A stretch of DNA of 64,000 nucleotides. It comes from Actinokineospora diospyrosa. Lineage in GTDB: Bacteria; Actinomycetota; Actinomycetes; Mycobacteriales; Pseudonocardiaceae. Shown one piece after another: positions 1 through 64,000 of this stretch. A model generated the notes under the pieces. The model saw only the letters and a list, made by a program, of their open reading frames with translations. It had not been told where the DNA came from and did no database searches. The DNA lies in contig NZ_JAMTCO010000009.1 of the NCBI RefSeq assembly GCF_024171925.1, forward strand, positions 400,705 to 464,704, read 5' to 3'. Position numbers and translations under genes: made by a program. Each line of letters begins with the position of its first letter. The stretch's first letter is position 1.

Positions 1-87
1 GACTACGTGACCAAGCCGCTGGACGCCGACGACCTCATGGCCCGCGTGCACCGCTGGTTGGGCGACCGGGGGCCGCATGTCCCGTGA
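1..87 (+). CDS. Response regulator, C-terminal fragment
   Basis: Frame 1 is open from the first base and encodes 28 residues before TGA at 85-87. The segment begins DYVTKPLDADDLMARV, which is the last beta-strand and helix of a CheY-type receiver domain: the conserved Lys followed by Pro, then an acidic/hydrophobic helix ending in HRWL. The protein ends directly after the receiver, so it is probably a single-domain regulator or one with its output domain at the N-terminus. Its stop overlaps the start of the downstream SpoIIE-type phosphatase by 11 bp, so the two are translationally coupled and likely belong to one signalling pathway. The rest of the gene lies outside the window. Confidence 0.8.
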   Translation, partial: DYVTKPLDADDLMARVHRWLGDRGPHVP

Positions 88-2440
88 CACCACCGAGTTG
101 CCCACCCAGGACACGCGCGGCGCCGACGCGGTCGGTAGGCTCGCCGCGACCGTGGACCGGTTGCGCGCCCAGGTCCGGCACACGCAGGCCACCGCAGATG
201 GGCGTGCGGTGGTGGAGCTGGCCACGGGGATCCTGGTGGAGCGACTGCGTTGTGGGCCCGCGGAGGCCGCTGCGCAGCTCGCGGCGCTGGCGGGTCAGGC
301 CGGGCGACCGCAGGTGGAGCTGGCGGCGGAGATCGTCGACGAGGCGGCCGGTGACGGGTTGAGCGATGCGGCGCGCGGGCACCTGGATGGTGTCGTCGCC
401 GCGGGTGATCTAGACACTGTGGACGGATCTGTCGCGGTTCGGTTGCGCACAGCGGAAAGCGGCGTTCTGGCGGCGGATGATACGCAAGCCGTCGCTGTGT
501 CGTTGATGGAGAACGCGCTCGCCGCGTTGGGTGCGGTTGGTGTCGCGGTGTGGCAGGCCGGTGGTGACTTGTCGTTGACCTTGGCCGGGTGCGCGGGTTT
601 TGCCGCGGACGAGGGTGGTCGGTGGCGGTACGTGCCGCCGGGGGTGGACGTGCCCGCGCGACGGGCATTGTCCACTCGCGACGTTGAGTGGGTTTCGTCG
701 TTGTCCGCGGCTGGGATCGCGTCGATCGGGCAGCGGGGCGCGCCCGACGGTGCGCGGGCGGCGGTTCCGGCGGTCGCTGGCGGGCGGGTCGTCGGGGTCT
801 TGGAGGTGTGCTGGCCCGGTCCGGTGAGCCAGCTCGCCCCGCGGGTGTGGCGGCAGTTGGACGCGTTGGCGCGGTTGTGCGCGCACACCTTGGACGCGCC
901 GGGCACGGTGGTCGCCGAGGTCGACCGGGGCGAGGTCGCCGAACTGGCCGATCTCGCCGACGGCTTGCGCGACCCGGCCTTGGTGTTGCGGCCCGACCGC
1001 GACGCGCTCGGTCGGTTGGCGGACTTCAGGATCGTGCACGCCAACCCGCGGTTCAACGACCTGGGCGGCAGACCGCGCGAGGAGGTCGTCGGCGCGCCGT
1101 TGCTGGAGGTGTACCCGCTCGCAGCGGCGGAGAGCGGGCTTTTCGCCCTGGTGGAACGGGTTTACGCCACCGGTGAGCCGGTGCGCGCCGACCGGGTCGA
1201 TTTCACCGCCGTGGTCGGTCAAGTCCCGGCGGCCGCGGCGCTGGGCATCGGGATCAGCCGGGTCGGTGACGCCGTGTTCCTGGTGTGGCATATAGAGGAC
1301 GAGGCGACCCGGCTGGCGAACCTGCTGCGGCACGCCCAGCGGCTGGGGCGGATCGGCGGGTTCGAGGAGGACTTGGCCACCGGCGAGATCGCTTGGAACA
1401 GCGAGCTTTTCGAGCTCTACGGGCTGCCCGCGGGTGCGCGACCGGTGCCGCTGGAGCGGTTGGCCCGCTACGCCCACCCCGACGACGCGGTGGTGATCGG
1501 CCGGTTCCTGCGGACCCTGCTGCACCACCAGCGCCCGGCGTCCACCGCGTTCCGGCTGCTGCGCCCGGACGGCGTGGCCCGGCACATCCGGGTGATCGCC
1601 GAACCCGTCCCCGGTCCCGCCGCCGCGGTGCGCGGTGCGTACCAGGACATCTCGGCGCAGCACTGGACCGAGGTCGCGCTGGCCGCCACGCGCGAGCAGC
1701 TGGCGCACAGCGAGCAGCAGTCCGTGGAGCGCAACCGGCTCGCGCTGCAACTGCAGCACGCGATCATGCCGCCCGCGCAGAACACCCTGCAAACCCAACA
1801 CCTCGACGTCGCCGTCCGCTACCGCCCCGCCGAGAAGGACCACCTCGTCGGCGGCGACTGGTACGACGCGGTCGTGCTGCCGTCCTCGCAGATCCTGCTG
1901 TGCGTGGGCGACATCGCTGGCCACGGCATCGAGGCGGCCACCAGCATGGTCGTCCTGCGCAACGCCCTGCGCGGCCTGTCGGCCACCGGTGCGGGCCCCG
2001 CGCAGCTGCTGACCTGGCTCAACCTGGTCACCCGCCACCTCACCGACCACGTCACCGCCACCGCCGTCTGCGCCCTCTTCAACCCCGCCGACCGAACCCT
2101 GCGCTGGGCCCGAGCGGGCCACCTACCCCCGGTCCTGATCAAGGACACCCACGCCACAACCCTGCCCCTGATCCAAGGCCCCCTCCTAGGCGGCCTGGCC
2201 AACCCGGTCTACGAGGAGTCCCACCTCCATATAGCGGAAGCCGACACCCTCCTCCTCTACACCGACGGCCTGATCGAACGCAAAGACCGCACCGTAGAAC
2301 AATCCCTCTCCCGCCTGCTCTCCACCGCAGCCCGCGAAAACTCCACTTTGGACCAACATCTAGACCACCTCCTCCTCCACAGCAACTCCGACACCGACGA
2401 CGACACCTGCATAGTCGGCTTCCAACTCCGCCGCAGCTGA
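77..2440 (+). CDS. ANTAR-GAF-PAS-PAS-SpoIIE (PP2C-type) phosphatase
   Basis: This 787-residue cytosolic signalling protein has no membrane segment. The N-terminal 90 residues resemble an ANTAR helical bundle (ATGILVERLRCGPAEAAAQL). They are followed by a GAF-like domain (about 125-275), a PAS fold (about 290-405), a second PAS (about 420-530) with the typical RIGGFEEDLATGEIAW start, and a SpoIIE/RsbU phosphatase domain (about 560-787) with GGDWYDAV and VGDIAGHGIEAA metal-binding motifs and a terminal DDDTCIVGF. The family dephosphorylates anti-anti-sigma factors in partner-switching cascades. The upstream response-regulator fragment overlaps it and may control it. An RNA-binding role for the ANTAR segment is uncertain, because these domains are often only structural in such fusions. 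Confidence 0.85.
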   Translation: MSRDTTELPTQDTRGADAVGRLAATVDRLRAQVRHTQATADGRAVVELATGILVERLRCGPAEAAAQLAALAGQAGRPQVELAAEIVDEAAGDGLSDAARGHLDGVVAAGDLDTVDGSVAVRLRTAESGVLAADDTQAVAVSLMENALAALGAVGVAVWQAGGDLSLTLAGCAGFAADEGGRWRYVPPGVDVPARRALSTRDVEWVSSLSAAGIASIGQRGAPDGARAAVPAVAGGRVVGVLEVCWPGPVSQLAPRVWRQLDALARLCAHTLDAPGTVVAEVDRGEVAELADLADGLRDPALVLRPDRDALGRLADFRIVHANPRFNDLGGRPREEVVGAPLLEVYPLAAAESGLFALVERVYATGEPVRADRVDFTAVVGQVPAAAALGIGISRVGDAVFLVWHIEDEATRLANLLRHAQRLGRIGGFEEDLATGEIAWNSELFELYGLPAGARPVPLERLARYAHPDDAVVIGRFLRTLLHHQRPASTAFRLLRPDGVARHIRVIAEPVPGPAAAVRGAYQDISAQHWTEVALAATREQLAHSEQQSVERNRLALQLQHAIMPPAQNTLQTQHLDVAVRYRPAEKDHLVGGDWYDAVVLPSSQILLCVGDIAGHGIEAATSMVVLRNALRGLSATGAGPAQLLTWLNLVTRHLTDHVTATAVCALFNPADRTLRWARAGHLPPVLIKDTHATTLPLIQGPLLGGLANPVYEESHLHIAEADTLLLYTDGLIERKDRTVEQSLSRLLSTAARENSTLDQHLDHLLLHSNSDTDDDTCIVGFQLRRS

Positions 2441-2500
2441 ACCGGGCGTCGAGCTGGGTCGGTCACTGTGGGTAGCCGCTGAAGGCAAGGTGGACGCGCA

Positions 2501-2540
2501 CCGCATGGGGGCTGGGTCCGCGATCCCAACCCCCATGCGG
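2501..2540. terminator. Hairpin terminator between convergent genes
   Basis: Arms at 2501-2516 and 2525-2540 (ccgcatgggggctggg and cccaacccccatgcgg) pair at 15 of 16 positions around an 8-base loop. It sits between the converging phosphatase and aminotransferase genes, 7 bp beyond the aminotransferase stop. There is no strong U-tract, as is usual in high-GC actinobacteria. It probably serves both strands. Confidence 0.65.
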
Positions 2541-2547
2541 CCGAGCC

Positions 2548-3921
2548 TCACAGCAGCTTCGCGGCCTCTGTCAGGGTCTCGCGCAGGATGCGTTCGATCT
2601 CGTCGAACTCCTCCTGCCCGCTGATCAACGGCGGCGCGACCTGTACCACCGCGTCCCCTCGATCGTCCGGCCTGCAGTACAGCCCGTTGTCGAACAGCGC
2701 TCGTGGCAGGAACCCTCGGATCAGCCGCTCACGCTCGTCCGCGTCCAAGGTCTCACGAGTCGCCGCGTCCTTAACCAGCTCCACCGCCCAGAAGTACCCG
2801 TCGCCGCGGATGTCGCCGACGATGGGGAGGTCGAGGAGTTTGCGCATGGTGGCGCCGAAGGCGGCTTCGTTCGCGAGAACCCGTGAGTTCAGGCCCTCGG
2901 ACTCGAAGATGTCGAGGTTGGCCAACGCGACCGCCGCTGCTACTGGGTGGCCGCCGAAGGTGTAGCCGTGGGGGAATACGGTTTTGTCCTGGAGGAAGGG
3001 TTCCACGACGCGGTCGGTGGTGATCATGGCGCCGATGGGGGCGTAGCCGGAGCTCATGCCCTTGGCGCAGGTCACGATGTCGGGCTGGTAGCCGAACTTC
3101 GAGCAGGCGAACGTGGTGCCGTGCCTGCCGAACGCGCAGATCACCTCGTCCGACACCAGCAGGACGTCGTACTTGTCGCAGATTTCGCGGACTCGTGCGA
3201 AGTACCCGGGCGGTGGTGTCAAGCAGCCGCCCGAGTTCTGCACCGGTTCTAGCACCACCGCGGCGACGGTTTCCGGGCCCTCGAAGAGGATCGCCTCCTC
3301 GATCCGGTTCGCTGCCCACTGTCCAAACGCGACAAGGTCGTCAGCGTGTTCGCTGGCTCGGTAGAAATTGGTGTTGGGAACCCGGAAACCGCCCGGCGTC
3401 AAGGGTTCGAACTGTTGCTTCATCGCGGGCAGGCCGGTGATCGCAAGAGCTCCCTGCGGGGTCCCGTGGTAGGCGACGGCGCGGCTGATCACTTTGTGCT
3501 TGAGGGGGCGGCCGGTGAGTTTGAAGTACTGCTTGGCCAGCTTCCACGCGCTCTCTACCGCTTCGCCGCCGCCGGTGGTGAAGAAGACGCGGTTGAGGTC
3601 ACCGGGAGCCTCGGCGGCCAGGCGTTCGGCGAGGGCGATCACCGGGGGAGTGGCGTACCCCCACACCGGGAAGTACGCCAACTCGGCGGCCTGGGCGGCC
3701 ATCACGGAGGCCAGTTCGGTGCGGCCGTGGCCCGCTTGGACGACGAAAAGGCCGGAGAGGCCGTCCAGGACGCGCCTGCCCTGGTCGTCCCAGATGTAGG
3801 CGCCCTCGCCCCGGGTGATGACCGGGGTGCGCGGCGCGGAGAGCCGGGTGAAGTGCGGCCACAAGTTCCCCCACCCGGTCTGGGTCGGACCAACCGCCGC
3901 GGCGTGCTCGGTGAGCGTCAT
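2548..3921 (-). CDS. Class III (omega-amino acid:pyruvate type) aminotransferase
   Basis: This 457-residue PLP enzyme of aminotransferase fold type I, class III, should transfer the terminal amino group of a beta- or omega-amino acid to pyruvate or a similar acceptor. Visible motifs are FTTGGGEAVESAWKLAKQYF in the PLP-binding half, LVSDEVICAFGRHG with the cofactor-contacting Asp, and TCAKGMSSGYAPIGAM containing the Schiff-base Lys. Length is normal for the family. It starts at ATG with an AAGGACGGG ribosome site 13 bp after the stop of the dehydrogenase gene, so both form one operon. With that partner a beta-alanine or 3-aminoisobutyrate to semialdehyde step is the best guess. Other omega-amino donors cannot be excluded. 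Confidence 0.85.
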   Translation of the reverse strand: MTLTEHAAAVGPTQTGWGNLWPHFTRLSAPRTPVITRGEGAYIWDDQGRRVLDGLSGLFVVQAGHGRTELASVMAAQAAELAYFPVWGYATPPVIALAERLAAEAPGDLNRVFFTTGGGEAVESAWKLAKQYFKLTGRPLKHKVISRAVAYHGTPQGALAITGLPAMKQQFEPLTPGGFRVPNTNFYRASEHADDLVAFGQWAANRIEEAILFEGPETVAAVVLEPVQNSGGCLTPPPGYFARVREICDKYDVLLVSDEVICAFGRHGTTFACSKFGYQPDIVTCAKGMSSGYAPIGAMITTDRVVEPFLQDKTVFPHGYTFGGHPVAAAVALANLDIFESEGLNSRVLANEAAFGATMRKLLDLPIVGDIRGDGYFWAVELVKDAATRETLDADERERLIRGFLPRALFDNGLYCRPDDRGDAVVQVAPPLISGQEEFDEIERILRETLTEAAKLL

Positions 3922-3934
3922 GTCCCGTCCTTGT

Positions 3935-5425
3935 TCAGTCGTTGCGGGGAAAACCGAGGTTGAGGCCAGCGTGGCTCGAGTCGGGCCAGCGCGACGTCAC
4001 GACCTTGCCCCGGGTGAAGAAGTGCACGCCGTCGGTGCCGTGGGCGTGGGTGTCGCCGAAGAGCGAGTCCTTCCAGCCGCCGAACGAGTAGTAGGCGACC
4101 GGGACCGGGATCGGCACGTTCACCCCGATCATGCCGACCTCGACCTCGTTCTCGAACCGCCGCGCCGCGCCGCCGTCGGTGGTGAAGATCGCCGTGCCGT
4201 TGCCGTACCGGTTGGCGTTGACCAGGGCCAGCGCCTCGGTGTAGCTGTCGACCCGGACCACCGACAGCACCGGGCCGAAGATCTCGTCGGTGTACACCGA
4301 CATCTCCGGTGTCACGTGGTCGAGCAGCGTCGGACCCAGGAAGAACCCGCTGCCGTCGGCGTCCGGCTCGACCTTCCTGCCGTCCACCACGACCCGCGCC
4401 CCGGCCCGCTCACCGGCGTCGACGTAGCCCGCCACCCGGTCGCGGTGCTCGGCGGTCACCAGTGGGCCCATGTCGCAGCCCCGCCGTCCGTCGCCGGTGC
4501 GCAGCCCACTCGCCCGCTCGGCGATCGCGGCCACCAACGGGTCGGCGATCTCGCCCACCGCGACCACCACGCTGATCGCCATGCACCGCTCACCCGCCGA
4601 ACCGAACCCGGCGTTCACGGCCGCGTCCGCCGTCAGACCCAAGTCGGCGTCAGGTAGCACCACCATGTGGTTCTTAGCCCCACCGAGCGCCTGGACCCGC
4701 TTGCCCGCCGCGCTCGCGCGCTCATGGACATACCGGGCCACCGGAGTCGACCCGACGAACGACACAGCCTTGATCGCCGGGTGGTCCAAGAGCCCGTCCA
4801 CGGCCTCCTTATCGCCCTGCAGCACGGTGAACACACCGTCCGGTAGACCTGCCCGCTTCCAGAGCTCCGCTAGCAGCAACGCGGCCGAGGGGTCCTTCTC
4901 ACTCGGCTTAAGCACCACCGTGTTGCCCGCGGCGATCGCGATCGGCACGAACCACAGCGGCACCATCACCGGGAAGTTGAACGGGCTGATCACCGCCACC
5001 GGCCCCAGCGGCTGCCGCAGCGAGTGCACGTTGACCCCGGTCGAGGCGTTCTCGGTGTACCCGCCCTTGAGCAGGTGCCCGATCCCGCACGCGAACTCCA
5101 CGACCTCCAGCCCGCGCGCCACCTCGCCCTGGGCGTCGGACAGCACCTTGCCGTGCTCGGCGGTGATGATCTCGGCGAGGTCGTCCTTCGCGGCGTCCAG
5201 CAGCTCGCGGAAGGCGAACAGCACCCGCGTGCGCCGCGACAGCGCCGTGTCGCGCCAGCCGGGGAACGCCGCGGCGGCCGCGGCCACCGCCCGCTCGACC
5301 TCGGCGGGCCCCGCGAGCGCCACCTGCCGGGCCACCGCGCCGGTCGCCGGGTCGAAGACCTCGCCCGTGCGCCCGCCGGGCGAGTGCGCCCCGTTGATCC
5401 AGTGCCCCGCGATCTCCGCGCTCAT
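3935..5425 (-). CDS. mmsA: CoA-acylating methylmalonate/malonate-semialdehyde dehydrogenase
   Basis: A full-length (496 residues) NAD-dependent aldehyde dehydrogenase of the MmsA/IolA branch, which converts (methyl)malonate semialdehyde and CoA to propionyl- or acetyl-CoA plus CO2. Sequence marks are FNFPVMVPLWFVPIAIAAGN and LKPSEKDPSAALLLAELWKRAGLPDGVF in the cofactor half, FVGSTPVARYVHERA, and GSAGERCMAISVVVAVG with the catalytic Cys. The MmsA-like GxxGERCMA context separates it from ordinary aldehyde dehydrogenases. It starts at ATG 5425 with a GGAGGGA ribosome site. It is first in an operon with the aminotransferase and divergent from the PucR regulator, so the set is a plausible beta-amino acid degradation unit. 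Confidence 0.88.
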   Translation of the reverse strand: MSAEIAGHWINGAHSPGGRTGEVFDPATGAVARQVALAGPAEVERAVAAAAAAFPGWRDTALSRRTRVLFAFRELLDAAKDDLAEIITAEHGKVLSDAQGEVARGLEVVEFACGIGHLLKGGYTENASTGVNVHSLRQPLGPVAVISPFNFPVMVPLWFVPIAIAAGNTVVLKPSEKDPSAALLLAELWKRAGLPDGVFTVLQGDKEAVDGLLDHPAIKAVSFVGSTPVARYVHERASAAGKRVQALGGAKNHMVVLPDADLGLTADAAVNAGFGSAGERCMAISVVVAVGEIADPLVAAIAERASGLRTGDGRRGCDMGPLVTAEHRDRVAGYVDAGERAGARVVVDGRKVEPDADGSGFFLGPTLLDHVTPEMSVYTDEIFGPVLSVVRVDSYTEALALVNANRYGNGTAIFTTDGGAARRFENEVEVGMIGVNVPIPVPVAYYSFGGWKDSLFGDTHAHGTDGVHFFTRGKVVTSRWPDSSHAGLNLGFPRND

Positions 5426-5552
5426 CCGCGTCCCTCCGCCAAGTGGTCCCGCCCCAGCCTCGGGCAGGTGGAGCGCCCCGGGCTAGTGACACAATGGCGC
5501 TGATCACGCCTGACACCCGACGATGTGTAAGCGACCGTGTTAGGGTCCGGCC

Positions 5553-7139
5553 GTGTACCCCACGGTGGCGGACGTGCTCGCCACGCCCTGCGTCCAGGTG
5601 GGCCGCCCCCGTGTGCGCGCGGGCGAGGAGAACCTGGACGAACCCGTCCGCTGGGTGCACGTCAGCGAGATCACCGACGTCGCGGGCACCCTGGCGGGCG
5701 GCGAGTTGCTGCTGTCCACCGGCATCGTCGCCACCGCGCCCGGCACCGACCTCGCCGCCTACGTCACGACCCTGGCCGAGGCCGGGGTCCGCGGGCTCAT
5801 CATCGAGCTGGGCAGGCACCTGCCCGCCCTGCCCGAACCCCTGGTGCGCACCGCCCGCAGGCTCGGTTTCCCGCTGGTCGAGCTGCGCCGCGCGGTGCGC
5901 TTCGTGGAGATCACCGAGGCCGTGCACGCCCGCATCGTCAACGTCCAGCACGAGCGGTTGCGGTTCACCCAGCAGGTCGACGCGGTGTTCACCACGCTGA
6001 CCGTCGAGGGCGCCCGCGTCGAGGAGGTCCTCGACCAGGCCAGCGCCCTCGGCGGCCACCCGGTCGTGCTGGAGGACCTGGCCCACCACGCGATCGCGTT
6101 CAGCGGCACCACCCGGGCGGGGGAGTTGCTGCGCGACTGGGAGTCGCGGTCCCGGCTCGCGGCCGCGGGCGGGGAGACCGCCGTGGCGGGCCCCGAGCGG
6201 TGGCTGTGCACGCCCGTCGGCCCGCGCCGGGGCCGCTGGGGCAGGCTGGTCGTGCCGATGGCGGTGGCCGACCCGGACCACGTCACCGCCGTGCTCGAAC
6301 GCGCCGCGGCGACCCTCGCGATCACCCGCATGCTCCAGGGCGGGGGCCGCGACGTGGCGCTGGACGCGCACGGCGGCCTGCTGCGGGACCTGCTCACCGG
6401 CCAGGTCACCGACGAACAGGCCGTGAACGCCCGCCTGCGCGCCCTCGGCCTGCGCGCCGGACGGGCCTACGCGGTGCTGGTCCTCGGCGTGCCCGGCGAC
6501 CCCTCCGCCGATGCCGACCAGGCTGTCCTCGACGCCGCGGCGGCCACCGCGCGCGAGCAGGGCAGAGCCGCGCTGACCGGCGTCACCGCCCCCGGCCGGG
6601 TCGCCGTCGTGTTCTCCTGCGCCGCGGAGACCGACGAACCCGCCGCCGTCCGCTCCTTCCTGGCCGCGGTGGCGACCCACCCGGGCCTGCCGGGCGCGAC
6701 GATCGCCGCCGCTGCCACCCCGACCACCCGACTCACCGGCCTGTCCGCGGCACTGGAAGAGGCCACGCACGTCGCCAACGCCGTGGCCGCCGCCCCCGGG
6801 AGGGTGGCGGAGCGAGAGGTGTACCGCAGCCGCGACCTCGGCGCCCGGGGCCTGCTGTGGTCACTGCGCGCCGACCCCCGGCTGCACCAGTTCACCGAAC
6901 TCCAACTGGACCCGCTGCTCAGCCACCGGCACGAACAGGACCTGCTGGACCTGCTGCGCGCCTACCTCGCCACCAACGGCAACGTCGCTGTCCTCGCCCG
7001 CACCCTGCACCTGAGCCGCCCAGCCGTCTACGCCCGCCTCAACCGCCTCTCCGACGTCCTCGGCCGCGACATCACCGACGCCGAGACCCGCCTGTCGCTC
7101 CACCTCGCCGTCCTGGCCTACGACCAAGCCGGGCCCTGA
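5553..7139 (+). CDS. PucR family transcriptional regulator
   Basis: A 528-residue regulator starting at GTG 5553. The N-terminal part (about 5-125) is the PucR/purine-catabolism sensory domain (VRWVHVSEITDVAGTLAGGELLLSTGI). A GGDEF-like middle follows, and the C-terminus carries the PucR helix-turn-helix (LLDLLRAYLATNGNVAVLARTLHLSRPAVYARLNRLSDVLG). The family binds small nitrogen metabolites and regulates neighbouring catabolic genes. It is divergent from the mmsA-aminotransferase operon across a 127-bp gap and is probably its regulator. A TTAGGGT element ends about 9 bases before the GTG, so the transcript may have little or no leader. The effector cannot be deduced. Confidence 0.88.
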   Translation: MYPTVADVLATPCVQVGRPRVRAGEENLDEPVRWVHVSEITDVAGTLAGGELLLSTGIVATAPGTDLAAYVTTLAEAGVRGLIIELGRHLPALPEPLVRTARRLGFPLVELRRAVRFVEITEAVHARIVNVQHERLRFTQQVDAVFTTLTVEGARVEEVLDQASALGGHPVVLEDLAHHAIAFSGTTRAGELLRDWESRSRLAAAGGETAVAGPERWLCTPVGPRRGRWGRLVVPMAVADPDHVTAVLERAAATLAITRMLQGGGRDVALDAHGGLLRDLLTGQVTDEQAVNARLRALGLRAGRAYAVLVLGVPGDPSADADQAVLDAAAATAREQGRAALTGVTAPGRVAVVFSCAAETDEPAAVRSFLAAVATHPGLPGATIAAAATPTTRLTGLSAALEEATHVANAVAAAPGRVAEREVYRSRDLGARGLLWSLRADPRLHQFTELQLDPLLSHRHEQDLLDLLRAYLATNGNVAVLARTLHLSRPAVYARLNRLSDVLGRDITDAETRLSLHLAVLAYDQAGP

Positions 7140-7162
7140 CGAGACGCTGGACCATGTGCGGC

Positions 7163-8269
7163 CTAGTGGGGAAGCCGGAACACCGCAGCGGCTTCGTCCA
7201 TGTCGACGATCGAGGCCAAGGTTTGGTCCAGGCCCTGCAGCGCCTCGGCGGGCATTCCCTGCCTATAGGCGGACAGCGAGGCGAAGTTCAGTGTGGCGAG
7301 GTTGTTCCACGCCACAGGCAAGTCTTCCGGAGTCGGCCGCACTACTGCCGGGGCGCTCGCCGGTGAGATGGTGGTCGCCGCCAACTCGGCGAGGACACCG
7401 GGCACCGGACCCGCTCCGGCAAGGGAGATGCGGACGACGAACGCGCGGTCGGTGTACCGGTGCGCGGCATCCAGGATCGCGTCCCGGGCGATGGGCGCGA
7501 AGGGATCCGGCTGCCTCGCACCTCCCCAGACGGCGGTCGTCGGTGGACCGGGCGCGGCGAGCTTGGCCAACTCGGCGGCACGGGCGCCGAGGTGCGCCTT
7601 GAGCCCGGGACCGACCGCGTACGGGGCGAGGCCGATCGAGAGCAGCACGCGCGAGGGCTGGGCGGCGAGCGCGGACCACAGCGGCTCCCAGGAGTTGCGC
7701 TGGTGCCGCAACGGGCTGACCGTCGTCAGCCACGGGTGCTGGGCGTCGTCACGGCTGCTCCGCCGCGCGGTGAGGCGCTTGCGCAGTTCGACGACATCGC
7801 CCGGCGGCGGGAACGGTCTGAGGACGTCGTGGATCTCCACGTCTTCGGTGACCCCGGTCGTCGCGGTTCCGGGGATGTCGCCGAGGTGGTCGCGCACGGT
7901 GGCGGCCCGCTGCTCGGCCTCGGCGCGGGTACGGCCCTCGGCCCGGGTCAGCAGGTAGCAGTCCAGCCGCCCTTCGCCGGGGCGGTTCAGGTAGCGCACC
8001 TCCATCGGCGCGGTGCCCAGCACTGACCAACTGGCCCGCAACCAGGCCGAGTTGTCCGGTGCGGTCGCCTCGCCGTGGTGGATGTGCACCCCGCCGAGCA
8101 GTTGCCCGGTCTGCACGACCGTCTGCGCTGGACCGCTCTGCTGGTTGTGCACTCCCGCCAGGTGCGGCGGCGCGGTCGGCGGGGCCGTCTGCGCGGTCGC
8201 GGCCCGGACCCGGCTCGCGGCCCACGCCCACCACCGGTCCACCCCCTGGGTGACGGCGATCCCGGTCAT
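7163..8269 (-). CDS. Unknown protein with VHN..VVQ..GGVH motif
   Basis: No family is recognised for this 368-residue protein. The start is ATG 8269, which overlaps the stop of the upstream gene (ATGA). A longer reading frame continues upstream only because it is open inside that gene. Residues 1-35 form a Trp-rich helix and linker. Residues 40-66 hold a motif of the type V-x-N...V-V-Q-x-G-x-L-x-G-G-V-H-x-H, which also occurs near the N-terminus of the broken STAND protein at 20580-22792. The rest is predicted soluble alpha/beta, with SPLRHQRNSWEPLWSALAAQPSRVLLSIGLAPY reminiscent of the N-terminal domain of secretion or conjugation proteins, although no P-loop is visible. Coupling to the two-helix membrane protein upstream suggests a two-component complex at the membrane. 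Confidence 0.6.
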   Translation of the reverse strand: MTGIAVTQGVDRWWAWAASRVRAATAQTAPPTAPPHLAGVHNQQSGPAQTVVQTGQLLGGVHIHHGEATAPDNSAWLRASWSVLGTAPMEVRYLNRPGEGRLDCYLLTRAEGRTRAEAEQRAATVRDHLGDIPGTATTGVTEDVEIHDVLRPFPPPGDVVELRKRLTARRSSRDDAQHPWLTTVSPLRHQRNSWEPLWSALAAQPSRVLLSIGLAPYAVGPGLKAHLGARAAELAKLAAPGPPTTAVWGGARQPDPFAPIARDAILDAAHRYTDRAFVVRISLAGAGPVPGVLAELAATTISPASAPAVVRPTPEDLPVAWNNLATLNFASLSAYRQGMPAEALQGLDQTLASIVDMDEAAAVFRLPH

Positions 8270-9069
8270 CGGCCCGCCTGCGGGGCGTTCCCGAACGGCA
8301 GGCTCTCGAGGGCGGGCAACCCCGCCGGGAACCCGTACTCCTGGGACACGGTCGTCCCCTCGATCGCGGTGTGCAGCGCCTCCCGGCACACGGCGTGCAC
8401 GGCCTCGCGCATCGCCTTGAGCCGCTCGAGGCCGAGCACCATCGAGACCGAGTTCGCGTCGGTGACCCGGGCCGTCCTGATCAGGGCACTGCCCTTGCGG
8501 ATCCGCCACATCGCCCAGCCCAGGTAGAGGCTGGTGCCGTAGCTGAACACCGACACGTACACGTAGTGCTGGCCGTCGACGAGCACCAGCGTGTTGCCCG
8601 TCGCCCCGTAGGCGGTGGGTGTGCGCGCCGCGACGTAGTTGGTCACCGGCATCTGCCGGTCGCGCAGGGCGCCCGCGACGTGGCTGTAGACCGAGTCCGC
8701 CGCGGCCGACTTGCCGGGCAGCAGCGTGTACCACTCGCTGATCGCCTCCTGCCGCTCGCTGTTGAGGAACACCAGCCAGGTGGTGGCGAAGACGAGCACG
8801 CCGAGGACGAGTCCGACGATGAGGAACGTGGACCCGTCGTCGCTTCGGCGCGAGAACGACGAGCCGAAGAACTGGCCGTTGACGACCTGGAAGGCCAGGA
8901 ACGCGAGGAAGGTGCCGAGGCCGAGTTTGATCGACCTGCGCCACACCGCGCCGATGATGTCGCTGGTGACGGTGTCGGCGAGCAGCAAATCGGTCGGCTC
9001 GTGCCGCAGCCGCTCCCGCAGGTACACCTCGTCGCCGTCGTCCCGCGCTATTCCCGGCTGTTCCGACAT
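8266..9069 (-). CDS. Two-helix membrane protein of unknown function
   Basis: A 267-residue protein with start ATG 9069, chosen because a GGGGAGGACGGGG ribosome site lies directly upstream. A longer in-frame start exists at 9153 but lacks one. A cytosolic N-terminus (YLRERLRHEPTDLLLADTV) precedes two transmembrane helices (about residues 50-68 and 82-102). A soluble domain follows, beginning around SERQEAISEWYTLLPGKSAAADSVYSHVAGAL and containing a probable beta-rich core (GNTLVLVDGQHYVYVSVFSYGTSLYLGWAMWRI). It is the upstream partner of the 7163-8269 gene, overlapping it by four bases. I do not recognise the family. A role in a membrane-associated complex is inferred only from gene coupling. 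Confidence 0.6.
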   Translation of the reverse strand: MSEQPGIARDDGDEVYLRERLRHEPTDLLLADTVTSDIIGAVWRRSIKLGLGTFLAFLAFQVVNGQFFGSSFSRRSDDGSTFLIVGLVLGVLVFATTWLVFLNSERQEAISEWYTLLPGKSAAADSVYSHVAGALRDRQMPVTNYVAARTPTAYGATGNTLVLVDGQHYVYVSVFSYGTSLYLGWAMWRIRKGSALIRTARVTDANSVSMVLGLERLKAMREAVHAVCREALHTAIEGTTVSQEYGFPAGLPALESLPFGNAPQAGR

Positions 9070-9368
9070 TCCCCGTCCTCCCCGTTCGGCGGCATGGCCT
9101 CGGGTTCTGTGCACACCCGGGCGCCAGTCGTCCACCTTAGCGAGCGCGGTCAAACAATGGGGTTCGGTTGTCCATCATTTGTCTGGTTGACACTGACAAT
9201 GGGCCGCGGGTCGCTTTTCGGGCGAAATTGACTCGGATTTGACGGCGGGGTGGACCGCTGATTGTCGGGGGGCAGCCGGGTCGCACGATCGGGTGGCCGG
9301 GCCGCCGTGCCCCGGGATTGTCGGTGCCCCGTGCGAGGCTCAGCGGTGCCCCGGCCGAGGAGACCGCC

Positions 9369-10283
9369 ATGACCGACACCACCGTCCACATGTTCCTGCC
9401 CGCCACCCCGCCGTTCGACTTCGGTGCCACCCTGCGCTTCCTGCGGGGTTTCCCGGCGATGGTGGGGGAGCAGGCCGGTGGTGGCAGCGCGCTGACCAAG
9501 GTGTTACGCGTCAACGGGCAGCTCGTCGGGGTCCGGTTGTCCCCCGCGGGCGCCGGGCTGGAGCGCGTGGGGCTGGAGCGCGTGGGGCTGGAGTGCGTTG
9601 TGGAGTCAACGCGGCCGGTCGACGCGGAGACGGCCGCCGCCGTCGGGGATCAGGTGGGGTTCCACCTGGGACTGGACGACGACCTGGCCGAGTTCTACGC
9701 GCTCGCCGAGCGGGACCGGCCGTTCGGGGTGGTCGTCGCGCGGTTGCACGGGTACCACCAGGTCAAGTTCCCGTCGCCGCTGGAGCTGCTGTGCTGGGCG
9801 ATCCTGAGCCAGCGCGTGCCGCTGTCGACCGCGCGCGCCGCCAAGCACGCCCTCACGGCGGAGTTCGACAACGGCATGGCCCTCGACGGCCACGTCCTGC
9901 ACGCTTTCCCCGACCTCGACCAGTTGCTCACCCTGACCGGGCAGCGGCTCGCGGAACTGGTCGGCAACACGAGAAAAGCGGGTTACCTGCACCGGGCGCT
10001 GCGCCAGTGGTCCGAAATGGACCAGCGGGCGCTGCGCACCGACCCGTACGAGCAGGTCCGCGAGCGGCTGCTCACCCTCGCGGGCATCGGTCCCTGGTCG
10101 GCCACCTTCCTGCTGATCCGCGGTCTCGGCCGGATGGACCACATGCCCGCAGACCGGGAGGGCCTGCGCGCGGCGAGCAAGGTCTATGGCCACTCGATCA
10201 GCGAGTCCGAGTTCGCCGCCCTCGCCGCGCACTACGGTCCCTGGCAGGCCTACTGGGGCCACTACTTACGCGTCGGTGGCTGA
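9369..10283 (+). CDS. alkA: DNA-3-methyladenine glycosylase II (AlkA-like)
   Basis: A 304-residue HhH-GPD superfamily base-excision enzyme that removes alkylated purines from DNA. An AlkA-type N-terminal domain (TPPFDFGATLRFLRGF) leads into the catalytic domain (LLCWAILSQRVPLSTARAAKHAL). The helix-hairpin-helix is LLTLAGIGPWSATFLLIRGLG, followed by HMPADREGL with the catalytic Asp. The ATG at 9369 follows a GAGGAGACC ribosome site; the open frame extends 51 bp upstream to a weaker ATG at 9318. An 18-bp direct repeat encodes consecutive ERVGLERVGLE in the N-terminal domain, probably a small slippage expansion. The gene stands alone between a divergent neighbour and a convergent permease. Confidence 0.85.
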   Translation: MTDTTVHMFLPATPPFDFGATLRFLRGFPAMVGEQAGGGSALTKVLRVNGQLVGVRLSPAGAGLERVGLERVGLECVVESTRPVDAETAAAVGDQVGFHLGLDDDLAEFYALAERDRPFGVVVARLHGYHQVKFPSPLELLCWAILSQRVPLSTARAAKHALTAEFDNGMALDGHVLHAFPDLDQLLTLTGQRLAELVGNTRKAGYLHRALRQWSEMDQRALRTDPYEQVRERLLTLAGIGPWSATFLLIRGLGRMDHMPADREGLRAASKVYGHSISESEFAALAAHYGPWQAYWGHYLRVGG

Positions 10284-10306
10284 CCGGCGCGGCCCGGTCA
10301 GCCACC
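10275..10306. terminator. Perfect 13-bp stem terminator
   Basis: Arms 10275-10287 and 10294-10306 (ggtggctgaccgg / ccggtcagccacc) are perfectly complementary around a 6-base loop. The left arm includes the alkA stop codon. It lies between the convergent glycosylase and APC permease genes, ending 10 bp before the permease stop, so it should act on both transcripts. Confidence 0.7.
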
Positions 10307-10315
10307 GCGGGGTGC

Positions 10316-11728
10316 TCACCGGAGGGCGGGGTCGGCCACCGACGCCTCGTCCTCGGGACCGCGCAGCACCCACTGGCCGCGCCTGCGCAGCACCAGCAGG
10401 TAGTACAACGCCGACACCACACCGATGCCGAGCGTGATCAACAGGCTCGGGCGGCCGATGACCGGGTCCAGCGCGTTCTGGTAGACGACGTAGAGCAACG
10501 CGGCCAGCGCCAGCACCGGCGCGACCGGGAACCACGGCATCCGGTACGCCGCGTGCGCGGTCGACCCGTTGCGGCGCCCGTTGATCGCCGCCAGGCACAG
10601 CGCCCCGTACACCGCCACGATGGACGTCGCGGTCACCACGAGCAGGAAGTCCTTGTCCGCGAAGCACAGCGCGGTCGCGAGCACACCGGTGACCACCGTG
10701 GCGATCCACGGCGTGCCGGTGCGCGGGTGGATCGCGGCCAGCGAGCGGCTCAGCGACCCGGGCCACGCGGCGTCGCGGCCGGTGCTGAACACCATCCGCG
10801 AGGTGATCAGGATGATCGCCAGCACCGCGTTGAGGATCGCCAGCGCCACCGCGAGGCTGATCACCGTGTTGACCGTGGACCCGGCCTGGGCGTTGACGAA
10901 GTAGCTCATCATGTTGTCCGAGGCGAACAGCTCCGGCAGCGACGGCGCGCCCAGCAGCACCGCCGTGACCGGCACCAGCTCGGCGATGACGGTGATCACC
11001 AAGGCCCACAGGATGGTCTTGGCGATGCCCCGGTGCGCGTTGGTGGTCTCCTCGCCGAAGTACACCGCCGACCCGTAGCCGTTGTAGGAGAAGATCGCCA
11101 CCGCCGCCGCGCCCACGATCAGCCCGGCCGAGGCGGGGCCCACGACGCCGTCGGCGGCCGCGACCGGCGCGCTCAGCAGCTCGCTCAGCGGGCGGGCCGG
11201 GTCGAGGAACCCGAGCGCGCTCACCACGACCAGCGCCACCATCTCGATGGCCAGGAAGATGCCGGTGATCCAGGCGTTGAGCTTGATGTCGAACACCGCG
11301 AGCACCGTCGCGCCCGCCGTCGTCACCGCCGCGACGACCGGTCCGGACAGGCCCGGGATCAGCACCTCGAGGTAGGTGCCGACGCCGAGCGCGATCACCG
11401 CGATGATCAGCAGTTGGGTGACCATCAGCAGGCCGAGGGTCACGAAGCCGGGCAGCCTGCCCAGGGTGCGCGCGACGATCGCGTACTCGCCGCCGCTGAG
11501 CGGGTACGCCGAGGCCAGCTCCGCGTAGACGAACGCCATGAACACCCCGACGACGGCGGCGATCACGAAGCTCCAGAACGCGCCGCTGCCCGCCTGCCCG
11601 ACCACGCCGGGCGCGATGATGAACACCGAGGACGCGGGGGAGATGGCCGACAGCGTGATGAGCAGGGTGCCGAGCACTTTCAAGCCCCGGCGCAGGGCCG
11701 GTGTGGACGGTGACGACGGATCCGACAT
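10316..11728 (-). CDS. APC family amino acid permease
   Basis: A 470-residue integral membrane transporter with about 12 hydrophobic helices. It has APC-superfamily marks in the first helices (ISPASSVFIIAPGVVGQAGSGAFWSFVIAAVVGVFMAFVYAELASAYPLSGGEYAIVARTLG) and in FSYNGYGSAVYFGEETTNAHRGIAKTI around helix 6. It should import an amino acid or amine by proton symport. ATG 11728 was chosen because an AGGAG site lies 7 bases upstream and the preceding 40 codons would run through an operator. It is divergent from the TetR gene, with an inverted repeat just upstream, so it is probably repressed by that protein. The neighbouring peptidase suggests uptake linked to peptide degradation, but the substrate is unknown. 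Confidence 0.85.
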   Translation of the reverse strand: MSDPSSPSTPALRRGLKVLGTLLITLSAISPASSVFIIAPGVVGQAGSGAFWSFVIAAVVGVFMAFVYAELASAYPLSGGEYAIVARTLGRLPGFVTLGLLMVTQLLIIAVIALGVGTYLEVLIPGLSGPVVAAVTTAGATVLAVFDIKLNAWITGIFLAIEMVALVVVSALGFLDPARPLSELLSAPVAAADGVVGPASAGLIVGAAAVAIFSYNGYGSAVYFGEETTNAHRGIAKTILWALVITVIAELVPVTAVLLGAPSLPELFASDNMMSYFVNAQAGSTVNTVISLAVALAILNAVLAIILITSRMVFSTGRDAAWPGSLSRSLAAIHPRTGTPWIATVVTGVLATALCFADKDFLLVVTATSIVAVYGALCLAAINGRRNGSTAHAAYRMPWFPVAPVLALAALLYVVYQNALDPVIGRPSLLITLGIGVVSALYYLLVLRRRGQWVLRGPEDEASVADPALR

Positions 11729-11746
11729 GGCGGTCTCCTCGGACGC

Positions 11747-11773
11747 AGTTCTTTGACTCGACATCAAAGAACT
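11747..11773. promoter_or_regulatory. Perfect inverted-repeat operator, permease side
   Basis: AGTTCTTTGA at 11747-11756 and TCAAAGAACT at 11764-11773 are exact reverse complements with a 7-base spacer. The site begins 19 bp upstream of the permease ATG and lies in the divergent spacer with the TetR gene. A TetR dimer operator is the natural reading. Confidence 0.75.
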
Positions 11774-11835
11774 CGGCGAGGCTCCCGTCAATACCAGGTC
11801 GCGAAACGGCTGTGTTACGACCTGGGCCACACTTG

Positions 11836-11862
11836 CGTTCTTTGACACTCGGTTGAAGAATC
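11836..11862. promoter_or_regulatory. Second, imperfect copy of the operator, TetR side
   Basis: CGTTCTTTGA at 11836-11845, a 7-base spacer and TTGAAGAATC at 11853-11862 repeat the geometry of the operator at 11747-11773. The left arm matches 9 of 10 bases and the right arm is degenerate. It ends 6 bp before the TetR ATG, which fits autorepression. The two sites are 89 bp apart from start to start. Confidence 0.65.
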
Positions 11863-11868
11863 ACCGGC

Positions 11869-12474
11869 ATGCCGAGACCGAGCAGGGCCCACCACAAGCG
11901 GGCCGAGCTGATCACCGCCGCGCGCCAGGCCGTCCTCGACCGGGGCGTGCTCGACCTGCGGTTGCGCGACGTCGCCGACAAGGCCGCCATGTCCACCGGG
12001 TCGGTCCTGTACTACTTCCCGTCGCTGGCCGAACTGCTCTTCGAGGTGCAGCGCGAGGCGGTGGAGCGGTTCTGCGTGGACCGCGAGGAGGCCATCCGCG
12101 ACGAGCCCGACCCGCGGCGCAAGCTCATCAGGACCATCCGCGCCGGGTTGCCCACCGGCAAGGACGACGAGCTGTGCATCCTGATCTACGAACTCGGCGC
12201 CTACGCCCGCCGCGACCCCGCGTACGCGGCCCAGCACATCCGGCTGTGCGAGCGGCAGGTCGCCCTCTACACCGCGATCCTGGAGACCGGCTCCGCCACC
12301 GGGGAGTTCGACCTGACCCGCGACGCCACCACCATCGCCCGCGGCCTGGTCGCCCTGGAGGACGGGCTCGGGCTGCACATCACCCAGGCCGTGCCCACCT
12401 TCACCACGCCCCAGGCCGAAGCGATCCTCATCGCCCACGCCGCCGACGCCACCCGCTGCGAACTGGAGTCCTGA
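11869..12474 (+). CDS. TetR/AcrR family repressor
   Basis: A 201-residue one-component regulator. The N-terminal helix-turn-helix is typical (ELITAARQAVLDRGVLDLRLRDVADKAAMSTGSVLYYFPSLAELLFEV). The C-terminal ligand domain resembles the TetR_C6/BetI-like group that senses amines or amino-acid-like compounds. It is divergent from the APC permease and its last base overlaps the start of the P1-family peptidase (TGATG), making it the first gene of a two-gene operon. Two inverted repeats in the 140-bp divergent spacer are the likely binding sites, giving coordinated control of permease and peptidase. The effector is unknown. Confidence 0.87.
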   Translation: MPRPSRAHHKRAELITAARQAVLDRGVLDLRLRDVADKAAMSTGSVLYYFPSLAELLFEVQREAVERFCVDREEAIRDEPDPRRKLIRTIRAGLPTGKDDELCILIYELGAYARRDPAYAAQHIRLCERQVALYTAILETGSATGEFDLTRDATTIARGLVALEDGLGLHITQAVPTFTTPQAEAILIAHAADATRCELES

Positions 12475-13538
12475 TGCGAGCCCGCGACCTCGGCCTTCCC
12501 CTGTCCGGGACCACCGGCCCGCACAACGCCATCACCGACGTGCCGGGGGTCGAGGTCGGCTACACGACGCTGGTCGAGGGCGAGTCGGTGCGCACCGGGG
12601 TCACCGCGATCCTGCCGCGCGGCCGCGCCGACATCCACATCCCGTGCGCGGCGGGCCGGTTCTCGTTGAACGGCAACGGCGAGATGACCGGCTCGGCGCT
12701 GGTCGACGAGATCGGGTCGGTGCGGCTGCCGATCCTGATCACCAACACCCACGCCATCGGCCCGTGCCACCGCGGTGTGATCGACTGGGTCGCCCGCGAG
12801 CACCCCGCCGTCGCCGAGCAGTGGCTGCTCCCCGTCGTCGCCGAGACCTGGGACGGCTACCTCAACGACATCAACGGCCCGCACGTCCAGCCCGCCCACG
12901 CCATCGCCGCCATCGACGCCGCGACCGGCGGCCCGGTCGCCGAGGGCTCGGTCGGCGGCGGCACCGGGATGAACTGCTACGCCTTCAAGGGCGGCAGCGG
13001 CACCGCGTCCCGAGTGGTCCCCTACGGCGCGGACGCGTTCACCGTCGGCGCCTTCGTGCAGGCCAACTTCGGCTCCCGCCACGAACTCACCATCTGCGGC
13101 ACCCCCCTTGGCGAGCGCTTCGCCGACGACAACCCCATGCAGGACACCGACTGGCACATCCCACCCGGCGCCGGGTCGGTCATCGTCATCATCGCCACCG
13201 ACGCCCCCCTGCTGCCCGGCCAGTGCACCGCCCTCGCCCGCCGCGTGCCCCTCGGCCTGGCCCGCACCGGCACCACCGGCTCCCACTTCTCCGGCGACAT
13301 CTTCCTGGCCTTCTCCACCGGCAACGCCATGACCCCCTCGGAGTTCCCCACCGGGGAGCCGGGCTTCGACACCCTGCGCCACATCCCCTGGAACCGCATG
13401 GACGACTTCTTCACCGCCGTCGTGCAAGCGGTCGAGGAAGCCGTCCTCAACGCCCTGGTAGCCGCCAAAACCACAACCGGCCGCCACGGCCGCCGCTCCC
13501 CGGGCATCCCCCTCGACCGCCTCCGCGACCTGTTCTAG
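12474..13538 (+). CDS. P1 family (DmpA/BapA-type) aminopeptidase
   Basis: A 354-residue N-terminal-nucleophile hydrolase of peptidase family S58. Family members self-cleave before a Ser and then release N-terminal residues or beta-amino acids from small peptides. The start MRARDLGLPLSGTTGPHNAITDVPGVEVGYTTL is diagnostic, as are SVGGGTGMNCYAFKGGSGTASR in the centre and FSGDIFLAFSTGN near residue 270, whose Ser before GD is the expected nucleophile. The preceding residue is Phe rather than the common Gly, a point to note for autoprocessing. It overlaps the TetR gene by one base and so is co-expressed. With the divergent permease it suggests use of peptides or beta-aminoacyl compounds. Confidence 0.87.
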   Translation: MRARDLGLPLSGTTGPHNAITDVPGVEVGYTTLVEGESVRTGVTAILPRGRADIHIPCAAGRFSLNGNGEMTGSALVDEIGSVRLPILITNTHAIGPCHRGVIDWVAREHPAVAEQWLLPVVAETWDGYLNDINGPHVQPAHAIAAIDAATGGPVAEGSVGGGTGMNCYAFKGGSGTASRVVPYGADAFTVGAFVQANFGSRHELTICGTPLGERFADDNPMQDTDWHIPPGAGSVIVIIATDAPLLPGQCTALARRVPLGLARTGTTGSHFSGDIFLAFSTGNAMTPSEFPTGEPGFDTLRHIPWNRMDDFFTAVVQAVEEAVLNALVAAKTTTGRHGRRSPGIPLDRLRDLF

Positions 13539-13657
13539 CCCAACTCGGACCCAGCTTCCCGCAGACGCCATTCCCTTCGTCCGCAGCGATCCGCTGCCCC
13601 AACTGGCCCCACCTCCGACGCCCGCCCACCTGTCCTGCTCGGGAACCGACCAGGCAG

Positions 13658-13759
13658 ACGGTGGCCGTGCTCGGCGAGGTGCTCGACGAGGGCGATCTGG
13701 TCATCGACGGCGGCAACTCCCGCTACACCGATGACAAGGTCAACGCGGACCTGTTGGCG
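13658..13759 (+). pseudogene. gnd: Remnant of 6-phosphogluconate dehydrogenase
   Basis: A 34-codon stretch reads EVLDEGDLVIDGGNSRYTDD and continues to NADLLA. It is the IDGGNS active-site segment of a 6-phosphogluconate dehydrogenase without the rest of the gene. No start, Rossmann glycine motif or C-terminal domain is found on either side. The segment sits in a gene-poor stretch, so it is a decay remnant or a recombined fragment. Confidence 0.7.
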
Positions 13760-13818
13760 CCCCTCACAACCCTTTGTCCACAACCCCTTCCACCATCCAC
13801 AGCCCGACCAACCCCCCC

Positions 13819-13845
13819 TTGACAAGCCGCCCCACCCGCTATTCT
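13819..13845 (+). promoter_or_regulatory. Sigma-70-like promoter without a downstream gene
   Basis: TTGACA at 13819-13824 and TATTCT at 13840-13845 with a 15-base spacer stand out in very GC-rich DNA. No open reading frame with coding character follows on this strand. It may be a relic, or may drive a short untranslated RNA through the hairpin array at 13935-14063. The spacer is shorter than optimal. Confidence 0.3.
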
Positions 13846-13934
13846 CAAACGTGGGACCCCGAACCCCGGGTGGGCGGGCCCCCGTCGGCGTGTTGATCTT
13901 GGTCGGCCGGGGATGAGGCGGGGCGGAGCAGGAA

Positions 13935-14063
13935 GTTCGCGAAGGGCGAACGGGGGTTCCCGGGCGGTAAGGGGTGGTTTGCGACGGGCAAACGTGGCTC
14001 GTGAGAAGTAGGCGAGGGGCACCGTGGGCTCGGAGAGGCGAGTGTGGGCTCGCGAGGGCGAAT
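13935..14063. repeat. Array of six degenerate ~21-bp hairpin units
   Basis: Units begin near 13935, 13956, 13977, 13997, 14028 and 14048. Unit 1 folds as GTTCGC-gaagg-GCGAAC and unit 3 as GTTTGC-gacgg-GCAAAC, so a C-to-T change in one arm is matched by a G-to-A change in the other. Unit 6 (GCTCGC-gaggg-GCGAAT) also pairs, with one G-T wobble. Units 2, 4 and 5 are more decayed. The stretch has no convincing gene: the frame that is open across it is simply the repeat translated. Confidence 0.6.
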
Positions 14064-14213
14064 GAGTGTCGCGGGTGGACGCGACGGGAGGCCTTTCCTC
14101 GAGAGTCGAGCCGGTGCCTCATCGGTGGCCACGACAAGGTGTCGCGGGCTGGTACAGCACCCGGGCCTCTGAGCCGGGAAGCCAACAGAGGCCCGCGTGC
14201 ACGGCGGTGAGGG

Positions 14214-14504
14214 CTAGTTCGGGTCGACCACCAGTCGTGACAGGACGCCCTGGGGGTCGCTGAGGTAGGTGTAGCCCTCGCGGGGGCCGGTGAACAGGGC
14301 CAGCAACTCGGCGACCTGCTGGTACTCCGGGACGGACAGGACGATTTTGCGGCGGACGAGGGAGGCGCACAGGCCGTCGACCAGTTCGCCCCATTCGCCC
14401 GCGTCGCTGAGCCTGCGGTAGCCGGCGACCGTTTCCGGGGGGAGGCGGTCGGCGACGGCGTCGAGGAGGGCGCGGGAGTCGTTGTTCAGCTTGCCGAGGT
14501 CCAT
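14214..14504 (-). CDS. Candidate immunity protein of the EndoU toxin
   Basis: A 96-residue, acidic, helical and soluble protein (MDLGKLNNDSRALLDAVADRLPPETVAGYRRLSDAGEWGELVDGL). It starts 7 bp after the stop of the EndoU toxin gene and is the last gene of the cassette, which is the usual place of an immunity gene in polymorphic toxin loci. Size and helical character fit small antitoxins that cap a nuclease domain. No catalytic motif or membrane segment is seen. The family name is not recognised and the assignment rests on position. If correct, it binds the EndoU domain in the cytosol and blocks RNA cleavage in the producing cell. Confidence 0.6.
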   Translation of the reverse strand: MDLGKLNNDSRALLDAVADRLPPETVAGYRRLSDAGEWGELVDGLCASLVRRKIVLSVPEYQQVAELLALFTGPREGYTYLSDPQGVLSRLVVDPN

Positions 14505-14511
14505 GGTGCTC

Positions 14512-15201
14512 CTACGGGATGGGGTCGCCGTTGGCGTCGTTGCGGGTCACGCCGTTGCCGCTGATCGGGTAGGCGGTGCGGATGCTGCCGTCGGGGTCGA
14601 TGATGACCTCGATCTCCACGCCGTCGCGGGTGCCCCTGGCCACCCAGCGGCCGTTGTCCTGCTGGTACGGCGGGTGGTCGGGGTTGCGGGCGATGTCCTC
14701 GACGTGCGCGCGGACCACGTCGTCGAGGCCGGGGTCGGCCGGGTCGCTGGAGTCCCAGCGCTCCGGGAACTCCGACTTGCCGGGGATGCCGGTCCCGGGG
14801 GCGTGCCCGCCGCCGACGCCGTCGGAGTCGCCGTCGAGGATGTGGATCAGGCGCATCGCGGTGAGGTTGATGTTCGCCAGGCTCGGCGGGTCGTCCAGCC
14901 CGGTGGCGCTGTCCCACTGGTTCGGCGGCGGGGTCTGCGGGTCGGCCGTGCCGGGGGTCTGGCCCTCGCCGCCGGGTGGGGTGCCCTGGTCGGCGATGGC
15001 GCCCGTGGCGTCCTGCGCACTGGTGATGCCCGCGCCCGCGTCGACCGACCCGTGCTGCTGCGACGGCCGCCCGCTCGGGGTGTCCGGGGACGAACCGGGG
15101 CCGTCGGGCTTGCCGGACGGGGCGTCGGCGCCACCACCGGGCGGCCGCTTGTGCAGGGCGAGGTACCAGAGCAGGACGAGGACCGCTAATAGTTGTCGCA
15201 C
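14512..15201 (-). CDS. EndoU-type RNase toxin with N-terminal membrane segment
   Basis: A 229-residue protein starting at GTG 15201, 8 bp after the stop of the helical gene upstream, with AGGG as the ribosome site. Residues 2-17 form a hydrophobic helix. Residues 18-97 are a Pro/Gly/Ser-rich linker. Residues 115-212 match bacterial EndoU ribonucleases: LIHILDGD with His120, GVGGGH with His133, GTGIPGKSEFPERW with Lys142, then VRAHVEDIARNPDHPP and a terminal DGSIRTAYPI. The two His and a Lys are the expected catalytic set. The domain is the usual C-terminal warhead of contact-dependent or type VII toxins. Here it is encoded apart from the helical presenting protein. An immunity candidate follows. 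Confidence 0.75.
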   Translation of the reverse strand: MRQLLAVLVLLWYLALHKRPPGGGADAPSGKPDGPGSSPDTPSGRPSQQHGSVDAGAGITSAQDATGAIADQGTPPGGEGQTPGTADPQTPPPNQWDSATGLDDPPSLANINLTAMRLIHILDGDSDGVGGGHAPGTGIPGKSEFPERWDSSDPADPGLDDVVRAHVEDIARNPDHPPYQQDNGRWVARGTRDGVEIEVIIDPDGSIRTAYPISGNGVTRNDANGDPIP

Positions 15202-15209
15202 CGGGTGCC

Positions 15210-15911
15210 CTAGCTGTTCAGGAGCTTGTCGAGGTTGGTCAGGCTGGTGACCAGGGCCATCGTGTAGGTCAGGATCCGCCCGGCCCACTTGACCACCGCG
15301 GCCGCGATCTGCGTCGCGATCACCGGGATGGTCACCACGAACACCGCCTCGGCGACCCACACGATCACCCGGGCCACCAGGTCGGCGATCAGGTCCCGGA
15401 CGATCTCCCTGGTGAACTCCACCAGCCCGCCCGCGCCCTCGGTCGCCACCGCCATCGCCGCCGAGATCGCCGCCAGCCCGCCGAGCGCGTCGACGTTGTT
15501 GACCATCAGCGACCGGTAGGCGGCCGCGGCGGCGCCGTCCCAGTCCGGGGTGTCCTGGTTGAGGTGCTCACCGAGGTCAGTGCACATCGCGTACAGCTCG
15601 GTCGCCATGTTGTTCCAGGTCGCGGCGTGCGCGCGCACCACGTCCGGCTTGCCGGTCAGCTCGTCGAGCATCTCCCGTAGCGGGTCGAAGTACTCCATCG
15701 CCCAGCCGATCCCGTTGGCCAGCAGGGCGCTGATCGGGTCCATCACCGTCGCCGCGACCTCGACGCCCAGCGTCGCGCCCGCGAGCGCGTCGTCCACCCA
15801 GCCCTCGCTGCGCAACGCGTCGACGAAGCCCTCGATGCTGTCGGCCAACCCGGACCCGGTCCACACCTCGCGGCTGGACTGGACCGGTGCGATCAGGTCA
15901 CCGTCCGCCAT
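15210..15911 (-). CDS. WXG/LXG-like helical carrier of the toxin cassette
   Basis: A 233-residue protein with start ATG 15911 behind a GGGGGTG site; a GTG nine bases earlier is possible. The middle is a long alpha-helical region (FDPLREMLDELTGKPDVVRAHAATWNNMATELYAMCTDLGEHL) with W-D-G (TPDWDGAAAAAYRSL) in the position of the WxG turn of type VII substrates. A hydrophobic C-terminal half (about 165-215) could insert in membranes. Such proteins form the N-terminal presenting module of type VII effectors. Its gene overlaps the upstream small WXG-like gene by 14 bp and is followed 8 bp later by the EndoU gene. The toxin is thus split over two polypeptides rather than fused. Confidence 0.65.
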   Translation of the reverse strand: MADGDLIAPVQSSREVWTGSGLADSIEGFVDALRSEGWVDDALAGATLGVEVAATVMDPISALLANGIGWAMEYFDPLREMLDELTGKPDVVRAHAATWNNMATELYAMCTDLGEHLNQDTPDWDGAAAAAYRSLMVNNVDALGGLAAISAAMAVATEGAGGLVEFTREIVRDLIADLVARVIVWVAEAVFVVTIPVIATQIAAAVVKWAGRILTYTMALVTSLTNLDKLLNS

Positions 15912-16215
15912 CGCCGACACCCCCGAGCATCGTCGCGTTCGACCCTTCAGTGCCGTCGTAGTCGTCGGCGTTGGCGCGCAGGGCCGCTGACACCAGCCGC
16001 AGGTTCTCCGCGACCTTGGCGATCAGCTCGTCCTGCCTGGCGTGCTTGCCCTCCAGCAGCCCGGAGATCCACCCGCACAGCAGCCCGTACGCCTGGTCGT
16101 CCTGCGCGATGTGCGTGCTGGCCGCCTTCACCGCGTCGAACCGGGCCAGGACCGCCTCCACGTTGGCCGCGTGCGCGCGGATCTGCTCCGGGTTGACCGC
16201 GAATCCGTCACCCAT
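15898..16215 (-). CDS. WXG100-like type VII secretion protein (EspC/DUF2580 type)
   Basis: A 105-residue helical-hairpin protein: MGDGFAVNPEQIRAHAANVEAVLARFDAVKAAS, a central GLLCGWISGLLEGKHARQDELIAKVAENLRLV, and a flexible acidic/Gly tail. The pattern (x-V-x-P-x-x-I/L-R-x-H-A near the N-terminus and G-x-x near the turn) fits the ESX-1 EspC or DUF2580 family that dimerises with larger effectors and carries the secretion signal. It lies 4 bp after the YbaB-like gene and overlaps the next gene. It probably chaperones the split toxin to an ESX-type secretion system encoded elsewhere, since no EccC ATPase is in the window. Confidence 0.7.
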   Translation of the reverse strand: MGDGFAVNPEQIRAHAANVEAVLARFDAVKAASTHIAQDDQAYGLLCGWISGLLEGKHARQDELIAKVAENLRLVSAALRANADDYDGTEGSNATMLGGVGDGGR

Positions 16216-16219
16216 CAGC

Positions 16220-16657
16220 TCACCGCTTCTTCATCTGCGTCTGCAGGTCGAAGTCGCCGTCGCCGTACTCGTCGGGCGCCTGGGGCGCGCGCAGGTGCTG
16301 GTCGACGCTGTCGGCGATCGCCCGGCCCGCAGCGGACTCCGGGCCCATCGTCTCCGCGATCACCTCGCGCGACTGGTCGGCCACCTGCCCCCTGGCCTCC
16401 CGCAGCGTCGCCAGGATCGCCCGCGCCACCGCGTCCGGCGGCGTCTTGTGGATCCGGTCGGTCAACCGCAGCCCCACCAGCGACCCGGTCGAGTCCACAG
16501 TGACCTCGGCCAGCCCGCCCGGGTCGGCCGCGGTGGCCTGGACCTCGCGCAGCCGCGCGCCCATGGCCTGCGTATCGGCGGCCAGCTTGTCGATGCGGCC
16601 CTTCCACGCGGCCATCCGCTCCCGCGCGGCGTCCGGGTCGAGTACGCGCTCGTCCAT
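16220..16657 (-). CDS. YbaB/EbfC-like protein of a type VII cassette (EspL-like)
   Basis: A 145-residue protein. The start is ATG 16657 because a GAGGGG site lies 4-9 bases upstream; another ATG four codons earlier lacks one. The N-terminal coiled coil (DAARERMAAWKGRIDKLAADTQAMGARLREVQATA) and the beta-turn VTVDSTGSLVGLRLTDRIHKTPPDAVARAI match the YbaB/EbfC fold, which actinobacteria commonly place first in ESX effector operons (EspL-like). The charged C-terminus ends QTQMKKR. It is the first gene of the toxin cassette running to 14214 and is divergent from the NACHT gene. DNA binding is known for EbfC itself but is not assured here. Confidence 0.7.
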   Translation of the reverse strand: MDERVLDPDAARERMAAWKGRIDKLAADTQAMGARLREVQATAADPGGLAEVTVDSTGSLVGLRLTDRIHKTPPDAVARAILATLREARGQVADQSREVIAETMGPESAAGRAIADSVDQHLRAPQAPDEYGDGDFDLQTQMKKR

Positions 16658-16786
16658 GTTCCCCCTCACCTGGCGACTGCGGGGCAGTGTAGTGAATGGA
16701 TCTCATGGTTCGAAGTGGTTGGTGCCCGTAACGTGCGACGGACGGGCGCCGAATTCGATCATGCAGGGGTCTCGCCGGGGGTGGTC

Positions 16787-18823
16787 GTGAGGGGATTGTT
16801 GGCCGCGCTGACGGTCTTGGTCGCCGCGCTGATCGGGGTGCTCACCAACCTCGTCACCGCGGAGGGGGCCGTGCCGGGGTGGTTGTGGGTCGCCTTCGGG
16901 TGCAGCGTCGCGGTGGCCGTCGCGCTCGGGGTGGCCGCCGCGGTGCGCGGTGCGGGCCCGGTCGCGCTGTTCGCGCCGTCGGTCGCCCTCGCCCGCCGCC
17001 ACGCCGCCCTGCGCAAGGCGGTCCGGCGGCTCTGGATCGACCAGCTGCTGCGCGAAGCGGTCGACCCGGTGTCGCGCTTCACCGTCCCGCTGTCCTACCA
17101 GCGCCTGGCCCCGCACACCTTCGGCGTCGCCCCGCCCTCGCGCCCGCGCGAGGTCGAACTGGGACGCTCGGTGCTCGACCTCTACGACGACGCCGACGGT
17201 CGGCTGCTCATCCTGGGCGGTCCCGGGTCCGGTAAGACGGTGCTGCTCCTGGAGTTGGCCGAGGCGTTGCTGGCCCGCGCCGAGGCGGTCACGGAGCCGG
17301 TGCCGCTGGTGCTGCACCTGTCGTCGTGGTCGGGCGGTTCGCTGGAGGGCTGGATCGCCGAGCAGACGCGGACCCACTACGGGCGGGCCGGGCTCTCGCG
17401 CAAGGCCGTGGCGCAGTGGCTGCGCGAGGGCATGCTGGTGCCTTTGCTCGATGGTCTAGACGAAGTCGATCCCGCGCGGCGCGACGGGTGCTTGGCCGCG
17501 ATCGCCGCGTTCGCCAACGACGCCGCGCACGCCGGGGTCGTGGTGACCAGTCGCGACGAGCTCGACGGTCCCAGCGGGCTCGTCGGCCAGACCCGGATCG
17601 GCGAACTGCCGGACGAGGTGGTGCGCCGGTACCTGCGGCATGTCAACACCGAACACCTGGCCCCCGAACACCTGGCCCCCGAACACCTCGCCGACGACGC
17701 GGAGTTCCGCGCGCTGCTGGCGACCCCGCTGATGCTCAGCACGGTGGGCGCGAACCTGCACGCGGTCGACCACGTCCGGCTCCCGACTACCGGCGACACC
17801 GAGCAAGCGCGCCGGGAACTCCTCGCCGCTTACGTCGCCGAGCTCCTGGCGCGGCCGCGGGCGCCGTTGTCGCGCCTGCGCCGGTACGGGGCCGAGGCGA
17901 TCCGCGCCTACCTCGCCCTCTTCGCCCGCAACACCGCGCCCGGCAGCGTGTTCTACCCCGACTTCATCGCCAGCCTCGCCGAGAACCCGGGACGCGTCCG
18001 CCAAGCGGTGCGCGTCGGCGCGGCGACCCTCACCGCCGCCACGACCTTCCTCGTCCTGGCCACGGTGGCGATGCCCGACGCCATGGCCGACGACGGCTGG
18101 TCCGGCGGCCTGGTCATGAGCGCCATCTTCGCCGCCGTCGTGTACTTCAACCACGACCCGCACGGCGCGCTGAGCACCCGGATCCGGTGGGCCATGGCGC
18201 CCGCCCGCGAGATGACCATGAAGTTCCTGGCCGGGGCGTGGGGACTCACCGGGATCCTGTTGCTGGGCGCCGCGATCGGCTTCGTCCGCGACACGATCGA
18301 CGACGGTCCGGTGCGCGCCTGGGAGTCCTGGGGGCTGCCCTTCCTCGGGATCTCGCCCCTGCAGCAGCTGATCACCGTCATCGCGCTCCCCGTGCTGATC
18401 GGCGCGCCCCTAGGATTCCTCGCGGGGTTGGTCGTCGGCCTCGCGGGCGCTCCGTCTGAGGCCCCCTCGCGTCCCATGGCCGCGACGCGGGCCTCGCGCG
18501 CCAACCTGTTCGCGGGCCTGGTCTTGGGCCCGGTTTGCGGTCTGCTGCTCGGTGCGGGCCTGGCCGCGCTGATCAACCCGCCGGACGCCTACGGCGGTGG
18601 GCTGCTGGCGGGGATCGTCTGCGGGAACCTGATCGCGCTGCGCTCCGGTGGTGCCGCGTACATCGCCTACCTCGCGACCCGCACTTCCCTTTCCCGTCAA
18701 GGGGTTCTCCCGTGGCGACTGCTCGCTTTCCTCGCCCAGGCCACGGACCGGCTCCTGCTCCGCCGCGCGGGCGGCGGTTTCCTGTTCCCGCACCGTCTCA
18801 TCCAGGAGTGCCTGGCCGGGTGA
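16787..18823 (+). CDS. NACHT-type NTPase with N- and C-terminal membrane helices
   Basis: About 678 residues. The start is uncertain; GTG 16787 is preferred because it places the first helix at the N-terminus and follows a GGGGG stretch. Two transmembrane helices (about 3-20 and 27-45) precede a STAND/NACHT ATPase. Walker A is LLILGGPGSGKTVLLLELAEALL (about residue 145), Walker B is LVPLLDGLDEVDP, sensor region VVVTSRDEL, and LLATPLMLSTVGANL closes the winged-helix region. The C-terminal third has at least five membrane helices. Bacterial NACHT proteins of this type act in defence or stress signalling. A perfect tandem EHLAPEHLAPEHLA sits after the ATPase. It lies divergent to the toxin cassette and has no enzymatic effector domain. 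Confidence 0.75.
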   Translation: MRGLLAALTVLVAALIGVLTNLVTAEGAVPGWLWVAFGCSVAVAVALGVAAAVRGAGPVALFAPSVALARRHAALRKAVRRLWIDQLLREAVDPVSRFTVPLSYQRLAPHTFGVAPPSRPREVELGRSVLDLYDDADGRLLILGGPGSGKTVLLLELAEALLARAEAVTEPVPLVLHLSSWSGGSLEGWIAEQTRTHYGRAGLSRKAVAQWLREGMLVPLLDGLDEVDPARRDGCLAAIAAFANDAAHAGVVVTSRDELDGPSGLVGQTRIGELPDEVVRRYLRHVNTEHLAPEHLAPEHLADDAEFRALLATPLMLSTVGANLHAVDHVRLPTTGDTEQARRELLAAYVAELLARPRAPLSRLRRYGAEAIRAYLALFARNTAPGSVFYPDFIASLAENPGRVRQAVRVGAATLTAATTFLVLATVAMPDAMADDGWSGGLVMSAIFAAVVYFNHDPHGALSTRIRWAMAPAREMTMKFLAGAWGLTGILLLGAAIGFVRDTIDDGPVRAWESWGLPFLGISPLQQLITVIALPVLIGAPLGFLAGLVVGLAGAPSEAPSRPMAATRASRANLFAGLVLGPVCGLLLGAGLAALINPPDAYGGGLLAGIVCGNLIALRSGGAAYIAYLATRTSLSRQGVLPWRLLAFLAQATDRLLLRRAGGGFLFPHRLIQECLAG

Positions 18824-19045
18824 TTGTCCGGTTCACTCACCAGGCGGTGCTGTTCACAACGCGGTGAACGGGCCAGGAATGTTGTCCGGCGCGCGATCCC
18901 GGCCCGGTGGCGGGCGGTGAACGCTCACAGGCCGCCGCTTGGCAACGGGCGGGCGTTGTCCCCGGTGGGTGGGCGCGCGACGGTGGGGGAGTCCGCCGTC
19001 CGGCCGCGGCGGACCGGAAGTCCTTCCCCTGCAAGGAGAACACTC

Positions 19046-19705
19046 GTGAATCGAACATTCCTCCGGCGCGGCCTGCCGTGCGCGGTGGCCGCGGTGCTCG
19101 CCGTCGTGGTGACACCGTCGCACGCGGTCGCCACCGGGTTCACCGCGCCGCACGGGCTGATCGGGTCCGCCGACAACGCCGTGGTCCGCGAGATCGCGCC
19201 CGTCCGTTCCGCCATCAGCGCCCCCGCCGCGGCGAAGAAGCTCAACTACACCCAGCAGGTGCAGCAACAGGACCAGTGGTGCTGGGCGGCGACCGGGTCC
19301 AGCATCGAGCGGACCCTCGGCTCCACCGTGTCGCAGCAGTCGTTCTGCGCGGCGGGCAAGGGGTCCGGCGGGTACTGCCGCAACGAGGCGGCCGAGATCT
19401 ACGAGATCGTCCGCGGCTTCCGGGGCACCGGGTTCAGCGCCCAGGACGCCAACGGGACGATCAGCTACGCCTCGATCACCAAGCAGATCGACGCGGGCAT
19501 CCCGCACCTCACCGGCATCTACTGGACCTCCGGCGGCGGGCACGCCGAGGTGATCTACGGCTACGACTCGACCAACAAGACCATCATGGTCGGTGACCCG
19601 TGGCCGACCTACCAGCGGTACCAGACCTGGTCCTACAACCGGTACCTCAGCAACGGCCAGTTCCGCTGGGGCGACACCATCGTCAACATCACGAAGGCGG
19701 GGTAG
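19046..19705 (+). CDS. Secreted papain-like cysteine protease
   Basis: A 219-residue exported protein starting at GTG 19046 behind AAGGAGAAC. Residues 1-28 form a signal peptide (RR near the start, hydrophobic core, cleavage near SHA-VA). The mature part shows QQDQWCWAATGSSI with Cys79 and the oxyanion Gln just before it, GGGHAEVIYGY with His166, and MVGDPWP with Asp184, the arrangement of C39-like/papain_C (AvrRpt2-like) peptidases. Cys101 and Cys111 may form a disulphide. The gene is followed 3 bp later by a membrane-anchored secreted protein, an association that suggests a substrate, inhibitor or anchor. The substrate is unknown. Confidence 0.8.
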   Translation: MNRTFLRRGLPCAVAAVLAVVVTPSHAVATGFTAPHGLIGSADNAVVREIAPVRSAISAPAAAKKLNYTQQVQQQDQWCWAATGSSIERTLGSTVSQQSFCAAGKGSGGYCRNEAAEIYEIVRGFRGTGFSAQDANGTISYASITKQIDAGIPHLTGIYWTSGGGHAEVIYGYDSTNKTIMVGDPWPTYQRYQTWSYNRYLSNGQFRWGDTIVNITKAG

Positions 19706-19708
19706 GAC

Positions 19709-20395
19709 GTGGTCGTGGCCTGCCGGATGGTGCTCGCCTTGGTCTTGGCGCTCTTCCTCGCCACGCCCGCCGCGGCGCGCGCCCCGGTGCCCCCGCCGCC
19801 GGACCTGACCGCGGCGCTCGACGCCGCCAGGACCCCGGCCGCGATCAGCATGGCGCGGACCAACCTCCGGCAGGTCCACGGCACCGAGCCGACCACCATC
19901 AGCATCGCCGACCGCGGGATCCCCGCCTACGTCCTGAACCCCGACTTCGTGCGCGGCGTCCCCGGCGCCCCGGCCGGTGTCCTGCAGTACATCGCGGTGA
20001 CCGCCACCGCAGGCTCCGGCGACCGGGTGACCCTGCGCGCCAGCCAAGACCCCACCGGCGCCTGGGGAGTCGACAGCGCCTTCTCCGGCAACGACGAGGA
20101 AGTGCTCAGCGCGCGGCTGGCCCCCGGCTCGGTCTTGCTCAACGAACCGCAGATCAACGGTTGGTACGAGCTCAAGCCCGCGGGCGTCGTCCTGCTCCAG
20201 GCCAGCCTGCCGCAATCCCCGGTGGGCACCCTGATCCCGCTCGCCGACTACCAGACCCAGGTCGGCACCCGCTACGGCGAAACGCTTTCCCCCAAGCCCC
20301 CACCCGCCGAGTCATCCTGGACGGCCCCTGTCGTCGTCACCGCCGCTGCTCTCTTGGTTGCCTTCGTCCTCTTTAGACGTTTGAGGTCTGCATAG
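19709..20395 (+). CDS. Secreted, C-terminally anchored partner of the cysteine protease
   Basis: 228 residues from GTG 19709, three bases after the protease stop. It has a signal peptide (MVLALVLALFLATPAAARA), an extracellular domain of about 165 residues that is probably beta-rich (VLQYIAVTATAGSGDRVTLRAS), a Pro-rich spacer and a C-terminal transmembrane helix (about 203-219) ended by FRRLRSA. It would sit on the outer face of the membrane with the protease partner. I do not recognise the family. The tail contains no LPxTG motif, so anchoring is through the helix. Co-transcription with the protease is the only functional hint; a substrate-presenting or inhibitory role would both be consistent. 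Confidence 0.65.
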   Translation: MVVACRMVLALVLALFLATPAAARAPVPPPPDLTAALDAARTPAAISMARTNLRQVHGTEPTTISIADRGIPAYVLNPDFVRGVPGAPAGVLQYIAVTATAGSGDRVTLRASQDPTGAWGVDSAFSGNDEEVLSARLAPGSVLLNEPQINGWYELKPAGVVLLQASLPQSPVGTLIPLADYQTQVGTRYGETLSPKPPPAESSWTAPVVVTAAALLVAFVLFRRLRSA

Positions 20396-20579
20396 GTCTC
20401 ACCGGGTCGAACGCGCGGGCAACCGGCTCGATCTCGGCCAACCCCTGCGCTGGAACCCTGGCGCACCATCGCCTCCACGTCCAACCCCGACGCGCCATCC
20501 GGCTGTTCGCGCGGGATGTCCGCGTGCCCGGCGTACCGCGTGGTCCCGGTGAGAACATGCACCACCATTTAGAACAACG

Positions 20580-22792
20580 TCACGTCGGGCCTGGGCCGCC
20601 ACGGTACATGTCCACCGTGGTCGCGAGGAGATCGAGCTGGCGCTGAACCCGCTCCACGTCAGCGTCACGGCCCTGTTCCCGGTACAACCGCAGTGCCTCC
20701 CGCCAAACCTCGCGCGCCTGCGCGTGTTGTCCGAGCGCGGCATGGGGGTGGCCCACGTTGTCGAGAGTGCCTGCGATCTGGTAGCTCTGGCCGTCTGCCC
20801 GGAGCAGGGTGAGCGAGCGGTGGTAGTACTCGACGGCTCGCCTGTCGTCGCCGGTGCTGTGGGCGATGAACCCCAGGCTGTCCAGGGCGGCCGCTTCGCC
20901 GTCGTGGTCGTGGTGGTGCTGGTGCGAGGTGAGCGCGGCCTGGCAGTGCTCGCGCGCGGTGTCGAAGTCACCCAGGCGCGCGGCGAACCAGCCCACCGCG
21001 TTGAGCGCGTCGGCCTCCCAATCCGACTGGTCGAGAGTTCGGTAGAGGTCGAGGGCGCGCACGGCGTGGTCCAAGGCCGCCGGTTGTCCCCCCGCCGTCC
21101 CCAGTCGGCCGCGAGCACCTGGTGCGTGTGCGCCTGTTCAGCGGCGTCGTGTTGGCGCACGGCCAGGACGAGGGCCTGGTCCAGGTGTTCTGTCGCCTCC
21201 TCGTGCAGGTTCAGCCGCGAGCAGACGCGGCCGAGGAGCTGATGGGTGTGGATGCGGGCGGCGGGGTCGGGCAGGTGGGCGGCGGCCTCCAGCGCGGCTC
21301 GCCACGCGTCGAGCGCGTCGCGTCGCGCCCCCTGCCGGATGAGGAAGGTGTCCAACGCCCAGGCGAGGTACCAGACGACGTGGTGGCGGCCGAGGGCGAC
21401 GGCGGCACGCTGGGTGGCGAGGAGGTTCGCTTGCTCGGCCGCCAACCAGGCCGTCGCGGCCGCGGCGTCGGGCAACGCGTGCGGGCGGACACCGTCCACC
21501 GGCGGATCCGGTCGCAGCAGCGGGCGGTAGGGGGCCAAGAGGCGGTCAGCGGTGTGCGCGGTGTGCAGGTAGAAGTCCATTGCCCGCGCCGTAGCCCGTG
21601 CTCGCAGTTCGTCGGGCAGGTCGGTCGTCGCGGCGTAGTCGCGGACTAGATCGTGCATCACGTAGCGTCCGAGGGGTCGGTGTTCGATCAGGGACGCTTC
21701 CGCCAAGGCGGACAGCGCCGCTCGGGTGCGATCCGGCGATCGGGCCATGAGGGCGGCCACGGCGGGCAGGGTGGTGTCCAAGCCCGGGGCGATGCCCAGC
21801 AACCCGAACAGAGTGCGTTGCTCGTCGGTCAGGTGGTGCAGGGACCAGGACAGGACGGTGGGCAGGCTGGCGTCGGGATCAGCGGAGTCCAAGGCGCCCA
21901 GGCCGAAGTCGCGCAGTTCAGTGACCAGATCACCGAGCAGAGCGGGATGGGTGCGGATGCGCGCGGCGATCAAGCCGAGTGCCAGTGGGAGCCCACCGCA
22001 CAGACCGACCAACTCGGTGATCAGCCGCTCGGACTCGGGGGTGTTGTCGTCGAGAGCGGCCGCGAGCAGGGTGCGGGCTTCGTCGTCGGTGAGCACGTCG
22101 ACGCGAACGGGATGGGCGCTGTGGCGAGCGATGAGGCTGCGGAGCCGGTCGCGGCTGGTGATCAGGACGGTGCAGGTGTCGCCACCGGGCAGGAGCGGGA
22201 CGACCTGGTCGGGTGCGGCCGCGTTGTCGAGCAGGATGAGCTTCCGCTTGCCAGTGGTGTGGGTGCGGTACAGGGCGGCTCGGGCGTCGAGGTCCGCGGG
22301 GTGGTGGTCGCGGTCGACGCCGAGTGCGGCCAGGAAGTCGCCCAGCACGTCGGCGGCGTCGCGGGGTTCGCCGGGGCTGAAACCGCGCAGGTCGACGGCG
22401 AGTTGCCCGTCGGGGAAGTGGGCGAGGTTGCGGTGGGCCCAGGCCAAGGCGAGTCAGGTCTTGCCGATGCCGCCGGTGCCGCCGATCGCGGAGATCACCA
22501 CCGTCTCGGCCTCCCGCTCCCGATCGGGTGTGGCGCGGCGGTCGAGTTCGGCCAGGAGGTCGAGGCGACCGACGAACCCCCGGGGTGCCGAGGGCAACTG
22601 CCGTGGCAGCGGTGGGACGGGCGGAGCGGGGTGGGTATGGAACTCGACGGTCCCGATTGTGTGAGCCTGTACCGCGTGCGCCACGGTCGTGGCGATCACC
22701 GCGTTCCGCACCTCGACCGCGACTCCCGGCGGCTGTCCGGCCGCCTTGGTCGCGTCATCGCTGTGCTCCCTGTGCTGGCCCTCGACCGCCAC
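20580..22792 (-). pseudogene. Broken NB-ARC/TPR STAND regulator (AfsR-like)
   Basis: The reading frame from 22792 encodes a short N-terminal VQxxxIGxVxFH motif and then the NB-ARC P-loop (VVISAIGGTGGIGKT). It meets TGA immediately after GKT, at 22451-22453, where homologues have Trp or another residue. The same frame then continues with ALAWAHRNLAHFPDGQLAVDLRGFSPGEPRDAADVLGDFL, LDNAAAPDQVVPLLPGGDTCTVLITSRDRL and a winged-helix region. Near 21085-21100 coding switches by one base: the TPR part (DHAVRALDLYRTLDQSDWEADALNAVGWFAARLGDFDTAREH) is in another frame to 20580. A nonsense change plus a frameshift argue for a true pseudogene. The intact protein would have been an ATP-driven transcription or signalling switch. 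No BTAD/DNA-binding domain is visible. Confidence 0.8.
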
Positions 22793-22984
22793 CGCCCACC
22801 TCCGCTGCCCTGGAGGGCCCTGACACTACGAGTCGATCACCAACCCGTCCCGGACATCGAACGCCCACCACCCGCACGGACGCGTTCGCCGGATGTCACC
22901 CGCCGCTGGTCCTGGGGGCGGGCCCGACCCAGAACGTTGGCCGTGCGCGGGTGTATCGAGACGTGGTCGGGGTTGCGGGGCGGG

Positions 22985-23416
22985 CTAGTTGACCTTGTCC
23001 CCGTACACGTGGTCCACCGTCATCGTCATCAGGACCCGGCGGTCGGACACCATGACCGCGCGGTATTCGGCCCAGTCCGGGTGTTCCCCGGCCGCCAGCC
23101 GGTAGTAGGCCACGAGGGCGTCCACCTCCGGGCCGCCGGGGTCGGTCCCCGGCCCGACCAGGGTCGCCACCCCCTCCGCGGTCGCCCACGACCAGCCGTC
23201 CGCGCTGGTGACCTGCAGCGTCGCCCGCGGGTCGCGGCGGAGGTTGACCGTCTTCGCCCGGCCCTCGGTCATCGACACGTGGATGACCCCCGCCGCCGGG
23301 TCGTAGAAGGGCATGACCGGGGACAGTTGCGGGCGGCCGTCGGACTTGATGGTGGCCAGGACGCCGAGCCTGCTGGTGGCGAGCAGGTCACGGGGGTCGA
23401 ACCGGGTGGTCGTCAT
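22985..23416 (-). CDS. PPOX-class (probable F420-dependent) oxidoreductase
   Basis: 143 residues of the split-barrel flavin/F420-binding fold: LLATSRLGVLATIKSDGRPQLSPVMPFYD with the cofactor-phosphate loop, MTEGRAKTVNLRRDPRATLQV, and a terminal RVLMTMTVDHVYGDKVN. The pattern and size match the TIGR03618-like F420-dependent Rv1155 group of actinobacteria. ATG 23416 agrees with the normal N-terminus, though no strong ribosome site precedes it and an upstream TTG at 23470 cannot be excluded. It is divergent from the kinase gene. The substrate is unknown; relatives reduce F420-linked or biliverdin-like compounds. Confidence 0.8.
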   Translation of the reverse strand: MTTTRFDPRDLLATSRLGVLATIKSDGRPQLSPVMPFYDPAAGVIHVSMTEGRAKTVNLRRDPRATLQVTSADGWSWATAEGVATLVGPGTDPGGPEVDALVAYYRLAAGEHPDWAEYRAVMVSDRRVLMTMTVDHVYGDKVN

Positions 23417-23484
23417 GTAGGTGAGCAAGTCCGGGCGCGCGGGGGCTATTCCCCGGCACTTGATCAACAAGGCATGCTGGACCG

Positions 23485-24681
23485 ATGGCTGAACGCGTGC
23501 TGGCCGAGCGGTACCGCCTCGACGGCGTGTTGGGTGTCGGCGGGGTGGCGCGGGTCTACCTGGGCACGGATCTGCGGCTGGGCCGCGCCGTCGCGGTCAA
23601 GGTGTTCCGCGCGGACTCCGACGACGAGCAGGTGCGGCGGTTCGAGACCGAGGTGCGCATCCTCGCCGGGCTGGAGCACCCCGCGCTCGTGCCCATCCAC
23701 GACTCCGGCGTCCACGACGGGCACCCGTTCCTGGTGTTGCGCCTGGTCGAGGGCAGCACGCTGCGGCGGGAGATCGAGAACGGCCCGCTGCCGCTCGAGC
23801 GGGTCCGCGCGCTGGGCGCCCGGCTGGCGACCGCGCTCGCCCACGTGCACGGCCACGGCGTGGTCCACCGGGACGTGAAGCCGTCCAACATCCTGCTCGA
23901 CGGGCGGGGGGAGGCGGTGCTGGCCGACTTCGGGCTGGCCCGGCTGGTCGACTCACCCCGGCTGACCAGCAGCGACCGGATGACCGGCACCGCGGCCTAC
24001 CTCGCGCCCGAGCAGGTCACCGGCGCCGAGGTCGGCTTCCCCGCTGACGTCTACGCGCTGGGCCTGGTGCTGCTGGAGTGCCTCACCGGCACCCGGGAGT
24101 ACGAGGGCGGCGGCGTGGAGACGGCCCTCGCCCGCCTCCACCGCCCGCCGCGGGTACCCCGGGACCTACCGGACGAGCTCGTCCGGTTGCTGCTGCTGAT
24201 GACCGCCCTACCCGCGCGCCGACGGCCCACCGCGGCCAAGTGCGCCCAGCTGCTGGCCGCCGCCCCGCCCACCGACCCGGTTCGACCGCGCCGCCGGTGG
24301 GCACCGCTGGTCGGGGCCTCGGCCGTGGTGGTCGTCGCGGCGATCTGCTGGGCGTCCACCGCCGACACGACCCTGCGGCAGCCCGCGGCACCCGCGGGCC
24401 CACCCATCCCCACCGCGACCCCGACCACCCAGCCCACGGACGCCACGTGGCAACCGCCCACCGAGCAGGCGCCCACGACGGAGCGGCCGCTCACGACCGA
24501 CCAGGAGCCCGCGGTCGAGCAACCGCCCACGTCCGACCAGGCGACCACGACCGATCAGACAACTACAGCCGACCAGGCGACCACGGCCGAGCGCCCCGCG
24601 GTCACACCCGCGAGCGCCCCGCCGCCGCTACCCGATCGCGCGGACAAACCGGCCAAGAAGCCCAAGCACAAGGACGGCTGA
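23485..24681 (+). CDS. Membrane Ser/Thr protein kinase (PknB-type)
   Basis: A 398-residue Hanks-type kinase. The Gly loop is LGVGGVARVYLGT, Lys39 in VAVKV is the ATP Lys, HRDVKPSN gives catalytic Asp130, DFG gives Asp148, and GTAAYLAPEQ is the P+1 loop. An RRRWAPLVGASAVVVVAAICW helix (about residues 272-293) spans the membrane. The outer tail of about 105 residues is low-complexity Thr/Pro/Gln with repeated DQATTTDQTTT-like units, ending in a Lys-rich KKPKHKDG. No PASTA domain is present, so the extracellular part is a wall-embedded stalk rather than a ligand-binding module. Ser/Thr kinases of this type regulate growth and secondary metabolism. It converges on the chemoreceptor gene. Confidence 0.9.
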   Translation: MAERVLAERYRLDGVLGVGGVARVYLGTDLRLGRAVAVKVFRADSDDEQVRRFETEVRILAGLEHPALVPIHDSGVHDGHPFLVLRLVEGSTLRREIENGPLPLERVRALGARLATALAHVHGHGVVHRDVKPSNILLDGRGEAVLADFGLARLVDSPRLTSSDRMTGTAAYLAPEQVTGAEVGFPADVYALGLVLLECLTGTREYEGGGVETALARLHRPPRVPRDLPDELVRLLLLMTALPARRRPTAAKCAQLLAAAPPTDPVRPRRRWAPLVGASAVVVVAAICWASTADTTLRQPAAPAGPPIPTATPTTQPTDATWQPPTEQAPTTERPLTTDQEPAVEQPPTSDQATTTDQTTTADQATTAERPAVTPASAPPPLPDRADKPAKKPKHKDG

Positions 24682-24689
24682 CCCGTCGG

Positions 24690-26009
24690 TCAGTCCAGGA
24701 CGGACGCGGAGAGCTGGTCGAGCCCGGCCAGCACCTCGCGCGCGGCCTTCGTGGCCCGCGACAGCTGGTCGGTGACCTCGGTGAGGACCTGAGACTGCTG
24801 CTCCACCGCGCTCGCGATGTCCAACTGGGTGTCACGCACGGTGTCGATGACCGCGATCGTGGAGTCGAAACTGCGGGTGACCTCACCCGTGGAGGTGACG
24901 ATGGTGTTGATGACGCCCTCGACCCGGCCGACCGACGACGAGGTGGCGTTGGCCAGCGCCCGCACCTCGTTCGCCACGACCGCGAAACCCTTGCCCATCT
25001 CACCAGCGCGGGCCGCCTCGATGGCCGCGTTGAGCGAGAGCAGGTTGGTCTGCTCGGCGAGATCGGCGATCATGCCGTTGACGTCGGCGATCTCGCCGAC
25101 CGACTGCTCGAGCCTGGTGACCTGGCCCGCCGAGTGCCGGGCGGTGCTCTGCCCCTCACCCGCGGTGGCCGCGGCGTCCACGGCGCGCCGGGCGATCTCC
25201 TGGATCGCGGTGGACAGCGTCGCGAGCTCGGCGTCGACCACGGCGACCGCGTCGATCGCGGCCCGCGCCCCCACCCCGATCGCGGCGGCGTCGCTGGCGA
25301 GCCGGGCACCGCGCTCGGCGATGCGGGTCGCGCGCTGCTGCTCGACCTCCGCGGCCCGCGCCTTGGCCTCGACCTCGGCCGCCTGCAGGTCCTCGCGCTC
25401 GCGCTGGGTGCGCGCCGCCAGCTCCTGCGCCTCGCGCTCGGTGAGCTCGGCGAAGTGCCAGAACGAGATGATCCCGATGGACTCCAGGATCGCCAGCCCG
25501 GCGTGCACGGCCACCATGACCATGGCCTCACCCACCGACATCGACACCGCCATCGGCATCCCGGCGCCCATGTCCATGTGCGACATCCCGAACACCGCCT
25601 CCGGAGCGACGATCCCGAGCAGCCCGTGGTGCAGGATGATGATGACCACGGCGATCACCAGCGGTTCCCACTGCTGGTAGAGCGCCACGAAGGCCAGGAT
25701 CGCGTAGAGGTGGATGTGCGCGGCCATCTCGCCGCCCGAGAGCTCGATCGCCACGAACGTGCTGGCGATGAGCCCGATGCTGGTCAGGTTCGCCTTGTGC
25801 CTGTGCACGGAGCTCAGCGCGGCCAGCGCGGCGAACAGCCCGACCCCCAGCGGCAGCACCCACGCCTCCCACAGGGGGCGCGGCCCGAGCAGCCCGAGCA
25901 CCGCCAAGGCGGGCACGTGCAGCCAGAGCAAGACGGTGACGATCCGGTGGCGGGCCGCCCAGGACTCGGCGGTCAGCTGAGCCCCGCGGGGCAGGCGCAA
26001 TGAACTCAC
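24690..26009 (-). CDS. Methyl-accepting chemotaxis protein with multi-helix membrane sensor
   Basis: 439 residues. The N-terminal 195 residues contain about six membrane helices ([70 protein letters not shown]) instead of a periplasmic sensor. A coiled linker rich in Ala/Glu/Arg and no clear HAMP follow. The signalling hairpin tip is [39 protein letters not shown], fully typical of MCPs, and [14 protein letters not shown]-like helices complete the bundle. His-rich motifs ([21 protein letters not shown]) in membrane loops could bind metal or haem. An intact chemoreceptor implies a motile stage or a kinase of the Che type elsewhere; no che or fli gene is in the window. Confidence 0.85.
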
Positions 26010-26159
26010 GACGGCACATTTCGGCAGCTAGACCCCCCACGTGAGCTCTTCCCGCCGCGCCTCCGGGTGAAGCACGCTGCATCTCGCCGACCTGGCGGTT
26101 CGTCCGGAGTACTGCTGACCCCGGCCGTGCCCGCTGCTGCTGATCTTGCTGTGAGGTAG

Positions 26160-26499
26160 TTGTCCACAACCGGCTCGCCCACCCACAGGCTCCCTTCGCT
26201 GCTGCCGCTCCACCGGCCCCCCTCGGTAGGCTGTACATCGGGGGCCGCTTGATTTAGATGATCTTGTGGTGCACCGGGGCCAGCCAGGCCATCCACAACG
26301 CACCCCCTTGTCCACAGGTCGCTGCTCGCTCCTCCCGCTGTGTCGGGACGCGTCGGTAAGCTGTGTATTTGGGGGCTTTCGATCAGATTGATCTTGGCGC
26401 ATGCCGTGGCCGGGATACGCGGCAAGGGATTTCCGCCACCGCGCAGGACCGCCGGTCGATGCACCCACCGCGCAACGCCTCCGCAACCCTCTGTCCACA
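26160..26499. repeat. Gene-free region with a repeated 44-bp element and TTGTCCACA boxes
   Basis: This is the 620-bp gap between the chemoreceptor and DUF1206 genes. A 44-bp element occurs at 26223-26266 and again at 26353-26396 (exactly 130 bp apart), ungapped and about two-thirds identical. It starts TCGGTA, has a central run of five G, and ends GATCTTG. TTGTCCACA, identical to the actinobacterial DnaA-box consensus, occurs at 26160-26168 and 26308-26316, each upstream of one 44-bp copy, and CTGTCCACA at 26491-26499. No credible gene lies here. Function is unknown. Confidence 0.55.
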
Positions 26500-26629
26500 G
26501 TGTTCAATGGTCGTTTCGAGCGCGAGCCATCCAGAGCGGCGTCCGTGACCTGTCGATGCCGCGACCATTCGGCGCAACGCCGCCCGGGTGCGATGTGTCA
26601 ACCGGGCATTTGGGAGGTATGTAGCGCCT

Positions 26630-27433
26630 GTGCGCACCGCGAGTCAGGTCAGGAATCATCCGGTCATCCAGACGACCGGCCGGGTCGGCATGGTCTTCTA
26701 CGGCGGTGTGCACGTCCTCATCGCCTGGCTGGCGCTACAAGTCGTGATCGGGCAGACCGGTGAGCAGGCCGACTCCAAGGGCGCCATCGCCGAGATCGCC
26801 GAGACCGGGGCGGGCCCGGTGCTGCTGTGGGCGCTGACCATCGGCCTGTTCCTGTTCGCGCTGTGGCAGTTCGCCGAGGGGGTCGCCGGGCACACCCACG
26901 AGTCGCGACCGCGCAAGCGGCTGGCGAAGCGGATCGGTTCGGGCGCGCGGGGGATCACCGCGGTGGGCATCGGGCTCGGCGCGCTGGACTTCGCCCGCGG
27001 CGCGGGCAGCACGAACTCCACCGGCAAGCAGCAGGAGCTCACGGCCGAGGTGCTGGCGATGCCGTTCGGGCAGGTCCTGGTCGGCGCGGTCGCGCTGGCG
27101 GTCCTGGTGCTCGCGGCGGTCCTCGTGCGCAAGGGCGTCACGCGGTCCTTCGAGCACGACCTCGACCTGTCGGAGCTGCCCACCGGCTCACGCGGGTTCG
27201 TCCAGCACATCGGCCGCGCGGGCTACATCGGCAAGGGGCTGGCTTACGGCGTGATCGGCGTCCTGGTCGGTCTCGCCGCGGTGCACGCGGACCCGGAGCG
27301 CTCGGGCGGCATGGACAAGGCCCTGCACACGGTGGCCGCCCAGCCGTACGGGGTGGTGCTGCTCGCCGCGATCGCGCTCGGCTTGGGCGCGTTCGGCGTG
27401 TACTGCTTCGCCGCCGCCAAGGCGCACCGCTAG
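26630..27433 (+). CDS. DUF1206 membrane protein
   Basis: A 267-residue inner-membrane protein with start GTG 26630 (GGGAGG lies 12-17 bases upstream). It has six hydrophobic helices in three pairs, the layout of the DUF1206 family. Each pair contains the family pattern with an early Gly/aromatic (GRVGMVFYGGVHVLIAWLAL; GARGITAVGIGLGALDFARG; GRAGYIGKGLAYGVIGVLVGLAAV). Helices are separated by short charged loops such as SRPRKRLAKRIG. Biochemical function is not established for the family. It lies alone after the gene-free repeat region and converges on the MpaB-type gene. Confidence 0.85.
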   Translation: MRTASQVRNHPVIQTTGRVGMVFYGGVHVLIAWLALQVVIGQTGEQADSKGAIAEIAETGAGPVLLWALTIGLFLFALWQFAEGVAGHTHESRPRKRLAKRIGSGARGITAVGIGLGALDFARGAGSTNSTGKQQELTAEVLAMPFGQVLVGAVALAVLVLAAVLVRKGVTRSFEHDLDLSELPTGSRGFVQHIGRAGYIGKGLAYGVIGVLVGLAAVHADPERSGGMDKALHTVAAQPYGVVLLAAIALGLGAFGVYCFAAAKAHR

Positions 27434-27562
27434 GCGGCCAGGTGATGAGCTGACGTTGCCGCTACTGCCGGGCGGCGCGGGCTGCGCGACACGATCGGTG
27501 GCTGGCTCGACCTGCCGACCGAGGCAGCGGATCGACCCCACGCCAGGCCCACCGGGCAGTGC

Positions 27563-28417
27563 CTAGGCGCTGAGGGCCCACCTGATCGACCCGACCAGGC
27601 AGCGGCCCGCGCCGCGCACCAGCGGTCCGTCCAGCCCGGGCACGTGCGGCACGCGCAACTGCGACCGCGCCCACGGCGGCAACGTCGCCAGCGCGTTGGC
27701 GGCGAGAACGGCGTACGGGACCCGCACTGGCAAGGGGATCGGCGGGGTGAGCAGCAAGAACCGGGCGGCGTCGCGGGCCTGCGGGGTCGAGCGCAACTCG
27801 GGCCGGAAGGACGCCAGCCGCTCGGCGAGCTCGGCTTGGTCGCGCGGCGGGTCGACGACACCGAGGGCGGCGGCCACCCGTGCCGTGTCGGCGACGTAGC
27901 CGTCGTACCCGGCCCGGTCGAGCGGGTGTTGGCCGTAGTGCTGGTGGGCGCGCAGGAAGCTGTCGACCTCGGCGACGTGCACCCAGGCCAGCAGGTGCGG
28001 ATCCGCGGCGTGGTAGGGCTCGCCGCGGTCGGTGGCGCCGCGCACCGCCTCGTGGATCCCGCGCACCCGGTCCACGGCGGCCTGGGCGTCGGTCGCGGTG
28101 CCGAACGTGGTCGTGGCCAGGAACGTGCTGGTCCGCTGCAACCGGCCCCACGGGTCGCCGCGGTAACCGGAGTGCGCCGCCACCGCGGCCATCGCCAACG
28201 GGTGCAGCGACTGCAGCAGCAGCGCCCGCAGCCCGCCGACGAACATCGACGCGTCGCCGTGCACCACCCGGATCGGCCGGTCGGGGCCGAACCAGCGGGC
28301 GCCCGGGGTGTCGTGGATGCGCGCGCGCTTCGCCGGGCCGTCGGGTCCGGCCACCCTGGCGAACAGCCGTGCGCCTGCCACCCGCCGCAGCGGGCCGAAC
28401 ACGGGATCGAGACCCAT
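27563..28417 (-). CDS. MpaB/latex-clearing type oxygenase (DUF2236)
   Basis: 284 residues from ATG 28417 with GGAGGTGGCC upstream. The fold shows the DUF2236 signatures: an N-terminal GGLRALLLQSLHPLAMAAVAAHSGYRGDPWGRLQRT, then DPHLLAWVHVAEVDSFLRAHQHYG and DGYVADTARVAAALGV. The conserved His-rich motifs and Arg residues bind haem b in studied relatives (latex-clearing protein, MpaB). A member would catalyse an oxidative cleavage or act as a haem oxidoreductase; the substrate is unknown. Actinomycetes carry many paralogues. It is convergent with the DUF1206 gene and divergent from the small gene at 28499. Confidence 0.82.
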   Translation of the reverse strand: MGLDPVFGPLRRVAGARLFARVAGPDGPAKRARIHDTPGARWFGPDRPIRVVHGDASMFVGGLRALLLQSLHPLAMAAVAAHSGYRGDPWGRLQRTSTFLATTTFGTATDAQAAVDRVRGIHEAVRGATDRGEPYHAADPHLLAWVHVAEVDSFLRAHQHYGQHPLDRAGYDGYVADTARVAAALGVVDPPRDQAELAERLASFRPELRSTPQARDAARFLLLTPPIPLPVRVPYAVLAANALATLPPWARSQLRVPHVPGLDGPLVRGAGRCLVGSIRWALSA

Positions 28418-28498
28418 CACGGCCACCTCCGACCGCCAGCCTATGCGCCAGACGGGTATCCGGCGCAACGGTGCGATCCGCGGGCACGACTAACAGGT

Positions 28499-28966
28499 GT
28501 GGCTGACGAACTCGCACGCTCAACCGCCCCGATCACCGTTGCGTTCTCCCACCTCGCCAAGGACATCGTTGCCGAGGTCGCGCCGGACCAGAGCGACTAC
28601 TTGGCGGCGGTGACCGAGGCCGTGGAAGCCGGGGACCGCCGCGCACGTTTGCTGGGCGGCGCCGTTGGTTCGGGCGTCGAACCAACCGTGCTGGCCGAGC
28701 TCATCTACCCGCTGCTGACCGGCACGGTCGCCCAAGTCCTTGGTGCTGCTGGGTTCGCTGCGTTGCAGCGCCGGAAGTGGTGGCGCCGCAAGAACAAACG
28801 CGGCGTGCGCCCGAGCGCGACGATCAGCATCACCGCTGCTCAGGTCGCCCCGATGCGCGAAGCCTGTCTGGCTCACGGCCAAGTGCTCGGGTTGTCCTCG
28901 GCGGAGGCAACGTTGCTGGCAGACGCGTTGGAGCGGGCATTGTTGCGATCCCTGGACGACCAGTGA
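28499..28966 (+). CDS. Small protein coupled to the M48 peptidase, unknown
   Basis: 155 residues from GTG 28499. Residues 50-90 (GAVGSGVEPTVLAELIYPLLTGTVAQVLGAAGFAALQRRKWWRRKNKRG) look like a moderately hydrophobic helix followed by a basic patch, so peripheral membrane contact is possible. The ends are helical (DYLAAVTEAVEAGDRRARLLG; LLADALERALLRSLDDQ). Its last four bases overlap the start of the membrane M48 peptidase (GTGA), so the two are translationally coupled and probably form a complex or a regulator-protease pair. No family is recognised. A ribosome site is weak, which fits a leaderless or low-level gene. Confidence 0.6.
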   Translation: MADELARSTAPITVAFSHLAKDIVAEVAPDQSDYLAAVTEAVEAGDRRARLLGGAVGSGVEPTVLAELIYPLLTGTVAQVLGAAGFAALQRRKWWRRKNKRGVRPSATISITAAQVAPMREACLAHGQVLGLSSAEATLLADALERALLRSLDDQ

Positions 28967-31647
28967 ACACCGTGCCCCGGGCCGGGCTGTGGTGGGTCTA
29001 CCTGTTGGTGTTCCTCGCCTTGGCGATCAACGGTGCCGGTGCCGCGCAGGCGTTGTTCATGACCAACGACCTCGGTGACACGCGGACCGTGTTGGCTTGC
29101 AGTGCGGCACACGGTATCTCGATGGCCGAACCATTGATTGTCAACCCCGTCCGGGATGGGGCCGCCTATGACGACTGCAGCCGCGACTACAACGTCGAAC
29201 TCGGAACCACGATGGTGTTGGGCGCCGTGGCCCTGCCCGCCGCGGCGTTGCTGCTGATGGTGCTCGGCGGCCTCGCCGTTCGGCGGCGCTCGCGGCGAGG
29301 GCCGAACTCCTTCGAACTCGAGGCGCGCTTCGATGCTTTGTGCGTGAGCCAAGGACTTGTCGGACGTCGGCGACCGCGGTTGGTGCTGGCGGCTCGCGCG
29401 TCGGGGATTCGCCAGGCGTTCACGACCGGCCTCCCCGGCGCCCGCCCCTGGGTCGTGGTGCCCGAGGCATACGCGCACGTCGACCCAAACGAGTTCGAGA
29501 TCGTCGCCAGCCACGAACTCGGCCACGTCCACGCCAACGATGTCCTGTGGGCCTCGGCGGTCTGGTGGACGGGCTGGCTTCCCCTACCCGTTCTGCTGTT
29601 CTCGGTTCTCGCCCTCTTCGAAGATCCTGACGCCGTGTGGAGCTTCTACGGCGAGCACTTGGTCGTGTCGGTGGTGACCGCAGTGGCCGTCTTGGCGTTG
29701 CGGGCGGCACTGTTGCGTCGCCGCGAGTTGGCCGCCGACCGGTACGCGGGGGAGGTGCTCGGCGACCCGCGAGCCGTGCGCGCCGTCTTGGTTGGCACCA
29801 CCCGGAAGCGGCCGCTGTTCGCCGTGCACCCATCGGTTGCCGAACGCTCGACCTCAGGTGGACAACGGTGGGAGGGCGGCTTAATCGTCAGCGCTGTCGC
29901 GGGCGTGGTGGCCATGTTGTTCTACCAGGTCTGCCACTTCGTGATCAGGGCGTTCGCGGGGGCGACCGCGGACGCCTTGGTGATCACGGATCTGCCGTTG
30001 GCGCTCGGGTGCGTCCTGTGGGCCGCGGTGCTGATCCCCGCGTGGACCCGACGGGCCCGGGCGAGCGAGGCGGGCTGGATCGGGCCGCTGGCGGGTGCGG
30101 TGGTCGGTGTGGTGGGCGGGTTCGAGATCCAGGTCCCCGGTGCGGCCCCGTCGTTGCCCGTCGTGCTCGCCGAGGCCGTCGTCGAGTTCATCGTGTTGTT
30201 GGGATTGGTCGCGTTGACGGCCGCGGTCTTGGCGCGAGCGGTGGCGATCCGGTTGGCGGGCGCGACTGGTGCCGCGGCCCGGGTCGGTGCCACGCTCGCG
30301 GTCGCCTTCGTCCTGAGCAGTGGCATCGCCCTGGTCACTGGCGTGCTGTCGGCCACGGTGCTGTTCGACACGACGGCCATGGTGCGGCGGCTCGTGGTCG
30401 GCGAAGGTGCCGGTTCCAAGTGGATGGTCGCGGGTCTGGTTCTGATCGTCGGTCTCGCCCTGGTGTGGCGGCGCGCGGGTGGGATCTGGATCGCGGTGGC
30501 GGGCGCGCTCAGCGGTGGTGTCGCCGCGGCGCTGTTGTGGCTGCTGCGGTTCGAGCCGGACCAGTCCGAGGCCACCGATGTCGTGCTGGCCTACCAAGCG
30601 TGGTGGATCTGTGCCCTCGCGGGTTGGGTGGTCGTGGTCTTCGTCCTGCTCACCCACCGCGGCGAGCCCTGGGTGTCCGCGCTCCTGCTTGGCCTAGCCG
30701 CCGCCGTGGTCGCGGGGCTGCTCTGGTTCGTGATCGTCCGGCTCTCCGGCAGCGGCCACGGCTGGTCGGCCTTCACGGCGTCCCTCAGCCTGCCGTCGTG
30801 GCTCTTGCTGGTCGCGGTGTTCGCGACGGTACCCGTACTCGTGCTCGCGGCCCGCCATTCCCTCAACCCGTCCCCGCTCGCTTGGTCCGCCGCGACGCTC
30901 GCGGTCACCTCGTTGCTCGCCATCCTCATGACCACCGATTCGTTGTCCACCATCACCCTCGCCCGAAGCGACGGCGACTACTCCTTCACCACCAAGTACG
31001 ACCCCCCACCGCCACCCGCCGCCAACCCCAACGCCACCCGCCCCCTGACCCCAACCGACGTCACCGCCGCCATCTCCGCGGCCGCCGCCACCCTGCCAGC
31101 CGGGACGGTCGAGGTGCCAACGCCCCCAAGAAGCGCAGGCCCGGCCACGATCCCGTCGACCTGCCAGGAAACGATCCAACGCAACAACGCGGCCGAGGCC
31201 GCCACACCCCACAACGCCGACCAAACCCGAACCTTCACCGTCCCCATCGAAGGCATCCCAGACGGCGTCGAAGTCCAGATCCACCTCACGTCCTACAAAA
31301 CCGACCCCCACGTCCTCACCAACGTCGACGAAGCCATCCACGTCTGCGACCGCTACGCCTTCCCCACCCCCACCTTCGACAACGGCGTCATCCGGGCCCG
31401 GATGATGGCCCGAACCCCACCCCCATCCCCGCACCCAACCCGCGTCCTCGCCAACCTCGCCTACGGCACCAAGAACTCCATCCGCCGCCACGCCATCGGC
31501 CAAACCCACTTCACCACCCCCGGCAACAACGTCATCGAGATCAGCATCCTCTGGGCCTACCTCGCCCTCCCACCCCCACCCACCGTCCTAGCCACAGTCG
31601 ACCGAATCCCCAACGACCTCACAACCCACCTCCTCGCCAGCTTGTGA
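28963..31647 (+). CDS. Membrane-integral M48 family metallopeptidase
   Basis: An 894-residue protein with about a dozen or more membrane helices. The N-terminal part has two helices flanking a small extracellular loop. The cytosolic zinc peptidase core follows: NEFEIVASHELGHVHANDV with HELGH at 184-188 and the third ligand in RRRELAADRYAGEVLG, as in M48/HtpX-like enzymes. A very long hydrophobic part (about 290-670) contains ten or more helices, and the last 220 residues form a soluble, probably extracytoplasmic Pro/Thr-rich domain. It is much longer than HtpX (about 290), so the second half is an additional transporter- or sensor-like module. It overlaps the preceding small gene by 4 bp. Substrates are unknown; quality control or regulated proteolysis are both possible. 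Confidence 0.8.
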   Translation: MNTVPRAGLWWVYLLVFLALAINGAGAAQALFMTNDLGDTRTVLACSAAHGISMAEPLIVNPVRDGAAYDDCSRDYNVELGTTMVLGAVALPAAALLLMVLGGLAVRRRSRRGPNSFELEARFDALCVSQGLVGRRRPRLVLAARASGIRQAFTTGLPGARPWVVVPEAYAHVDPNEFEIVASHELGHVHANDVLWASAVWWTGWLPLPVLLFSVLALFEDPDAVWSFYGEHLVVSVVTAVAVLALRAALLRRRELAADRYAGEVLGDPRAVRAVLVGTTRKRPLFAVHPSVAERSTSGGQRWEGGLIVSAVAGVVAMLFYQVCHFVIRAFAGATADALVITDLPLALGCVLWAAVLIPAWTRRARASEAGWIGPLAGAVVGVVGGFEIQVPGAAPSLPVVLAEAVVEFIVLLGLVALTAAVLARAVAIRLAGATGAAARVGATLAVAFVLSSGIALVTGVLSATVLFDTTAMVRRLVVGEGAGSKWMVAGLVLIVGLALVWRRAGGIWIAVAGALSGGVAAALLWLLRFEPDQSEATDVVLAYQAWWICALAGWVVVVFVLLTHRGEPWVSALLLGLAAAVVAGLLWFVIVRLSGSGHGWSAFTASLSLPSWLLLVAVFATVPVLVLAARHSLNPSPLAWSAATLAVTSLLAILMTTDSLSTITLARSDGDYSFTTKYDPPPPPAANPNATRPLTPTDVTAAISAAAATLPAGTVEVPTPPRSAGPATIPSTCQETIQRNNAAEAATPHNADQTRTFTVPIEGIPDGVEVQIHLTSYKTDPHVLTNVDEAIHVCDRYAFPTPTFDNGVIRARMMARTPPPSPHPTRVLANLAYGTKNSIRRHAIGQTHFTTPGNNVIEISILWAYLALPPPPTVLATVDRIPNDLTTHLLASL

Positions 31648-31708
31648 ACCTTGGTCGGAGCGGAAGTGCCCGTTTCGCTGGATGGATTGGCCCGACTCCT
31701 GAATCACC

Positions 31709-31778
31709 GGTCCTGACAGGACGGTGGCAGGTCGGCAAACCTCCAAGTCCCTCCACCAGAGACGGTCCTGACAGGACG
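31709..31778. repeat. Two identical 15-bp palindromic units
   Basis: GGTCCTGACAGGACG occurs at 31709-31723 and at 31764-31778, 55 bp apart. Each contains the perfect palindrome GTCCTG-A-CAGGAC. The site lies between the M48 gene stop and the terminator at 31803. It could form paired hairpins (termination of the M48 transcript) or bind a dimeric protein. No gene lies here. Confidence 0.5.
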
Positions 31779-31802
31779 CTTGAAGGGGCCGTGAAACACA
31801 AA

Positions 31803-31831
31803 AGTCCCCTCCCTGGAGCTGGGAGGGGACT
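31803..31831 (-). terminator. Intrinsic terminator of the metzincin gene
   Basis: AGTCCCCTCCC at 31803-31813 and GGGAGGGGACT at 31821-31831 are perfectly complementary with a 7-base loop. On the minus strand the stem is followed by TTTGTGTTTC, a U-rich tract, so this is a classical intrinsic terminator 11 bp after the minus-strand gene that ends at 31842. Confidence 0.85.
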
Positions 31832-31841
31832 AGCTGTGGCC

Positions 31842-32615
31842 TTACTTGGTGGCGAGGGCCTTGAGGCCGGCGTAGTCGCCTGCGCCGAGGAGGCGGCGGG
31901 AGGTGTCGCAGGGGGAGCTGGCGGGGGTCATGGTCTGGGTGGCGTTGTTGGTCTGGTCGACGTGGCCGAGGCCGGCGGTGTGCAGGCGCTCGTGGGTGAG
32001 GGTGGTTTCGAGGTCGTACTGCTGGCCGGTGCAGTTGGCGGGCTTGGTGGTGAACCAGGTGTAGGCGACGTTGTCGATGAGGGTGTCGGAGGCGATGACG
32101 ACGCCCTTGGCGTTGTAGTAGGTGCAGGTGTAGGCGAGGACCTTGGTGGGGAGGGTGCCCCAGCCGGTCACCGACTTGTTGTCGTTACCGGTGCACGTCG
32201 CGGTGGCCGAGACCTGCGGCTTGAGGGTCGTGGTGCCGCCGTAGGTGTAGGTGGAGGTGGTGAGGTTGGCGAGGCCGCAGCGGTTGGTGCCCTTGGCGAC
32301 GGTGTTGGTGGAGGCGGTGATGGCGCCCAGTGCGGTGGAGGCGATGTTGGCGGGGACGCCGGCACCGTTGTACAGCCAGTTCAGCGTGCCGACCTTCCAG
32401 GTCTTGAGGGCGTAAGTGGTGTCGGTGCACTCGGTGGCGGCCGAAGCGGCGGTGATGGCGGCGGTGACGGCGTCACCCTCGTCGTAGGTGAAGGCCTCGG
32501 CGACGACGTAGACCTGGTCGTCGGCGGTGGCCTGGGAGGTGACCGGCTGGCCGGCCAGGATGACGGTAGCGGCGGCCAGGGTGGTGGCGGCGAGAGTGGT
32601 GATCGAGCGGCGCAT
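31842..32615 (-). CDS. Secreted metzincin-type zinc protease
   Basis: 257 residues from ATG 32615 (AGGGAGC upstream). Residues 1-30 are a signal peptide (RRSITTLAATTLAAATVILAG, cleavage near TSQA-TA). The zinc site is HERLHTAGLGH (His208, Glu209, His212, His218), matching the metzincin pattern HExxHxxGxxH. Met229 in TMTPASS is a candidate Met-turn. Six Cys (63, 113, 141, 164, 195, 236) in the secreted part can form three disulphides. The family resembles small actinobacterial extracellular metalloproteases, but with unusual spacing from domain start to zinc site. The gene stands alone with its own terminator. The substrate is unknown. Confidence 0.75.
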   Translation of the reverse strand: MRRSITTLAATTLAAATVILAGQPVTSQATADDQVYVVAEAFTYDEGDAVTAAITAASAATECTDTTYALKTWKVGTLNWLYNGAGVPANIASTALGAITASTNTVAKGTNRCGLANLTTSTYTYGGTTTLKPQVSATATCTGNDNKSVTGWGTLPTKVLAYTCTYYNAKGVVIASDTLIDNVAYTWFTTKPANCTGQQYDLETTLTHERLHTAGLGHVDQTNNATQTMTPASSPCDTSRRLLGAGDYAGLKALATK

Positions 32616-32900
32616 CCGGTGCTCCCTGGTCGGTCTTGGCTGGTTGACACAAGATTCGAGCCCGGCGGGAGCGGGTCGGGTGCGGCAACGGGTGCGACTC
32701 GGGTGCACGGCTTACCCGGCACCGCGCGCTGCCGAAACTACGCGGCTCCACCGATCCGACGTCCCCCACACAGGCGGCCACCAGCCGCCGACCACGGCCC
32801 ACCGTGACGACCGGCACCACACAGGTGAGCAACCCGGCCAAAGCCCCGCCAAAGCCAGGACAAACGAGACCGCCAGGTACCGGCGGGCCGCACCCGAGCC

Positions 32901-33896
32901 CTACCGCGTGGCGAGCGCCGCCAGCACCAGCGGCCCACCAGCCAGAACGAGCAGCAGCACCAGGTTGGTCTTGCGGTAGAACACCAGCAGGGCCACGAAC
33001 TCCCGCAGGAACGCGCTGGGCACGAAATAGGACGCCGTCCGGGCCCCGACCACCGTCAACCGCAACCGCAGGCGCCGAGACAGCACCGCGGTCCGGAACA
33101 CGTGGTAGTTGTTCGTCACCACCACCGTCTTGCCCGTGTGCCCCTGCTCGGTCAGCAGCGCGGTGCTGTAGAGGAGGTTCTGCTCCGTCGTCGTGGCCTG
33201 GTCCTCCAGCACGACCCGGTCCGACGGCACGCCCCGCTCGAGCAGGTACCCGCTCATCGCCTCCGCCTCGGACACCAGCTCGTCCGCACCCCGCCCACCG
33301 GAGACGACGACCACCGCGTCCGCGCCGTGCTCCCGGCACTGCACCGCGCGGTCCAGCCGGGCCCGCAGCAGCGGCGGCACCTTGTCCCCGCGCAGGCCCG
33401 CGCCCAGCACGATGATCGCGTCGGCCTCGACCCGCTTGCCCAGCGTGCTGTAGATCGCCGAGTACGCGACCAGCGCCAGGAACAGGAACGCGAGGTACCC
33501 GGCGACCAGCGACACCGAGGTCGCCGCCGCCACCAACCAGGGCGACCCGCCGAGGGCCAGCGCGAGGACGGTCACCCCGACCACGCCCAGCGCGCCGACC
33601 CCGGCCAGCAGCGACAACAGGTTCGCCAGGCGGTGGCCTTCCCGGCGCCACATCACCACCCCGTTGGCGATGAGCGCCAGGGGCAGCACCAGGACGACCA
33701 GCAACCCGACCACGACGGCGACCCAGACCAGGACGTCGCGCAGCGACCGGACGTCGGCGAGCACGAGCAGCAGCCACAGCGCGCCGAACACCGCGGCGAT
33801 CCCCAGCCACACCGCGTTCCCCAGCCGTCGCGGCTCGCGGTACACCCGGTAGCCGAACACCAGCAGGGCCACAAGCGCCAGAACTCCGAAGACCAT
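32901..33896 (-). CDS. YdcF/SanA-like membrane protein (DUF218)
   Basis: 331 residues from ATG 33896 with CACGGAGGATC as ribosome site. Four to five membrane helices occupy residues 1-155. A DUF218 domain follows: DAIIVLGAGLRGDKVPPLLRARLDRAVQCREHGADAVVVVSGGRGADELVSEAEAMSGYLLERGVPSDRVVLEDQATTTEQNLLYS, then TNNYHVFRTAVLSRRL. These are the standard motifs (VLGxG, SGGxGxDE, SEAEAM, E-N). A C-terminal helix anchors the end. Relatives (SanA, ElyC, YdcF) act in envelope integrity and vancomycin resistance, possibly on lipid-linked precursors. That is suggestive next to a lipid II-binding lantibiotic cluster, but the gene has no sigma-regulon promoter and may be unrelated. Confidence 0.82.
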   Translation of the reverse strand: MVFGVLALVALLVFGYRVYREPRRLGNAVWLGIAAVFGALWLLLVLADVRSLRDVLVWVAVVVGLLVVLVLPLALIANGVVMWRREGHRLANLLSLLAGVGALGVVGVTVLALALGGSPWLVAAATSVSLVAGYLAFLFLALVAYSAIYSTLGKRVEADAIIVLGAGLRGDKVPPLLRARLDRAVQCREHGADAVVVVSGGRGADELVSEAEAMSGYLLERGVPSDRVVLEDQATTTEQNLLYSTALLTEQGHTGKTVVVTNNYHVFRTAVLSRRLRLRLTVVGARTASYFVPSAFLREFVALLVFYRKTNLVLLLVLAGGPLVLAALATR

Positions 33897-33969
33897 GATC
33901 CTCCGTGGCCGCCCGTACCCCTTGCTGCGGCGGGGCCACGGGTCGCGCCGGTGCGGTAGCGTCGGGGGC

Positions 33970-34731
33970 ATGACCGTAGCACTGCGCGAGTTCCCGATCC
34001 TGCGCGGTGTGTGCCGCGCCATCGCCGACTCCGGCGGCGAGCTGGCCGATCTGTCCGATGTGGAGCTTTTCGAGGCCGTCGTCGCCGCGGCCGAGTGGGT
34101 CGGTGACCCGATCCCGGTCGACGAGCGGTTGGCCCCGCTGGCCGCCGCGGTGGGCGAGCGGTTGCGCGCGGGCTGGTTCGCCGAGGTCACACCGGGGCGG
34201 GAGCAGGCGCGCTTCAGCGCGGTGGCCGAGCCGATCGACATCGCGCTGACCAGGCCCCCGCTGGACAGCACCGCGGTCATCGACGACAAGCCCAGGGGAG
34301 CGTGGTGGACCTCGTCGCGGCTGCCGGACGGGACCAGCGCGTGGTCCCGCGCGGAGACCGTGCTGGGCACCCCCGAGAGCCGGGCGGCGGGTGACGACGC
34401 CACCCGGCAGGAGCGGTGGTGGACGGTCGACACCGCCTCGGCGCGGATCCACCGCATCGAGTCCACTTCGGACTACCTGGAGCTGCTCGAACGCCACCCG
34501 TTGGCAGGCAGCGCGGTCCCCAGGGTGGACTGGGTCGCCGCCGCCACCGAGTTCGACGCGGTGCACCTGTCCGCCGCCGGGCTCGTGCACACCCAATCGG
34601 TCCCCGTCGAGACCAGCCGGGGCACGACCGCCCTGCGCGGCTGGAACTGCGAGTCGACCGCGTGGCTGCGCGCACCCCGCGCCGAACGCGCGCCAATGGC
34701 GCCCGCGTCATCGCGAGCGCCACTGGCCTGA
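33970..34731 (+). CDS. Hypothetical soluble protein
   Basis: 253 residues from ATG 33970, which overlaps nothing and lacks a strong ribosome site (GTCGGGGGC upstream). It is divergent from the YdcF-like gene. The N-terminal helices (LRGVCRAIADSGGELADLSDVELFEAVVAAAEWV) lead to a beta-rich, Trp-containing region (DKPRGAWWTSSRLPDGTSAWSRAETVLGTPE; ERWWTVDTASARIHRIESTSDYLELLERHPL; VDWVAAATEFDAVHLSAAGLVHTQSVPV). No membrane segment, catalytic signature or family is recognised. Coding character is good: GC is strongly biased to third positions and the frame is long. The next gene faces it across 6 bp. Confidence 0.6.
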   Translation: MTVALREFPILRGVCRAIADSGGELADLSDVELFEAVVAAAEWVGDPIPVDERLAPLAAAVGERLRAGWFAEVTPGREQARFSAVAEPIDIALTRPPLDSTAVIDDKPRGAWWTSSRLPDGTSAWSRAETVLGTPESRAAGDDATRQERWWTVDTASARIHRIESTSDYLELLERHPLAGSAVPRVDWVAAATEFDAVHLSAAGLVHTQSVPVETSRGTTALRGWNCESTAWLRAPRAERAPMAPASSRAPLA

Positions 34732-34737
34732 TCGACC

Positions 34738-35169
34738 TCAGCAGCCGACCACGTTCACGTCCGGGCCGTTGGTGTGCACGTTCACCGGCAGCCACGGCAC
34801 CTGCGTCGCGCTGCCGTAAGCCTCCCCGTGCATGACCCATCCGTTGTGGCACTCGCCCCAGGCGGCGTTGGACTTGATCTGGTTCTTGCCCGAGTTCGAC
34901 ACGTCGCCGCTGTCACCGACCAACTGGTACTGCTGGTACCCGGTGCGCAGCCACAGCTTCACCCGGATGGTCATGCCGGTGACCTGCTGGTCGCACTTGA
35001 GCACGCCGTGCACGTTCGTCGCGCCGGGCACGGTGTGCGACCCGTGTGGGTAGTCGACGCTGACCGAGCAGTTCGGCGCCGCGGTGGTCGTGGCGCTCGC
35101 CGCGGTCACCGGGACCAACACCCCCACAGCCGCCACCGCCGCGGCCACCAGCACACTCGCTTTCCTCAC
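34738..35169 (-). CDS. Small secreted protein, unknown
   Basis: 143 residues from ATG 35169 (GGAACTCCC upstream). A signal peptide of about 28 residues (RKASVLVAAAVAAVGVLVPVTAASA) precedes a compact extracellular domain of about 115 residues with four Cys (in PNCSV, LKCDQQ, GECHNG and the final GC). It is rich in beta-type residues (MTIRVKLWLRTGYQQYQLVGDSGDV) and ends NVHTNGPDVNVVGC. Two disulphides are likely. Many actinomycete small secreted proteins have this layout and no known function. It lies between the unknown gene at 33970 and the ABC operon; its start is 135 bp from the sigma-type promoter on the opposite strand. Confidence 0.65.
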   Translation of the reverse strand: MRKASVLVAAAVAAVGVLVPVTAASATTTAAPNCSVSVDYPHGSHTVPGATNVHGVLKCDQQVTGMTIRVKLWLRTGYQQYQLVGDSGDVSNSGKNQIKSNAAWGECHNGWVMHGEAYGSATQVPWLPVNVHTNGPDVNVVGC

Positions 35170-35304
35170 AGGGAGTTCCTCCTCGTCGTGTGGTTACCGG
35201 TCCAGTAGACGGCCGCCGCGCCGCCCGTGGGCCGCTGGCCAGGCGATCTGGCAGAGGTCCTGGTGAACCTGGCAGTCCTGCCGGGTCGGATCCCTTGCGG
35301 CCGT

Positions 35305-35329
35305 GAACCTCTCCGGCCGATCCGGCTAC
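35305..35329 (+). promoter_or_regulatory. ECF sigma promoter GAACC-N15-GCTAC, left ABC operon
   Basis: GAACC at 35305-35309 and GCTAC at 35325-35329 are separated by exactly 15 bases. The same two boxes with the same spacing occur upstream of the ECF sigma gene of the cluster (42034-42058, minus). The start point should lie near 35336, giving a 30-base leader to the ATG at 35367 with its AGGAG site. The motif is the one reported, as I recall, for MibX/PspX-type sigma factors of the microbisporicin and planosporicin clusters. Confidence 0.8.
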
Positions 35330-35366
35330 ACACCCGGTGACCGCACAGACTTCGGCAGGAGCGACC

Positions 35367-36167
35367 ATGACACCGACCACGGAAGTACCCACCGTGGGCA
35401 CCCGCGACCACCCCCCGCTGCGCACCGTGGTGCAGGTGGAGTTGAGCAGACTGCGGCACGGTTTCCTCGCCTGGTACACGGTGCTCGCCCCGATCGTCAT
35501 CGCCATCCCGCTCTACCTCGGCTCGCTGTTCTCGCCGGAAGGCGCCTCCGGGCAGACCTGGCAGACCTTCAGCAACGTGACCCTCGAGTTCTGGGGCGTC
35601 CTGGTGCCGATGACCGCGGGACTGGCCGCGACCCTCTCGGTGCGCGCCGACCAGGACGCCTGGCGCATGTTGTTGTCCTACGCCGTCCCGCGCTGGCGGT
35701 ACTTCGCGGGCAAGTTCGGCGCGTTGGCGGTGCTGGGCCTGGTTTCCAGCACCGTGTTGGCCGCCGTCCTCGCCGCGGGCGCCCTGCTCAACGGCACGCT
35801 GGCGGCCTCGATCGGCGTCGTGCTCGCCGCGGCGTACCTGCCGTGGGTGGCGGGTCTGGCCAGCACCGCGCTGGCCCTGCTCGTGGCCGTGCGGTGGGGT
35901 TTCGGACCGGGCATCACCGTCGGCGTCGCCGGGTTGCTGTGCGGCGCGCTGACCGCGGACAAGGTGTTCTGGTACCTGATCCCGGTCGCCTGGCCGATGC
36001 GGGTGATCCTGCCGATCGCGGGCATCGGCCCCAACGGCATCGCGCTGCCCGCGGGCAGCCCCCTGGCCGACCACGGCGCGATCCCGGTGGCCCTGGGCCT
36101 CTCCGCCGTCCTCACCGCGCTCCTGCTGCTGCTCGGCGGCGCGCACATGAACCGCAAGGAGATCTGA
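35367..36167 (+). CDS. ABC-2 type permease, putative lantibiotic immunity/export
   Basis: 266 residues from ATG 35367 with GCAGGAGC at the correct distance (a GTG at 35337 is in frame and nearer the promoter). Six membrane helices in the ABC-2 arrangement are visible: VVQVELSRLRHGFLAWYTVLAPIVIAIPLYLGSLF, a large loop, VTLEFWGVLVPMTAGLAATLSVRADQDAWRMLLS with the conserved cytoplasmic helix, and further pairs to residue 255. This is the LanE/G or bacitracin-type immunity permease size. It forms a transporter with the ATPase 4 bp downstream. The sigma-type promoter in front makes it part of the lantibiotic regulon, presumably protecting the producer, although direct export is possible. Confidence 0.82.
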   Translation: MTPTTEVPTVGTRDHPPLRTVVQVELSRLRHGFLAWYTVLAPIVIAIPLYLGSLFSPEGASGQTWQTFSNVTLEFWGVLVPMTAGLAATLSVRADQDAWRMLLSYAVPRWRYFAGKFGALAVLGLVSSTVLAAVLAAGALLNGTLAASIGVVLAAAYLPWVAGLASTALALLVAVRWGFGPGITVGVAGLLCGALTADKVFWYLIPVAWPMRVILPIAGIGPNGIALPAGSPLADHGAIPVALGLSAVLTALLLLLGGAHMNRKEI

Positions 36168-36171
36168 TCCC

Positions 36172-36882
36172 ATGACGACGCTGGAAGTCTCCGCCCTGCA
36201 CAAGCACTACGGCGACCACCGCGCCCTCGACGGCATCGACCTCACCGTCGGCCAGGGCGAGGTGTACGGGCTGCTGGGGCCCAACGGGGCGGGCAAGACC
36301 ACGCTGATGAAGGTGGTGCTCGGCCTGCAACGACCGACCAGCGGCCACATCCGGCTCTTCGGCGAGCCCTACCACCGGTCCGCGCTGGCCCAGGTTGGCG
36401 CCCTGGTCGAGGTGCCGGGGCTGTGGCCGCACCTCGACGCCGACGCGCACCTGCGGGCGCACGCCCGCCTGCGCGGCGTGGACCACCGGTGGATCGACGG
36501 GGTGCTCGAGCAGGTGCGGCTGGGCGAGGTGCGCCACCGCGCCGTCTCGAAGTACTCCCTGGGGATGCGGTGGCGGCTGGGCATCGCGATCGCCCTGCTG
36601 GTCCGCCCCCGGTTCATCGTCCTGGACGAACCGACCAACGGGCTCGACCCGGTGGGCATCCGCGAGATGCGCGCGCTCATCCGGACCCTCGCGGGCGCGG
36701 GGACCACGATCATGGTGTCCAGCCACCAACTCGGCGAGATCGCCCAGGTCTGCGACCGGGTGGGGGTCCTCGTGGCGGGCCGGACGCACTACGAGGGCCC
36801 GGTCGACGGTCTCGCTGTGGACGGTGACCTGGAGGCCGGGTTCTTCCGCATCATCGACAGCGTCGGCGGCGGCGTGCGCTGA
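36172..36882 (+). CDS. ABC transporter ATPase, immunity type
   Basis: 236 residues starting at ATG 36172, four bases after the permease stop. Walker A is LLGPNGAGKTTLMKVV, the Q-loop region is LGLQRPTSGHIRLFGEPYHRS, Walker B is RPRFIVLDEPTNGLDPVGIREM and the H-loop is MVSSHQLGEI. The signature is the degenerate KYSLGMRWRLGIA rather than LSGGQ, which is characteristic of the LanF/BcrA immunity subfamily. It ends with a short Gly-rich tail. Together with the permease it should remove lantibiotic from the membrane. The gene converges on the LuxR-type regulator and is followed by a strong hairpin. Confidence 0.85.
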   Translation: MTTLEVSALHKHYGDHRALDGIDLTVGQGEVYGLLGPNGAGKTTLMKVVLGLQRPTSGHIRLFGEPYHRSALAQVGALVEVPGLWPHLDADAHLRAHARLRGVDHRWIDGVLEQVRLGEVRHRAVSKYSLGMRWRLGIAIALLVRPRFIVLDEPTNGLDPVGIREMRALIRTLAGAGTTIMVSSHQLGEIAQVCDRVGVLVAGRTHYEGPVDGLAVDGDLEAGFFRIIDSVGGGVR

Positions 36883-36924
36883 GCGGGCTCGACCGGACCA
36901 GGGCGCACGCGCAGGCGCCCAGCC

Positions 36925-36964
36925 CGGCCTCGGTGCGGGCATCCCCCCAGCCGCACCGAGGCCG
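36925..36964. terminator. Bidirectional terminator, perfect 14-bp stem
   Basis: cggcctcggtgcgg at 36925-36938 pairs perfectly with ccgcaccgaggccg at 36951-36964 around a 12-base loop. It lies between the ABC ATPase and the convergent LuxR-type gene, 43 bp after the first stop and 6 bp after the second. Confidence 0.75.
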
Positions 36965-36969
36965 CCCGC

Positions 36970-37620
36970 TCAGCCTGGACCGATCGACCGCCGGGTGGGC
37001 ACCACCCGCGCCTTGTGGCTCGCCGCGTTCATCCGGTACCGCAGTTCCGTCCGGCCCGCGACGCCCATGTCCTGGTAGAGACGCCGGATCCGGCGGTACA
37101 TCGAGCGTTCGGAGCAGTAGAACTGCTGCGCGATGGCGGAGATGCTCGTGGTGCCGCACAGCATGCGCACCAACCTGCCGTCGTCCTGGCGGGCCACCGG
37201 CGTGTCGCCGTCGTAGGTCAGCGCCGGGCCCACCGGGGCGCGCGCCGCGGGAACGGCGGCCGAGCAGGTGGTGAGCACCGCGTCGAGCTGCTTGTCGGTC
37301 GGCAGCCGGACGTTGAGCACACCGCTGGCCCCCGCGGAGATGGCCAGGAACGTTTGGTGCCCGCTGATGTCGTTGACCACGGCCAGGATCGGTACCAGGC
37401 ACCGGCTGCGGCGCAGCGAGCGCACCAGTTCGCGGTCCGGTTCGCTCGCCGCGGGCACCAGCAGCGCCGGGATGTCGACGAGGTCGGTGAACAGCGCCTC
37501 CGGCTCGTCGAACCGCACGACGACACCCGCCGCGGCCCAGTCGGTCACGGCGTCCGCGAGTTCGGCGCGCAATCTGTGGTGCGCGGCCAGGACCAGACCG
37601 CGCCATGCTGAATCCGCCAC
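36970..37620 (-). CDS. Orphan LuxR-type regulator of the lanthipeptide cluster (MibR-like)
   Basis: 216 residues from GTG 37620. The first 140 residues form a receiver-like alpha/beta domain without clear phosphorylation residues (GVVVRFDEPEALFTDLVDIPALLVPAA; CLVPILAVVNDISGHQTFLAISAGASGVLNVRLPTDKQLDAVL). The C-terminus is a LuxR/NarL-like helix-turn-helix: GTTSISAIAQQFYCSERSMYRRIRRLYQDMGVAGRTELRYRM. In the mib and psp clusters a similar orphan regulator activates the lanA operon, which lacks the sigma motif. The start overlaps nothing and a perfect 16-bp palindrome sits 52 bp upstream. It probably binds DNA as a dimer and is controlled by the sigma factor indirectly or by autoregulation. Confidence 0.72.
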   Translation of the reverse strand: MADSAWRGLVLAAHHRLRAELADAVTDWAAAGVVVRFDEPEALFTDLVDIPALLVPAASEPDRELVRSLRRSRCLVPILAVVNDISGHQTFLAISAGASGVLNVRLPTDKQLDAVLTTCSAAVPAARAPVGPALTYDGDTPVARQDDGRLVRMLCGTTSISAIAQQFYCSERSMYRRIRRLYQDMGVAGRTELRYRMNAASHKARVVPTRRSIGPG

Positions 37621-37672
37621 AGGGCCCCCATTCCCAAGCGTTCTGCTTCTGCTTTGCCCGTGCCCTACAAGA

Positions 37673-37688
37673 CTACTCCTAGGAGTAG
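37673..37688. promoter_or_regulatory. Perfect 16-bp palindrome upstream of the LuxR-type gene
   Basis: CTACTCCTAGGAGTAG is fully self-complementary and is centred 60 bp upstream of the regulator GTG. NarL/LuxR-type proteins often bind such sites. No second copy was found upstream of lanA. Autoregulation by the adjacent protein is the simplest reading. Confidence 0.5.
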
Positions 37689-37817
37689 GGTTGGTGAGCG
37701 GCAGAATGGGGACCAGGAACATTACCAACTGATGGCTTTGATATTTCCTTGACGCCTTACCCCGGGTTGTGCCCGAACTGTGCCCGCAGTGGACATTGTG
37801 GACGGATCGATGTCAGA

Positions 37818-39122
<1,305 letters not shown>

Positions 39123-39126
<4 letters not shown>

Positions 39127-39962
39127 TGGACTCCCTCCTTGGTTCGCACGCCGTCGCCCGTCGCCCGGCCACCCGCGCGCCAGGCGACGACCACCCGGGC
39201 GGCGAGGAAGAACAGCACGGCGCAGGCGAGCACCAGCACCAGGTTGAGCACGGCTGTCCCGGAGCTCGCGGCCGGGCTGAGCGGGCCGCTCTGGTCGCGG
39301 TCGGCCCAGATCCCGCGGGCGCCGAGCCAGGCCACCGCCTGGTAGCCGCCCAGCGGGGAGAGCACGGTCCCGGTCGGTGTCGGGATCGGCACCACGGCCG
39401 GGCTCAGCTGCGTCGCCCAGAACCAGGCCGCCACCACCAGCACCCGCGCCAGCGCGACCGGCAGCAGCAGCCCGAGCAGGCAGGCGAACGCGGTGATCGC
39501 GACCGCCGCGGGCAGCACGACGGTGAGCGCCCCGACCACGGCCACCACCAGCGGCGACACCTGCCCCGCCTGGACCGCGACCACCGCGCCGAGCAGCAGC
39601 ACGACCAGGAACACCGGGGCCAGCGCCACGCCGAGCGCACCGGCGAGTACCCCCGACATGCGGGTCGTGCGGCGGGCGGGCGTGGTGTCGAGCAGGTCGG
39701 CCAGCCCGGGGCGGGTGTGCTGCGTCAGCCGCCCGGCGAGCGCGACCCCCACCCCGACGACGGCGAACGTCGTGACCACCAGCACCGCCGTGCCGACCCG
39801 GCCCGCCGGGTCGGCGACCCCCATCACCGCGGGGGAGGACAGCGCCAGCAGCACGGCGAGCGCGGTGAGCGGCGCCAGCGACAGCCACAGCACCCGCCCC
39901 CGCGCGGCCATCCGCGCCTCGTACCACGCCGAACCCCGCAGCGCCGACCAGGTGCCGCTCAT
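39123..39962 (-). CDS. ABC permease (six helices), partner of the 38251 ATPase
   Basis: 279 residues from ATG 39962 with the previous gene's stop overlapping. Six hydrophobic segments follow a cytosolic helix (SALRGSAWYEARMAARGRVLW), ABC-2 like in layout: LAPLTALAVLLALSS, AVLVVTTFAVVGVGVALAG, then VALAPVFLVVLLLGAVVA and pairs to residue 265. The loop DTTPARRTTRMSG occurs where the conserved cytoplasmic helix should interact with the ATPase. It overlaps the ATPase gene by four bases. Together with the next permease it probably forms a heterodimeric channel. The substrate would be the lantibiotic or a related lipid II-disturbing compound; this is inferred from the operon. Confidence 0.8.
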
Positions 39963-40591
39963 CTCCGTGCCCCCTCGCTGAACTCGCGTCCATAGCCCAA
40001 CAGGTGTGCCGCCCGCGCGGCGAGCACGACGGCGAGCACCAGGTCCACGGCCACCCGGACCCCGAGCGCCGGCAGGACCCGCTCGAGCACGAACAGGTCG
40101 GCGAACCACGCCGCCAAGACAACCGTGGACGCTCCCGCGGTCGAGCGCAGCGCCACCGCCGCCCACGCGCCCACCCCCATCAGCAGCACCGCCAGACCGC
40201 ACACCGCCGCCAGCCGCGCGTAGCCCGCCGGGGCGGGCAGCAATGCCAGCGCCAGGGCGACCGCGCTCAGCAGCGTGCTCCCGCCCAGCAACGCGACGCG
40301 GCGGGCGAAGGTGGTCGGCAACGGTGTCGGCAGCGTGGTGTGCAGTTCAACCGCGGGTTCACCGGCGACGACCGCGGCCGTCGCCAGACCAGCGACCAAG
40401 GGCGCGAGCACCCGGGCGAGCCAGTCGCCGGTGAACCCCGCTCCCGGCGCCGCCAGCCCGGTGACCAGCAGCGCGATCGCCAGCAGTGGCGGCGCGGCGA
40501 GCAGGTGCCTGCCCGCGCGGCGCGCCTCGTACCGCCACACCCGCACGTCGTTCACACCTGGGGTGTAGCCGCCGGGCGCGCCGCGGTTCAC
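39959..40591 (-). CDS. Second ABC permease subunit
   Basis: 210 residues if translation starts at GTG 40591, chosen because this start overlaps the anti-sigma stop (GTGA). A second in-frame GTG at 40555 would give a 198-residue protein beginning VNDVRVWRYEARR, and neither has a strong ribosome site. Six hydrophobic segments (LLAAPPLLAIALLVTGLAA, VLAPLVAGLATAAVVAG, STLLSAVALALALL, YARLAAVCGLAVLLMGVGAWAAVAL and two more) follow a basic N-terminus. It is shorter than the neighbouring permease and overlaps it by four bases. Both likely form one transporter with the 38251 ATPase. Confidence 0.72.
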   Translation of the reverse strand: MNRGAPGGYTPGVNDVRVWRYEARRAGRHLLAAPPLLAIALLVTGLAAPGAGFTGDWLARVLAPLVAGLATAAVVAGEPAVELHTTLPTPLPTTFARRVALLGGSTLLSAVALALALLPAPAGYARLAAVCGLAVLLMGVGAWAAVALRSTAGASTVVLAAWFADLFVLERVLPALGVRVAVDLVLAVVLAARAAHLLGYGREFSEGARR

Positions 40592-41472
40592 GCCGGTTCC
40601 CACCGCCGCGCGGGCAACTGCCGGACCTGGTGGGTGGCCAGGGCGAACAGGGCGAGCGCGACGACCACCGTCCACGGCGTGGTGCCCCACACGTGCGCGA
40701 AGACCCGGCCGAGGCGTTCGGCGATGCCGCCGCGCGACAGCGAGGTCACCGACCCGAGGCACCAGAGCGCGACGGCGGCCGCGGCGCCGACACCGGGGGA
40801 GTAGCGGACCGCGCAGACGACCGCGGTGGCCGAGGCGAGCAGGGACTGGCCCAGCCACCCCGCGACCAGGTCCGGCACGCCCGTGCCCACCCCTGCCGCG
40901 TGCACCGCGACCGAGCAGCCCAGCGCGAGCAGCACGTCCACCGCGAGCACGAGGACGAGCCGGGCAGCGAAGACGGTGACCGGCGAGATCGGCAGCGCGT
41001 GCAGCAGGTCGGTGCGCGGGTCGGCGCGCCGGGTGCAGGTCGCGAGCGACCCGAGCAGCACGGTCAGCACCACGACGGCGGCGAAGCCGTGCGTCGCCAT
41101 CCGCGGGTCCGGGGTGAGCAGCGCGATCGCCGTGGCCGCCGCGAGCCCCAGCACGCTCGCGGGCAGCAGCAGGCGGGGCATCAGCCGCGCCTGCCACCGG
41201 ACCAGCAGGGCACCGGTGCGCCAAGCCCGGACCCGCCGCGGGGTTTCGGCCGGACGGGCCTCGGTTGCACGGGGGGCGGGTGCGGCGATGGCGGGCAGCA
41301 GCAGCGAGTCGAACGGGGGCGGCGCCAGCGGGGGTGCCAGCGCGTCGGCCGCCAGCCGGGTGGCCGCGGTGAGCCGCTGCCAGGACTCCCACCGCAGGCG
41401 GCACTCGGCGCAGGTGGCGACGTGCTGGGGGCGGTCCTGGCCGCGCAGGTCGTCGTCGGCGAGGTGGGTCAT
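40588..41472 (-). CDS. Zinc-finger membrane anti-sigma factor
   Basis: 294 residues from ATG 41472. The N-terminal 30 residues have HVATCAECR (His17, Cys21, Cys24), the H-x3-C-x2-C zinc motif of zinc-associated anti-sigma domains. A Pro/Ala-rich linker follows, then six membrane helices (about 100-285), with the loop ATCTRRADPRTDLLHALPISPVTV between helices 2 and 3. In the microbisporicin cluster the sigma factor is held by a six-helix membrane anti-sigma factor (MibW), and the layout here is the same. The start overlaps the sigma gene stop by four bases, the classical order for sigma/anti-sigma pairs. The protein would release the sigma factor in response to the lantibiotic or its precursor. 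Confidence 0.82.
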   Translation of the reverse strand: MTHLADDDLRGQDRPQHVATCAECRLRWESWQRLTAATRLAADALAPPLAPPPFDSLLLPAIAAPAPRATEARPAETPRRVRAWRTGALLVRWQARLMPRLLLPASVLGLAAATAIALLTPDPRMATHGFAAVVVLTVLLGSLATCTRRADPRTDLLHALPISPVTVFAARLVLVLAVDVLLALGCSVAVHAAGVGTGVPDLVAGWLGQSLLASATAVVCAVRYSPGVGAAAAVALWCLGSVTSLSRGGIAERLGRVFAHVWGTTPWTVVVALALFALATHQVRQLPARRWEPA

Positions 41473-42029
41473 GGCGTGCTCCTGGGAGCCTGGGACGGGC
41501 TGAGCCGACCGGCCAGCCGTCGTCGGGCGTGCGACATCCTGCTCTTGACGGTGCCGACCGGGATGTCGAGCGCGGCCGACACCTCCGGGTAGGACAGGTC
41601 CTCCACGAGCACCAGCACCAGCACCTCCCGCAGGTGTTCGGGCAGCTCCGCCACCGCGGTGGCGAGCGCCTCGCGTTCGACCCCGGCCAGCACCCGGTCC
41701 TCGACACCGGGCGCCTGGTCGGCGAGCTCGGCCGCCTCGTCGAGGTCGGTCTCCACCGGGGTGGCCTTGCGCAGCCGGTTGTGCGCCTGGCGGCGGGCCA
41801 CGCCGTAGAGCCACGCGCGGGCCGAGGCTTCGCCGCGGAAGCTGCCCGCTGACTGCCAGACTGCCAACCAGGTCTCCTGCAGGATCTCCTCGGCGACCCC
41901 GGCGTTGGCCGTCAACCGGCGCAGCAGCCGGAAGATCCCGCCGCTGTGCCGGTCGTACAGGCCGCGCAGGGCGTCCTGGTCGCCACCCGCCACGGCGGTC
42001 ATGAGCTGCTCGTCCGACCCCACACACAC
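41469..42029 (-). CDS. ECF sigma factor (MibX/PspX-like)
   Basis: 186 residues from GTG 42029 (further GTG codons at 42025 are out of frame, at 42023 in frame). Region 2 reads LRGLYDRHSGGIFRLLRRLTANAGVAEEILQETWLAVWQSAGSF and region 4 LPEHLREVLVLVLVEDLSYPEVSAALDIPVGTVKSRMSHARRRL, both complete, without a C-terminal extension. The GCTAC -10 box ends four bases before the start codon, so the transcript is leaderless or nearly so. It is followed by its anti-sigma gene with a four-base overlap. It should transcribe its own operon and the left ABC operon through the GAACC-N15-GCTAC motif and so control expression of immunity and regulation. Confidence 0.88.
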   Translation of the reverse strand: MCVGSDEQLMTAVAGGDQDALRGLYDRHSGGIFRLLRRLTANAGVAEEILQETWLAVWQSAGSFRGEASARAWLYGVARRQAHNRLRKATPVETDLDEAAELADQAPGVEDRVLAGVEREALATAVAELPEHLREVLVLVLVEDLSYPEVSAALDIPVGTVKSRMSHARRRLAGRLSPSQAPRSTP

Positions 42030-42033
42030 CTGT

Positions 42034-42058
42034 GTAGCAGGTGCCGCCCGCGCGGTTC
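42034..42058 (-). promoter_or_regulatory. ECF sigma promoter GAACC-N15-GCTAC, sigma operon
   Basis: Read on the minus strand, GAACC (42058-42054) and GCTAC (42038-42034) are separated by exactly 15 bases and are identical to the boxes at 35305-35329. It autoregulates the sigma gene. An inverted repeat CACCTG-tgtag-CAGGTG overlaps the -10 box and start codon, which may allow additional control. Confidence 0.8.
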
Positions 42059-42253
42059 ACGGCTGTGGCGCCGGTCCCACCGCCGGGTGGCTGCCGCCCC
42101 GGCTGACGTGACTGCCAGTTGTCCCCTACCGCCTTGAAGCGCCGCCCGAGCAGGGGTTCTGTGGATGTCGGTGGCCAGTCGAGGCCACCGCCGCGCGGGG
42201 AGTGACGGAACCGGGGCGCAGGCAGCGCGCTGGGGACCGACGAAGGAGACGCC

Positions 42254-42427
42254 ATGCCAACGATCGAGATGACCGCCCCTGCCGGGGCCGAGCTGGACCT
42301 GTTCGACCTGGACCTGGAGGTCAGCGTCGAGCAGATGTCGCTGACGCCCGCCATCACCAGCATCTCGCTGTGCACCCCCGGGTGCACCAGCGCTGGCGGC
42401 GGCAGCAACTGCAGCTTCTGCTGCTAA
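42254..42427 (+). CDS. lanA: Class I lanthipeptide precursor, NAI-107 (microbisporicin) family
   Basis: 57 residues from ATG 42254 with AAGGAGACGCC as ribosome site. Residues 1-33 form the leader, rich in Glu/Asp, with FDLDLEV (residues 17-23) as the FNLD-type box recognised by the LanB dehydratase and TPA as the probable cleavage end. The 24-residue core begins ITSISLCTPGC and ends SNCSFCC. From memory it differs from NAI-107 at only three positions: Ile for Val1, Ile for Trp4 and Ala for Pro14. All Ser, Thr and five Cys that form the four lanthionine-type rings and the terminal aminovinyl-cysteine are kept. The family binds lipid II. The gene is the first of the A-B-C-D-T-U-V operon and is too short for routine calling. 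Confidence 0.93.
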   Translation: MPTIEMTAPAGAELDLFDLDLEVSVEQMSLTPAITSISLCTPGCTSAGGGSNCSFCC

Positions 42428-42437
42428 ACGGTGCGTC

Positions 42438-42471
42438 GCGCCGGGTCGGGGGGACGCCCCCGGCCCGGCGC
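42438..42471 (+). promoter_or_regulatory. Attenuator-like hairpin between lanA and lanB
   Basis: A 15-base stem with one G-T wobble (42438-42452 with 42457-42471) and a four-base GACG loop begins 10 bp after the lanA stop and ends 29 bp before lanB. Such hairpins are common after lanthipeptide precursor genes, where they stop most transcripts or protect the short mRNA to give far more precursor than enzyme. Confidence 0.65.
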
Positions 42472-42500
42472 CACCCGACTCGACCCCTGGGGGCTGACCG

Positions 42501-45500
42501 ATGGACCCGCTGTTGCGAGCCTGGCCGGTGTTCCTGGTCCGCGCCCCGCTGGTGCCCGAGGCGGGCGGACCCGGTGTCGCCGACCAGGACGACCACCTCG
42601 GCGTGCTGCGCGCCGCCGTGGCCGACCCGGTGCTGACCGAGGCGATCACCCTGGCCAGCCCGACCCTGGGCGCGGTGCTCGCCAGGGTCGCCGCGGGCGG
42701 GGCGGCCGGGCTCAAGGCCAAGCAGGTGCGCCGGGCCGCGCTCTCGGTGCTGCGCTACGACATCCGGACCCGGACCCGCCCGACCCCGTTCGGCCTGTTC
42801 GCCGGGGTGAGCGCGGGCGGCTTCGGCGCGCCGCAGGTGCTGCGCGGCTCGGCGCACCGGCACCGCACGCACGTCGACATGAGCTGGCTGGCCCGGGTCG
42901 TGCACCGCGCCGAGGCCGACCCCGGGGTGCTGGCCGGGCTGCGCGTGCGCGCCCACCAGGCCCTGGTCCACCGCGGCGACCGGGTGGTGCTGGAGACCCC
43001 GTCCGGGCTGGGCGCGGTGCCCGGGCAGACGACCCGCTCGTTCGTGTCCGCGCGCCGCTCCCCGGTCGTGGCCGCCGCGCTGGCGCTGGCCGCCACCCCG
43101 ATCGCGGTCACCGACCTGGTGGCGGTCCTCGCCGAGCGGTTCGCCGGTGGCGCGGCCGCCCCGGCGGCGAAGCTGGTGCGCTCGCTGGTCGAGCAGGAGT
43201 TGCTGATCACCGACCTGCGCCCGCCGCTCGACGGCGGCGACCCGCTGCGCCACGTCCTGTCCCGGCTGCCCGAGGGCGACCTGCGCACCCGGCTGACCGA
43301 GCTGGACCGGTTGCGGGAGAAGTACGACGCCCTCGCCCCCGGTGAGGGAACCGCGGCGCTGGTCGAGCTGGTCGACGCGGCGCGGGAGGTCGAGCCGTTC
43401 GACACGCCGCTGCACGTCGACACCCGGGTGGACCTGCGGGTCACCGCGGCGGAGGCGGTGCGCGAGGAGGTCGAGCGGGCCGCGACCGTGCTGTGGCGGC
43501 TCTCGCCACCCCGGTTGGGCATGCGGCCGCTGCGCGGGTTCCACGGCCGTTTCCTGGAGCGCTACGGCGCCGACCGGCTGGTCCCGGTCCTGGAACTGCT
43601 GGACACCACCCGGTCCCTCGGCGCCCCGCCCGGCTACGAGTGGCCCCCGAGCGAGGCGGTGGCCGAGACCGCGGCCGAGCCGTCGAGCACCCGGCGCGAT
43701 CGGGCGGTCAGCCGGTTGGTGCTGGACGCGTCGCGCACCGGGTCGCGCGAGGCCGTGCTGACCGACGAGGTGCTCGCCGAACTCGCCCACGACGACGCCG
43801 ATCCCGCGGATCTGCCCAACTCGTGCGAGCTCTACGTGCACGTGGTCGAGCGGGCCGATGGCGACTTCCGGGTCGTGCTCTCGCCCAGTCCCGGGTCCCA
43901 CCACGCCGGGGCGACCACGGCCCGGTTCCACGACCTGCTCCCGCACTGGCCGCACGAGCCGCACCCGGTGCACGTCGAGGGGGCGGTTCTCGCGGACTTG
44001 GCCTTCACGCCGCGGTCCGGTCGCGCGGCCAACCTCGCGCACACGCCGCCGACGACCGGGCGGCGCATCGCGGTCGGGCTGCCGGACGCCCCTGGCGTGG
44101 AGGAGATCCCGCTGGCCGAGGTCGCCGTCGGCGCGACGCTGGAGCGCCTCTACGCGGTGCACGTGCCGACCGGCCGCGAGCTCGTCCCCGTGCTGCCGAA
44201 CATGGTCAGCCCCGCCGTCCAGGCGCCCAACGCCATCCGCCTGCTGTTCGAGCTCGGGATGGAGGGGCAGCGGCTGTGGGAGCCGTGGAACTGGGGGCCG
44301 ATGGCGAACGCGCCCTTCCTGCCCCGGGTCCGCTACGGCCGGTCCATCCTCGCGCCCGCCACCTGGCGGCTGGACGAGCTGCGCGGCCACGACGACGAAG
44401 CCGACTTCGACGCGGGCCTGGCGCGGTGGCGCGAGCAGTGGGCCGTGCCCGACCGGGTGCTGCTCGTCAGCACCGACCAGCGGCTGCTGGTCCACCTGGA
44501 CAACCGGTGGCACCGGCGGTTGCTGCGCGACGAACTGCGCCGCGACCCCGACCTCATCGCCCAGGAGGTCGCCGGTGGCGACGAGACCGTCGGCGACGGC
44601 CACACCCGCGAGCTCGTCGTCGCCCTGGTCCCGCGACCGCACCGGGCACGGCCGCCGCACGTCGCGCACGTCGTCGACCGCCCCGCGCGCTCACCGCTGG
44701 CGGGGGACTGGCTGTACCTGCTGGTCCACGGTTCCCGGCAGGGGCAGGACGACCTGCTGCGCGACGAGGTGCCCGCGCTCGTGCGACTCGCCGCCGACAC
44801 GGGCGCCGACCGGTGGTTCTTCATCCGCTACACCGACGCCGACGGCCACCACCTGCGGCTGCGGTTCCACGGCGACCCCGCCCTGCTGTGGTCGCGTCTG
44901 CTGCCCGCGGCGAGCGCTCTGCTGGCGCGGTGGCAGGAAGACGGGCTCGTGGGCGCGCACCGGGTGCAGCCGTATGAGCCGGAACTGGAGCGCTACGGGG
45001 GTATCGACGCGCTTGAGGCGGCGGAACGCGTCTTCTGCGAGGACAGCGCCGCGGCCATCGCGTTGCTGCGGTTGGCCAAGAGCTCCCCGTTCTCGTTGGA
45101 CGCCTTGGGGGCGATCTCGGTCGCGTCGTTGGCGCACGCCTTCGGGCACCCGCCGCCGGGGACGCCGTGGATCACCCCCACCGGGGAGGCGGCCGAGTCC
45201 TGGCTGACGATCACCGGCACCCGGCGCGACCTGCCGCAGGCCTACCGCGCCGACCCGGCCCGTTGGCAGGGGTGGATCGACCCGGCGGCCGGGTGGCCGG
45301 GGCTGGGCGCCGATGGCGCGCCCGTGCTCGCCGCGCTCGCGGCTCGGGACGCGGCGGTGCGCGACTACGCACGGCTGGTCGCCGATCTGATCGCCGAGGG
45401 GCGCAGCGCCGCACCGTTGGCGCGCGTGGTCGGCAGCCTGCTGCACATGACGTGCAACCGGCTCCTCGGCGGCTCGTCCGAGCGCGAGCGGGCCGTGCTG

Positions 45501-45557
45501 GGCATCGCCAGGGGAGCGGTGCAGGACAACGGGAACAGGCGGAGGCACCGAGCATGA
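42501..45557 (+). CDS. lanB: Lanthipeptide dehydratase LanB
   Basis: 1018 residues, the size of full-length class I dehydratases. The N-terminal glutamylation domain (residues 1 to about 640) has RYDIRTRTRPTPFGLFAGVSAGGFG near residue 90 and the family motif region SRTGSREAVLTDEVLAEL and RRIAVGLPDAP. The C-terminal SpaB_C/elimination domain includes DWLYLLVHGSRQGQDDLLRDEVPAL, DRWFFIRYTDADGHHLRLRFHG and ERYGGIDALEAAERVFCEDS. It uses glutamyl-tRNA to activate Ser and Thr in the precursor and eliminates glutamate to Dha and Dhb. It is co-transcribed behind lanA, and its stop overlaps lanC (ATGA). All Ser/Thr-rich positions of the core are substrates. Confidence 0.93.
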   Translation: MDPLLRAWPVFLVRAPLVPEAGGPGVADQDDHLGVLRAAVADPVLTEAITLASPTLGAVLARVAAGGAAGLKAKQVRRAALSVLRYDIRTRTRPTPFGLFAGVSAGGFGAPQVLRGSAHRHRTHVDMSWLARVVHRAEADPGVLAGLRVRAHQALVHRGDRVVLETPSGLGAVPGQTTRSFVSARRSPVVAAALALAATPIAVTDLVAVLAERFAGGAAAPAAKLVRSLVEQELLITDLRPPLDGGDPLRHVLSRLPEGDLRTRLTELDRLREKYDALAPGEGTAALVELVDAAREVEPFDTPLHVDTRVDLRVTAAEAVREEVERAATVLWRLSPPRLGMRPLRGFHGRFLERYGADRLVPVLELLDTTRSLGAPPGYEWPPSEAVAETAAEPSSTRRDRAVSRLVLDASRTGSREAVLTDEVLAELAHDDADPADLPNSCELYVHVVERADGDFRVVLSPSPGSHHAGATTARFHDLLPHWPHEPHPVHVEGAVLADLAFTPRSGRAANLAHTPPTTGRRIAVGLPDAPGVEEIPLAEVAVGATLERLYAVHVPTGRELVPVLPNMVSPAVQAPNAIRLLFELGMEGQRLWEPWNWGPMANAPFLPRVRYGRSILAPATWRLDELRGHDDEADFDAGLARWREQWAVPDRVLLVSTDQRLLVHLDNRWHRRLLRDELRRDPDLIAQEVAGGDETVGDGHTRELVVALVPRPHRARPPHVAHVVDRPARSPLAGDWLYLLVHGSRQGQDDLLRDEVPALVRLAADTGADRWFFIRYTDADGHHLRLRFHGDPALLWSRLLPAASALLARWQEDGLVGAHRVQPYEPELERYGGIDALEAAERVFCEDSAAAIALLRLAKSSPFSLDALGAISVASLAHAFGHPPPGTPWITPTGEAAESWLTITGTRRDLPQAYRADPARWQGWIDPAAGWPGLGADGAPVLAALAARDAAVRDYARLVADLIAEGRSAAPLARVVGSLLHMTCNRLLGGSSERERAVLGIARGAVQDNGNRRRHRA

Positions 45558-46867
45558 CCGGCGCAGCGCAACGACTGTCCACAGCGGAGGCGGTGGCGCT
45601 GGTGGCGCACCGGCTGGCCGACCCGGACGCGGTCGCCGCGATCGCCGACCGCCCGGACAACGTGGAGCCGATCTACGGCGCGTCCCAGTGGGGGCCGCTG
45701 ACCCTGGCCAACGGCCTGCCCGGCATCGCGTTGCTGTACGCCGAACTGGCCGCCACCGACGACCGCTGGTCCGCGGTCGCGCACCGGCAGGTCAGCCGGG
45801 CCGCCGAGCTGATGTCGTCGCAGGCCGCCAACGGGCTCTACGCCGGACCCGCCGCGTTGCTGGCCGCTGTCCTCCGACTGCAACCGCACTACGCGACTTT
45901 GCGCCGCAAGCTGATCGCGTGGGTGGCCGACGACCAGCGGACCCGACTGGAGGCGTGCGCGGCGCGCCGGGACCTGGGCGTGTCCTGGGCGCACTATGAC
46001 GTCGTCAACGGGCTTTCCGGTACTGCCCGGTTGTTGCTCGACGCCGGTCCTTCGGTGCATGGGGTCGTCGAGGATACCTTGCGGTACCTGGTAACCCTGT
46101 GCGAACCGATCACTGTGGACGGTGTGCGCGTGCCCGGGTGGTGGGTGCCCGCCGAGCTGCAGCCGGTCGCGCGGGACGCGGAGCAGTACCCGCGCGGGGA
46201 CTTCAACCTCGGCCTGGCACACGGCATCGCGGGCCCCCTGGCACTGTTCGCCGCCGCGCTCGACCGCGGCCACGAGGTACCACGCCAGCGCGACGCCATG
46301 CGCCGGATCGCCACCTGGCTGCTCGACCGACGCAAGCACGACACGGCTGGCGTCTACTGGCCGTGCAGGCTCTCCTGGGACGAGGAGACACACCCGGGAC
46401 CTGAGCCGGTCTTCACCCGCGCAGCCTGGTGCTACGGCGCCCCTGGTGTTGTCTCCGCAGTGCACCAAACGGGCCTCGCCCTCGGCGAATCGCAGTGGTG
46501 CGCCGCCGCCGTCGAGGGCCTACGGACCACTGTGGACCGTCCAGAGAACGAGTGGAACCTCGACGGCCCAACGGTATGCCACGGCTACGCGGGCCTACTC
46601 CAAATCGTGCGCCGAGTCGGCACAACCTCCGGCGACCCCGCACTACTCGCCGCCATCCCCGGTCTGGTCGACCGCACCCTCAGCTACGCCACCCCCGACG
46701 CACCGTTCGTGTTCCCCCACCTCGTGCCGGACTCACCCCTGGGCAGACACGCCGGCACCGGCTACCGCCGCCTCAACGTCGCCGGAATGCTCGAAGGCGC
46801 CGCCGGGGTCGCCTGTGCCCTGCTGCCCTCAGCCGGGGCCTGGGACACCGCCCTGATGCTGGCCTGA
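45554..46867 (+). CDS. lanC: Lanthionine cyclase LanC
   Basis: 437 residues from ATG 45554, overlapping the lanB stop by four bases. The LanC alpha/alpha toroid ends with the zinc ligands AWCYGAPGV (Cys293) and TVCHGYAG (Cys342, His343), the complete set needed to activate the Cys thiols. Other landmarks are NGLPGIALLYAELA, NGLSGTARLLLDAG, NLGLAHGIAGPLALFAAAL and the GMLEGAAGVACALL end. It adds Cys thiols to Dha/Dhb, making the four lanthionine/methyllanthionine rings of the core. Its stop is followed by a GAGGAG site and lanD 10 bases later. The sequence is of normal length, without fusion or broken motifs. Confidence 0.93.
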   Translation: MTGAAQRLSTAEAVALVAHRLADPDAVAAIADRPDNVEPIYGASQWGPLTLANGLPGIALLYAELAATDDRWSAVAHRQVSRAAELMSSQAANGLYAGPAALLAAVLRLQPHYATLRRKLIAWVADDQRTRLEACAARRDLGVSWAHYDVVNGLSGTARLLLDAGPSVHGVVEDTLRYLVTLCEPITVDGVRVPGWWVPAELQPVARDAEQYPRGDFNLGLAHGIAGPLALFAAALDRGHEVPRQRDAMRRIATWLLDRRKHDTAGVYWPCRLSWDEETHPGPEPVFTRAAWCYGAPGVVSAVHQTGLALGESQWCAAAVEGLRTTVDRPENEWNLDGPTVCHGYAGLLQIVRRVGTTSGDPALLAAIPGLVDRTLSYATPDAPFVFPHLVPDSPLGRHAGTGYRRLNVAGMLEGAAGVACALLPSAGAWDTALMLA

Positions 46868-46877
46868 GGAGAACACC

Positions 46878-47513
46878 ATGCCCACCCCACCCGCCCAGCC
46901 CACCCACCCCAACCCGCCACCCACCCACTCCAGCCCACCCGCCCAGCCCGCGCACGCAAACCCGCCCACCCATCCAAGTCCGCTCACCCCGCCCCGCAAG
47001 CTCCTGCTGGGCGTCAGCGGGTCGGTTGCTGCGCTTGGGTTGCCCGGTTACCTGTATGCGTTCCGGGCCGCGGGCGTCAGCGAGATCATCGCTGTGGTCA
47101 CCACCTCCGCCCTGCAGTTCTTGCCGGTGACTGGGTTGGCGGCGTTGTGCGACCGGGTTTGCACCGACGGCGACTCGTCGCTCGGCCATGTTGCGCTGGC
47201 TCGGTGGGCTGAGCACACGCTGGTGCTCCCGGCCACCGCGCACCTGCTCGGCTGCCTGGCCAACGGGTTGGCCCCCAGCCTGCTGGCGACCACCCTGCTC
47301 GCGGTGGACGGCCCGGTCACCCTCGCCCCCGCGATGAACGCGGCGATGTGGCGGCGGCCCGCCGTGCGGCGCAACGTCGCTACCCTGCGCGCCGATGGCC
47401 ACCAGGTCATCGACCCGGTTCCGGGCGCGGTCTACGAGGTCGCCAGCCGCGCCGTGGTGGCGGGCATAGCGGTGCCGCCGCCCGCGGTTGTGCTTGAGCG
47501 GATCAGCGCGTGA
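46878..47513 (+). CDS. lanD: Flavoprotein Cys decarboxylase LanD (HFCD)
   Basis: 211 residues. From residue 39 it is a normal HFCD flavoprotein: KLLLGVSGSVAALGLPGYLYAF, WAEHTLVLPATAHLLGCLANGLAPSLLATTLLAVDGPVTLAPAMN and GHQVIDPVPG, with the PAMN-type substrate motif (LAPAMN) and the SGSVAA flavin loop. It decarboxylates the C-terminal Cys of the precursor to an enethiol, which forms aminovinyl-cysteine with Ser21 of the core. Residues 2-38 are an unusual Pro/Thr/His/Ser-rich tail built from NPPTHP-like repeats. The stop overlaps the ABC ATPase start by four bases. The enzyme would give the product the C-terminal AviCys of NAI-107 rather than the free carboxylate of planosporicin. Confidence 0.92.
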   Translation: MPTPPAQPTHPNPPPTHSSPPAQPAHANPPTHPSPLTPPRKLLLGVSGSVAALGLPGYLYAFRAAGVSEIIAVVTTSALQFLPVTGLAALCDRVCTDGDSSLGHVALARWAEHTLVLPATAHLLGCLANGLAPSLLATTLLAVDGPVTLAPAMNAAMWRRPAVRRNVATLRADGHQVIDPVPGAVYEVASRAVVAGIAVPPPAVVLERISA

Positions 47514-48424
47514 ACGCCGCGTTTGACGTGCGTGACATCGTGGTCCGCTACGGGCGGCGCACCGCGGTTGACGGGGTGTCGCTGAGCGCCGCGCCCGGCA
47601 CGATCGTCGCCCTGCTGGGCCCGAACGGGGCGGGCAAGTCGACGCTGCTGCGCGCGGTGTCCACCGCCGTGCCGCCCGACGAGGGGCGGATCGAGGTGTT
47701 CGGCCACGACGTCGCCCGCGACCCGGTCGCCGCGCGCGCCCGGATCGGGGTGGTGTTCCAGGAGCGCACCCTCGACCCCGACCTGTCGGTGTGGCGCAAC
47801 CTGTGGTTCCACGCCCGGCTGTTCGGCCTGAGCAGACCGCGCGCGCGGGCCAGGATCGACGAGGTGCTCGAGCGGTTCGGGCTCGCCGACCGGCGCGAGG
47901 ACACCGTCGCGCAGTTGTCCGGCGGGCTCGCCAGGCGCCTGGAGATCGCCAGGGCGCTGGTGCACCGGCCGGGCCTGGTCGTGCTGGACGAGCCGACCAC
48001 CGGCCTGGACCCCGACGCGCGCCGCGACGTCTGGGCCGACCTGCGGCGCCTGCGCGACGAGCACCGGGTCAGCGTCCTCTACGCGACGCACTACCTCGGC
48101 GAGGCGGAGCTGGCCGACCACATCGCGATCATCCACAATGGAGTCGTCGTGCGCCGAGGATCGCCTGCAGAGCTCAAGAGCGGGTTAGCTGCCTCGGCCC
48201 TTCGACTATCCACTGAAGACGATGCGAGCGCGGCGCGACAGCTGTCCTCGGCCGGGTTCGACGCGCGGGTGTCGGTCGAGGGCGTGTCGGTGCGCTGCGC
48301 CCGACCGGAGAGCCACGTCGCCGAGGTCGTGCGCGCGGTGTCTGTCGCGGTTCGCGAGGTGGCCGTCGTGGCGCCCTCGCTCGACGACGTCTACTTCGCC
48401 ACCACCGAGGGGAGTTCGACGTGA
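47510..48424 (+). CDS. ABC exporter ATPase (LanT-like, MibT position)
   Basis: 304 residues from GTG 47510, with GTGA overlap to lanD. DrrA/CcmA-type ATPase: Walker A LLGPNGAGKSTLLRAV, Q-loop VVFQERTLDPDLSVWRNLWFHARL, signature QLSGGLARRLEIARALV, Walker B LVVLDEPTTGLDPDARRDV and H-loop LYATHYLGEAEL. A C-terminal extension of about 80 residues is rich in Ser/Ala. It forms a two-gene exporter with the permease overlapping it by four bases. Unlike LanT of lacticin type it has no peptidase domain, so leader removal must be done by an unlinked protease. It exports the modified precursor or the mature peptide. Confidence 0.87.
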   Translation: MNAAFDVRDIVVRYGRRTAVDGVSLSAAPGTIVALLGPNGAGKSTLLRAVSTAVPPDEGRIEVFGHDVARDPVAARARIGVVFQERTLDPDLSVWRNLWFHARLFGLSRPRARARIDEVLERFGLADRREDTVAQLSGGLARRLEIARALVHRPGLVVLDEPTTGLDPDARRDVWADLRRLRDEHRVSVLYATHYLGEAELADHIAIIHNGVVVRRGSPAELKSGLAASALRLSTEDDASAARQLSSAGFDARVSVEGVSVRCARPESHVAEVVRAVSVAVREVAVVAPSLDDVYFATTEGSST

Positions 48425-49185
48425 GCGGCACCGCCATCGCCGACGTGGGCCGGGCACTGGGCGTGGTCGCCGCCCGCGACCTGCACCGGCAGGCCCGCCA
48501 CCCCGGAGTGCTCGTCGCGCAGGGCGTGCAGGTGCTGTTCTTCCTGCTGGTCTACGCGATCGGGTTCGACGGGATGATCGGCTCGGTCGACGGGCTGCCG
48601 TTCAGCGCGTACGTCTACCCCGGCATCGTCGCCATCCAGGTGGTGACCCTCGGGGTGAGTTCCGGGCTGACCTACGCCTTCGACCGCGAGTACGGGATGC
48701 TGCGGGAGATGCTCGTGGCGCCGGTTCCCCGGCTGTGCCTGCCGTTGGGCAAGGTCGTGGCGACGGCGGTCCTGGCCGGTGGGCAGGCCGCGGTGATGCT
48801 GGCCTTCGCCCCGTTGCTCGGGTTGCCGCTGAGCCTCGTCGGTTACCTCGGCGGGGTGCTGGCGTTCGCGGTCGTCTGCGTGGTGTTCGGCTTGGCGGGT
48901 GTGCTCCTGGCGACGCTCGTCCCCCAGGTGCAGACGCTGCAGTCGGTGGTGCAGATGGCGATGTACCCGCTGTTGTTCCTCTCCGGTTCGGTGTTCCGCC
49001 CGGACGCCGGGCCGGGGTGGCTGTCCGCGGTCATGCGTATCAACCCGATGACCTACGCGACGGACGCGATCCGGCACCTGCTGATCCCCGGGCACGGCGC
49101 GTTCCCGCTGTGGTTGGACCTCGTGGTGCTCGCCGGGCTCACCGCGGTGCTGGCCACCGTGCTGCGCTGGAAGGTGGGCCGGTGA
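48421..49185 (+). CDS. ABC-2 exporter permease (MibU position)
   Basis: 254 residues from GTG 48421, overlapping the ATPase. Six membrane helices are present: HPGVLVAQGVQVLFFLLVYAIGF, SAYVYPGIVAIQVVTLGVSSGL, then VVATAVLAGGQAAVMLAFAPLLG, VGYLGGVLAFAVVCVVFGLAGVLLATL, QMAMYPLLFLSGSVF and the last pair to residue 250. The GSVFRPDAGPGWLSAVMRINPMTYATDAIR region is the family signature of NodJ/DrrB-type permeases. It forms an exporter with the preceding ATPase. The stop overlaps the next gene by four bases, as in the T-U-V order of the mib operon. Confidence 0.88.
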   Translation: MSGTAIADVGRALGVVAARDLHRQARHPGVLVAQGVQVLFFLLVYAIGFDGMIGSVDGLPFSAYVYPGIVAIQVVTLGVSSGLTYAFDREYGMLREMLVAPVPRLCLPLGKVVATAVLAGGQAAVMLAFAPLLGLPLSLVGYLGGVLAFAVVCVVFGLAGVLLATLVPQVQTLQSVVQMAMYPLLFLSGSVFRPDAGPGWLSAVMRINPMTYATDAIRHLLIPGHGAFPLWLDLVVLAGLTAVLATVLRWKVGR

Positions 49186-50267
49186 AGCAGATCGATTGGC
49201 TGACCGACAACCTGGCCTGGTTCGACCCGGCCGTGTGGGACGAGTTCCTGCCCGCCCGGCCGTTCCCCGGCGGCCCGCTGTTGGAGCTGCTCCTGCTGTG
49301 CGACACCGTCGACTGTGGACCGTTGACCGGTCGCGCCCTGGAACTCGCCGACCGGATCACCGCGACCGACCGGTTCCGGGCGGGTTTGTACCGCGGTGAC
49401 GCTCTGTTCACCTACCACGTGTGGCTGCTGGCGCTGATGGGCCGCCTCGGTGCGCCGTCCCCGTTGCTCGGCTCGGCCCAGGCACTGCTGCACGCGGGTA
49501 TCCGACCACCGCTGGACGGGGTCGCGGCCCTGGAAGCGCGCTACGCCAACGACCTGGCCGGGTTACGCAGCCCGCACCTGCCGCCGCTCGGGCACCTGTA
49601 CCGGCGCTGGCGGGAGGGCCAACACCTCGACCCGTTGCGGATGGTCGGCCCCGAGTGCTACGCCCTGACCCACGCGGTGTTCTACGTGACCGGGTTCGGC
49701 CGCGTCCCGTTGCCGCCAGATGCCGAACTCGACCGCACCGCGCGGTTGCTCGCGGCTGCCCATCTCGCCACCGGCGACCACGACCTCGGCGCGGAGCTGT
49801 TCCACACGGCGTTGCTGGCGGGCGGCCCGGCCGGGCTCGCCCCCGCGCACCACAGGTTGACGCGCGCCGTCGACCCGGATGGATATGTCGCGGGTCCGCT
49901 GCACAACCCCTCGATCCTCGCCAAGCTCACCGGCCGCAAGACCCAGGCATACCGGTTCGGCACCGGCTACCACACCACCCTCGTCACCGCGCTCGCCCTG
50001 GCCGCATGGCCCGCGCATCCGCCAACCGGCAGGGCCGTCGACGAGCTGTCCACCGCTCTCGTCCTCGCTGTGCGCGATCGCGATCTCTCCCGCACCGCGA
50101 GCCTGCTGCTCACCGCGGCCGCGGCGAACAAGAACGACCCGACGATCGTCGCGGCCACAACGTACCTGCGGTCGCAGCGCCAACCGGACGGTTCCTTCGG
50201 GATCCCGGCCGATCCCGACCTCACCGCCACCTGCGTGGCCGCCTTGGCGGCCGTGCACCGGAACTGA
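49182..50267 (+). CDS. LanV-like protein (toroid-type, DUF6895-like), unknown role
   Basis: 361 residues from GTG 49182 (overlap with the permease stop). The protein is helical throughout without a signal peptide or membrane helix. The C-terminus RSQRQPDGSFGIPADPDLTATCVAALAAVHR is typical of the alpha/alpha-toroid repeat of the DUF6895/terpenoid-cyclase-like superfamily, and HLATGDHDLGAELFHTALLAG and RFGTGYHTTLVTALALAAW have the same style. In microbisporicin-type operons a gene named V occupies this place; its exact function is not known to me. Its position at the end of the biosynthetic operon suggests a late step or assistance to LanB/LanC. No metal-ligand pattern is evident. Confidence 0.75.
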   Translation: MKQIDWLTDNLAWFDPAVWDEFLPARPFPGGPLLELLLLCDTVDCGPLTGRALELADRITATDRFRAGLYRGDALFTYHVWLLALMGRLGAPSPLLGSAQALLHAGIRPPLDGVAALEARYANDLAGLRSPHLPPLGHLYRRWREGQHLDPLRMVGPECYALTHAVFYVTGFGRVPLPPDAELDRTARLLAAAHLATGDHDLGAELFHTALLAGGPAGLAPAHHRLTRAVDPDGYVAGPLHNPSILAKLTGRKTQAYRFGTGYHTTLVTALALAAWPAHPPTGRAVDELSTALVLAVRDRDLSRTASLLLTAAAANKNDPTIVAATTYLRSQRQPDGSFGIPADPDLTATCVAALAAVHRN

Positions 50268-51054
50268 CGCACGTCCGCCCGAGGCGGCAAGTCGGGATCC
50301 GCAACCCCAGTCGGGGTCGGTAGGGGTGGTCCGCACACCCCGTACCGGAGCTTGACCACTTGGGACACGACCGTCTACGCGCGCGGGCGCGCAGTGATCA
50401 TGTTGACCCCCAAGGGGATCTGCGACCGGACCGCCAGGCGCCACTGTGGTCCACCGGGTCGCGTGAGCCCTCTCGACCAGCCAACACCACCGGTGGTCCG
50501 ACCAAAATAGAGCAAACAGCCTTAACCGCTAGGCGGTTCGCCCCCACCCCCGCGCGCCGTTCGACCGCGCGTTGCCCATGTGGGCAACCCAAACCTGCCC
50601 CATGGGGCGATCCATCGGATCGGTCGTTGACGCCCGACACGCCTCGGGCCATGCTGGGAAACAGCGGGTTAACCGATCTTCGGGGGGCAAGATCAGGCAT
50701 TGTCGCGCTTTTTCGGTCAGTTGATATCTTTCTCTGTTCCGGACTGCCGCGCGTGCGGTGACGCGGGTGGATCGAATTCGGCGGTACCGCGATCGCGGGA
50801 ACGCGCCGTCATCGTCTGACAACAACGAGACCTAGGTTCCGGGCGCCCCGGTGTGCCGCGTCCAGCGGCCCGGTGCGCACGGAACCCTCTGGTGGGCGCC
50901 GTGACCCTGGGCAGACGGGGCGGCGGCCGCGGTCCTCGGCGACCCCTGCTGGGATCACCGGGGTGTGGATGTCCGGCGCGCGCCGAGACATCCGGTTCGC
51001 CGTGCCGGTCGGCCGGTCGGGAAAAGGGAACAACGCACAGGAGGATGATTTCCC
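50268..51054. other. Gene-free spacer between the two biosynthetic clusters
   Basis: No coding region is supported in these 787 bp. Two hairpins are visible: AACCGC-tag-GCGGTT at 50524-50538 and GTTGCCCA-TG-TGGGCAAC at 50571-50588; ACCACCGGTGGT near 50488 is palindromic. An AT-richer patch lies near 50708-50740 (tttttcggtcagttgatatct). The first part presumably ends the lanthipeptide operon, and the second carries the promoter of the NRPS/PKS cluster. No GAACC-N15-GCTAC motif is present in it, which separates the two regulons. Confidence 0.6.
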
Positions 51055-51891
51055 TTGCTGGATCTGGACATGATGACAACGCGACTCAAACCCGGTTTGG
51101 GAAAGGTGAACCAGCGCTGGGTGAGTGCGTTGCCCGATCAACTCGCGGCGTTGGTCGGCGAGTGGGAACTCGACCTCGGCGCGGGGTTCGACTCCGGCGC
51201 GACCTCGGTGGTGCTCGGCTGCGCCGGACCGCTGGGCGACGCCGTGCTCAAGCTCGCGCCGGACCCGTACGCGCTGGCCGAGGAGGTCGCCGCGCTGCGC
51301 CAGTTCGCCCCGAGCGGGCGGGTTCCCCGGGTGCTCGCGACGGCCAGGGGCGCGGTGCTGTTGGAGGCCATTCGGCCGGGAACGCTGGTCGAATTGCTCC
51401 CGCAGGCACCGACACCGGTCGAGTACGCCCAGTTCCTGGGAGAGTTGCACGCGGCGGGCGATCCGGCGAGCGCCCCCCGTGCTCTTGGCGATTGGCTGGA
51501 ACTGCTCTACGCCACCGGTGAGCGCAACGGCGCCGACGTCGCGCGGTCGCGGCGGATCACCACGGGCCTGCTCGCCGACCCGGTGGACCCGGTCCTGCTG
51601 CACGGTGACCTGCACCTGGGCAACGTCCTCGCCTCGGACGCCAGGGGGATGGTCGCCAAGAACCCCACGGCCTGCGCGGGTGATCCGTGCTTCGACGCGG
51701 CGGACTTCGTGCTCGAGGGCTGGGACCGGGCGGCCATGGTGTGGCGCCGCGACGAGCTGGCGCGGGCCGCGGGCCTGGACGTCGACCGGTTGGACGCCTG
51801 GTGCCGGGCACTCGCCCCGCTCGGCGCGGCCCGGTCACCGATCCCCGACCGGGTCACCGAACTGCTGGCATTCGGGCGCGGTGAGTACTGA
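51055..51891 (+). CDS. Aminoglycoside-phosphotransferase-like protein (possible self-resistance)
   Basis: 278 residues from TTG 51055, whose AGGAGG lies 10 bases upstream; ATG codons at 51070 and 51073 are too far from it. The kinase-like fold of the APH(6)/hydroxyurea phosphotransferase type shows GAGFDSGATSVVLGC as the nucleotide loop, AVLKLAPDPYALAEEVAALRQF as the Lys-containing strand, HGDLHLGNVLASD (Asp185 catalytic) and AGDPCFDAADFV. The magnesium-binding IDP triplet that should follow the catalytic loop reads KNP (Asn203), so activity may be altered. It is first in the NRPS/PKS operon, one base before the MFS gene, suggesting resistance or modification of the product. Confidence 0.72.
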   Translation: MLDLDMMTTRLKPGLGKVNQRWVSALPDQLAALVGEWELDLGAGFDSGATSVVLGCAGPLGDAVLKLAPDPYALAEEVAALRQFAPSGRVPRVLATARGAVLLEAIRPGTLVELLPQAPTPVEYAQFLGELHAAGDPASAPRALGDWLELLYATGERNGADVARSRRITTGLLADPVDPVLLHGDLHLGNVLASDARGMVAKNPTACAGDPCFDAADFVLEGWDRAAMVWRRDELARAAGLDVDRLDAWCRALAPLGAARSPIPDRVTELLAFGRGEY

Positions 51892-51892
51892 C

Positions 51893-53158
51893 ATGACCAC
51901 CACCGACACCACCGGCTTCCTCGCCCGTCTGGTCCCCGCCGATCCGCTGCGCAGGAGGCTGATCGCGATCCGCCTCGCGGGCGCCATCGGCAAGGGCGTG
52001 TTCATCAGCGGCAGCGTCGTCTACTTCACCCTGCACGTCGGGTTGTCCGCGACTCAGGTCGGCCTCGGCCTGTCCGCGGCGGGCTTCGCCGGGTTGATCT
52101 CGACCGTCGTGTTCGGCATGGTCGCCGACCGGGTGCGCAAGCGGACCCTGCTGTTCGTGCTGTTCGCCGCGGTCGCGGTCGGCTTCGGCCTCTACTCCCA
52201 AGTGGACGGTCCGATCGGGTTCTACCTCCTGGTGGTGCTGATCGCCCTGCTCGACTACGGGATCGGGCCGACGGAGAACGCGCTGGTGGCCACCCTCATC
52301 CCCGACGGGGAGCGGGTCCGGCTCAACGCGGTGATGCGCTCGGTGTTCAACATCGGCTTCAGCCTGGGCATCGGCGTCGCCGCGGTCGCCGCGGTCAGCG
52401 ACCGGCTGCTGGTGCTGATCCCGATCGGCTCGGCGATCCTGCTCGGCCTCGCCGCCGCGCTGGTCACCCGGTTGCCCGAGGGCGCCCCGGCCCCCTCGAC
52501 CAGCAGGCCCAGGTACTTCACCGCGGTGCGCGACCTGCGCTTCCTCGGCGTGGTGGGGGTGTCCTCGGTCCTGGCCTCGCACATCACCGTGCTCATGGTC
52601 GTGCTGCCGCTGTGGGCGCTCAACCGCACCTCGGTGCCGCCGTTCCTGGTCCCGCTGCTGCTGGTGATCAACACCGCCTTCGTGATCCTGTTCCAGGTGC
52701 GGGCCAGCCGCGGCGCCGAGACGGTGGCGGGTGCGGCGGCGACGGGCAGGCGGGCCGGGCTGTGGTTGGCGGCGGGCTGCGCCGCGGTGTCGCTCACCGC
52801 GTTCACCGGCAACCTGGCGCTGGTCGTGGCCGCGATCGTGCTGACCGTGCTGTGCCTCTCGGTCGCCGAGGTGATGCAGTCCGCCTCGGCCTGGGGCCTG
52901 GCCTTCGGGTTGGCCCCGGAGAACGCCCAGGGCGAGTACCTCGGCGCGTTCGACCTGCACATCACCACGCAGAACATCGCCGGACCGGTGCTGCTGTCCG
53001 GTTTGGTTATCTCACAGGGCTTCTGGGGCTGGGCGGGGATCACCGCGGTGGTGCTCGCCGCGTCCCTGCTCATCGTCCCGGTCTCCCGACGCGCCGACGC
53101 CGCGATGGCCGCGCGCGCCGAGTCGGGAGAGGTAGCGGAAAGGAGGGGAACGGCATGA
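51893..53158 (+). CDS. MFS transporter, probable exporter of the NRPS/PKS product
   Basis: 421 residues from ATG 51893, one base after the preceding stop. About twelve membrane helices with the MFS motif A between helices 2 and 3: GMVADRVRKRTLLF. Helix starts such as AIRLAGAIGKGVFISGSVVYFTL and the central charged loop VTRLPEGAPAPSTSRPRYFTAV divide it into two six-helix halves. It is the drug:proton-antiporter type; selectivity cannot be read. Its stop overlaps the first NRPS gene (ATGA), so it is expressed with the biosynthetic enzymes, which supports a role in export of the product. Confidence 0.85.
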   Translation: MTTTDTTGFLARLVPADPLRRRLIAIRLAGAIGKGVFISGSVVYFTLHVGLSATQVGLGLSAAGFAGLISTVVFGMVADRVRKRTLLFVLFAAVAVGFGLYSQVDGPIGFYLLVVLIALLDYGIGPTENALVATLIPDGERVRLNAVMRSVFNIGFSLGIGVAAVAAVSDRLLVLIPIGSAILLGLAAALVTRLPEGAPAPSTSRPRYFTAVRDLRFLGVVGVSSVLASHITVLMVVLPLWALNRTSVPPFLVPLLLVINTAFVILFQVRASRGAETVAGAAATGRRAGLWLAAGCAAVSLTAFTGNLALVVAAIVLTVLCLSVAEVMQSASAWGLAFGLAPENAQGEYLGAFDLHITTQNIAGPVLLSGLVISQGFWGWAGITAVVLAASLLIVPVSRRADAAMAARAESGEVAERRGTA

Positions 53159-56100
53159 CCCGAACCGGTCGCGCCTCATTCGCACAAGAACGCTTCTACT
53201 TCCTCAACGAACTCCAACCCGGCAACCCCGCTTACGTCCTGGCTTTCGCCTTGCGCATAACGGGTTCCCTCGACCGGGATGCCCTCGCCCGTGCGGTGCG
53301 CGGCGTTGTCGCCAAACACGAGGCACTGCGCACCGGGTTCGCGCTGGTGGACGGCGAACTGGCCCAGGTGGTGTCCGATGTCGCCGAGCCGGAGATCACG
53401 GTGCTCGAGCACCCGCTCGTCGACCAGGACACCCAGGACCGGCAGTTGCAGGACCTGGTCGCCGCCGAGGCCACCCGGCCGTTCACCCTGGACACCGGGC
53501 CGGTGCTGCGCGCCTGGATCACGTCCTGGGACGCCGAGCAGCACGCGCTGGTGGTGCTGGTGCACCACATCGCCTGCGACGGCTGGGCGGTCGGTCTGCT
53601 CCTCGACGACATCGCCCAGGGCTACAACACCGGCGGGTGCGGCGCGCCCGAGATGTCTTATGTGGACTACGCGGAGAGCCAGCGGTCCATGTGGCCCAAC
53701 AGCGCGAAGCGGCTGGCCCACTGGCGGGAGACGATGGCCGGGGCGCCGCTGCTGGCCTTGCGCACCGACCACCCGCGACCCAGCGTGCTCAGCTACCAGG
53801 GCTCGGTGCTGCGGCGCCCGGTCGACCCGGAGTTGGTGCGCCGGCTCACCGAGTGGGCGAAAGAACGCGGGACGACGCTGTTCGCCGTCGCCCTCACCGC
53901 GTACGCCTGGGTGCTGTCGCGGTACGCGCGCCAGCCCGAGGTGGTGATCGGCGTCCCGGTCGCCAACCGGCTGGACGAGGCCGAGGAACGCCTCGTCGGC
54001 TGCCTGGTCAACACCCTGCCGATCCGGGTCGAGGTGTCCGGTGGGCCCAACTTCGCCGACCTGGTCACCAAGACCTGGCGCACGGCGCTGACCGCGTTCG
54101 GCAACCAGGACGTGCCGTTCGAGCAGATCGTGCAGGTGGTCGGCGAGCAGCGCCAGCTCAGCCACGCCCCGCTGTTCCAGACCTCGCTGACGGTGCAGAA
54201 CTTCACCTTCACCGTGCCCGAGTTCACCGGGCTGCGGGTCGTGGAGGTGGACGTCGAGATCGAGGCGGCCAAGTTCGACGTCGGGATGAGCCTGGACGTC
54301 TCCACGGACTCGCCGTTCCTGCGCGCCGAGTTCAGCACCGAGCTGTTCGACGAGGCGACCGTCGCGGGCATGCTGGCCCATTACCACACCCTGCTCACCT
54401 CCATCGTGGAACCAGTGTCTGATGTGGACAGCGAGCCGACGATGGTCGACGACCGGGAGCGCCGGCTGCTGCTGGAGGGCTGGAACCCGCCGATCCCGGA
54501 CGAGCCGCTCGAGCACCCCTCCGTCCTGCGCCTGTTCCGCGACAACGCCGCCCGATCACCCGACGCGCCCGCGCTGCGGCACCGCGACGAGCAGGTCTCC
54601 TACCGCGAGCTCGACGACTGGTCCACCCGGATCGCCGCCGCGCTGGCCGAGGCGGGCGTGCTCAAGGGCAGCCGGGTCGGCCTGCTGCTGGGTCGGTCGC
54701 CCGCGGTGATCGCCGCGATCCTCGGTGTGTGGAAGGCGGGCGGCGCCTACGTCCCGCTCGACCCCGAGTACCCCGAACAGCGCTTGGGCATGATCGTGGA
54801 CAGCGCCCAGCCGAGCACCGTGCTCGCGGAGGCCGACACCGCCGACCTGGCCCGGCGGTTGGCCCACGGCGTCACCGTGCTCGACGCGCGCACCGCGAAC
54901 GGCACCGCCGCGATCCAGACCACCTACCCCGAGCCCGACGACCTCGCCTACGTCTTCTACACCTCCGGCTCGACCGGGGTTCCCAAGGGGGTGAAGGTCG
55001 GGCACCGCGGCCTGAACGCACTCTGCGATCCCAGTCCCGCTGGCCTCGACGTCGACGAGACCGACCACTGGCTGGGCGCGCACTCGTTCTCCTTCGACGT
55101 GTCCATCTGGGAGATCTGGGGCGCACTCACCTCCGGCGGCCGCCTGGTCATCGCCGACCACGCGGACCTGGTCGACCCGCGGCGGCTGGCCCGGATGGTC
55201 CACGCCGAGGGGATCACCGTCCTCAGCCTGACCCCGGGCCTGCTCTACCGCGTCCTCCCACCGCTGCAAGAGACACCCGACCCATCCCGGATCCGTTACG
55301 TGGCGCTGTGCGGCGAGGCGTTGAGCTGGTCCCGAGTGGCCGGTCTGGTCGACCCGGAGCGGCTGCCCGCGGTGTTCGCCAACGTCTACGGGATCACCGA
55401 GGGCACGATCTACAACACCATCGTCGAGGCCCCCGCGGCCGAACTGCACAAGGTCCGCGATGGCGACATCGGCGTCCCGCTGCCGTCGAACCGCTGCTAC
55501 GTCCTCGACGAGAACCTCGAACCGGTCGGCGTCAACGTGCCCGGCGAGCTCTACCTGAGCGGCGAGGGGATCGCGCACGGGTACGTCGGGATGCCCGACC
55601 TCACCGCCGCGCGGTTCACCGACGACCCCTACAGCCCCGGAACCCTTTACCGCACCGGGGACATCGTGAAGTGGTCGCCCGAGGGCACGCTGATCTACTT
55701 CGGACGGGAAGACACCCAGGTCAAGGTGCGCGGCCACCGGGTCGAGCTCGCCGACGTGGAGGCGGCCTTCCTCCGGCAACCCGGCGTGCGGTCCTGCGTC
55801 GCGGTCGTCGAGGCCGACGACTTGGTCGTCTTCCTCTGCGGCGACGCGGGCGCGCTCGACGAACGGGCGCTGCGCACAGCGGTGCGTGATGAGGTCCCCG
55901 GCTACATGGTGCCATCACGGATGCACGCCGTCGCCCAGATCTCGTTGAACGCCAACGGGAAGGTCGACACCCGCAGACTCCTCGCCGAGGCCACCGTCAG
56001 CATCCCGGCGCCCCGGACCACCGAGCGCCCGCAACGCGACCAGCTCTCCGCGCGGATCCGGCAGATCTGGGCCGACGTGCTGGGCAAACCCGACCTCGAG

Positions 56101-56349
56101 GCCACCGACAGCTTCTTCGACGTCGGCGGCAACAGCTTCGCGCTGATCACCGTGCAGCAGCGGATGGCCGAGGCGGGCCTGGAGATCTCGGTGACCGACC
56201 TGTTCCGGTTCAGCACGGTCGCGGCGTGCGCGGCGCACCTGCGGCAGAGCGACGACACCGTTGTGGACGACCGGCTGGCGCAACGCAAGCGCGGCCGTGA
56301 CCAACTCGCCCGACGCAGGCGAGCGATCAGAGGAGGAGAACGTGGCTGA
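53155..56349 (+). CDS. Nonribosomal peptide synthetase module C-A-T
   Basis: 1064 residues from ATG 53155. The condensation domain (about 5-430) has VLVHHIACDGWAV with HHxxxDG intact, and FAQERFYFLNELQPGNPAY at its start without an N-terminal docking segment. The adenylation domain (about 465-900) shows YVFYTSGSTGVPKGVKVGHRG (A3), FSFDVSIWEIW (A4), GITEGTIYNT (A5), LYRTGDIVKW (A7) and LNANGKVDTR (A10). The carrier domain has FFDVGGNSFALI with Ser994. No thioesterase or epimerase follows. Specificity is not assigned; the code starts with Asp-Val. Its stop overlaps the KS gene start by 8 bp. Confidence 0.92.
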   Translation: MTRTGRASFAQERFYFLNELQPGNPAYVLAFALRITGSLDRDALARAVRGVVAKHEALRTGFALVDGELAQVVSDVAEPEITVLEHPLVDQDTQDRQLQDLVAAEATRPFTLDTGPVLRAWITSWDAEQHALVVLVHHIACDGWAVGLLLDDIAQGYNTGGCGAPEMSYVDYAESQRSMWPNSAKRLAHWRETMAGAPLLALRTDHPRPSVLSYQGSVLRRPVDPELVRRLTEWAKERGTTLFAVALTAYAWVLSRYARQPEVVIGVPVANRLDEAEERLVGCLVNTLPIRVEVSGGPNFADLVTKTWRTALTAFGNQDVPFEQIVQVVGEQRQLSHAPLFQTSLTVQNFTFTVPEFTGLRVVEVDVEIEAAKFDVGMSLDVSTDSPFLRAEFSTELFDEATVAGMLAHYHTLLTSIVEPVSDVDSEPTMVDDRERRLLLEGWNPPIPDEPLEHPSVLRLFRDNAARSPDAPALRHRDEQVSYRELDDWSTRIAAALAEAGVLKGSRVGLLLGRSPAVIAAILGVWKAGGAYVPLDPEYPEQRLGMIVDSAQPSTVLAEADTADLARRLAHGVTVLDARTANGTAAIQTTYPEPDDLAYVFYTSGSTGVPKGVKVGHRGLNALCDPSPAGLDVDETDHWLGAHSFSFDVSIWEIWGALTSGGRLVIADHADLVDPRRLARMVHAEGITVLSLTPGLLYRVLPPLQETPDPSRIRYVALCGEALSWSRVAGLVDPERLPAVFANVYGITEGTIYNTIVEAPAAELHKVRDGDIGVPLPSNRCYVLDENLEPVGVNVPGELYLSGEGIAHGYVGMPDLTAARFTDDPYSPGTLYRTGDIVKWSPEGTLIYFGREDTQVKVRGHRVELADVEAAFLRQPGVRSCVAVVEADDLVVFLCGDAGALDERALRTAVRDEVPGYMVPSRMHAVAQISLNANGKVDTRRLLAEATVSIPAPRTTERPQRDQLSARIRQIWADVLGKPDLEATDSFFDVGGNSFALITVQQRMAEAGLEISVTDLFRFSTVAACAAHLRQSDDTVVDDRLAQRKRGRDQLARRRRAIRGGERG

Positions 56350-58642
56350 CCAGCAGGACGACCTCGACCAGGACCGCATCGCCATCGTCGGCATGGGCAT
56401 CCGGCTGCCGGGTGCCGGGCGCGACCTCGACCGCTTCTGGCACAACATCGAGAACGGCGTGGAGGCGATGAGCTTCTTCAGCCGCGAGGAGCTGTCGAGC
56501 TGGGGCGTGCCCGACGAGGTCATCGACCACCCCAACTTCGTGCCCGCCCGCTCGGTGCTCGACGACTACGACCGCTTCGACGGGCACCTGTTCGGCTACT
56601 CACCGCAGGACTCCGTGCTGATGGACCCCCAGCAGCGGGTGCTGCTGGAGTGCGCGTGGGGTGCCCTGGAGCACGCCGGGTACCCGCCGATCGCGCCGGA
56701 CGGCAACCGCATCGCGATCCACGTCGGCACCGGCCTGAACGTGTACCTGCTGGACATCCTGTGGCCCAACACCCGCGCGGTGAAGTCGGCGGGCGGGTTG
56801 GGGATCCTGATCTCCAGCGACAAGGACTTCGCCGCCACCCGCATCGCCTACAAGCTCAACCTGCAGGGCACCGCGTTCTCGGTGCAGACCGCGTGCTCGA
56901 CCTCGCTGGTCGCCGTCCACCTCGCGGTGCAGAGCCTGCTCACCTACGAGGCCGACATCGCGCTGGCCGGTGCGGCCTCGGTCGGACCGCCCACCAGGCG
57001 CGGGCACTTCCACGAGCCCGGCGGCATCTTCTCCCCGGACGGCCGCTGCCGCACCTTCGACAACTCCGCGGCGGGCACGGTCGACGCCGACGGCGCGGGC
57101 ATCGTGGTGCTCAAGCGCTACGCCGACGCCGTGCGCGACAACGACACCATCCACGCCGTCATCGTCGGCACCGCCGCGATCAACGACGGCGCCCGCAAAG
57201 CCGGGTTCACCGCCCCCGGCCCGGCCGGTCAGGCCACCGCCATCCGGGCCGCGCAGGCCGTCGGCGGCATCGACCCGGACACCATCGGGCTCGTCGAGAC
57301 GCACGGCACCGGGACCGTGCTCGGCGACCCGATCGAGGTCTCCGCGCTGCGCGAGGTGTTCGGCGCCGACCGGGGCGACAAGCCCGCCTGCGCCCTCGGC
57401 GCGCTCAAGTCGATCATGGGTCACCTGGACACCGCGGCCGGGGTGGTCGGCGTGATCAAGACCGTGCTCGCCATGAAGCACCGGACCATCCCGCCGGTCG
57501 CCCGGTTCACCGAGGCCAACCCGGCGCTCGAACTGGACAAGTCGGTGTTCTACGTGCCCAAGACCGCTGTGGAGTGGCCGGAGATCGACGGCACCCGCCG
57601 CGCCGGGGTCAGCTCCTTCGGCATCGGCGGCACCAACACCCACGTCGTGCTCGAACAGGCCCCGCCCAACCCCAACCCGGGCAAGCAGGCGCGCCCGATC
57701 AGCGAGTTGCTGCTGGTCTCGGCCAAGACCGAGCCGGTCGCCACCGAGAGCCTCGCCCGGGTGGACGAGCACCTGCGCCGGGTCGAGCCGGAGGAGCTCG
57801 CCGACCTGGCGTTCACCCTGCGCACCGGCCGCGCCGAACTGCCCTGGCGCGGGTACGTGGTCCGCACCCCGGACGAGGACTTCAAACCGCTGCGGCCGGT
57901 CCGCAAGTCCAGCGCCCAGAACGCCGAGCGCGGGGTCGGCTACTTCCTCACCGGCGTCGGGCGGCTGCCCGGCAGCGCCCACACCTACAACGTCGACCCG
58001 TCGTTCCGCGAGATCATCGACCAGGGCTACGCCGACCTGCGCGGCCTCGGCGACGACTTCGACCTGGAGACCCGCGAGCGGGTCGGCCGGTTCTCCGTCG
58101 CGGTCGCCTGGGTCGACGCGCTGCGCCGCCGCGGCGTGCACCCCGTGGTGCTCGTCGGCCAGGGCGCCGGAGCGGTCGCCGCCGCGTGCGTGGCGGGTGT
58201 CCTGTCGTTCAGCGACGGGGTCCGCCTCGCGGCCCGCCACCCCGCGACCGGCATCGTGCTCGCCCCGCCCGAGACCGCGTTGTACACGGCCGACGGGACC
58301 CCGGTCACCGACGACGAGGCCACCGACATCGCCTACTGGGCGGCCCGGTTCGACGAGCCGACCGTCGACTTCGCCGTCCCCACGACCGTGCAGGACCCAG
58401 CCGCGTGGCTGGAGATCGGGACCCAGGTCGCCCCGCACGCCGGCGTTGACGCCCCGGCGATGTCCAACGGCTACGACCGGCTGCTCAGCTCCGTCGGCCT
58501 GCTCTGGGAGCTGGGCATCGGCGGCCCGTGGGACCCCGTGTTCGACCACGGCCGCCGTCGGGTCCCCGCGCCCGGCTACCCGTTCGCCCCCACCCGGCAC
58601 TACCTGGACATCCCCGCCACCGCTAAGGAAAGGCACCTGTGA
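56342..58642 (+). CDS. Polyketide synthase: KS with degenerate AT-like tail
   Basis: 766 residues from GTG 56342 (GAGGAGAAC upstream). The ketosynthase (10-440) is complete: VQTACSTSL with Cys185, ETHGTGT with His321 and KSIMGHLDTAAGV with His361. After a linker (440-530) comes a short AT-like part. The entry motif is TGVGRLPGS instead of the usual GQG, and the nucleophile elbow reads GQGAGA (residues 606-611) with Gly608 where Ser should be. The remaining AT core is much shortened before GYPFAPTRHYLDIP at the end. It cannot load an extender unit by itself. It ends directly in front of a free carrier protein gene (TGATG). The module should therefore be served by a trans-acting AT, possibly that of the gene at 62246. 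Confidence 0.88.
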   Translation: MADQQDDLDQDRIAIVGMGIRLPGAGRDLDRFWHNIENGVEAMSFFSREELSSWGVPDEVIDHPNFVPARSVLDDYDRFDGHLFGYSPQDSVLMDPQQRVLLECAWGALEHAGYPPIAPDGNRIAIHVGTGLNVYLLDILWPNTRAVKSAGGLGILISSDKDFAATRIAYKLNLQGTAFSVQTACSTSLVAVHLAVQSLLTYEADIALAGAASVGPPTRRGHFHEPGGIFSPDGRCRTFDNSAAGTVDADGAGIVVLKRYADAVRDNDTIHAVIVGTAAINDGARKAGFTAPGPAGQATAIRAAQAVGGIDPDTIGLVETHGTGTVLGDPIEVSALREVFGADRGDKPACALGALKSIMGHLDTAAGVVGVIKTVLAMKHRTIPPVARFTEANPALELDKSVFYVPKTAVEWPEIDGTRRAGVSSFGIGGTNTHVVLEQAPPNPNPGKQARPISELLLVSAKTEPVATESLARVDEHLRRVEPEELADLAFTLRTGRAELPWRGYVVRTPDEDFKPLRPVRKSSAQNAERGVGYFLTGVGRLPGSAHTYNVDPSFREIIDQGYADLRGLGDDFDLETRERVGRFSVAVAWVDALRRRGVHPVVLVGQGAGAVAAACVAGVLSFSDGVRLAARHPATGIVLAPPETALYTADGTPVTDDEATDIAYWAARFDEPTVDFAVPTTVQDPAAWLEIGTQVAPHAGVDAPAMSNGYDRLLSSVGLLWELGIGGPWDPVFDHGRRRVPAPGYPFAPTRHYLDIPATAKERHL

Positions 58643-58908
58643 TGAGCGACCAGTCGTGGACCACCGAGTTCGCCCAGCTGTGGAAAGAGGTCCTCGGGGT
58701 CGAGGCCGTGCACGAGCAGGACGACTTCTTCGACCTCGGCGGGCACTCGCTCAGCGCGCTGCGGCTGAGCACCCTGATCCGCCAAGAGCTCAACTTAGCC
58801 GTGCTGCTGCAGCACGTGCTCGACAACCCGCGCTACGGCGATCTGCTGGCCATCGCCGGTGCGGTGTCGCCGGAGCGGGTCGAGGTGGCCCAGGGCGAGC
58901 ACCGATGA
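58642..58908 (+). CDS. Free-standing acyl/peptidyl carrier protein
   Basis: 88 residues from ATG 58642, overlapping the KS gene by one base. A single carrier domain: WKEVLGVEAVHEQDDFFDLGGHSLSALRLSTLI, with Ser36 in GGHSL as the phosphopantetheine site. The upstream GGAAAGG serves as ribosome site. There is no other domain. It carries the extender or intermediate for the KS module at 56342, whose own carrier is missing. Its start and stop both overlap neighbours, so all five biosynthetic genes are translated together. Sequence alone does not decide between ACP and PCP type; the position after a KS suggests an ACP. Confidence 0.9.
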   Translation: MSDQSWTTEFAQLWKEVLGVEAVHEQDDFFDLGGHSLSALRLSTLIRQELNLAVLLQHVLDNPRYGDLLAIAGAVSPERVEVAQGEHR

Positions 58909-61900
58909 CCACCCCGCATGAAGGATTCACGGACTGGACGGCGCTGGCCGCCGAGGTGCTCGGCGTCCCGGCGGCCGAGGTCGAGGAACGTGCCCGCTGG
59001 GAGTCCTTCACCGCGCTGGGCGGCACGTCCCTGCAGGCGATCGAGCTGACCGCGCGCGGTCAGCGGTCGTTGGGCGAGGACGTGGACGTGGCGCGGCTGC
59101 TCTCGGCGGTTCCCCTGGCACAGGCCCTGTCCGGCGCCCGCGAGTTCACGCCCACGGTTCCCGACCCCGTCGAGGGCCTCGCGCACCGGGAGTTGTTGCC
59201 CGGTCAGAAGGCGATGCTCGCGGCGCACCTGGCGGGGCGCGACCAGCCGTACCACCTGATGTTCACGGTGCGCCCGCCGATCGCGTTGACCGTGCAGCGG
59301 ACGCGGATCGTGCTCCAGGCGCTCACCGCCCGGCACGAGTCGTTGCGCACCATGTTCACCGAGGACGGTCCGGCGGTGCGCCGGATCGTCCTCCCGGTCA
59401 CGCACACGCCTCGGTTGCTGCTGCAGTCCTTGCCCGCGGGCTCGGACCCGGTTGAGGCCGTGCACGGGCTCTACGGCACGCGGGGGCCGGAGTTGTTGCG
59501 CCCCTTCGAGCAGCCGCCGGTCGTGTTCGTCCACACCCGTGTCGGCGGTGAAGGTGGTGATGTCCTCGTGACGGTGCTCGTCCACCACGCGCTGATCGAC
59601 GGGTGGGGTGTTGGTGTGCTCTGGCGCGATTTCGCCCGGCTGTGTGCGGGTGAGGCTTTGGGTGAGGGCCCGTCGCCGGAGTGGATCGCCGCGCGGTTGG
59701 CTTCCCGGGAGGCGTCCGGGGACTTGGAATCGGCGTTGGCCCAGGTGGTCGAGCGGTTGGAACAAGCGCCGTTGGTGGCCGAGTTGCCGACCGACGCGCG
59801 TCGGGTCGACGAGGCCGACGGGCACGGGGCGCGTCTGGTGTTCCAGCCTGCCCCGGCTGTGGTCGAGGGGGTGAACCGGCTCGCGCGCGAGTGCCAGGCA
59901 ACGGTGACGTCGGTGCTGTTGTCGGCGTGGGCACTCGCCGTGGCGCGTCGGCTCGGCGTGGCGGACCTGGTGCTCGGGGTGCCCGCCGCGGGCAGGCCGG
60001 AGGCGGGGATGGCCGACCTCGTCGGGTTGTGCACCCGGATCGTCCCGGTGCGGTGCCGGATCGACGAGGGCCGCACGGCCGGGGAGTTCGTGCGAGCCAC
60101 AGCGGGCGCGGTCGCCGACGCCGTCGCCTACGCGGACCTGCCGTTCGCACGGGTGGTCGCCGCGCTGGCCGACACGGTGGACGCGACCCGCAACCCGGTG
60201 GCGCAGATCGGGTTCGCCGCGCACCACGAGCTGGTCCCGGACGAGTTCGACTCGGGCGGGACGTGGCGGGTGCACGAGGGCCACTGCCACGGTTCGGTGT
60301 TCGACGCGCTGCTGTTCGTGCAGTCGTGGTCGGCGCGGCCGCGGCTGGCCATCGAGTACGCGACTTCGGCGCAGACTGCCGCGGACATCGGTGAGCTGGT
60401 CGAGTCGTTCCAGGCCGTGGTCGAGGAGTTGGCCACGCGGCCGGGTGCTCGCCTGGCCGACCTTGGTGGGCTCTCCGCCGGTCAACGGGCTCTGGTGGCC
60501 GAACTCGGCGTCGGCGCGAGCTTCGAGCCGGGCCGGGACGACCTGTGGAGCCGGTTCGAGGCCCAGGTCGCCCGGCGCCCGGACGCGGTGGCCGTGGTCG
60601 ACGGCGCGCTCACGCTGACCTACCGGGAGCTCAAGGCGCACGCGTTGGCGCAGGCCGACCTGTTGCGGGAGTGCGGGGTCCGGGCGGGCGACCGGGTGAT
60701 CCTCGAAGTGCCGCGGTCGGCGGCCGAAGCCGTTGCGGTGATGGGGATCCTGAGTGCGCGGGCGACCTATGTCGCGGTGGACAGCTCGGCCCCGCCGGGG
60801 TGGCGCCAGCAGATCGTGGCGGCGGTGTCACCCGCCGCCCGGATCGGCGGGGACGCGACCTTCGCGGGAATCGCGCAGTGCTCGCTGGCGGACCTGGGGC
60901 AGGTGCGTGGCGACCTGAGCGATGAGCGGCCAGACCTGGAACCGGCGGCCGCCTACATCTCCTTCACCTCGGGCACCACCGGCGTCCCGAAGGGGGTGGT
61001 CGTCCCGCACGGTGCCGTACTACGGCTCGCCGACGACCGGGAAATGTTCGCTGACCCGGAAGGCGCGCGGGTCCTTCGCTTGTCCCCGTTGGCCTTCGAC
61101 GCGTCTACTTTGGAACTCCTGGTGCCGTTGGTGAACGGCATGGCTGTCGCGGTGTACCCGCCGGGAGAGCCGACGCCGAACGGTTTGGCCGAGTTCCTGC
61201 GGTCGGCGTCGGTGAGTCACGCCTGGCTCACCTCGGGTCTGTTCCACATCGTCGCTGACCACCAGCCAGCCGCGTTCTCCGGGCTGCGCCAGGTGTTCAC
61301 CGGCGGGGGAGTGGTGTCGGCCGTGCACGTGCGCCGGGTGCTGGACCGGTGCCCGGGACTGCGCGTCACCAACGGGTACGGCCCCACGGAGAACACCACG
61401 TTCACCGCTGTGTTCCACGTGGACGGACCCGATGAGGTGCTGGATCCGTTGCCGATCGGCCGCCCGGTGCGTGGCACCGGTGTGTGGGTGGTCGACGAGC
61501 ACGACCGGCTCGTCCCGCCCGGCGCGGTCGGTGAGCTGCGGACCACCGGGTGGGGCCTGGCCGACGAGTACGTCGGTGACCCCGCCCGGACCGCGGCGGC
61601 CTTCACCGAGCGCGCCGGGAACCGGGAGTACCGCACCGGTGACCTCGTCCGCTGGGGTGCCGACGGTGCCCTGCGGTTCCTGGGTCGCGCCGACCGGCAG
61701 GTCAAGATCGCCGGGCACCGGGTGGAGTTGGTCGACGTCGAGCGCCGGATCAAGCTGCGGCCCGGTGTGCTGGACGCGGTCGTGTTCCTCGCAGGCGAAC
61801 GGCTGTGCGCGGCGCTCAGGGCGGACGCGGACGCCGTGGCCGAGGTCCGGGCCGCGGTCGAACCGGAGTTGGCCTCCTACCAGCGGCCGCAACGGTGGTT

Positions 61901-62246
61901 CGCGGTGGGGGAGTTCCCGTTGGACCGCAACGGGAAGGTCGATCTCCGCGCGTTGGCCGAACTCGCGGTCCCGACCGTCGCGACCGCACCGGTCACCGCG
62001 GGCCCGGTGCCGGACCTGGAGGAGTTGATCTGCGGCGCGTGGGTCGAGGTGCTCGGCACCGAGGACTTCGACCTCGAGGAGGCGTTCTTCGACGTCGGCG
62101 GTGACTCGCTGACCCTCGCGCTGGTCCGGCGGCGGTTGCAGGAACAGCTCGGTGGGCGGCGGATCTCGCTGACCGACCTCTACCGGTTCCCCACGGTGCG
62201 GACCTTGGCGACGCACCTGCGAACAGTGATGACGGGGGTGGCCTGA
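58905..62246 (+). CDS. Nonribosomal peptide synthetase T-C-A-T
   Basis: 1113 residues from ATG 58905. An N-terminal carrier domain (ARWESFTALGGTSLQAIEL; Ser42) is followed by condensation (about 85-510, VLVHHALIDGWGVG with intact HHxxxDG), adenylation (about 545-985; AYISFTSGTTGVPKGVVVPHG, LAFDASTLELL, NGYGPTENTTFT, YRTGDLVRW, DRNGKVDLR) and a second carrier (FFDVGGDSLTLAL; Ser1068). The code starts with Asp-Ala; the substrate is not assigned. The initial T domain, together with the free carrier upstream, gives two carriers in a row before this C domain. Stop and the next start overlap (TGATG). Confidence 0.92.
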   Translation: MTTPHEGFTDWTALAAEVLGVPAAEVEERARWESFTALGGTSLQAIELTARGQRSLGEDVDVARLLSAVPLAQALSGAREFTPTVPDPVEGLAHRELLPGQKAMLAAHLAGRDQPYHLMFTVRPPIALTVQRTRIVLQALTARHESLRTMFTEDGPAVRRIVLPVTHTPRLLLQSLPAGSDPVEAVHGLYGTRGPELLRPFEQPPVVFVHTRVGGEGGDVLVTVLVHHALIDGWGVGVLWRDFARLCAGEALGEGPSPEWIAARLASREASGDLESALAQVVERLEQAPLVAELPTDARRVDEADGHGARLVFQPAPAVVEGVNRLARECQATVTSVLLSAWALAVARRLGVADLVLGVPAAGRPEAGMADLVGLCTRIVPVRCRIDEGRTAGEFVRATAGAVADAVAYADLPFARVVAALADTVDATRNPVAQIGFAAHHELVPDEFDSGGTWRVHEGHCHGSVFDALLFVQSWSARPRLAIEYATSAQTAADIGELVESFQAVVEELATRPGARLADLGGLSAGQRALVAELGVGASFEPGRDDLWSRFEAQVARRPDAVAVVDGALTLTYRELKAHALAQADLLRECGVRAGDRVILEVPRSAAEAVAVMGILSARATYVAVDSSAPPGWRQQIVAAVSPAARIGGDATFAGIAQCSLADLGQVRGDLSDERPDLEPAAAYISFTSGTTGVPKGVVVPHGAVLRLADDREMFADPEGARVLRLSPLAFDASTLELLVPLVNGMAVAVYPPGEPTPNGLAEFLRSASVSHAWLTSGLFHIVADHQPAAFSGLRQVFTGGGVVSAVHVRRVLDRCPGLRVTNGYGPTENTTFTAVFHVDGPDEVLDPLPIGRPVRGTGVWVVDEHDRLVPPGAVGELRTTGWGLADEYVGDPARTAAAFTERAGNREYRTGDLVRWGADGALRFLGRADRQVKIAGHRVELVDVERRIKLRPGVLDAVVFLAGERLCAALRADADAVAEVRAAVEPELASYQRPQRWFAVGEFPLDRNGKVDLRALAELAVPTVATAPVTAGPVPDLEELICGAWVEVLGTEDFDLEEAFFDVGGDSLTLALVRRRLQEQLGGRRISLTDLYRFPTVRTLATHLRTVMTGVA

Positions 62247-64000
62247 TGGATCCGGAGATCGCGGTCGTCGGCATGGCGGGGCGGTTCCCGGGTGCGGTCG
62301 ACCTGGACGAGTACTGGTCGACCATCGTCGCGGGCCGGGTGGGCCTCACCAGGATGACCCGCGATGACCTGCTCGCGGCCGGGGTGTCGGGGGACGTGGT
62401 CGACGCGCCGTCGTACGTCCCGGTCCGGGGCGTGCTCACCGACCCGGAGTACTTCGACTCCGAGTTCTTCGGCATCCCACCGCGGGAAGCCGACATCATG
62501 GACCCGCAGCACCGGCTGCTGCTGCAGACCGCCTGGGACGCCCTGGAATCAGGCGGCCTGACCACCAACCAGGCATTCGGTCGAGTCGGCGTGTTCGCGG
62601 GCGCCGGTTATAACTACTACCTGCAGCAACAGGTTCTGGCCCGACCCGACATCGTCAGCGCGCACGGACTGCTCTCCATCGTGCTGGGCAACGAGAAGGA
62701 CCACCTGGCAACCAGGATCGCCTACCGGCTCGGCCTGCACGGCCCGGCCATCACCGTCCAAACGGGATGCTCGACGTCCCTGGTCGCGGTGCACCTGGCG
62801 TGCCAGAGCCTGCGCGCCGGGGACACCGATGTCGCCCTGGCGGGCGGGGTCTACACGGCGTTCCCGCGGCTGTCGGGCTACGTCTACGAACCGAAGGGGA
62901 TCATGTCGCCGGACGGGTCGTGCAGGCCGTTCGACACGACCGCCAACGGGACCGTCCCCGGCAGCGGCGTCGGCGTGGTCGCCCTCAAGCGCCTGGCCGA
63001 CGCCCGCCGCGACGGGGACCTGGTGCACGCGGTGATCTCCGGCTCGGCGATCAACAATGACGGCGCCGGGAAGGTCGGCTACACCGCCCCCGGGGTCGCG
63101 GGCCAGATCGACGTGCTGACCAGGGCCTACGAGTCCGCCGGGGTCGATCCCGGCACGGTCGGCTACCTGGAGGCGCACGGGACCGCGACCGAGGTCGGCG
63201 ACGCCATCGAGTTGGCCGCGCTCGGTGAGGTGTTCACCGGGACGGCGACCTGCTCGCTCGGCTCGGTCAAGGCCAACATCGGGCACGCGTCGGCCGCCGC
63301 CGGGGTCGCGGGGCTGATCAAGGTCGTGCTGGCGTTGCGCGAGCGGCGGATCCCCCCGCTCGCCGGGCTCAAGGAACCTCGCGAGGAGCTGCGCGGCTCC
63401 CCGTTCACAGTGGACGGTGTGGCCCGGGACTGGGTCGCCGGTGCGCAGCCGCGGCGGGCGGCGGTGAGCTCGTTCGGGCTCGGCGGCACCAACGTGCACA
63501 TGGTTGTGTCCGAAGCGGAACCAGTCGAATCCACCACCGCGCCGGGATCGGGCGTGGTTGTCGTGTCCGCGCGCACCGAGGAGGCACTGCGCGCGGCCGC
63601 CGAGCGCCTCGCCGCGCACCTGCGCGGTAAGCCCGAACTCGCGCTCCCGGACGTCGCGTTCACCTCGCAGGAGCACCGCCGCCACTTCACCCACCGCATA
63701 GCGGTCGCGGCCTCGGACGCGGCGGGGGCGGCAGAGGCGCTCGACGTCGCCCGTGGTCACACGGTCCAGCGTCGGCCGAACGTCGTGTTCCTGTTCCCCG
63801 GCCAAGGCGCGGAGGCCCCCGGCATGGCCGAGTGGCCCTACCGGCACTACCCGTCCTTCGCGGCGGACATCGACGAGGGCTGCGCGCACCTGCGCGACCT
63901 CCTCGGCCTCGACCTGCGTGACCTGCTGGTCGGCCGCGACGAGCACGGGCTCATCCACCGCACCGATGTCACGCAACCGGCACTGGTGCTGCACGAGTAC
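62246..64000 (+). CDS. Polyketide synthase KS-AT, truncated by window end
   Basis: 585 residues are visible from ATG 62246 to the window edge. The KS is complete (VQTGCSTSL with Cys175, EAHGTATEVGDAIEL, KANIGHASAAAGV). A canonical AT entry follows after the linker: VVFLFPGQGAEAPGMAEWPYRHYPSF, then THVTQPAL-like TDVTQPALVLHEY near the end. The AT thus starts with the proper GQG motif, in contrast to the degenerate tail of the 56342 protein; its nucleophile Ser lies beyond the window. It may supply extender units for both KS modules. Remaining domains are unknown. The start overlaps the T-C-A-T stop by one base. Confidence 0.9.
   Translation, partial: MDPEIAVVGMAGRFPGAVDLDEYWSTIVAGRVGLTRMTRDDLLAAGVSGDVVDAPSYVPVRGVLTDPEYFDSEFFGIPPREADIMDPQHRLLLQTAWDALESGGLTTNQAFGRVGVFAGAGYNYYLQQQVLARPDIVSAHGLLSIVLGNEKDHLATRIAYRLGLHGPAITVQTGCSTSLVAVHLACQSLRAGDTDVALAGGVYTAFPRLSGYVYEPKGIMSPDGSCRPFDTTANGTVPGSGVGVVALKRLADARRDGDLVHAVISGSAINNDGAGKVGYTAPGVAGQIDVLTRAYESAGVDPGTVGYLEAHGTATEVGDAIELAALGEVFTGTATCSLGSVKANIGHASAAAGVAGLIKVVLALRERRIPPLAGLKEPREELRGSPFTVDGVARDWVAGAQPRRAAVSSFGLGGTNVHMVVSEAEPVESTTAPGSGVVVVSARTEEALRAAAERLAAHLRGKPELALPDVAFTSQEHRRHFTHRIAVAASDAAGAAEALDVARGHTVQRRPNVVFLFPGQGAEAPGMAEWPYRHYPSFAADIDEGCAHLRDLLGLDLRDLLVGRDEHGLIHRTDVTQPALVLHEY

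What the first reader, a model, noticed from the sequence alone, without database searches (positions are those of the whole stretch)
42254..42427. Overlooked short gene encodes a new close variant of the lipid II-binding lantibiotic NAI-107
The 57-codon gene is absent from normal gene calls but is a textbook class I precursor in front of LanB, LanC and LanD. From memory its core differs from NAI-107 at three positions (Val1 to Ile, Trp4 to Ile, Pro14 to Ala) and keeps every ring-forming residue. I know of no described lantibiotic with this exact core.
Basis: partly seen in the sequence, partly recalled or inferred. Interest (0 to 1): 0.9.

Follow-up and report, generated by a model that had tools for sequence, protein, structure and literature searches.

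The report
NAI-107-like lantibiotic cluster in Actinokineospora
A short gene in an actinomycete encodes the precursor of a ring-containing antibiotic peptide very close to the drug candidate NAI-107, in a complete-looking gene set with its own control system but without the two decorating enzymes of NAI-107; it is a sound new member of a known antibiotic family rather than something new in kind.

Summary
Window 42254-42427 (+) encodes a 57-aa class I lanthipeptide precursor with core ITSISLCTPGCTSAGGGSNCSFCC, differing from NAI-107 at exactly Val1Ile, Trp4Ile and Pro14Ala and keeping all ring residues. It heads an operon in the published mibABCDTUV order; its LanB is closest among solved structures to MibB. 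A divergent arm holds an ECF sigma/anti-sigma pair and a regulator candidate; a LanEF-like immunity transporter lies further out. The published MibX promoter GAACC-N15-GCTAC occurs 3 times in the window (0.07 expected), each at the head of a unit, so the system spans about 35.3-50.3 kb. The only halogenase-family match in the genome is a geranylgeranyl-reductase-type protein, and the nearest listed P450 on the contig is about 115 kb away, fitting the loss of Trp4 and Pro14. The core is not unique: Actinokineospora inagensis encodes the identical 24 residues. 'Overlooked' could not be tested; two NCBI models catch the gene above cut-off. Open-library text searches did not find this core. Transcription, product and lipid II binding are inferred. 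Verdict: real; a new member of the NAI-107/planosporicin group without either tailoring site.

The parts
42254..42427 (+). lanA: 57-aa precursor; 33-aa leader with FDLD motif, predicted cut after TPA, 24-aa core ITSISLCTPGCTSAGGGSNCSFCC
42429..42500 (+). strong hairpin between lanA and lanB (possible attenuator; a putative attenuator downstream of mibA is marked in a figure legend of PMC4973701)
   Evidence: -49.9 kcal/mol, z -2.32, 3 of 200 shuffles fold at least as well
42501..45557 (+). lanB, full-length dehydratase, closest solved relative 5ehk (MibB by recall of the entry), 1061 bits
45554..46867 (+). lanC cyclase with WCYG and CHG motifs (zinc ligands, motif recalled); start codon chosen by me as the ATG behind GGAGG
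46878..47513 (+). lanD flavoprotein cysteine decarboxylase, PAMNAAMW motif (recalled as typical)
47510..48424 (+). ABC transporter ATPase (position of MibT)
48421..49185 (+). ABC-2 permease (position of MibU)
49182..50267 (+). DUF6895 protein (position of MibV), last gene of the operon
41469..42029 (-). ECF sigma factor (position of MibX)
40588..41472 (-). anti-sigma candidate (position of MibW): N-terminal HxxxCxxC stretch, then about 5 hydrophobic segments; no Pfam family passes its cut-off
39959..40555 (-). membrane protein (position of J, letter recalled)
39123..39962 (-). membrane protein, probable ABC permease by position (Y, letter recalled); no Pfam hit
38251..39126 (-). ABC transporter ATPase (position of Z, letter recalled)
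37818..38243 (-). DUF2511 protein with lipobox-like LGGC (position of Q, letter recalled)
36970..37728 (-). regulator candidate (position of R) with a weak C-terminal helix-turn-helix; three of four relatives hit GerE/LuxR, all below its cut-off; start uncertain
35337..36167 (+). immunity permease candidate (TIGR03732 MutE/EpiE, 109.5 bits, below the cut-off of 145.2)
36172..36882 (+). immunity ATPase candidate (TIGR03740 lantibiotic protection, 236 bits, best of 181 families but below the cut-off of 309.75)
42034..42058 (-). GAACC-N15-GCTAC promoter candidate in front of the sigma gene
40565..40589 (-). GAACC-N15-GCTAC promoter candidate in front of the J-Y-Z-Q-R unit
35305..35329 (+). GAACC-N15-GCTAC promoter candidate in front of the immunity transporter genes

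Best explanation
This is a complete-looking biosynthetic gene cluster for a class I lantibiotic of the NAI-107 (microbisporicin)/planosporicin group. Inferred pathway: LanB dehydrates 7 of the 8 Ser/Thr of the core, LanC closes four (methyl)lanthionine rings, LanD makes the C-terminal aminovinyl-cysteine ring, the ABC pair exports the peptide and a protease encoded elsewhere removes the leader after the PA pair. The product should bind the pyrophosphate of lipid II through rings A and B and stop cell wall synthesis in Gram-positive competitors. A dedicated ECF sigma factor, held by a membrane anti-sigma factor until envelope stress or peptide releases it, switches on its own gene, a transporter-regulator unit and the immunity transporter, and through the regulator the lanA operon (feed-forward induction as published for Microbispora). 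There is no halogenase or P450 arm, and the core lacks the two residues that these would modify. Shown here: genes, order, motif placement, conservation. Inferred: expression, product, target, regulation.
For: Precursor and three-residue difference to NAI-107. Same gene order A-B-C-D-T-U-V as the mibABCDTUV operon named in PMC4973701. LanB best PDB match 5ehk at 1061 bits, the next distinct sequences 229 and 158. ECF consensus GAACC-N15-GCTAC: 3 hits in the window, 0.07 expected, 0 of 100 shuffles reach 3; each hit opens a unit and none lies before lanA, as published for mib. In A. inagensis the same three units carry the same motif. The anti-sigma gene is present in all 7 lanA-positive genomes of the family (of 390) and in 5 other genomes of 386. 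Halogenase: one PF04820 match in the genome, profile positions 2-62, 26.3 bits, over the cut-off of 21 but on another contig, in a frame that NCBIfam reads as geranylgeranyl reductase family (252.5 bits, cut-off 158.8). P450: nearest listed on the same contig about 115 kb away.
Against: No expression or product data. No mib or psp reference cluster was available, so letters J, Y, Z, Q, R, V rest on position and recall. Regulator and anti-sigma candidates pass no curated cut-off, and the immunity models match below cut-off. The G009 locus has exact motifs before X and J but none before its immunity genes, and L022 has one motif only. In A. inagensis a P450 frame lies about 4 kb outside the cluster. 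No leader protease was sought. With a single nucleotide difference in the core between window and A. inagensis, identity of the core says little about selection: 4526 of 20000 random single changes would also leave it unchanged.
Confidence: 0.88

Rival explanations
1. The cluster is a planosporicin-type system that happens to carry a NAI-107-like core; its product ends in a normal ring without aminovinyl-cysteine.
For: Same gene set apart from D; the three planosporicin-like loci of the family (cores VTSVSYCTPGCTSEGGGS[N/G]CSHCC) share the A, B, C, T, U, V, X, W, Y, Z, Q, R, E and F hits.
Against: LanD is present here, in A. inagensis and in the third species, and gave no hit in L019, L020 or L021; core positions 14 and 22 differ from the planosporicin-like cores, and position 22 is Phe as in NAI-107.
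Confidence: 0.07
2. The cluster is silent or decayed in this strain and makes nothing.
For: The precursor is rare, 3 of 16 species of the genus; a relic that has lost lanA and parts of X and B exists in another genus of the family (G139).
Against: The 16 frames of the cluster listed here are free of stops, motifs of LanC and LanD are present, and the three motif sites match exactly.
Confidence: 0.1
3. Chance open frame.
For: The frame is short (57 codons) and many overlapping frames exist in this GC-rich DNA.
Against: Curated models hit above cut-off, and the gene and its context recur in other species.
Confidence: 0.005

Closest known systems
NAI-107 / microbisporicin (mib cluster, Microbispora)
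   Same: 21 of 24 core residues, all ring residues, A-B-C-D-T-U-V order, ECF sigma promoter consensus, LanD
   Different: Ile1, Ile4, Ala14; no halogenase found in the genome and no P450 listed within about 115 kb, so no 5-chlorotryptophan and no hydroxyproline at these places
Planosporicin-type clusters (represented here by loci L019, L020, L021 of the same family; planosporicin itself recalled)
   Same: X-W, Y-Z-Q-R, A-B-C-T-U-V and E-F units, ECF motif
   Different: Those loci gave no LanD hit and have Glu14 and His22 in the core
Gallidermin/nisin family (TIGR03731)
   Same: Ring A/B motif SxxxCTPGC, class I enzymes
   Different: Different C-terminal ring block; ECF-sigma control instead of the usual two-component control (recalled)

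Membership tests
Class I lanthipeptides | Precursor with FxLD leader motif next to separate LanB and LanC | tested here: met
NAI-107/planosporicin group | Core pattern xTSxSxCTPGCTSxGGGSxCSxCC | tested here: met
NAI-107/planosporicin group | ECF sigma/anti-sigma pair with GAACC-N15-GCTAC sites | tested here: met
   (sequence only; control not tested)
NAI-107 (microbisporicin) proper | LanD for C-terminal aminovinyl-cysteine | tested here: met
   (gene present; product not tested)
NAI-107 (microbisporicin) proper | Trp4 and a tryptophan halogenase | tested here: not met
   Ile4; the one family match in the genome is a geranylgeranyl-reductase-type protein
NAI-107 (microbisporicin) proper | Pro14 and a cluster P450 | tested here: not met
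   Ala14; 29 P450 match places in the genome, none listed within about 115 kb of lanA
NAI-107/planosporicin group | Product binds lipid II | not testable with these tools
   inferred from the ring A/B motif; NAI-107 binding in a passage of PMC8183687
Planosporicin type | No LanD; Glu14/His22 core (recalled, and seen in L019-L021) | tested here: not met

The most novel reading that the evidence does not exclude
Actinokineospora carries the plain, tailoring-free form of the NAI-107 pathway: the planosporicin-type gene set plus LanD, with no halogenase or P450. Either it is the ancestral state to which Microbispora added chlorination and hydroxylation, or the enzymes and their target residues were lost together. 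It would then be a natural, Trp-free NAI-107 that has kept its function without the chlorine reported to raise potency.
Probability: 0.45. Interest if true: 0.45.

Novelty: new member of a known kind. Interest (0 to 1): 0.36.

Why it matters
NAI-107 is a preclinical antibiotic whose potency is reported to be higher with chlorinated Trp4 (passages of PMC8659048; introduction of PMC4973701). A natural relative that lacks both decorated residues, with no sign of the two enzymes, yet keeps the rings, regulation and immunity genes, offers a ready comparison for what position 4 does at lipid II, a simpler enzyme set for engineering, and a case of linked loss or gain of tailoring enzymes and their substrate residues.

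Tried and rejected
Looked for the exact core or fragments in print. (four strings): 30 papers, 20 listed, all listed ones with the fragment TSISLCTPGC only, which nisin shares (recalled). (six strings, including CTPGCTSAGG and GGGSNCSFCC): 3 papers, all printing NAI-107, none with CTPGCTSAGG. (Actinokineospora with lantibiotic, 9 papers; with lanthipeptide, 14 papers): I opened passages of three of them (PMC9864124, PMC9973853, PMC13238742) and saw no description of this peptide; the others were seen as listings only. PMC13238742 lists a class I/II lanthipeptide region in another Actinokineospora strain without a sequence in the passages seen, so I cannot say whether it is this cluster. Mining papers whose supplements I could not read (PMC11162475, 1172 precursors of aminovinyl-cysteine peptides, passages seen; PMC7268733, passages) may already list this core. 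Patents and subscription papers were not searchable.

Tried to get a real mib or psp cluster as reference: an accession recalled from memory is not in the collections, two primary papers are not held, and class and phylum samples of 394 and 396 genomes gave only the window and one distant precursor. The comparison therefore rests on PMC4973701, PMC10715042 and PDB 5ehk and 2mh5.

Halogenase alarm: the PF04820 match in the genome is over Pfam's cut-off (26.3 against 21 bits), and the same search also rings in 5 of 14 control genomes; the frame proved to be of the geranylgeranyl reductase family, so I rejected it as a halogenase.

Plasmid collection: 12 Priestia records with about 51% identity over 75% of the precursor, and 83 records with LanBs below 60% identity; no close copy. 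Selection on the core against A. inagensis: only 1 nucleotide differs, so no power. Idea that the sigma/anti-sigma/ABC module is a general one unrelated to lantibiotics: partly true outside the genus (weak relatives in G220 and G227 show no lan genes in the 20 kb fetched), but within the genus it occurs only with lanA (3 of 16).

Full report
What is there. The frame at 42254-42427 (+) encodes a 57-residue peptide with a 33-residue leader containing FDLD and a 24-residue core ITSISLCTPGCTSAGGGSNCSFCC. NCBIfam models TIGR03731 and NF038155 match above their cut-offs. Against the PDB it matches Lantibiotic 107891 (2mh5; that this is NAI-107 is recalled and fits its letters). All Cys and Ser/Thr of the five rings are kept (ring positions read from the letters of 2mh5, and recall), and so is the PA pair before the cut.

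Genus and relatives. The genome is 8.11 Mb in 29 contigs. A second genome of its genus, G008, has its match on a contig of 168247 bases, the length of NZ_AXWW01000016.1 of Actinokineospora inagensis DSM 44258, with the same precursor, so I take the genus to be Actinokineospora. 3 of 16 genomes of the genus carry a relative: the window, A. inagensis with the identical core, and G009 with VTSVSLCTPGCTSPGGGSNCSFCC. The one scan of genome contigs gave 6 loci; the other 5 are 46-65% matches with cores that begin ITSISLCTPGC and then diverge. In the family, 7 of 390 genomes match the three-row profile; beside the three these are three planosporicin-like precursors (G366, G367, G255) and a divergent one (G185). 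An evenly drawn class sample gave 1 of 394, the window itself, and a phylum sample 2 of 396, the window and a distant one. Between window and A. inagensis the core differs by one synonymous nucleotide, the leader by 15 nucleotides.

Operon. Directly downstream follow LanB (42501-45557, both dehydratase domains), LanC, LanD, an ABC ATPase, an ABC-2 permease and a DUF6895 protein, that is A-B-C-D-T-U-V, the order of the mibABCDTUV operon named in PMC4973701 (passages and introduction seen). LanB matches 5ehk at 1061 bits and the next solved dehydratases at 229 and 158. LanC has WCYG and CHG, LanD has PAMNAAMW. After the last gene comes a gap of about 0.8 kb, then unrelated genes (an aminoglycoside-phosphotransferase-like frame and an NRPS).

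Regulation. The divergent arm holds an ECF sigma factor, a membrane protein with an N-terminal HxxxCxxC stretch, two membrane proteins, an ATPase, a lipoprotein-like DUF2511 protein and a protein with a weak C-terminal helix-turn-helix; of its four relatives scanned, three hit GerE below cut-off. [quoted passage not shown] In the window that exact pattern occurs 3 times against 0.07 expected: before the sigma gene, before the J-position gene and 7 bases before the permease frame at 35337, whose product and neighbour match lantibiotic immunity models (below cut-off). None lies before lanA. L002 (A. inagensis) has the same three; the planosporicin-like loci L019, L020 and L021 have two, two and three; G009 (L016) has two, none exact before its immunity genes; L022 has one. 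The motif thus extends the finding from 174 bases to about 15 kb. The anti-sigma gene occurs in 12 of 386 family genomes: the 7 lanA-positive ones (3 of 16 in the genus) and 5 more, namely G139 (a broken relic of the cluster without lanA and without parts of X and B), G320 (a 3.3-kb contig with part of W, and J, Y, Z, Q), G220 and G227 (weak relatives without lan genes in the stretch fetched) and G092 (21.6 bits, no cluster neighbours).

Tailoring. NAI-107 carries 5-chlorotryptophan at 4 and dihydroxyproline at 14. Here both residues are gone. In the whole genome the tryptophan halogenase family gives one match, profile positions 2-62, 26.3 bits and over the cut-off of 21, on contig C11; the same search rings in 5 of 14 control genomes, and the frame scores 252.5 bits (cut-off 158.8) as geranylgeranyl reductase family, so I read it as the shared FAD-binding stretch and not a halogenase. 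There are 29 P450 match places in the genome; those listed on the window's contig C9 lie at or below position 327823, about 115 kb from lanA at 442958. G009, which keeps Pro14, has its nearest listed P450 about 46 kb away, but its contig ends about 8 kb beyond the gene on the other side. In A. inagensis a P450 frame lies at C12:51791-52657, about 4 kb outside the cluster; as the window has none listed there I do not count it in, but it is a result against a clean picture. The three planosporicin-like loci gave no LanD hit, while the divergent L022 did. So the Actinokineospora clusters combine the planosporicin-type gene set with LanD.

Product. Seven dehydrations and one oxidative decarboxylation reproduce the NAI-107 formula C94H127ClN26O27S5 printed in PMC4539421 (passage); the same chemistry on this core gives C88H129N25O25S5, 2095.819 Da. 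Activity is inferred: lipid II binding of NAI-107 involves the N-terminal rings and the pyrophosphate (PMC8183687 passage). Congeners without chlorine are less active and the one without hydroxylation only slightly so (PMC8659048 passage); PMC4973701 says that absence of these modifications markedly reduces potency. Planosporicin and microbisporicin MICs for one S. aureus strain are 2 and at most 0.13 mg/L in PMC4539421 (passage). I would expect the present peptide to be active but weaker than NAI-107.

Novelty. The exact core and its fragments were not found in the open library, nor a described Actinokineospora lantibiotic in the three papers opened of those listed. Since the identical core stands in the public A. 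inagensis genome, genome-mining tables may already list it; supplements and patents could not be searched. It is a new member of a known kind. The claim that the gene is missing from gene calls is untested; with two NCBI models over cut-off, and Priestia relatives annotated as lantibiotics in plasmid records, it is unlikely for current annotation.

Noticed in passing
[not shown]
   Followed up: partly
window 42100-42253 and loci L002, L016, L019, L021, L022: A CTGCCA box lies upstream of lanA in all 6 sequences aligned (L020, nearly the same as L019, was left out); candidate binding site of the R regulator. Not tested against chance.
   Followed up: no
L028 (G227:C5:47000-66900) and L027 (G220:C37:2000-21900): Weak relatives of the sigma/anti-sigma/ABC module without lan genes nearby; L028 carries two GAACC-N15-GCTAC sites in the module and one elsewhere. 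The module may be a general peptide or envelope-stress sensor that lantibiotic clusters recruited.
   Followed up: partly
window 42034-42058, 40565-40589 and 35305-35329: The ECF -10 elements end only 4, 9 and 7 bases before the first possible start codons of the X, J and F frames, so these mRNAs may be leaderless, or translation starts further in.
   Followed up: no
L022 (G185), lanA near position 9900-10030, - strand: A divergent precursor (core ITSVVVCTPGCGPSVGTFCTACCC) in a cluster with related regulatory genes and LanB, C, D and V; possibly another lantibiotic.
   Followed up: no
window 51055-51891 and 52612-56349: An aminoglycoside/hydroxyurea phosphotransferase-like frame and an NRPS module right after the cluster, probably a separate locus.
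   Followed up: no
G000:C27:2510-4984 and other genomes of the genus: A second, distant LanB (34% identity) lies elsewhere in the window's genome; 12 of 16 genomes of the genus have at least one LanB match.
   Followed up: no
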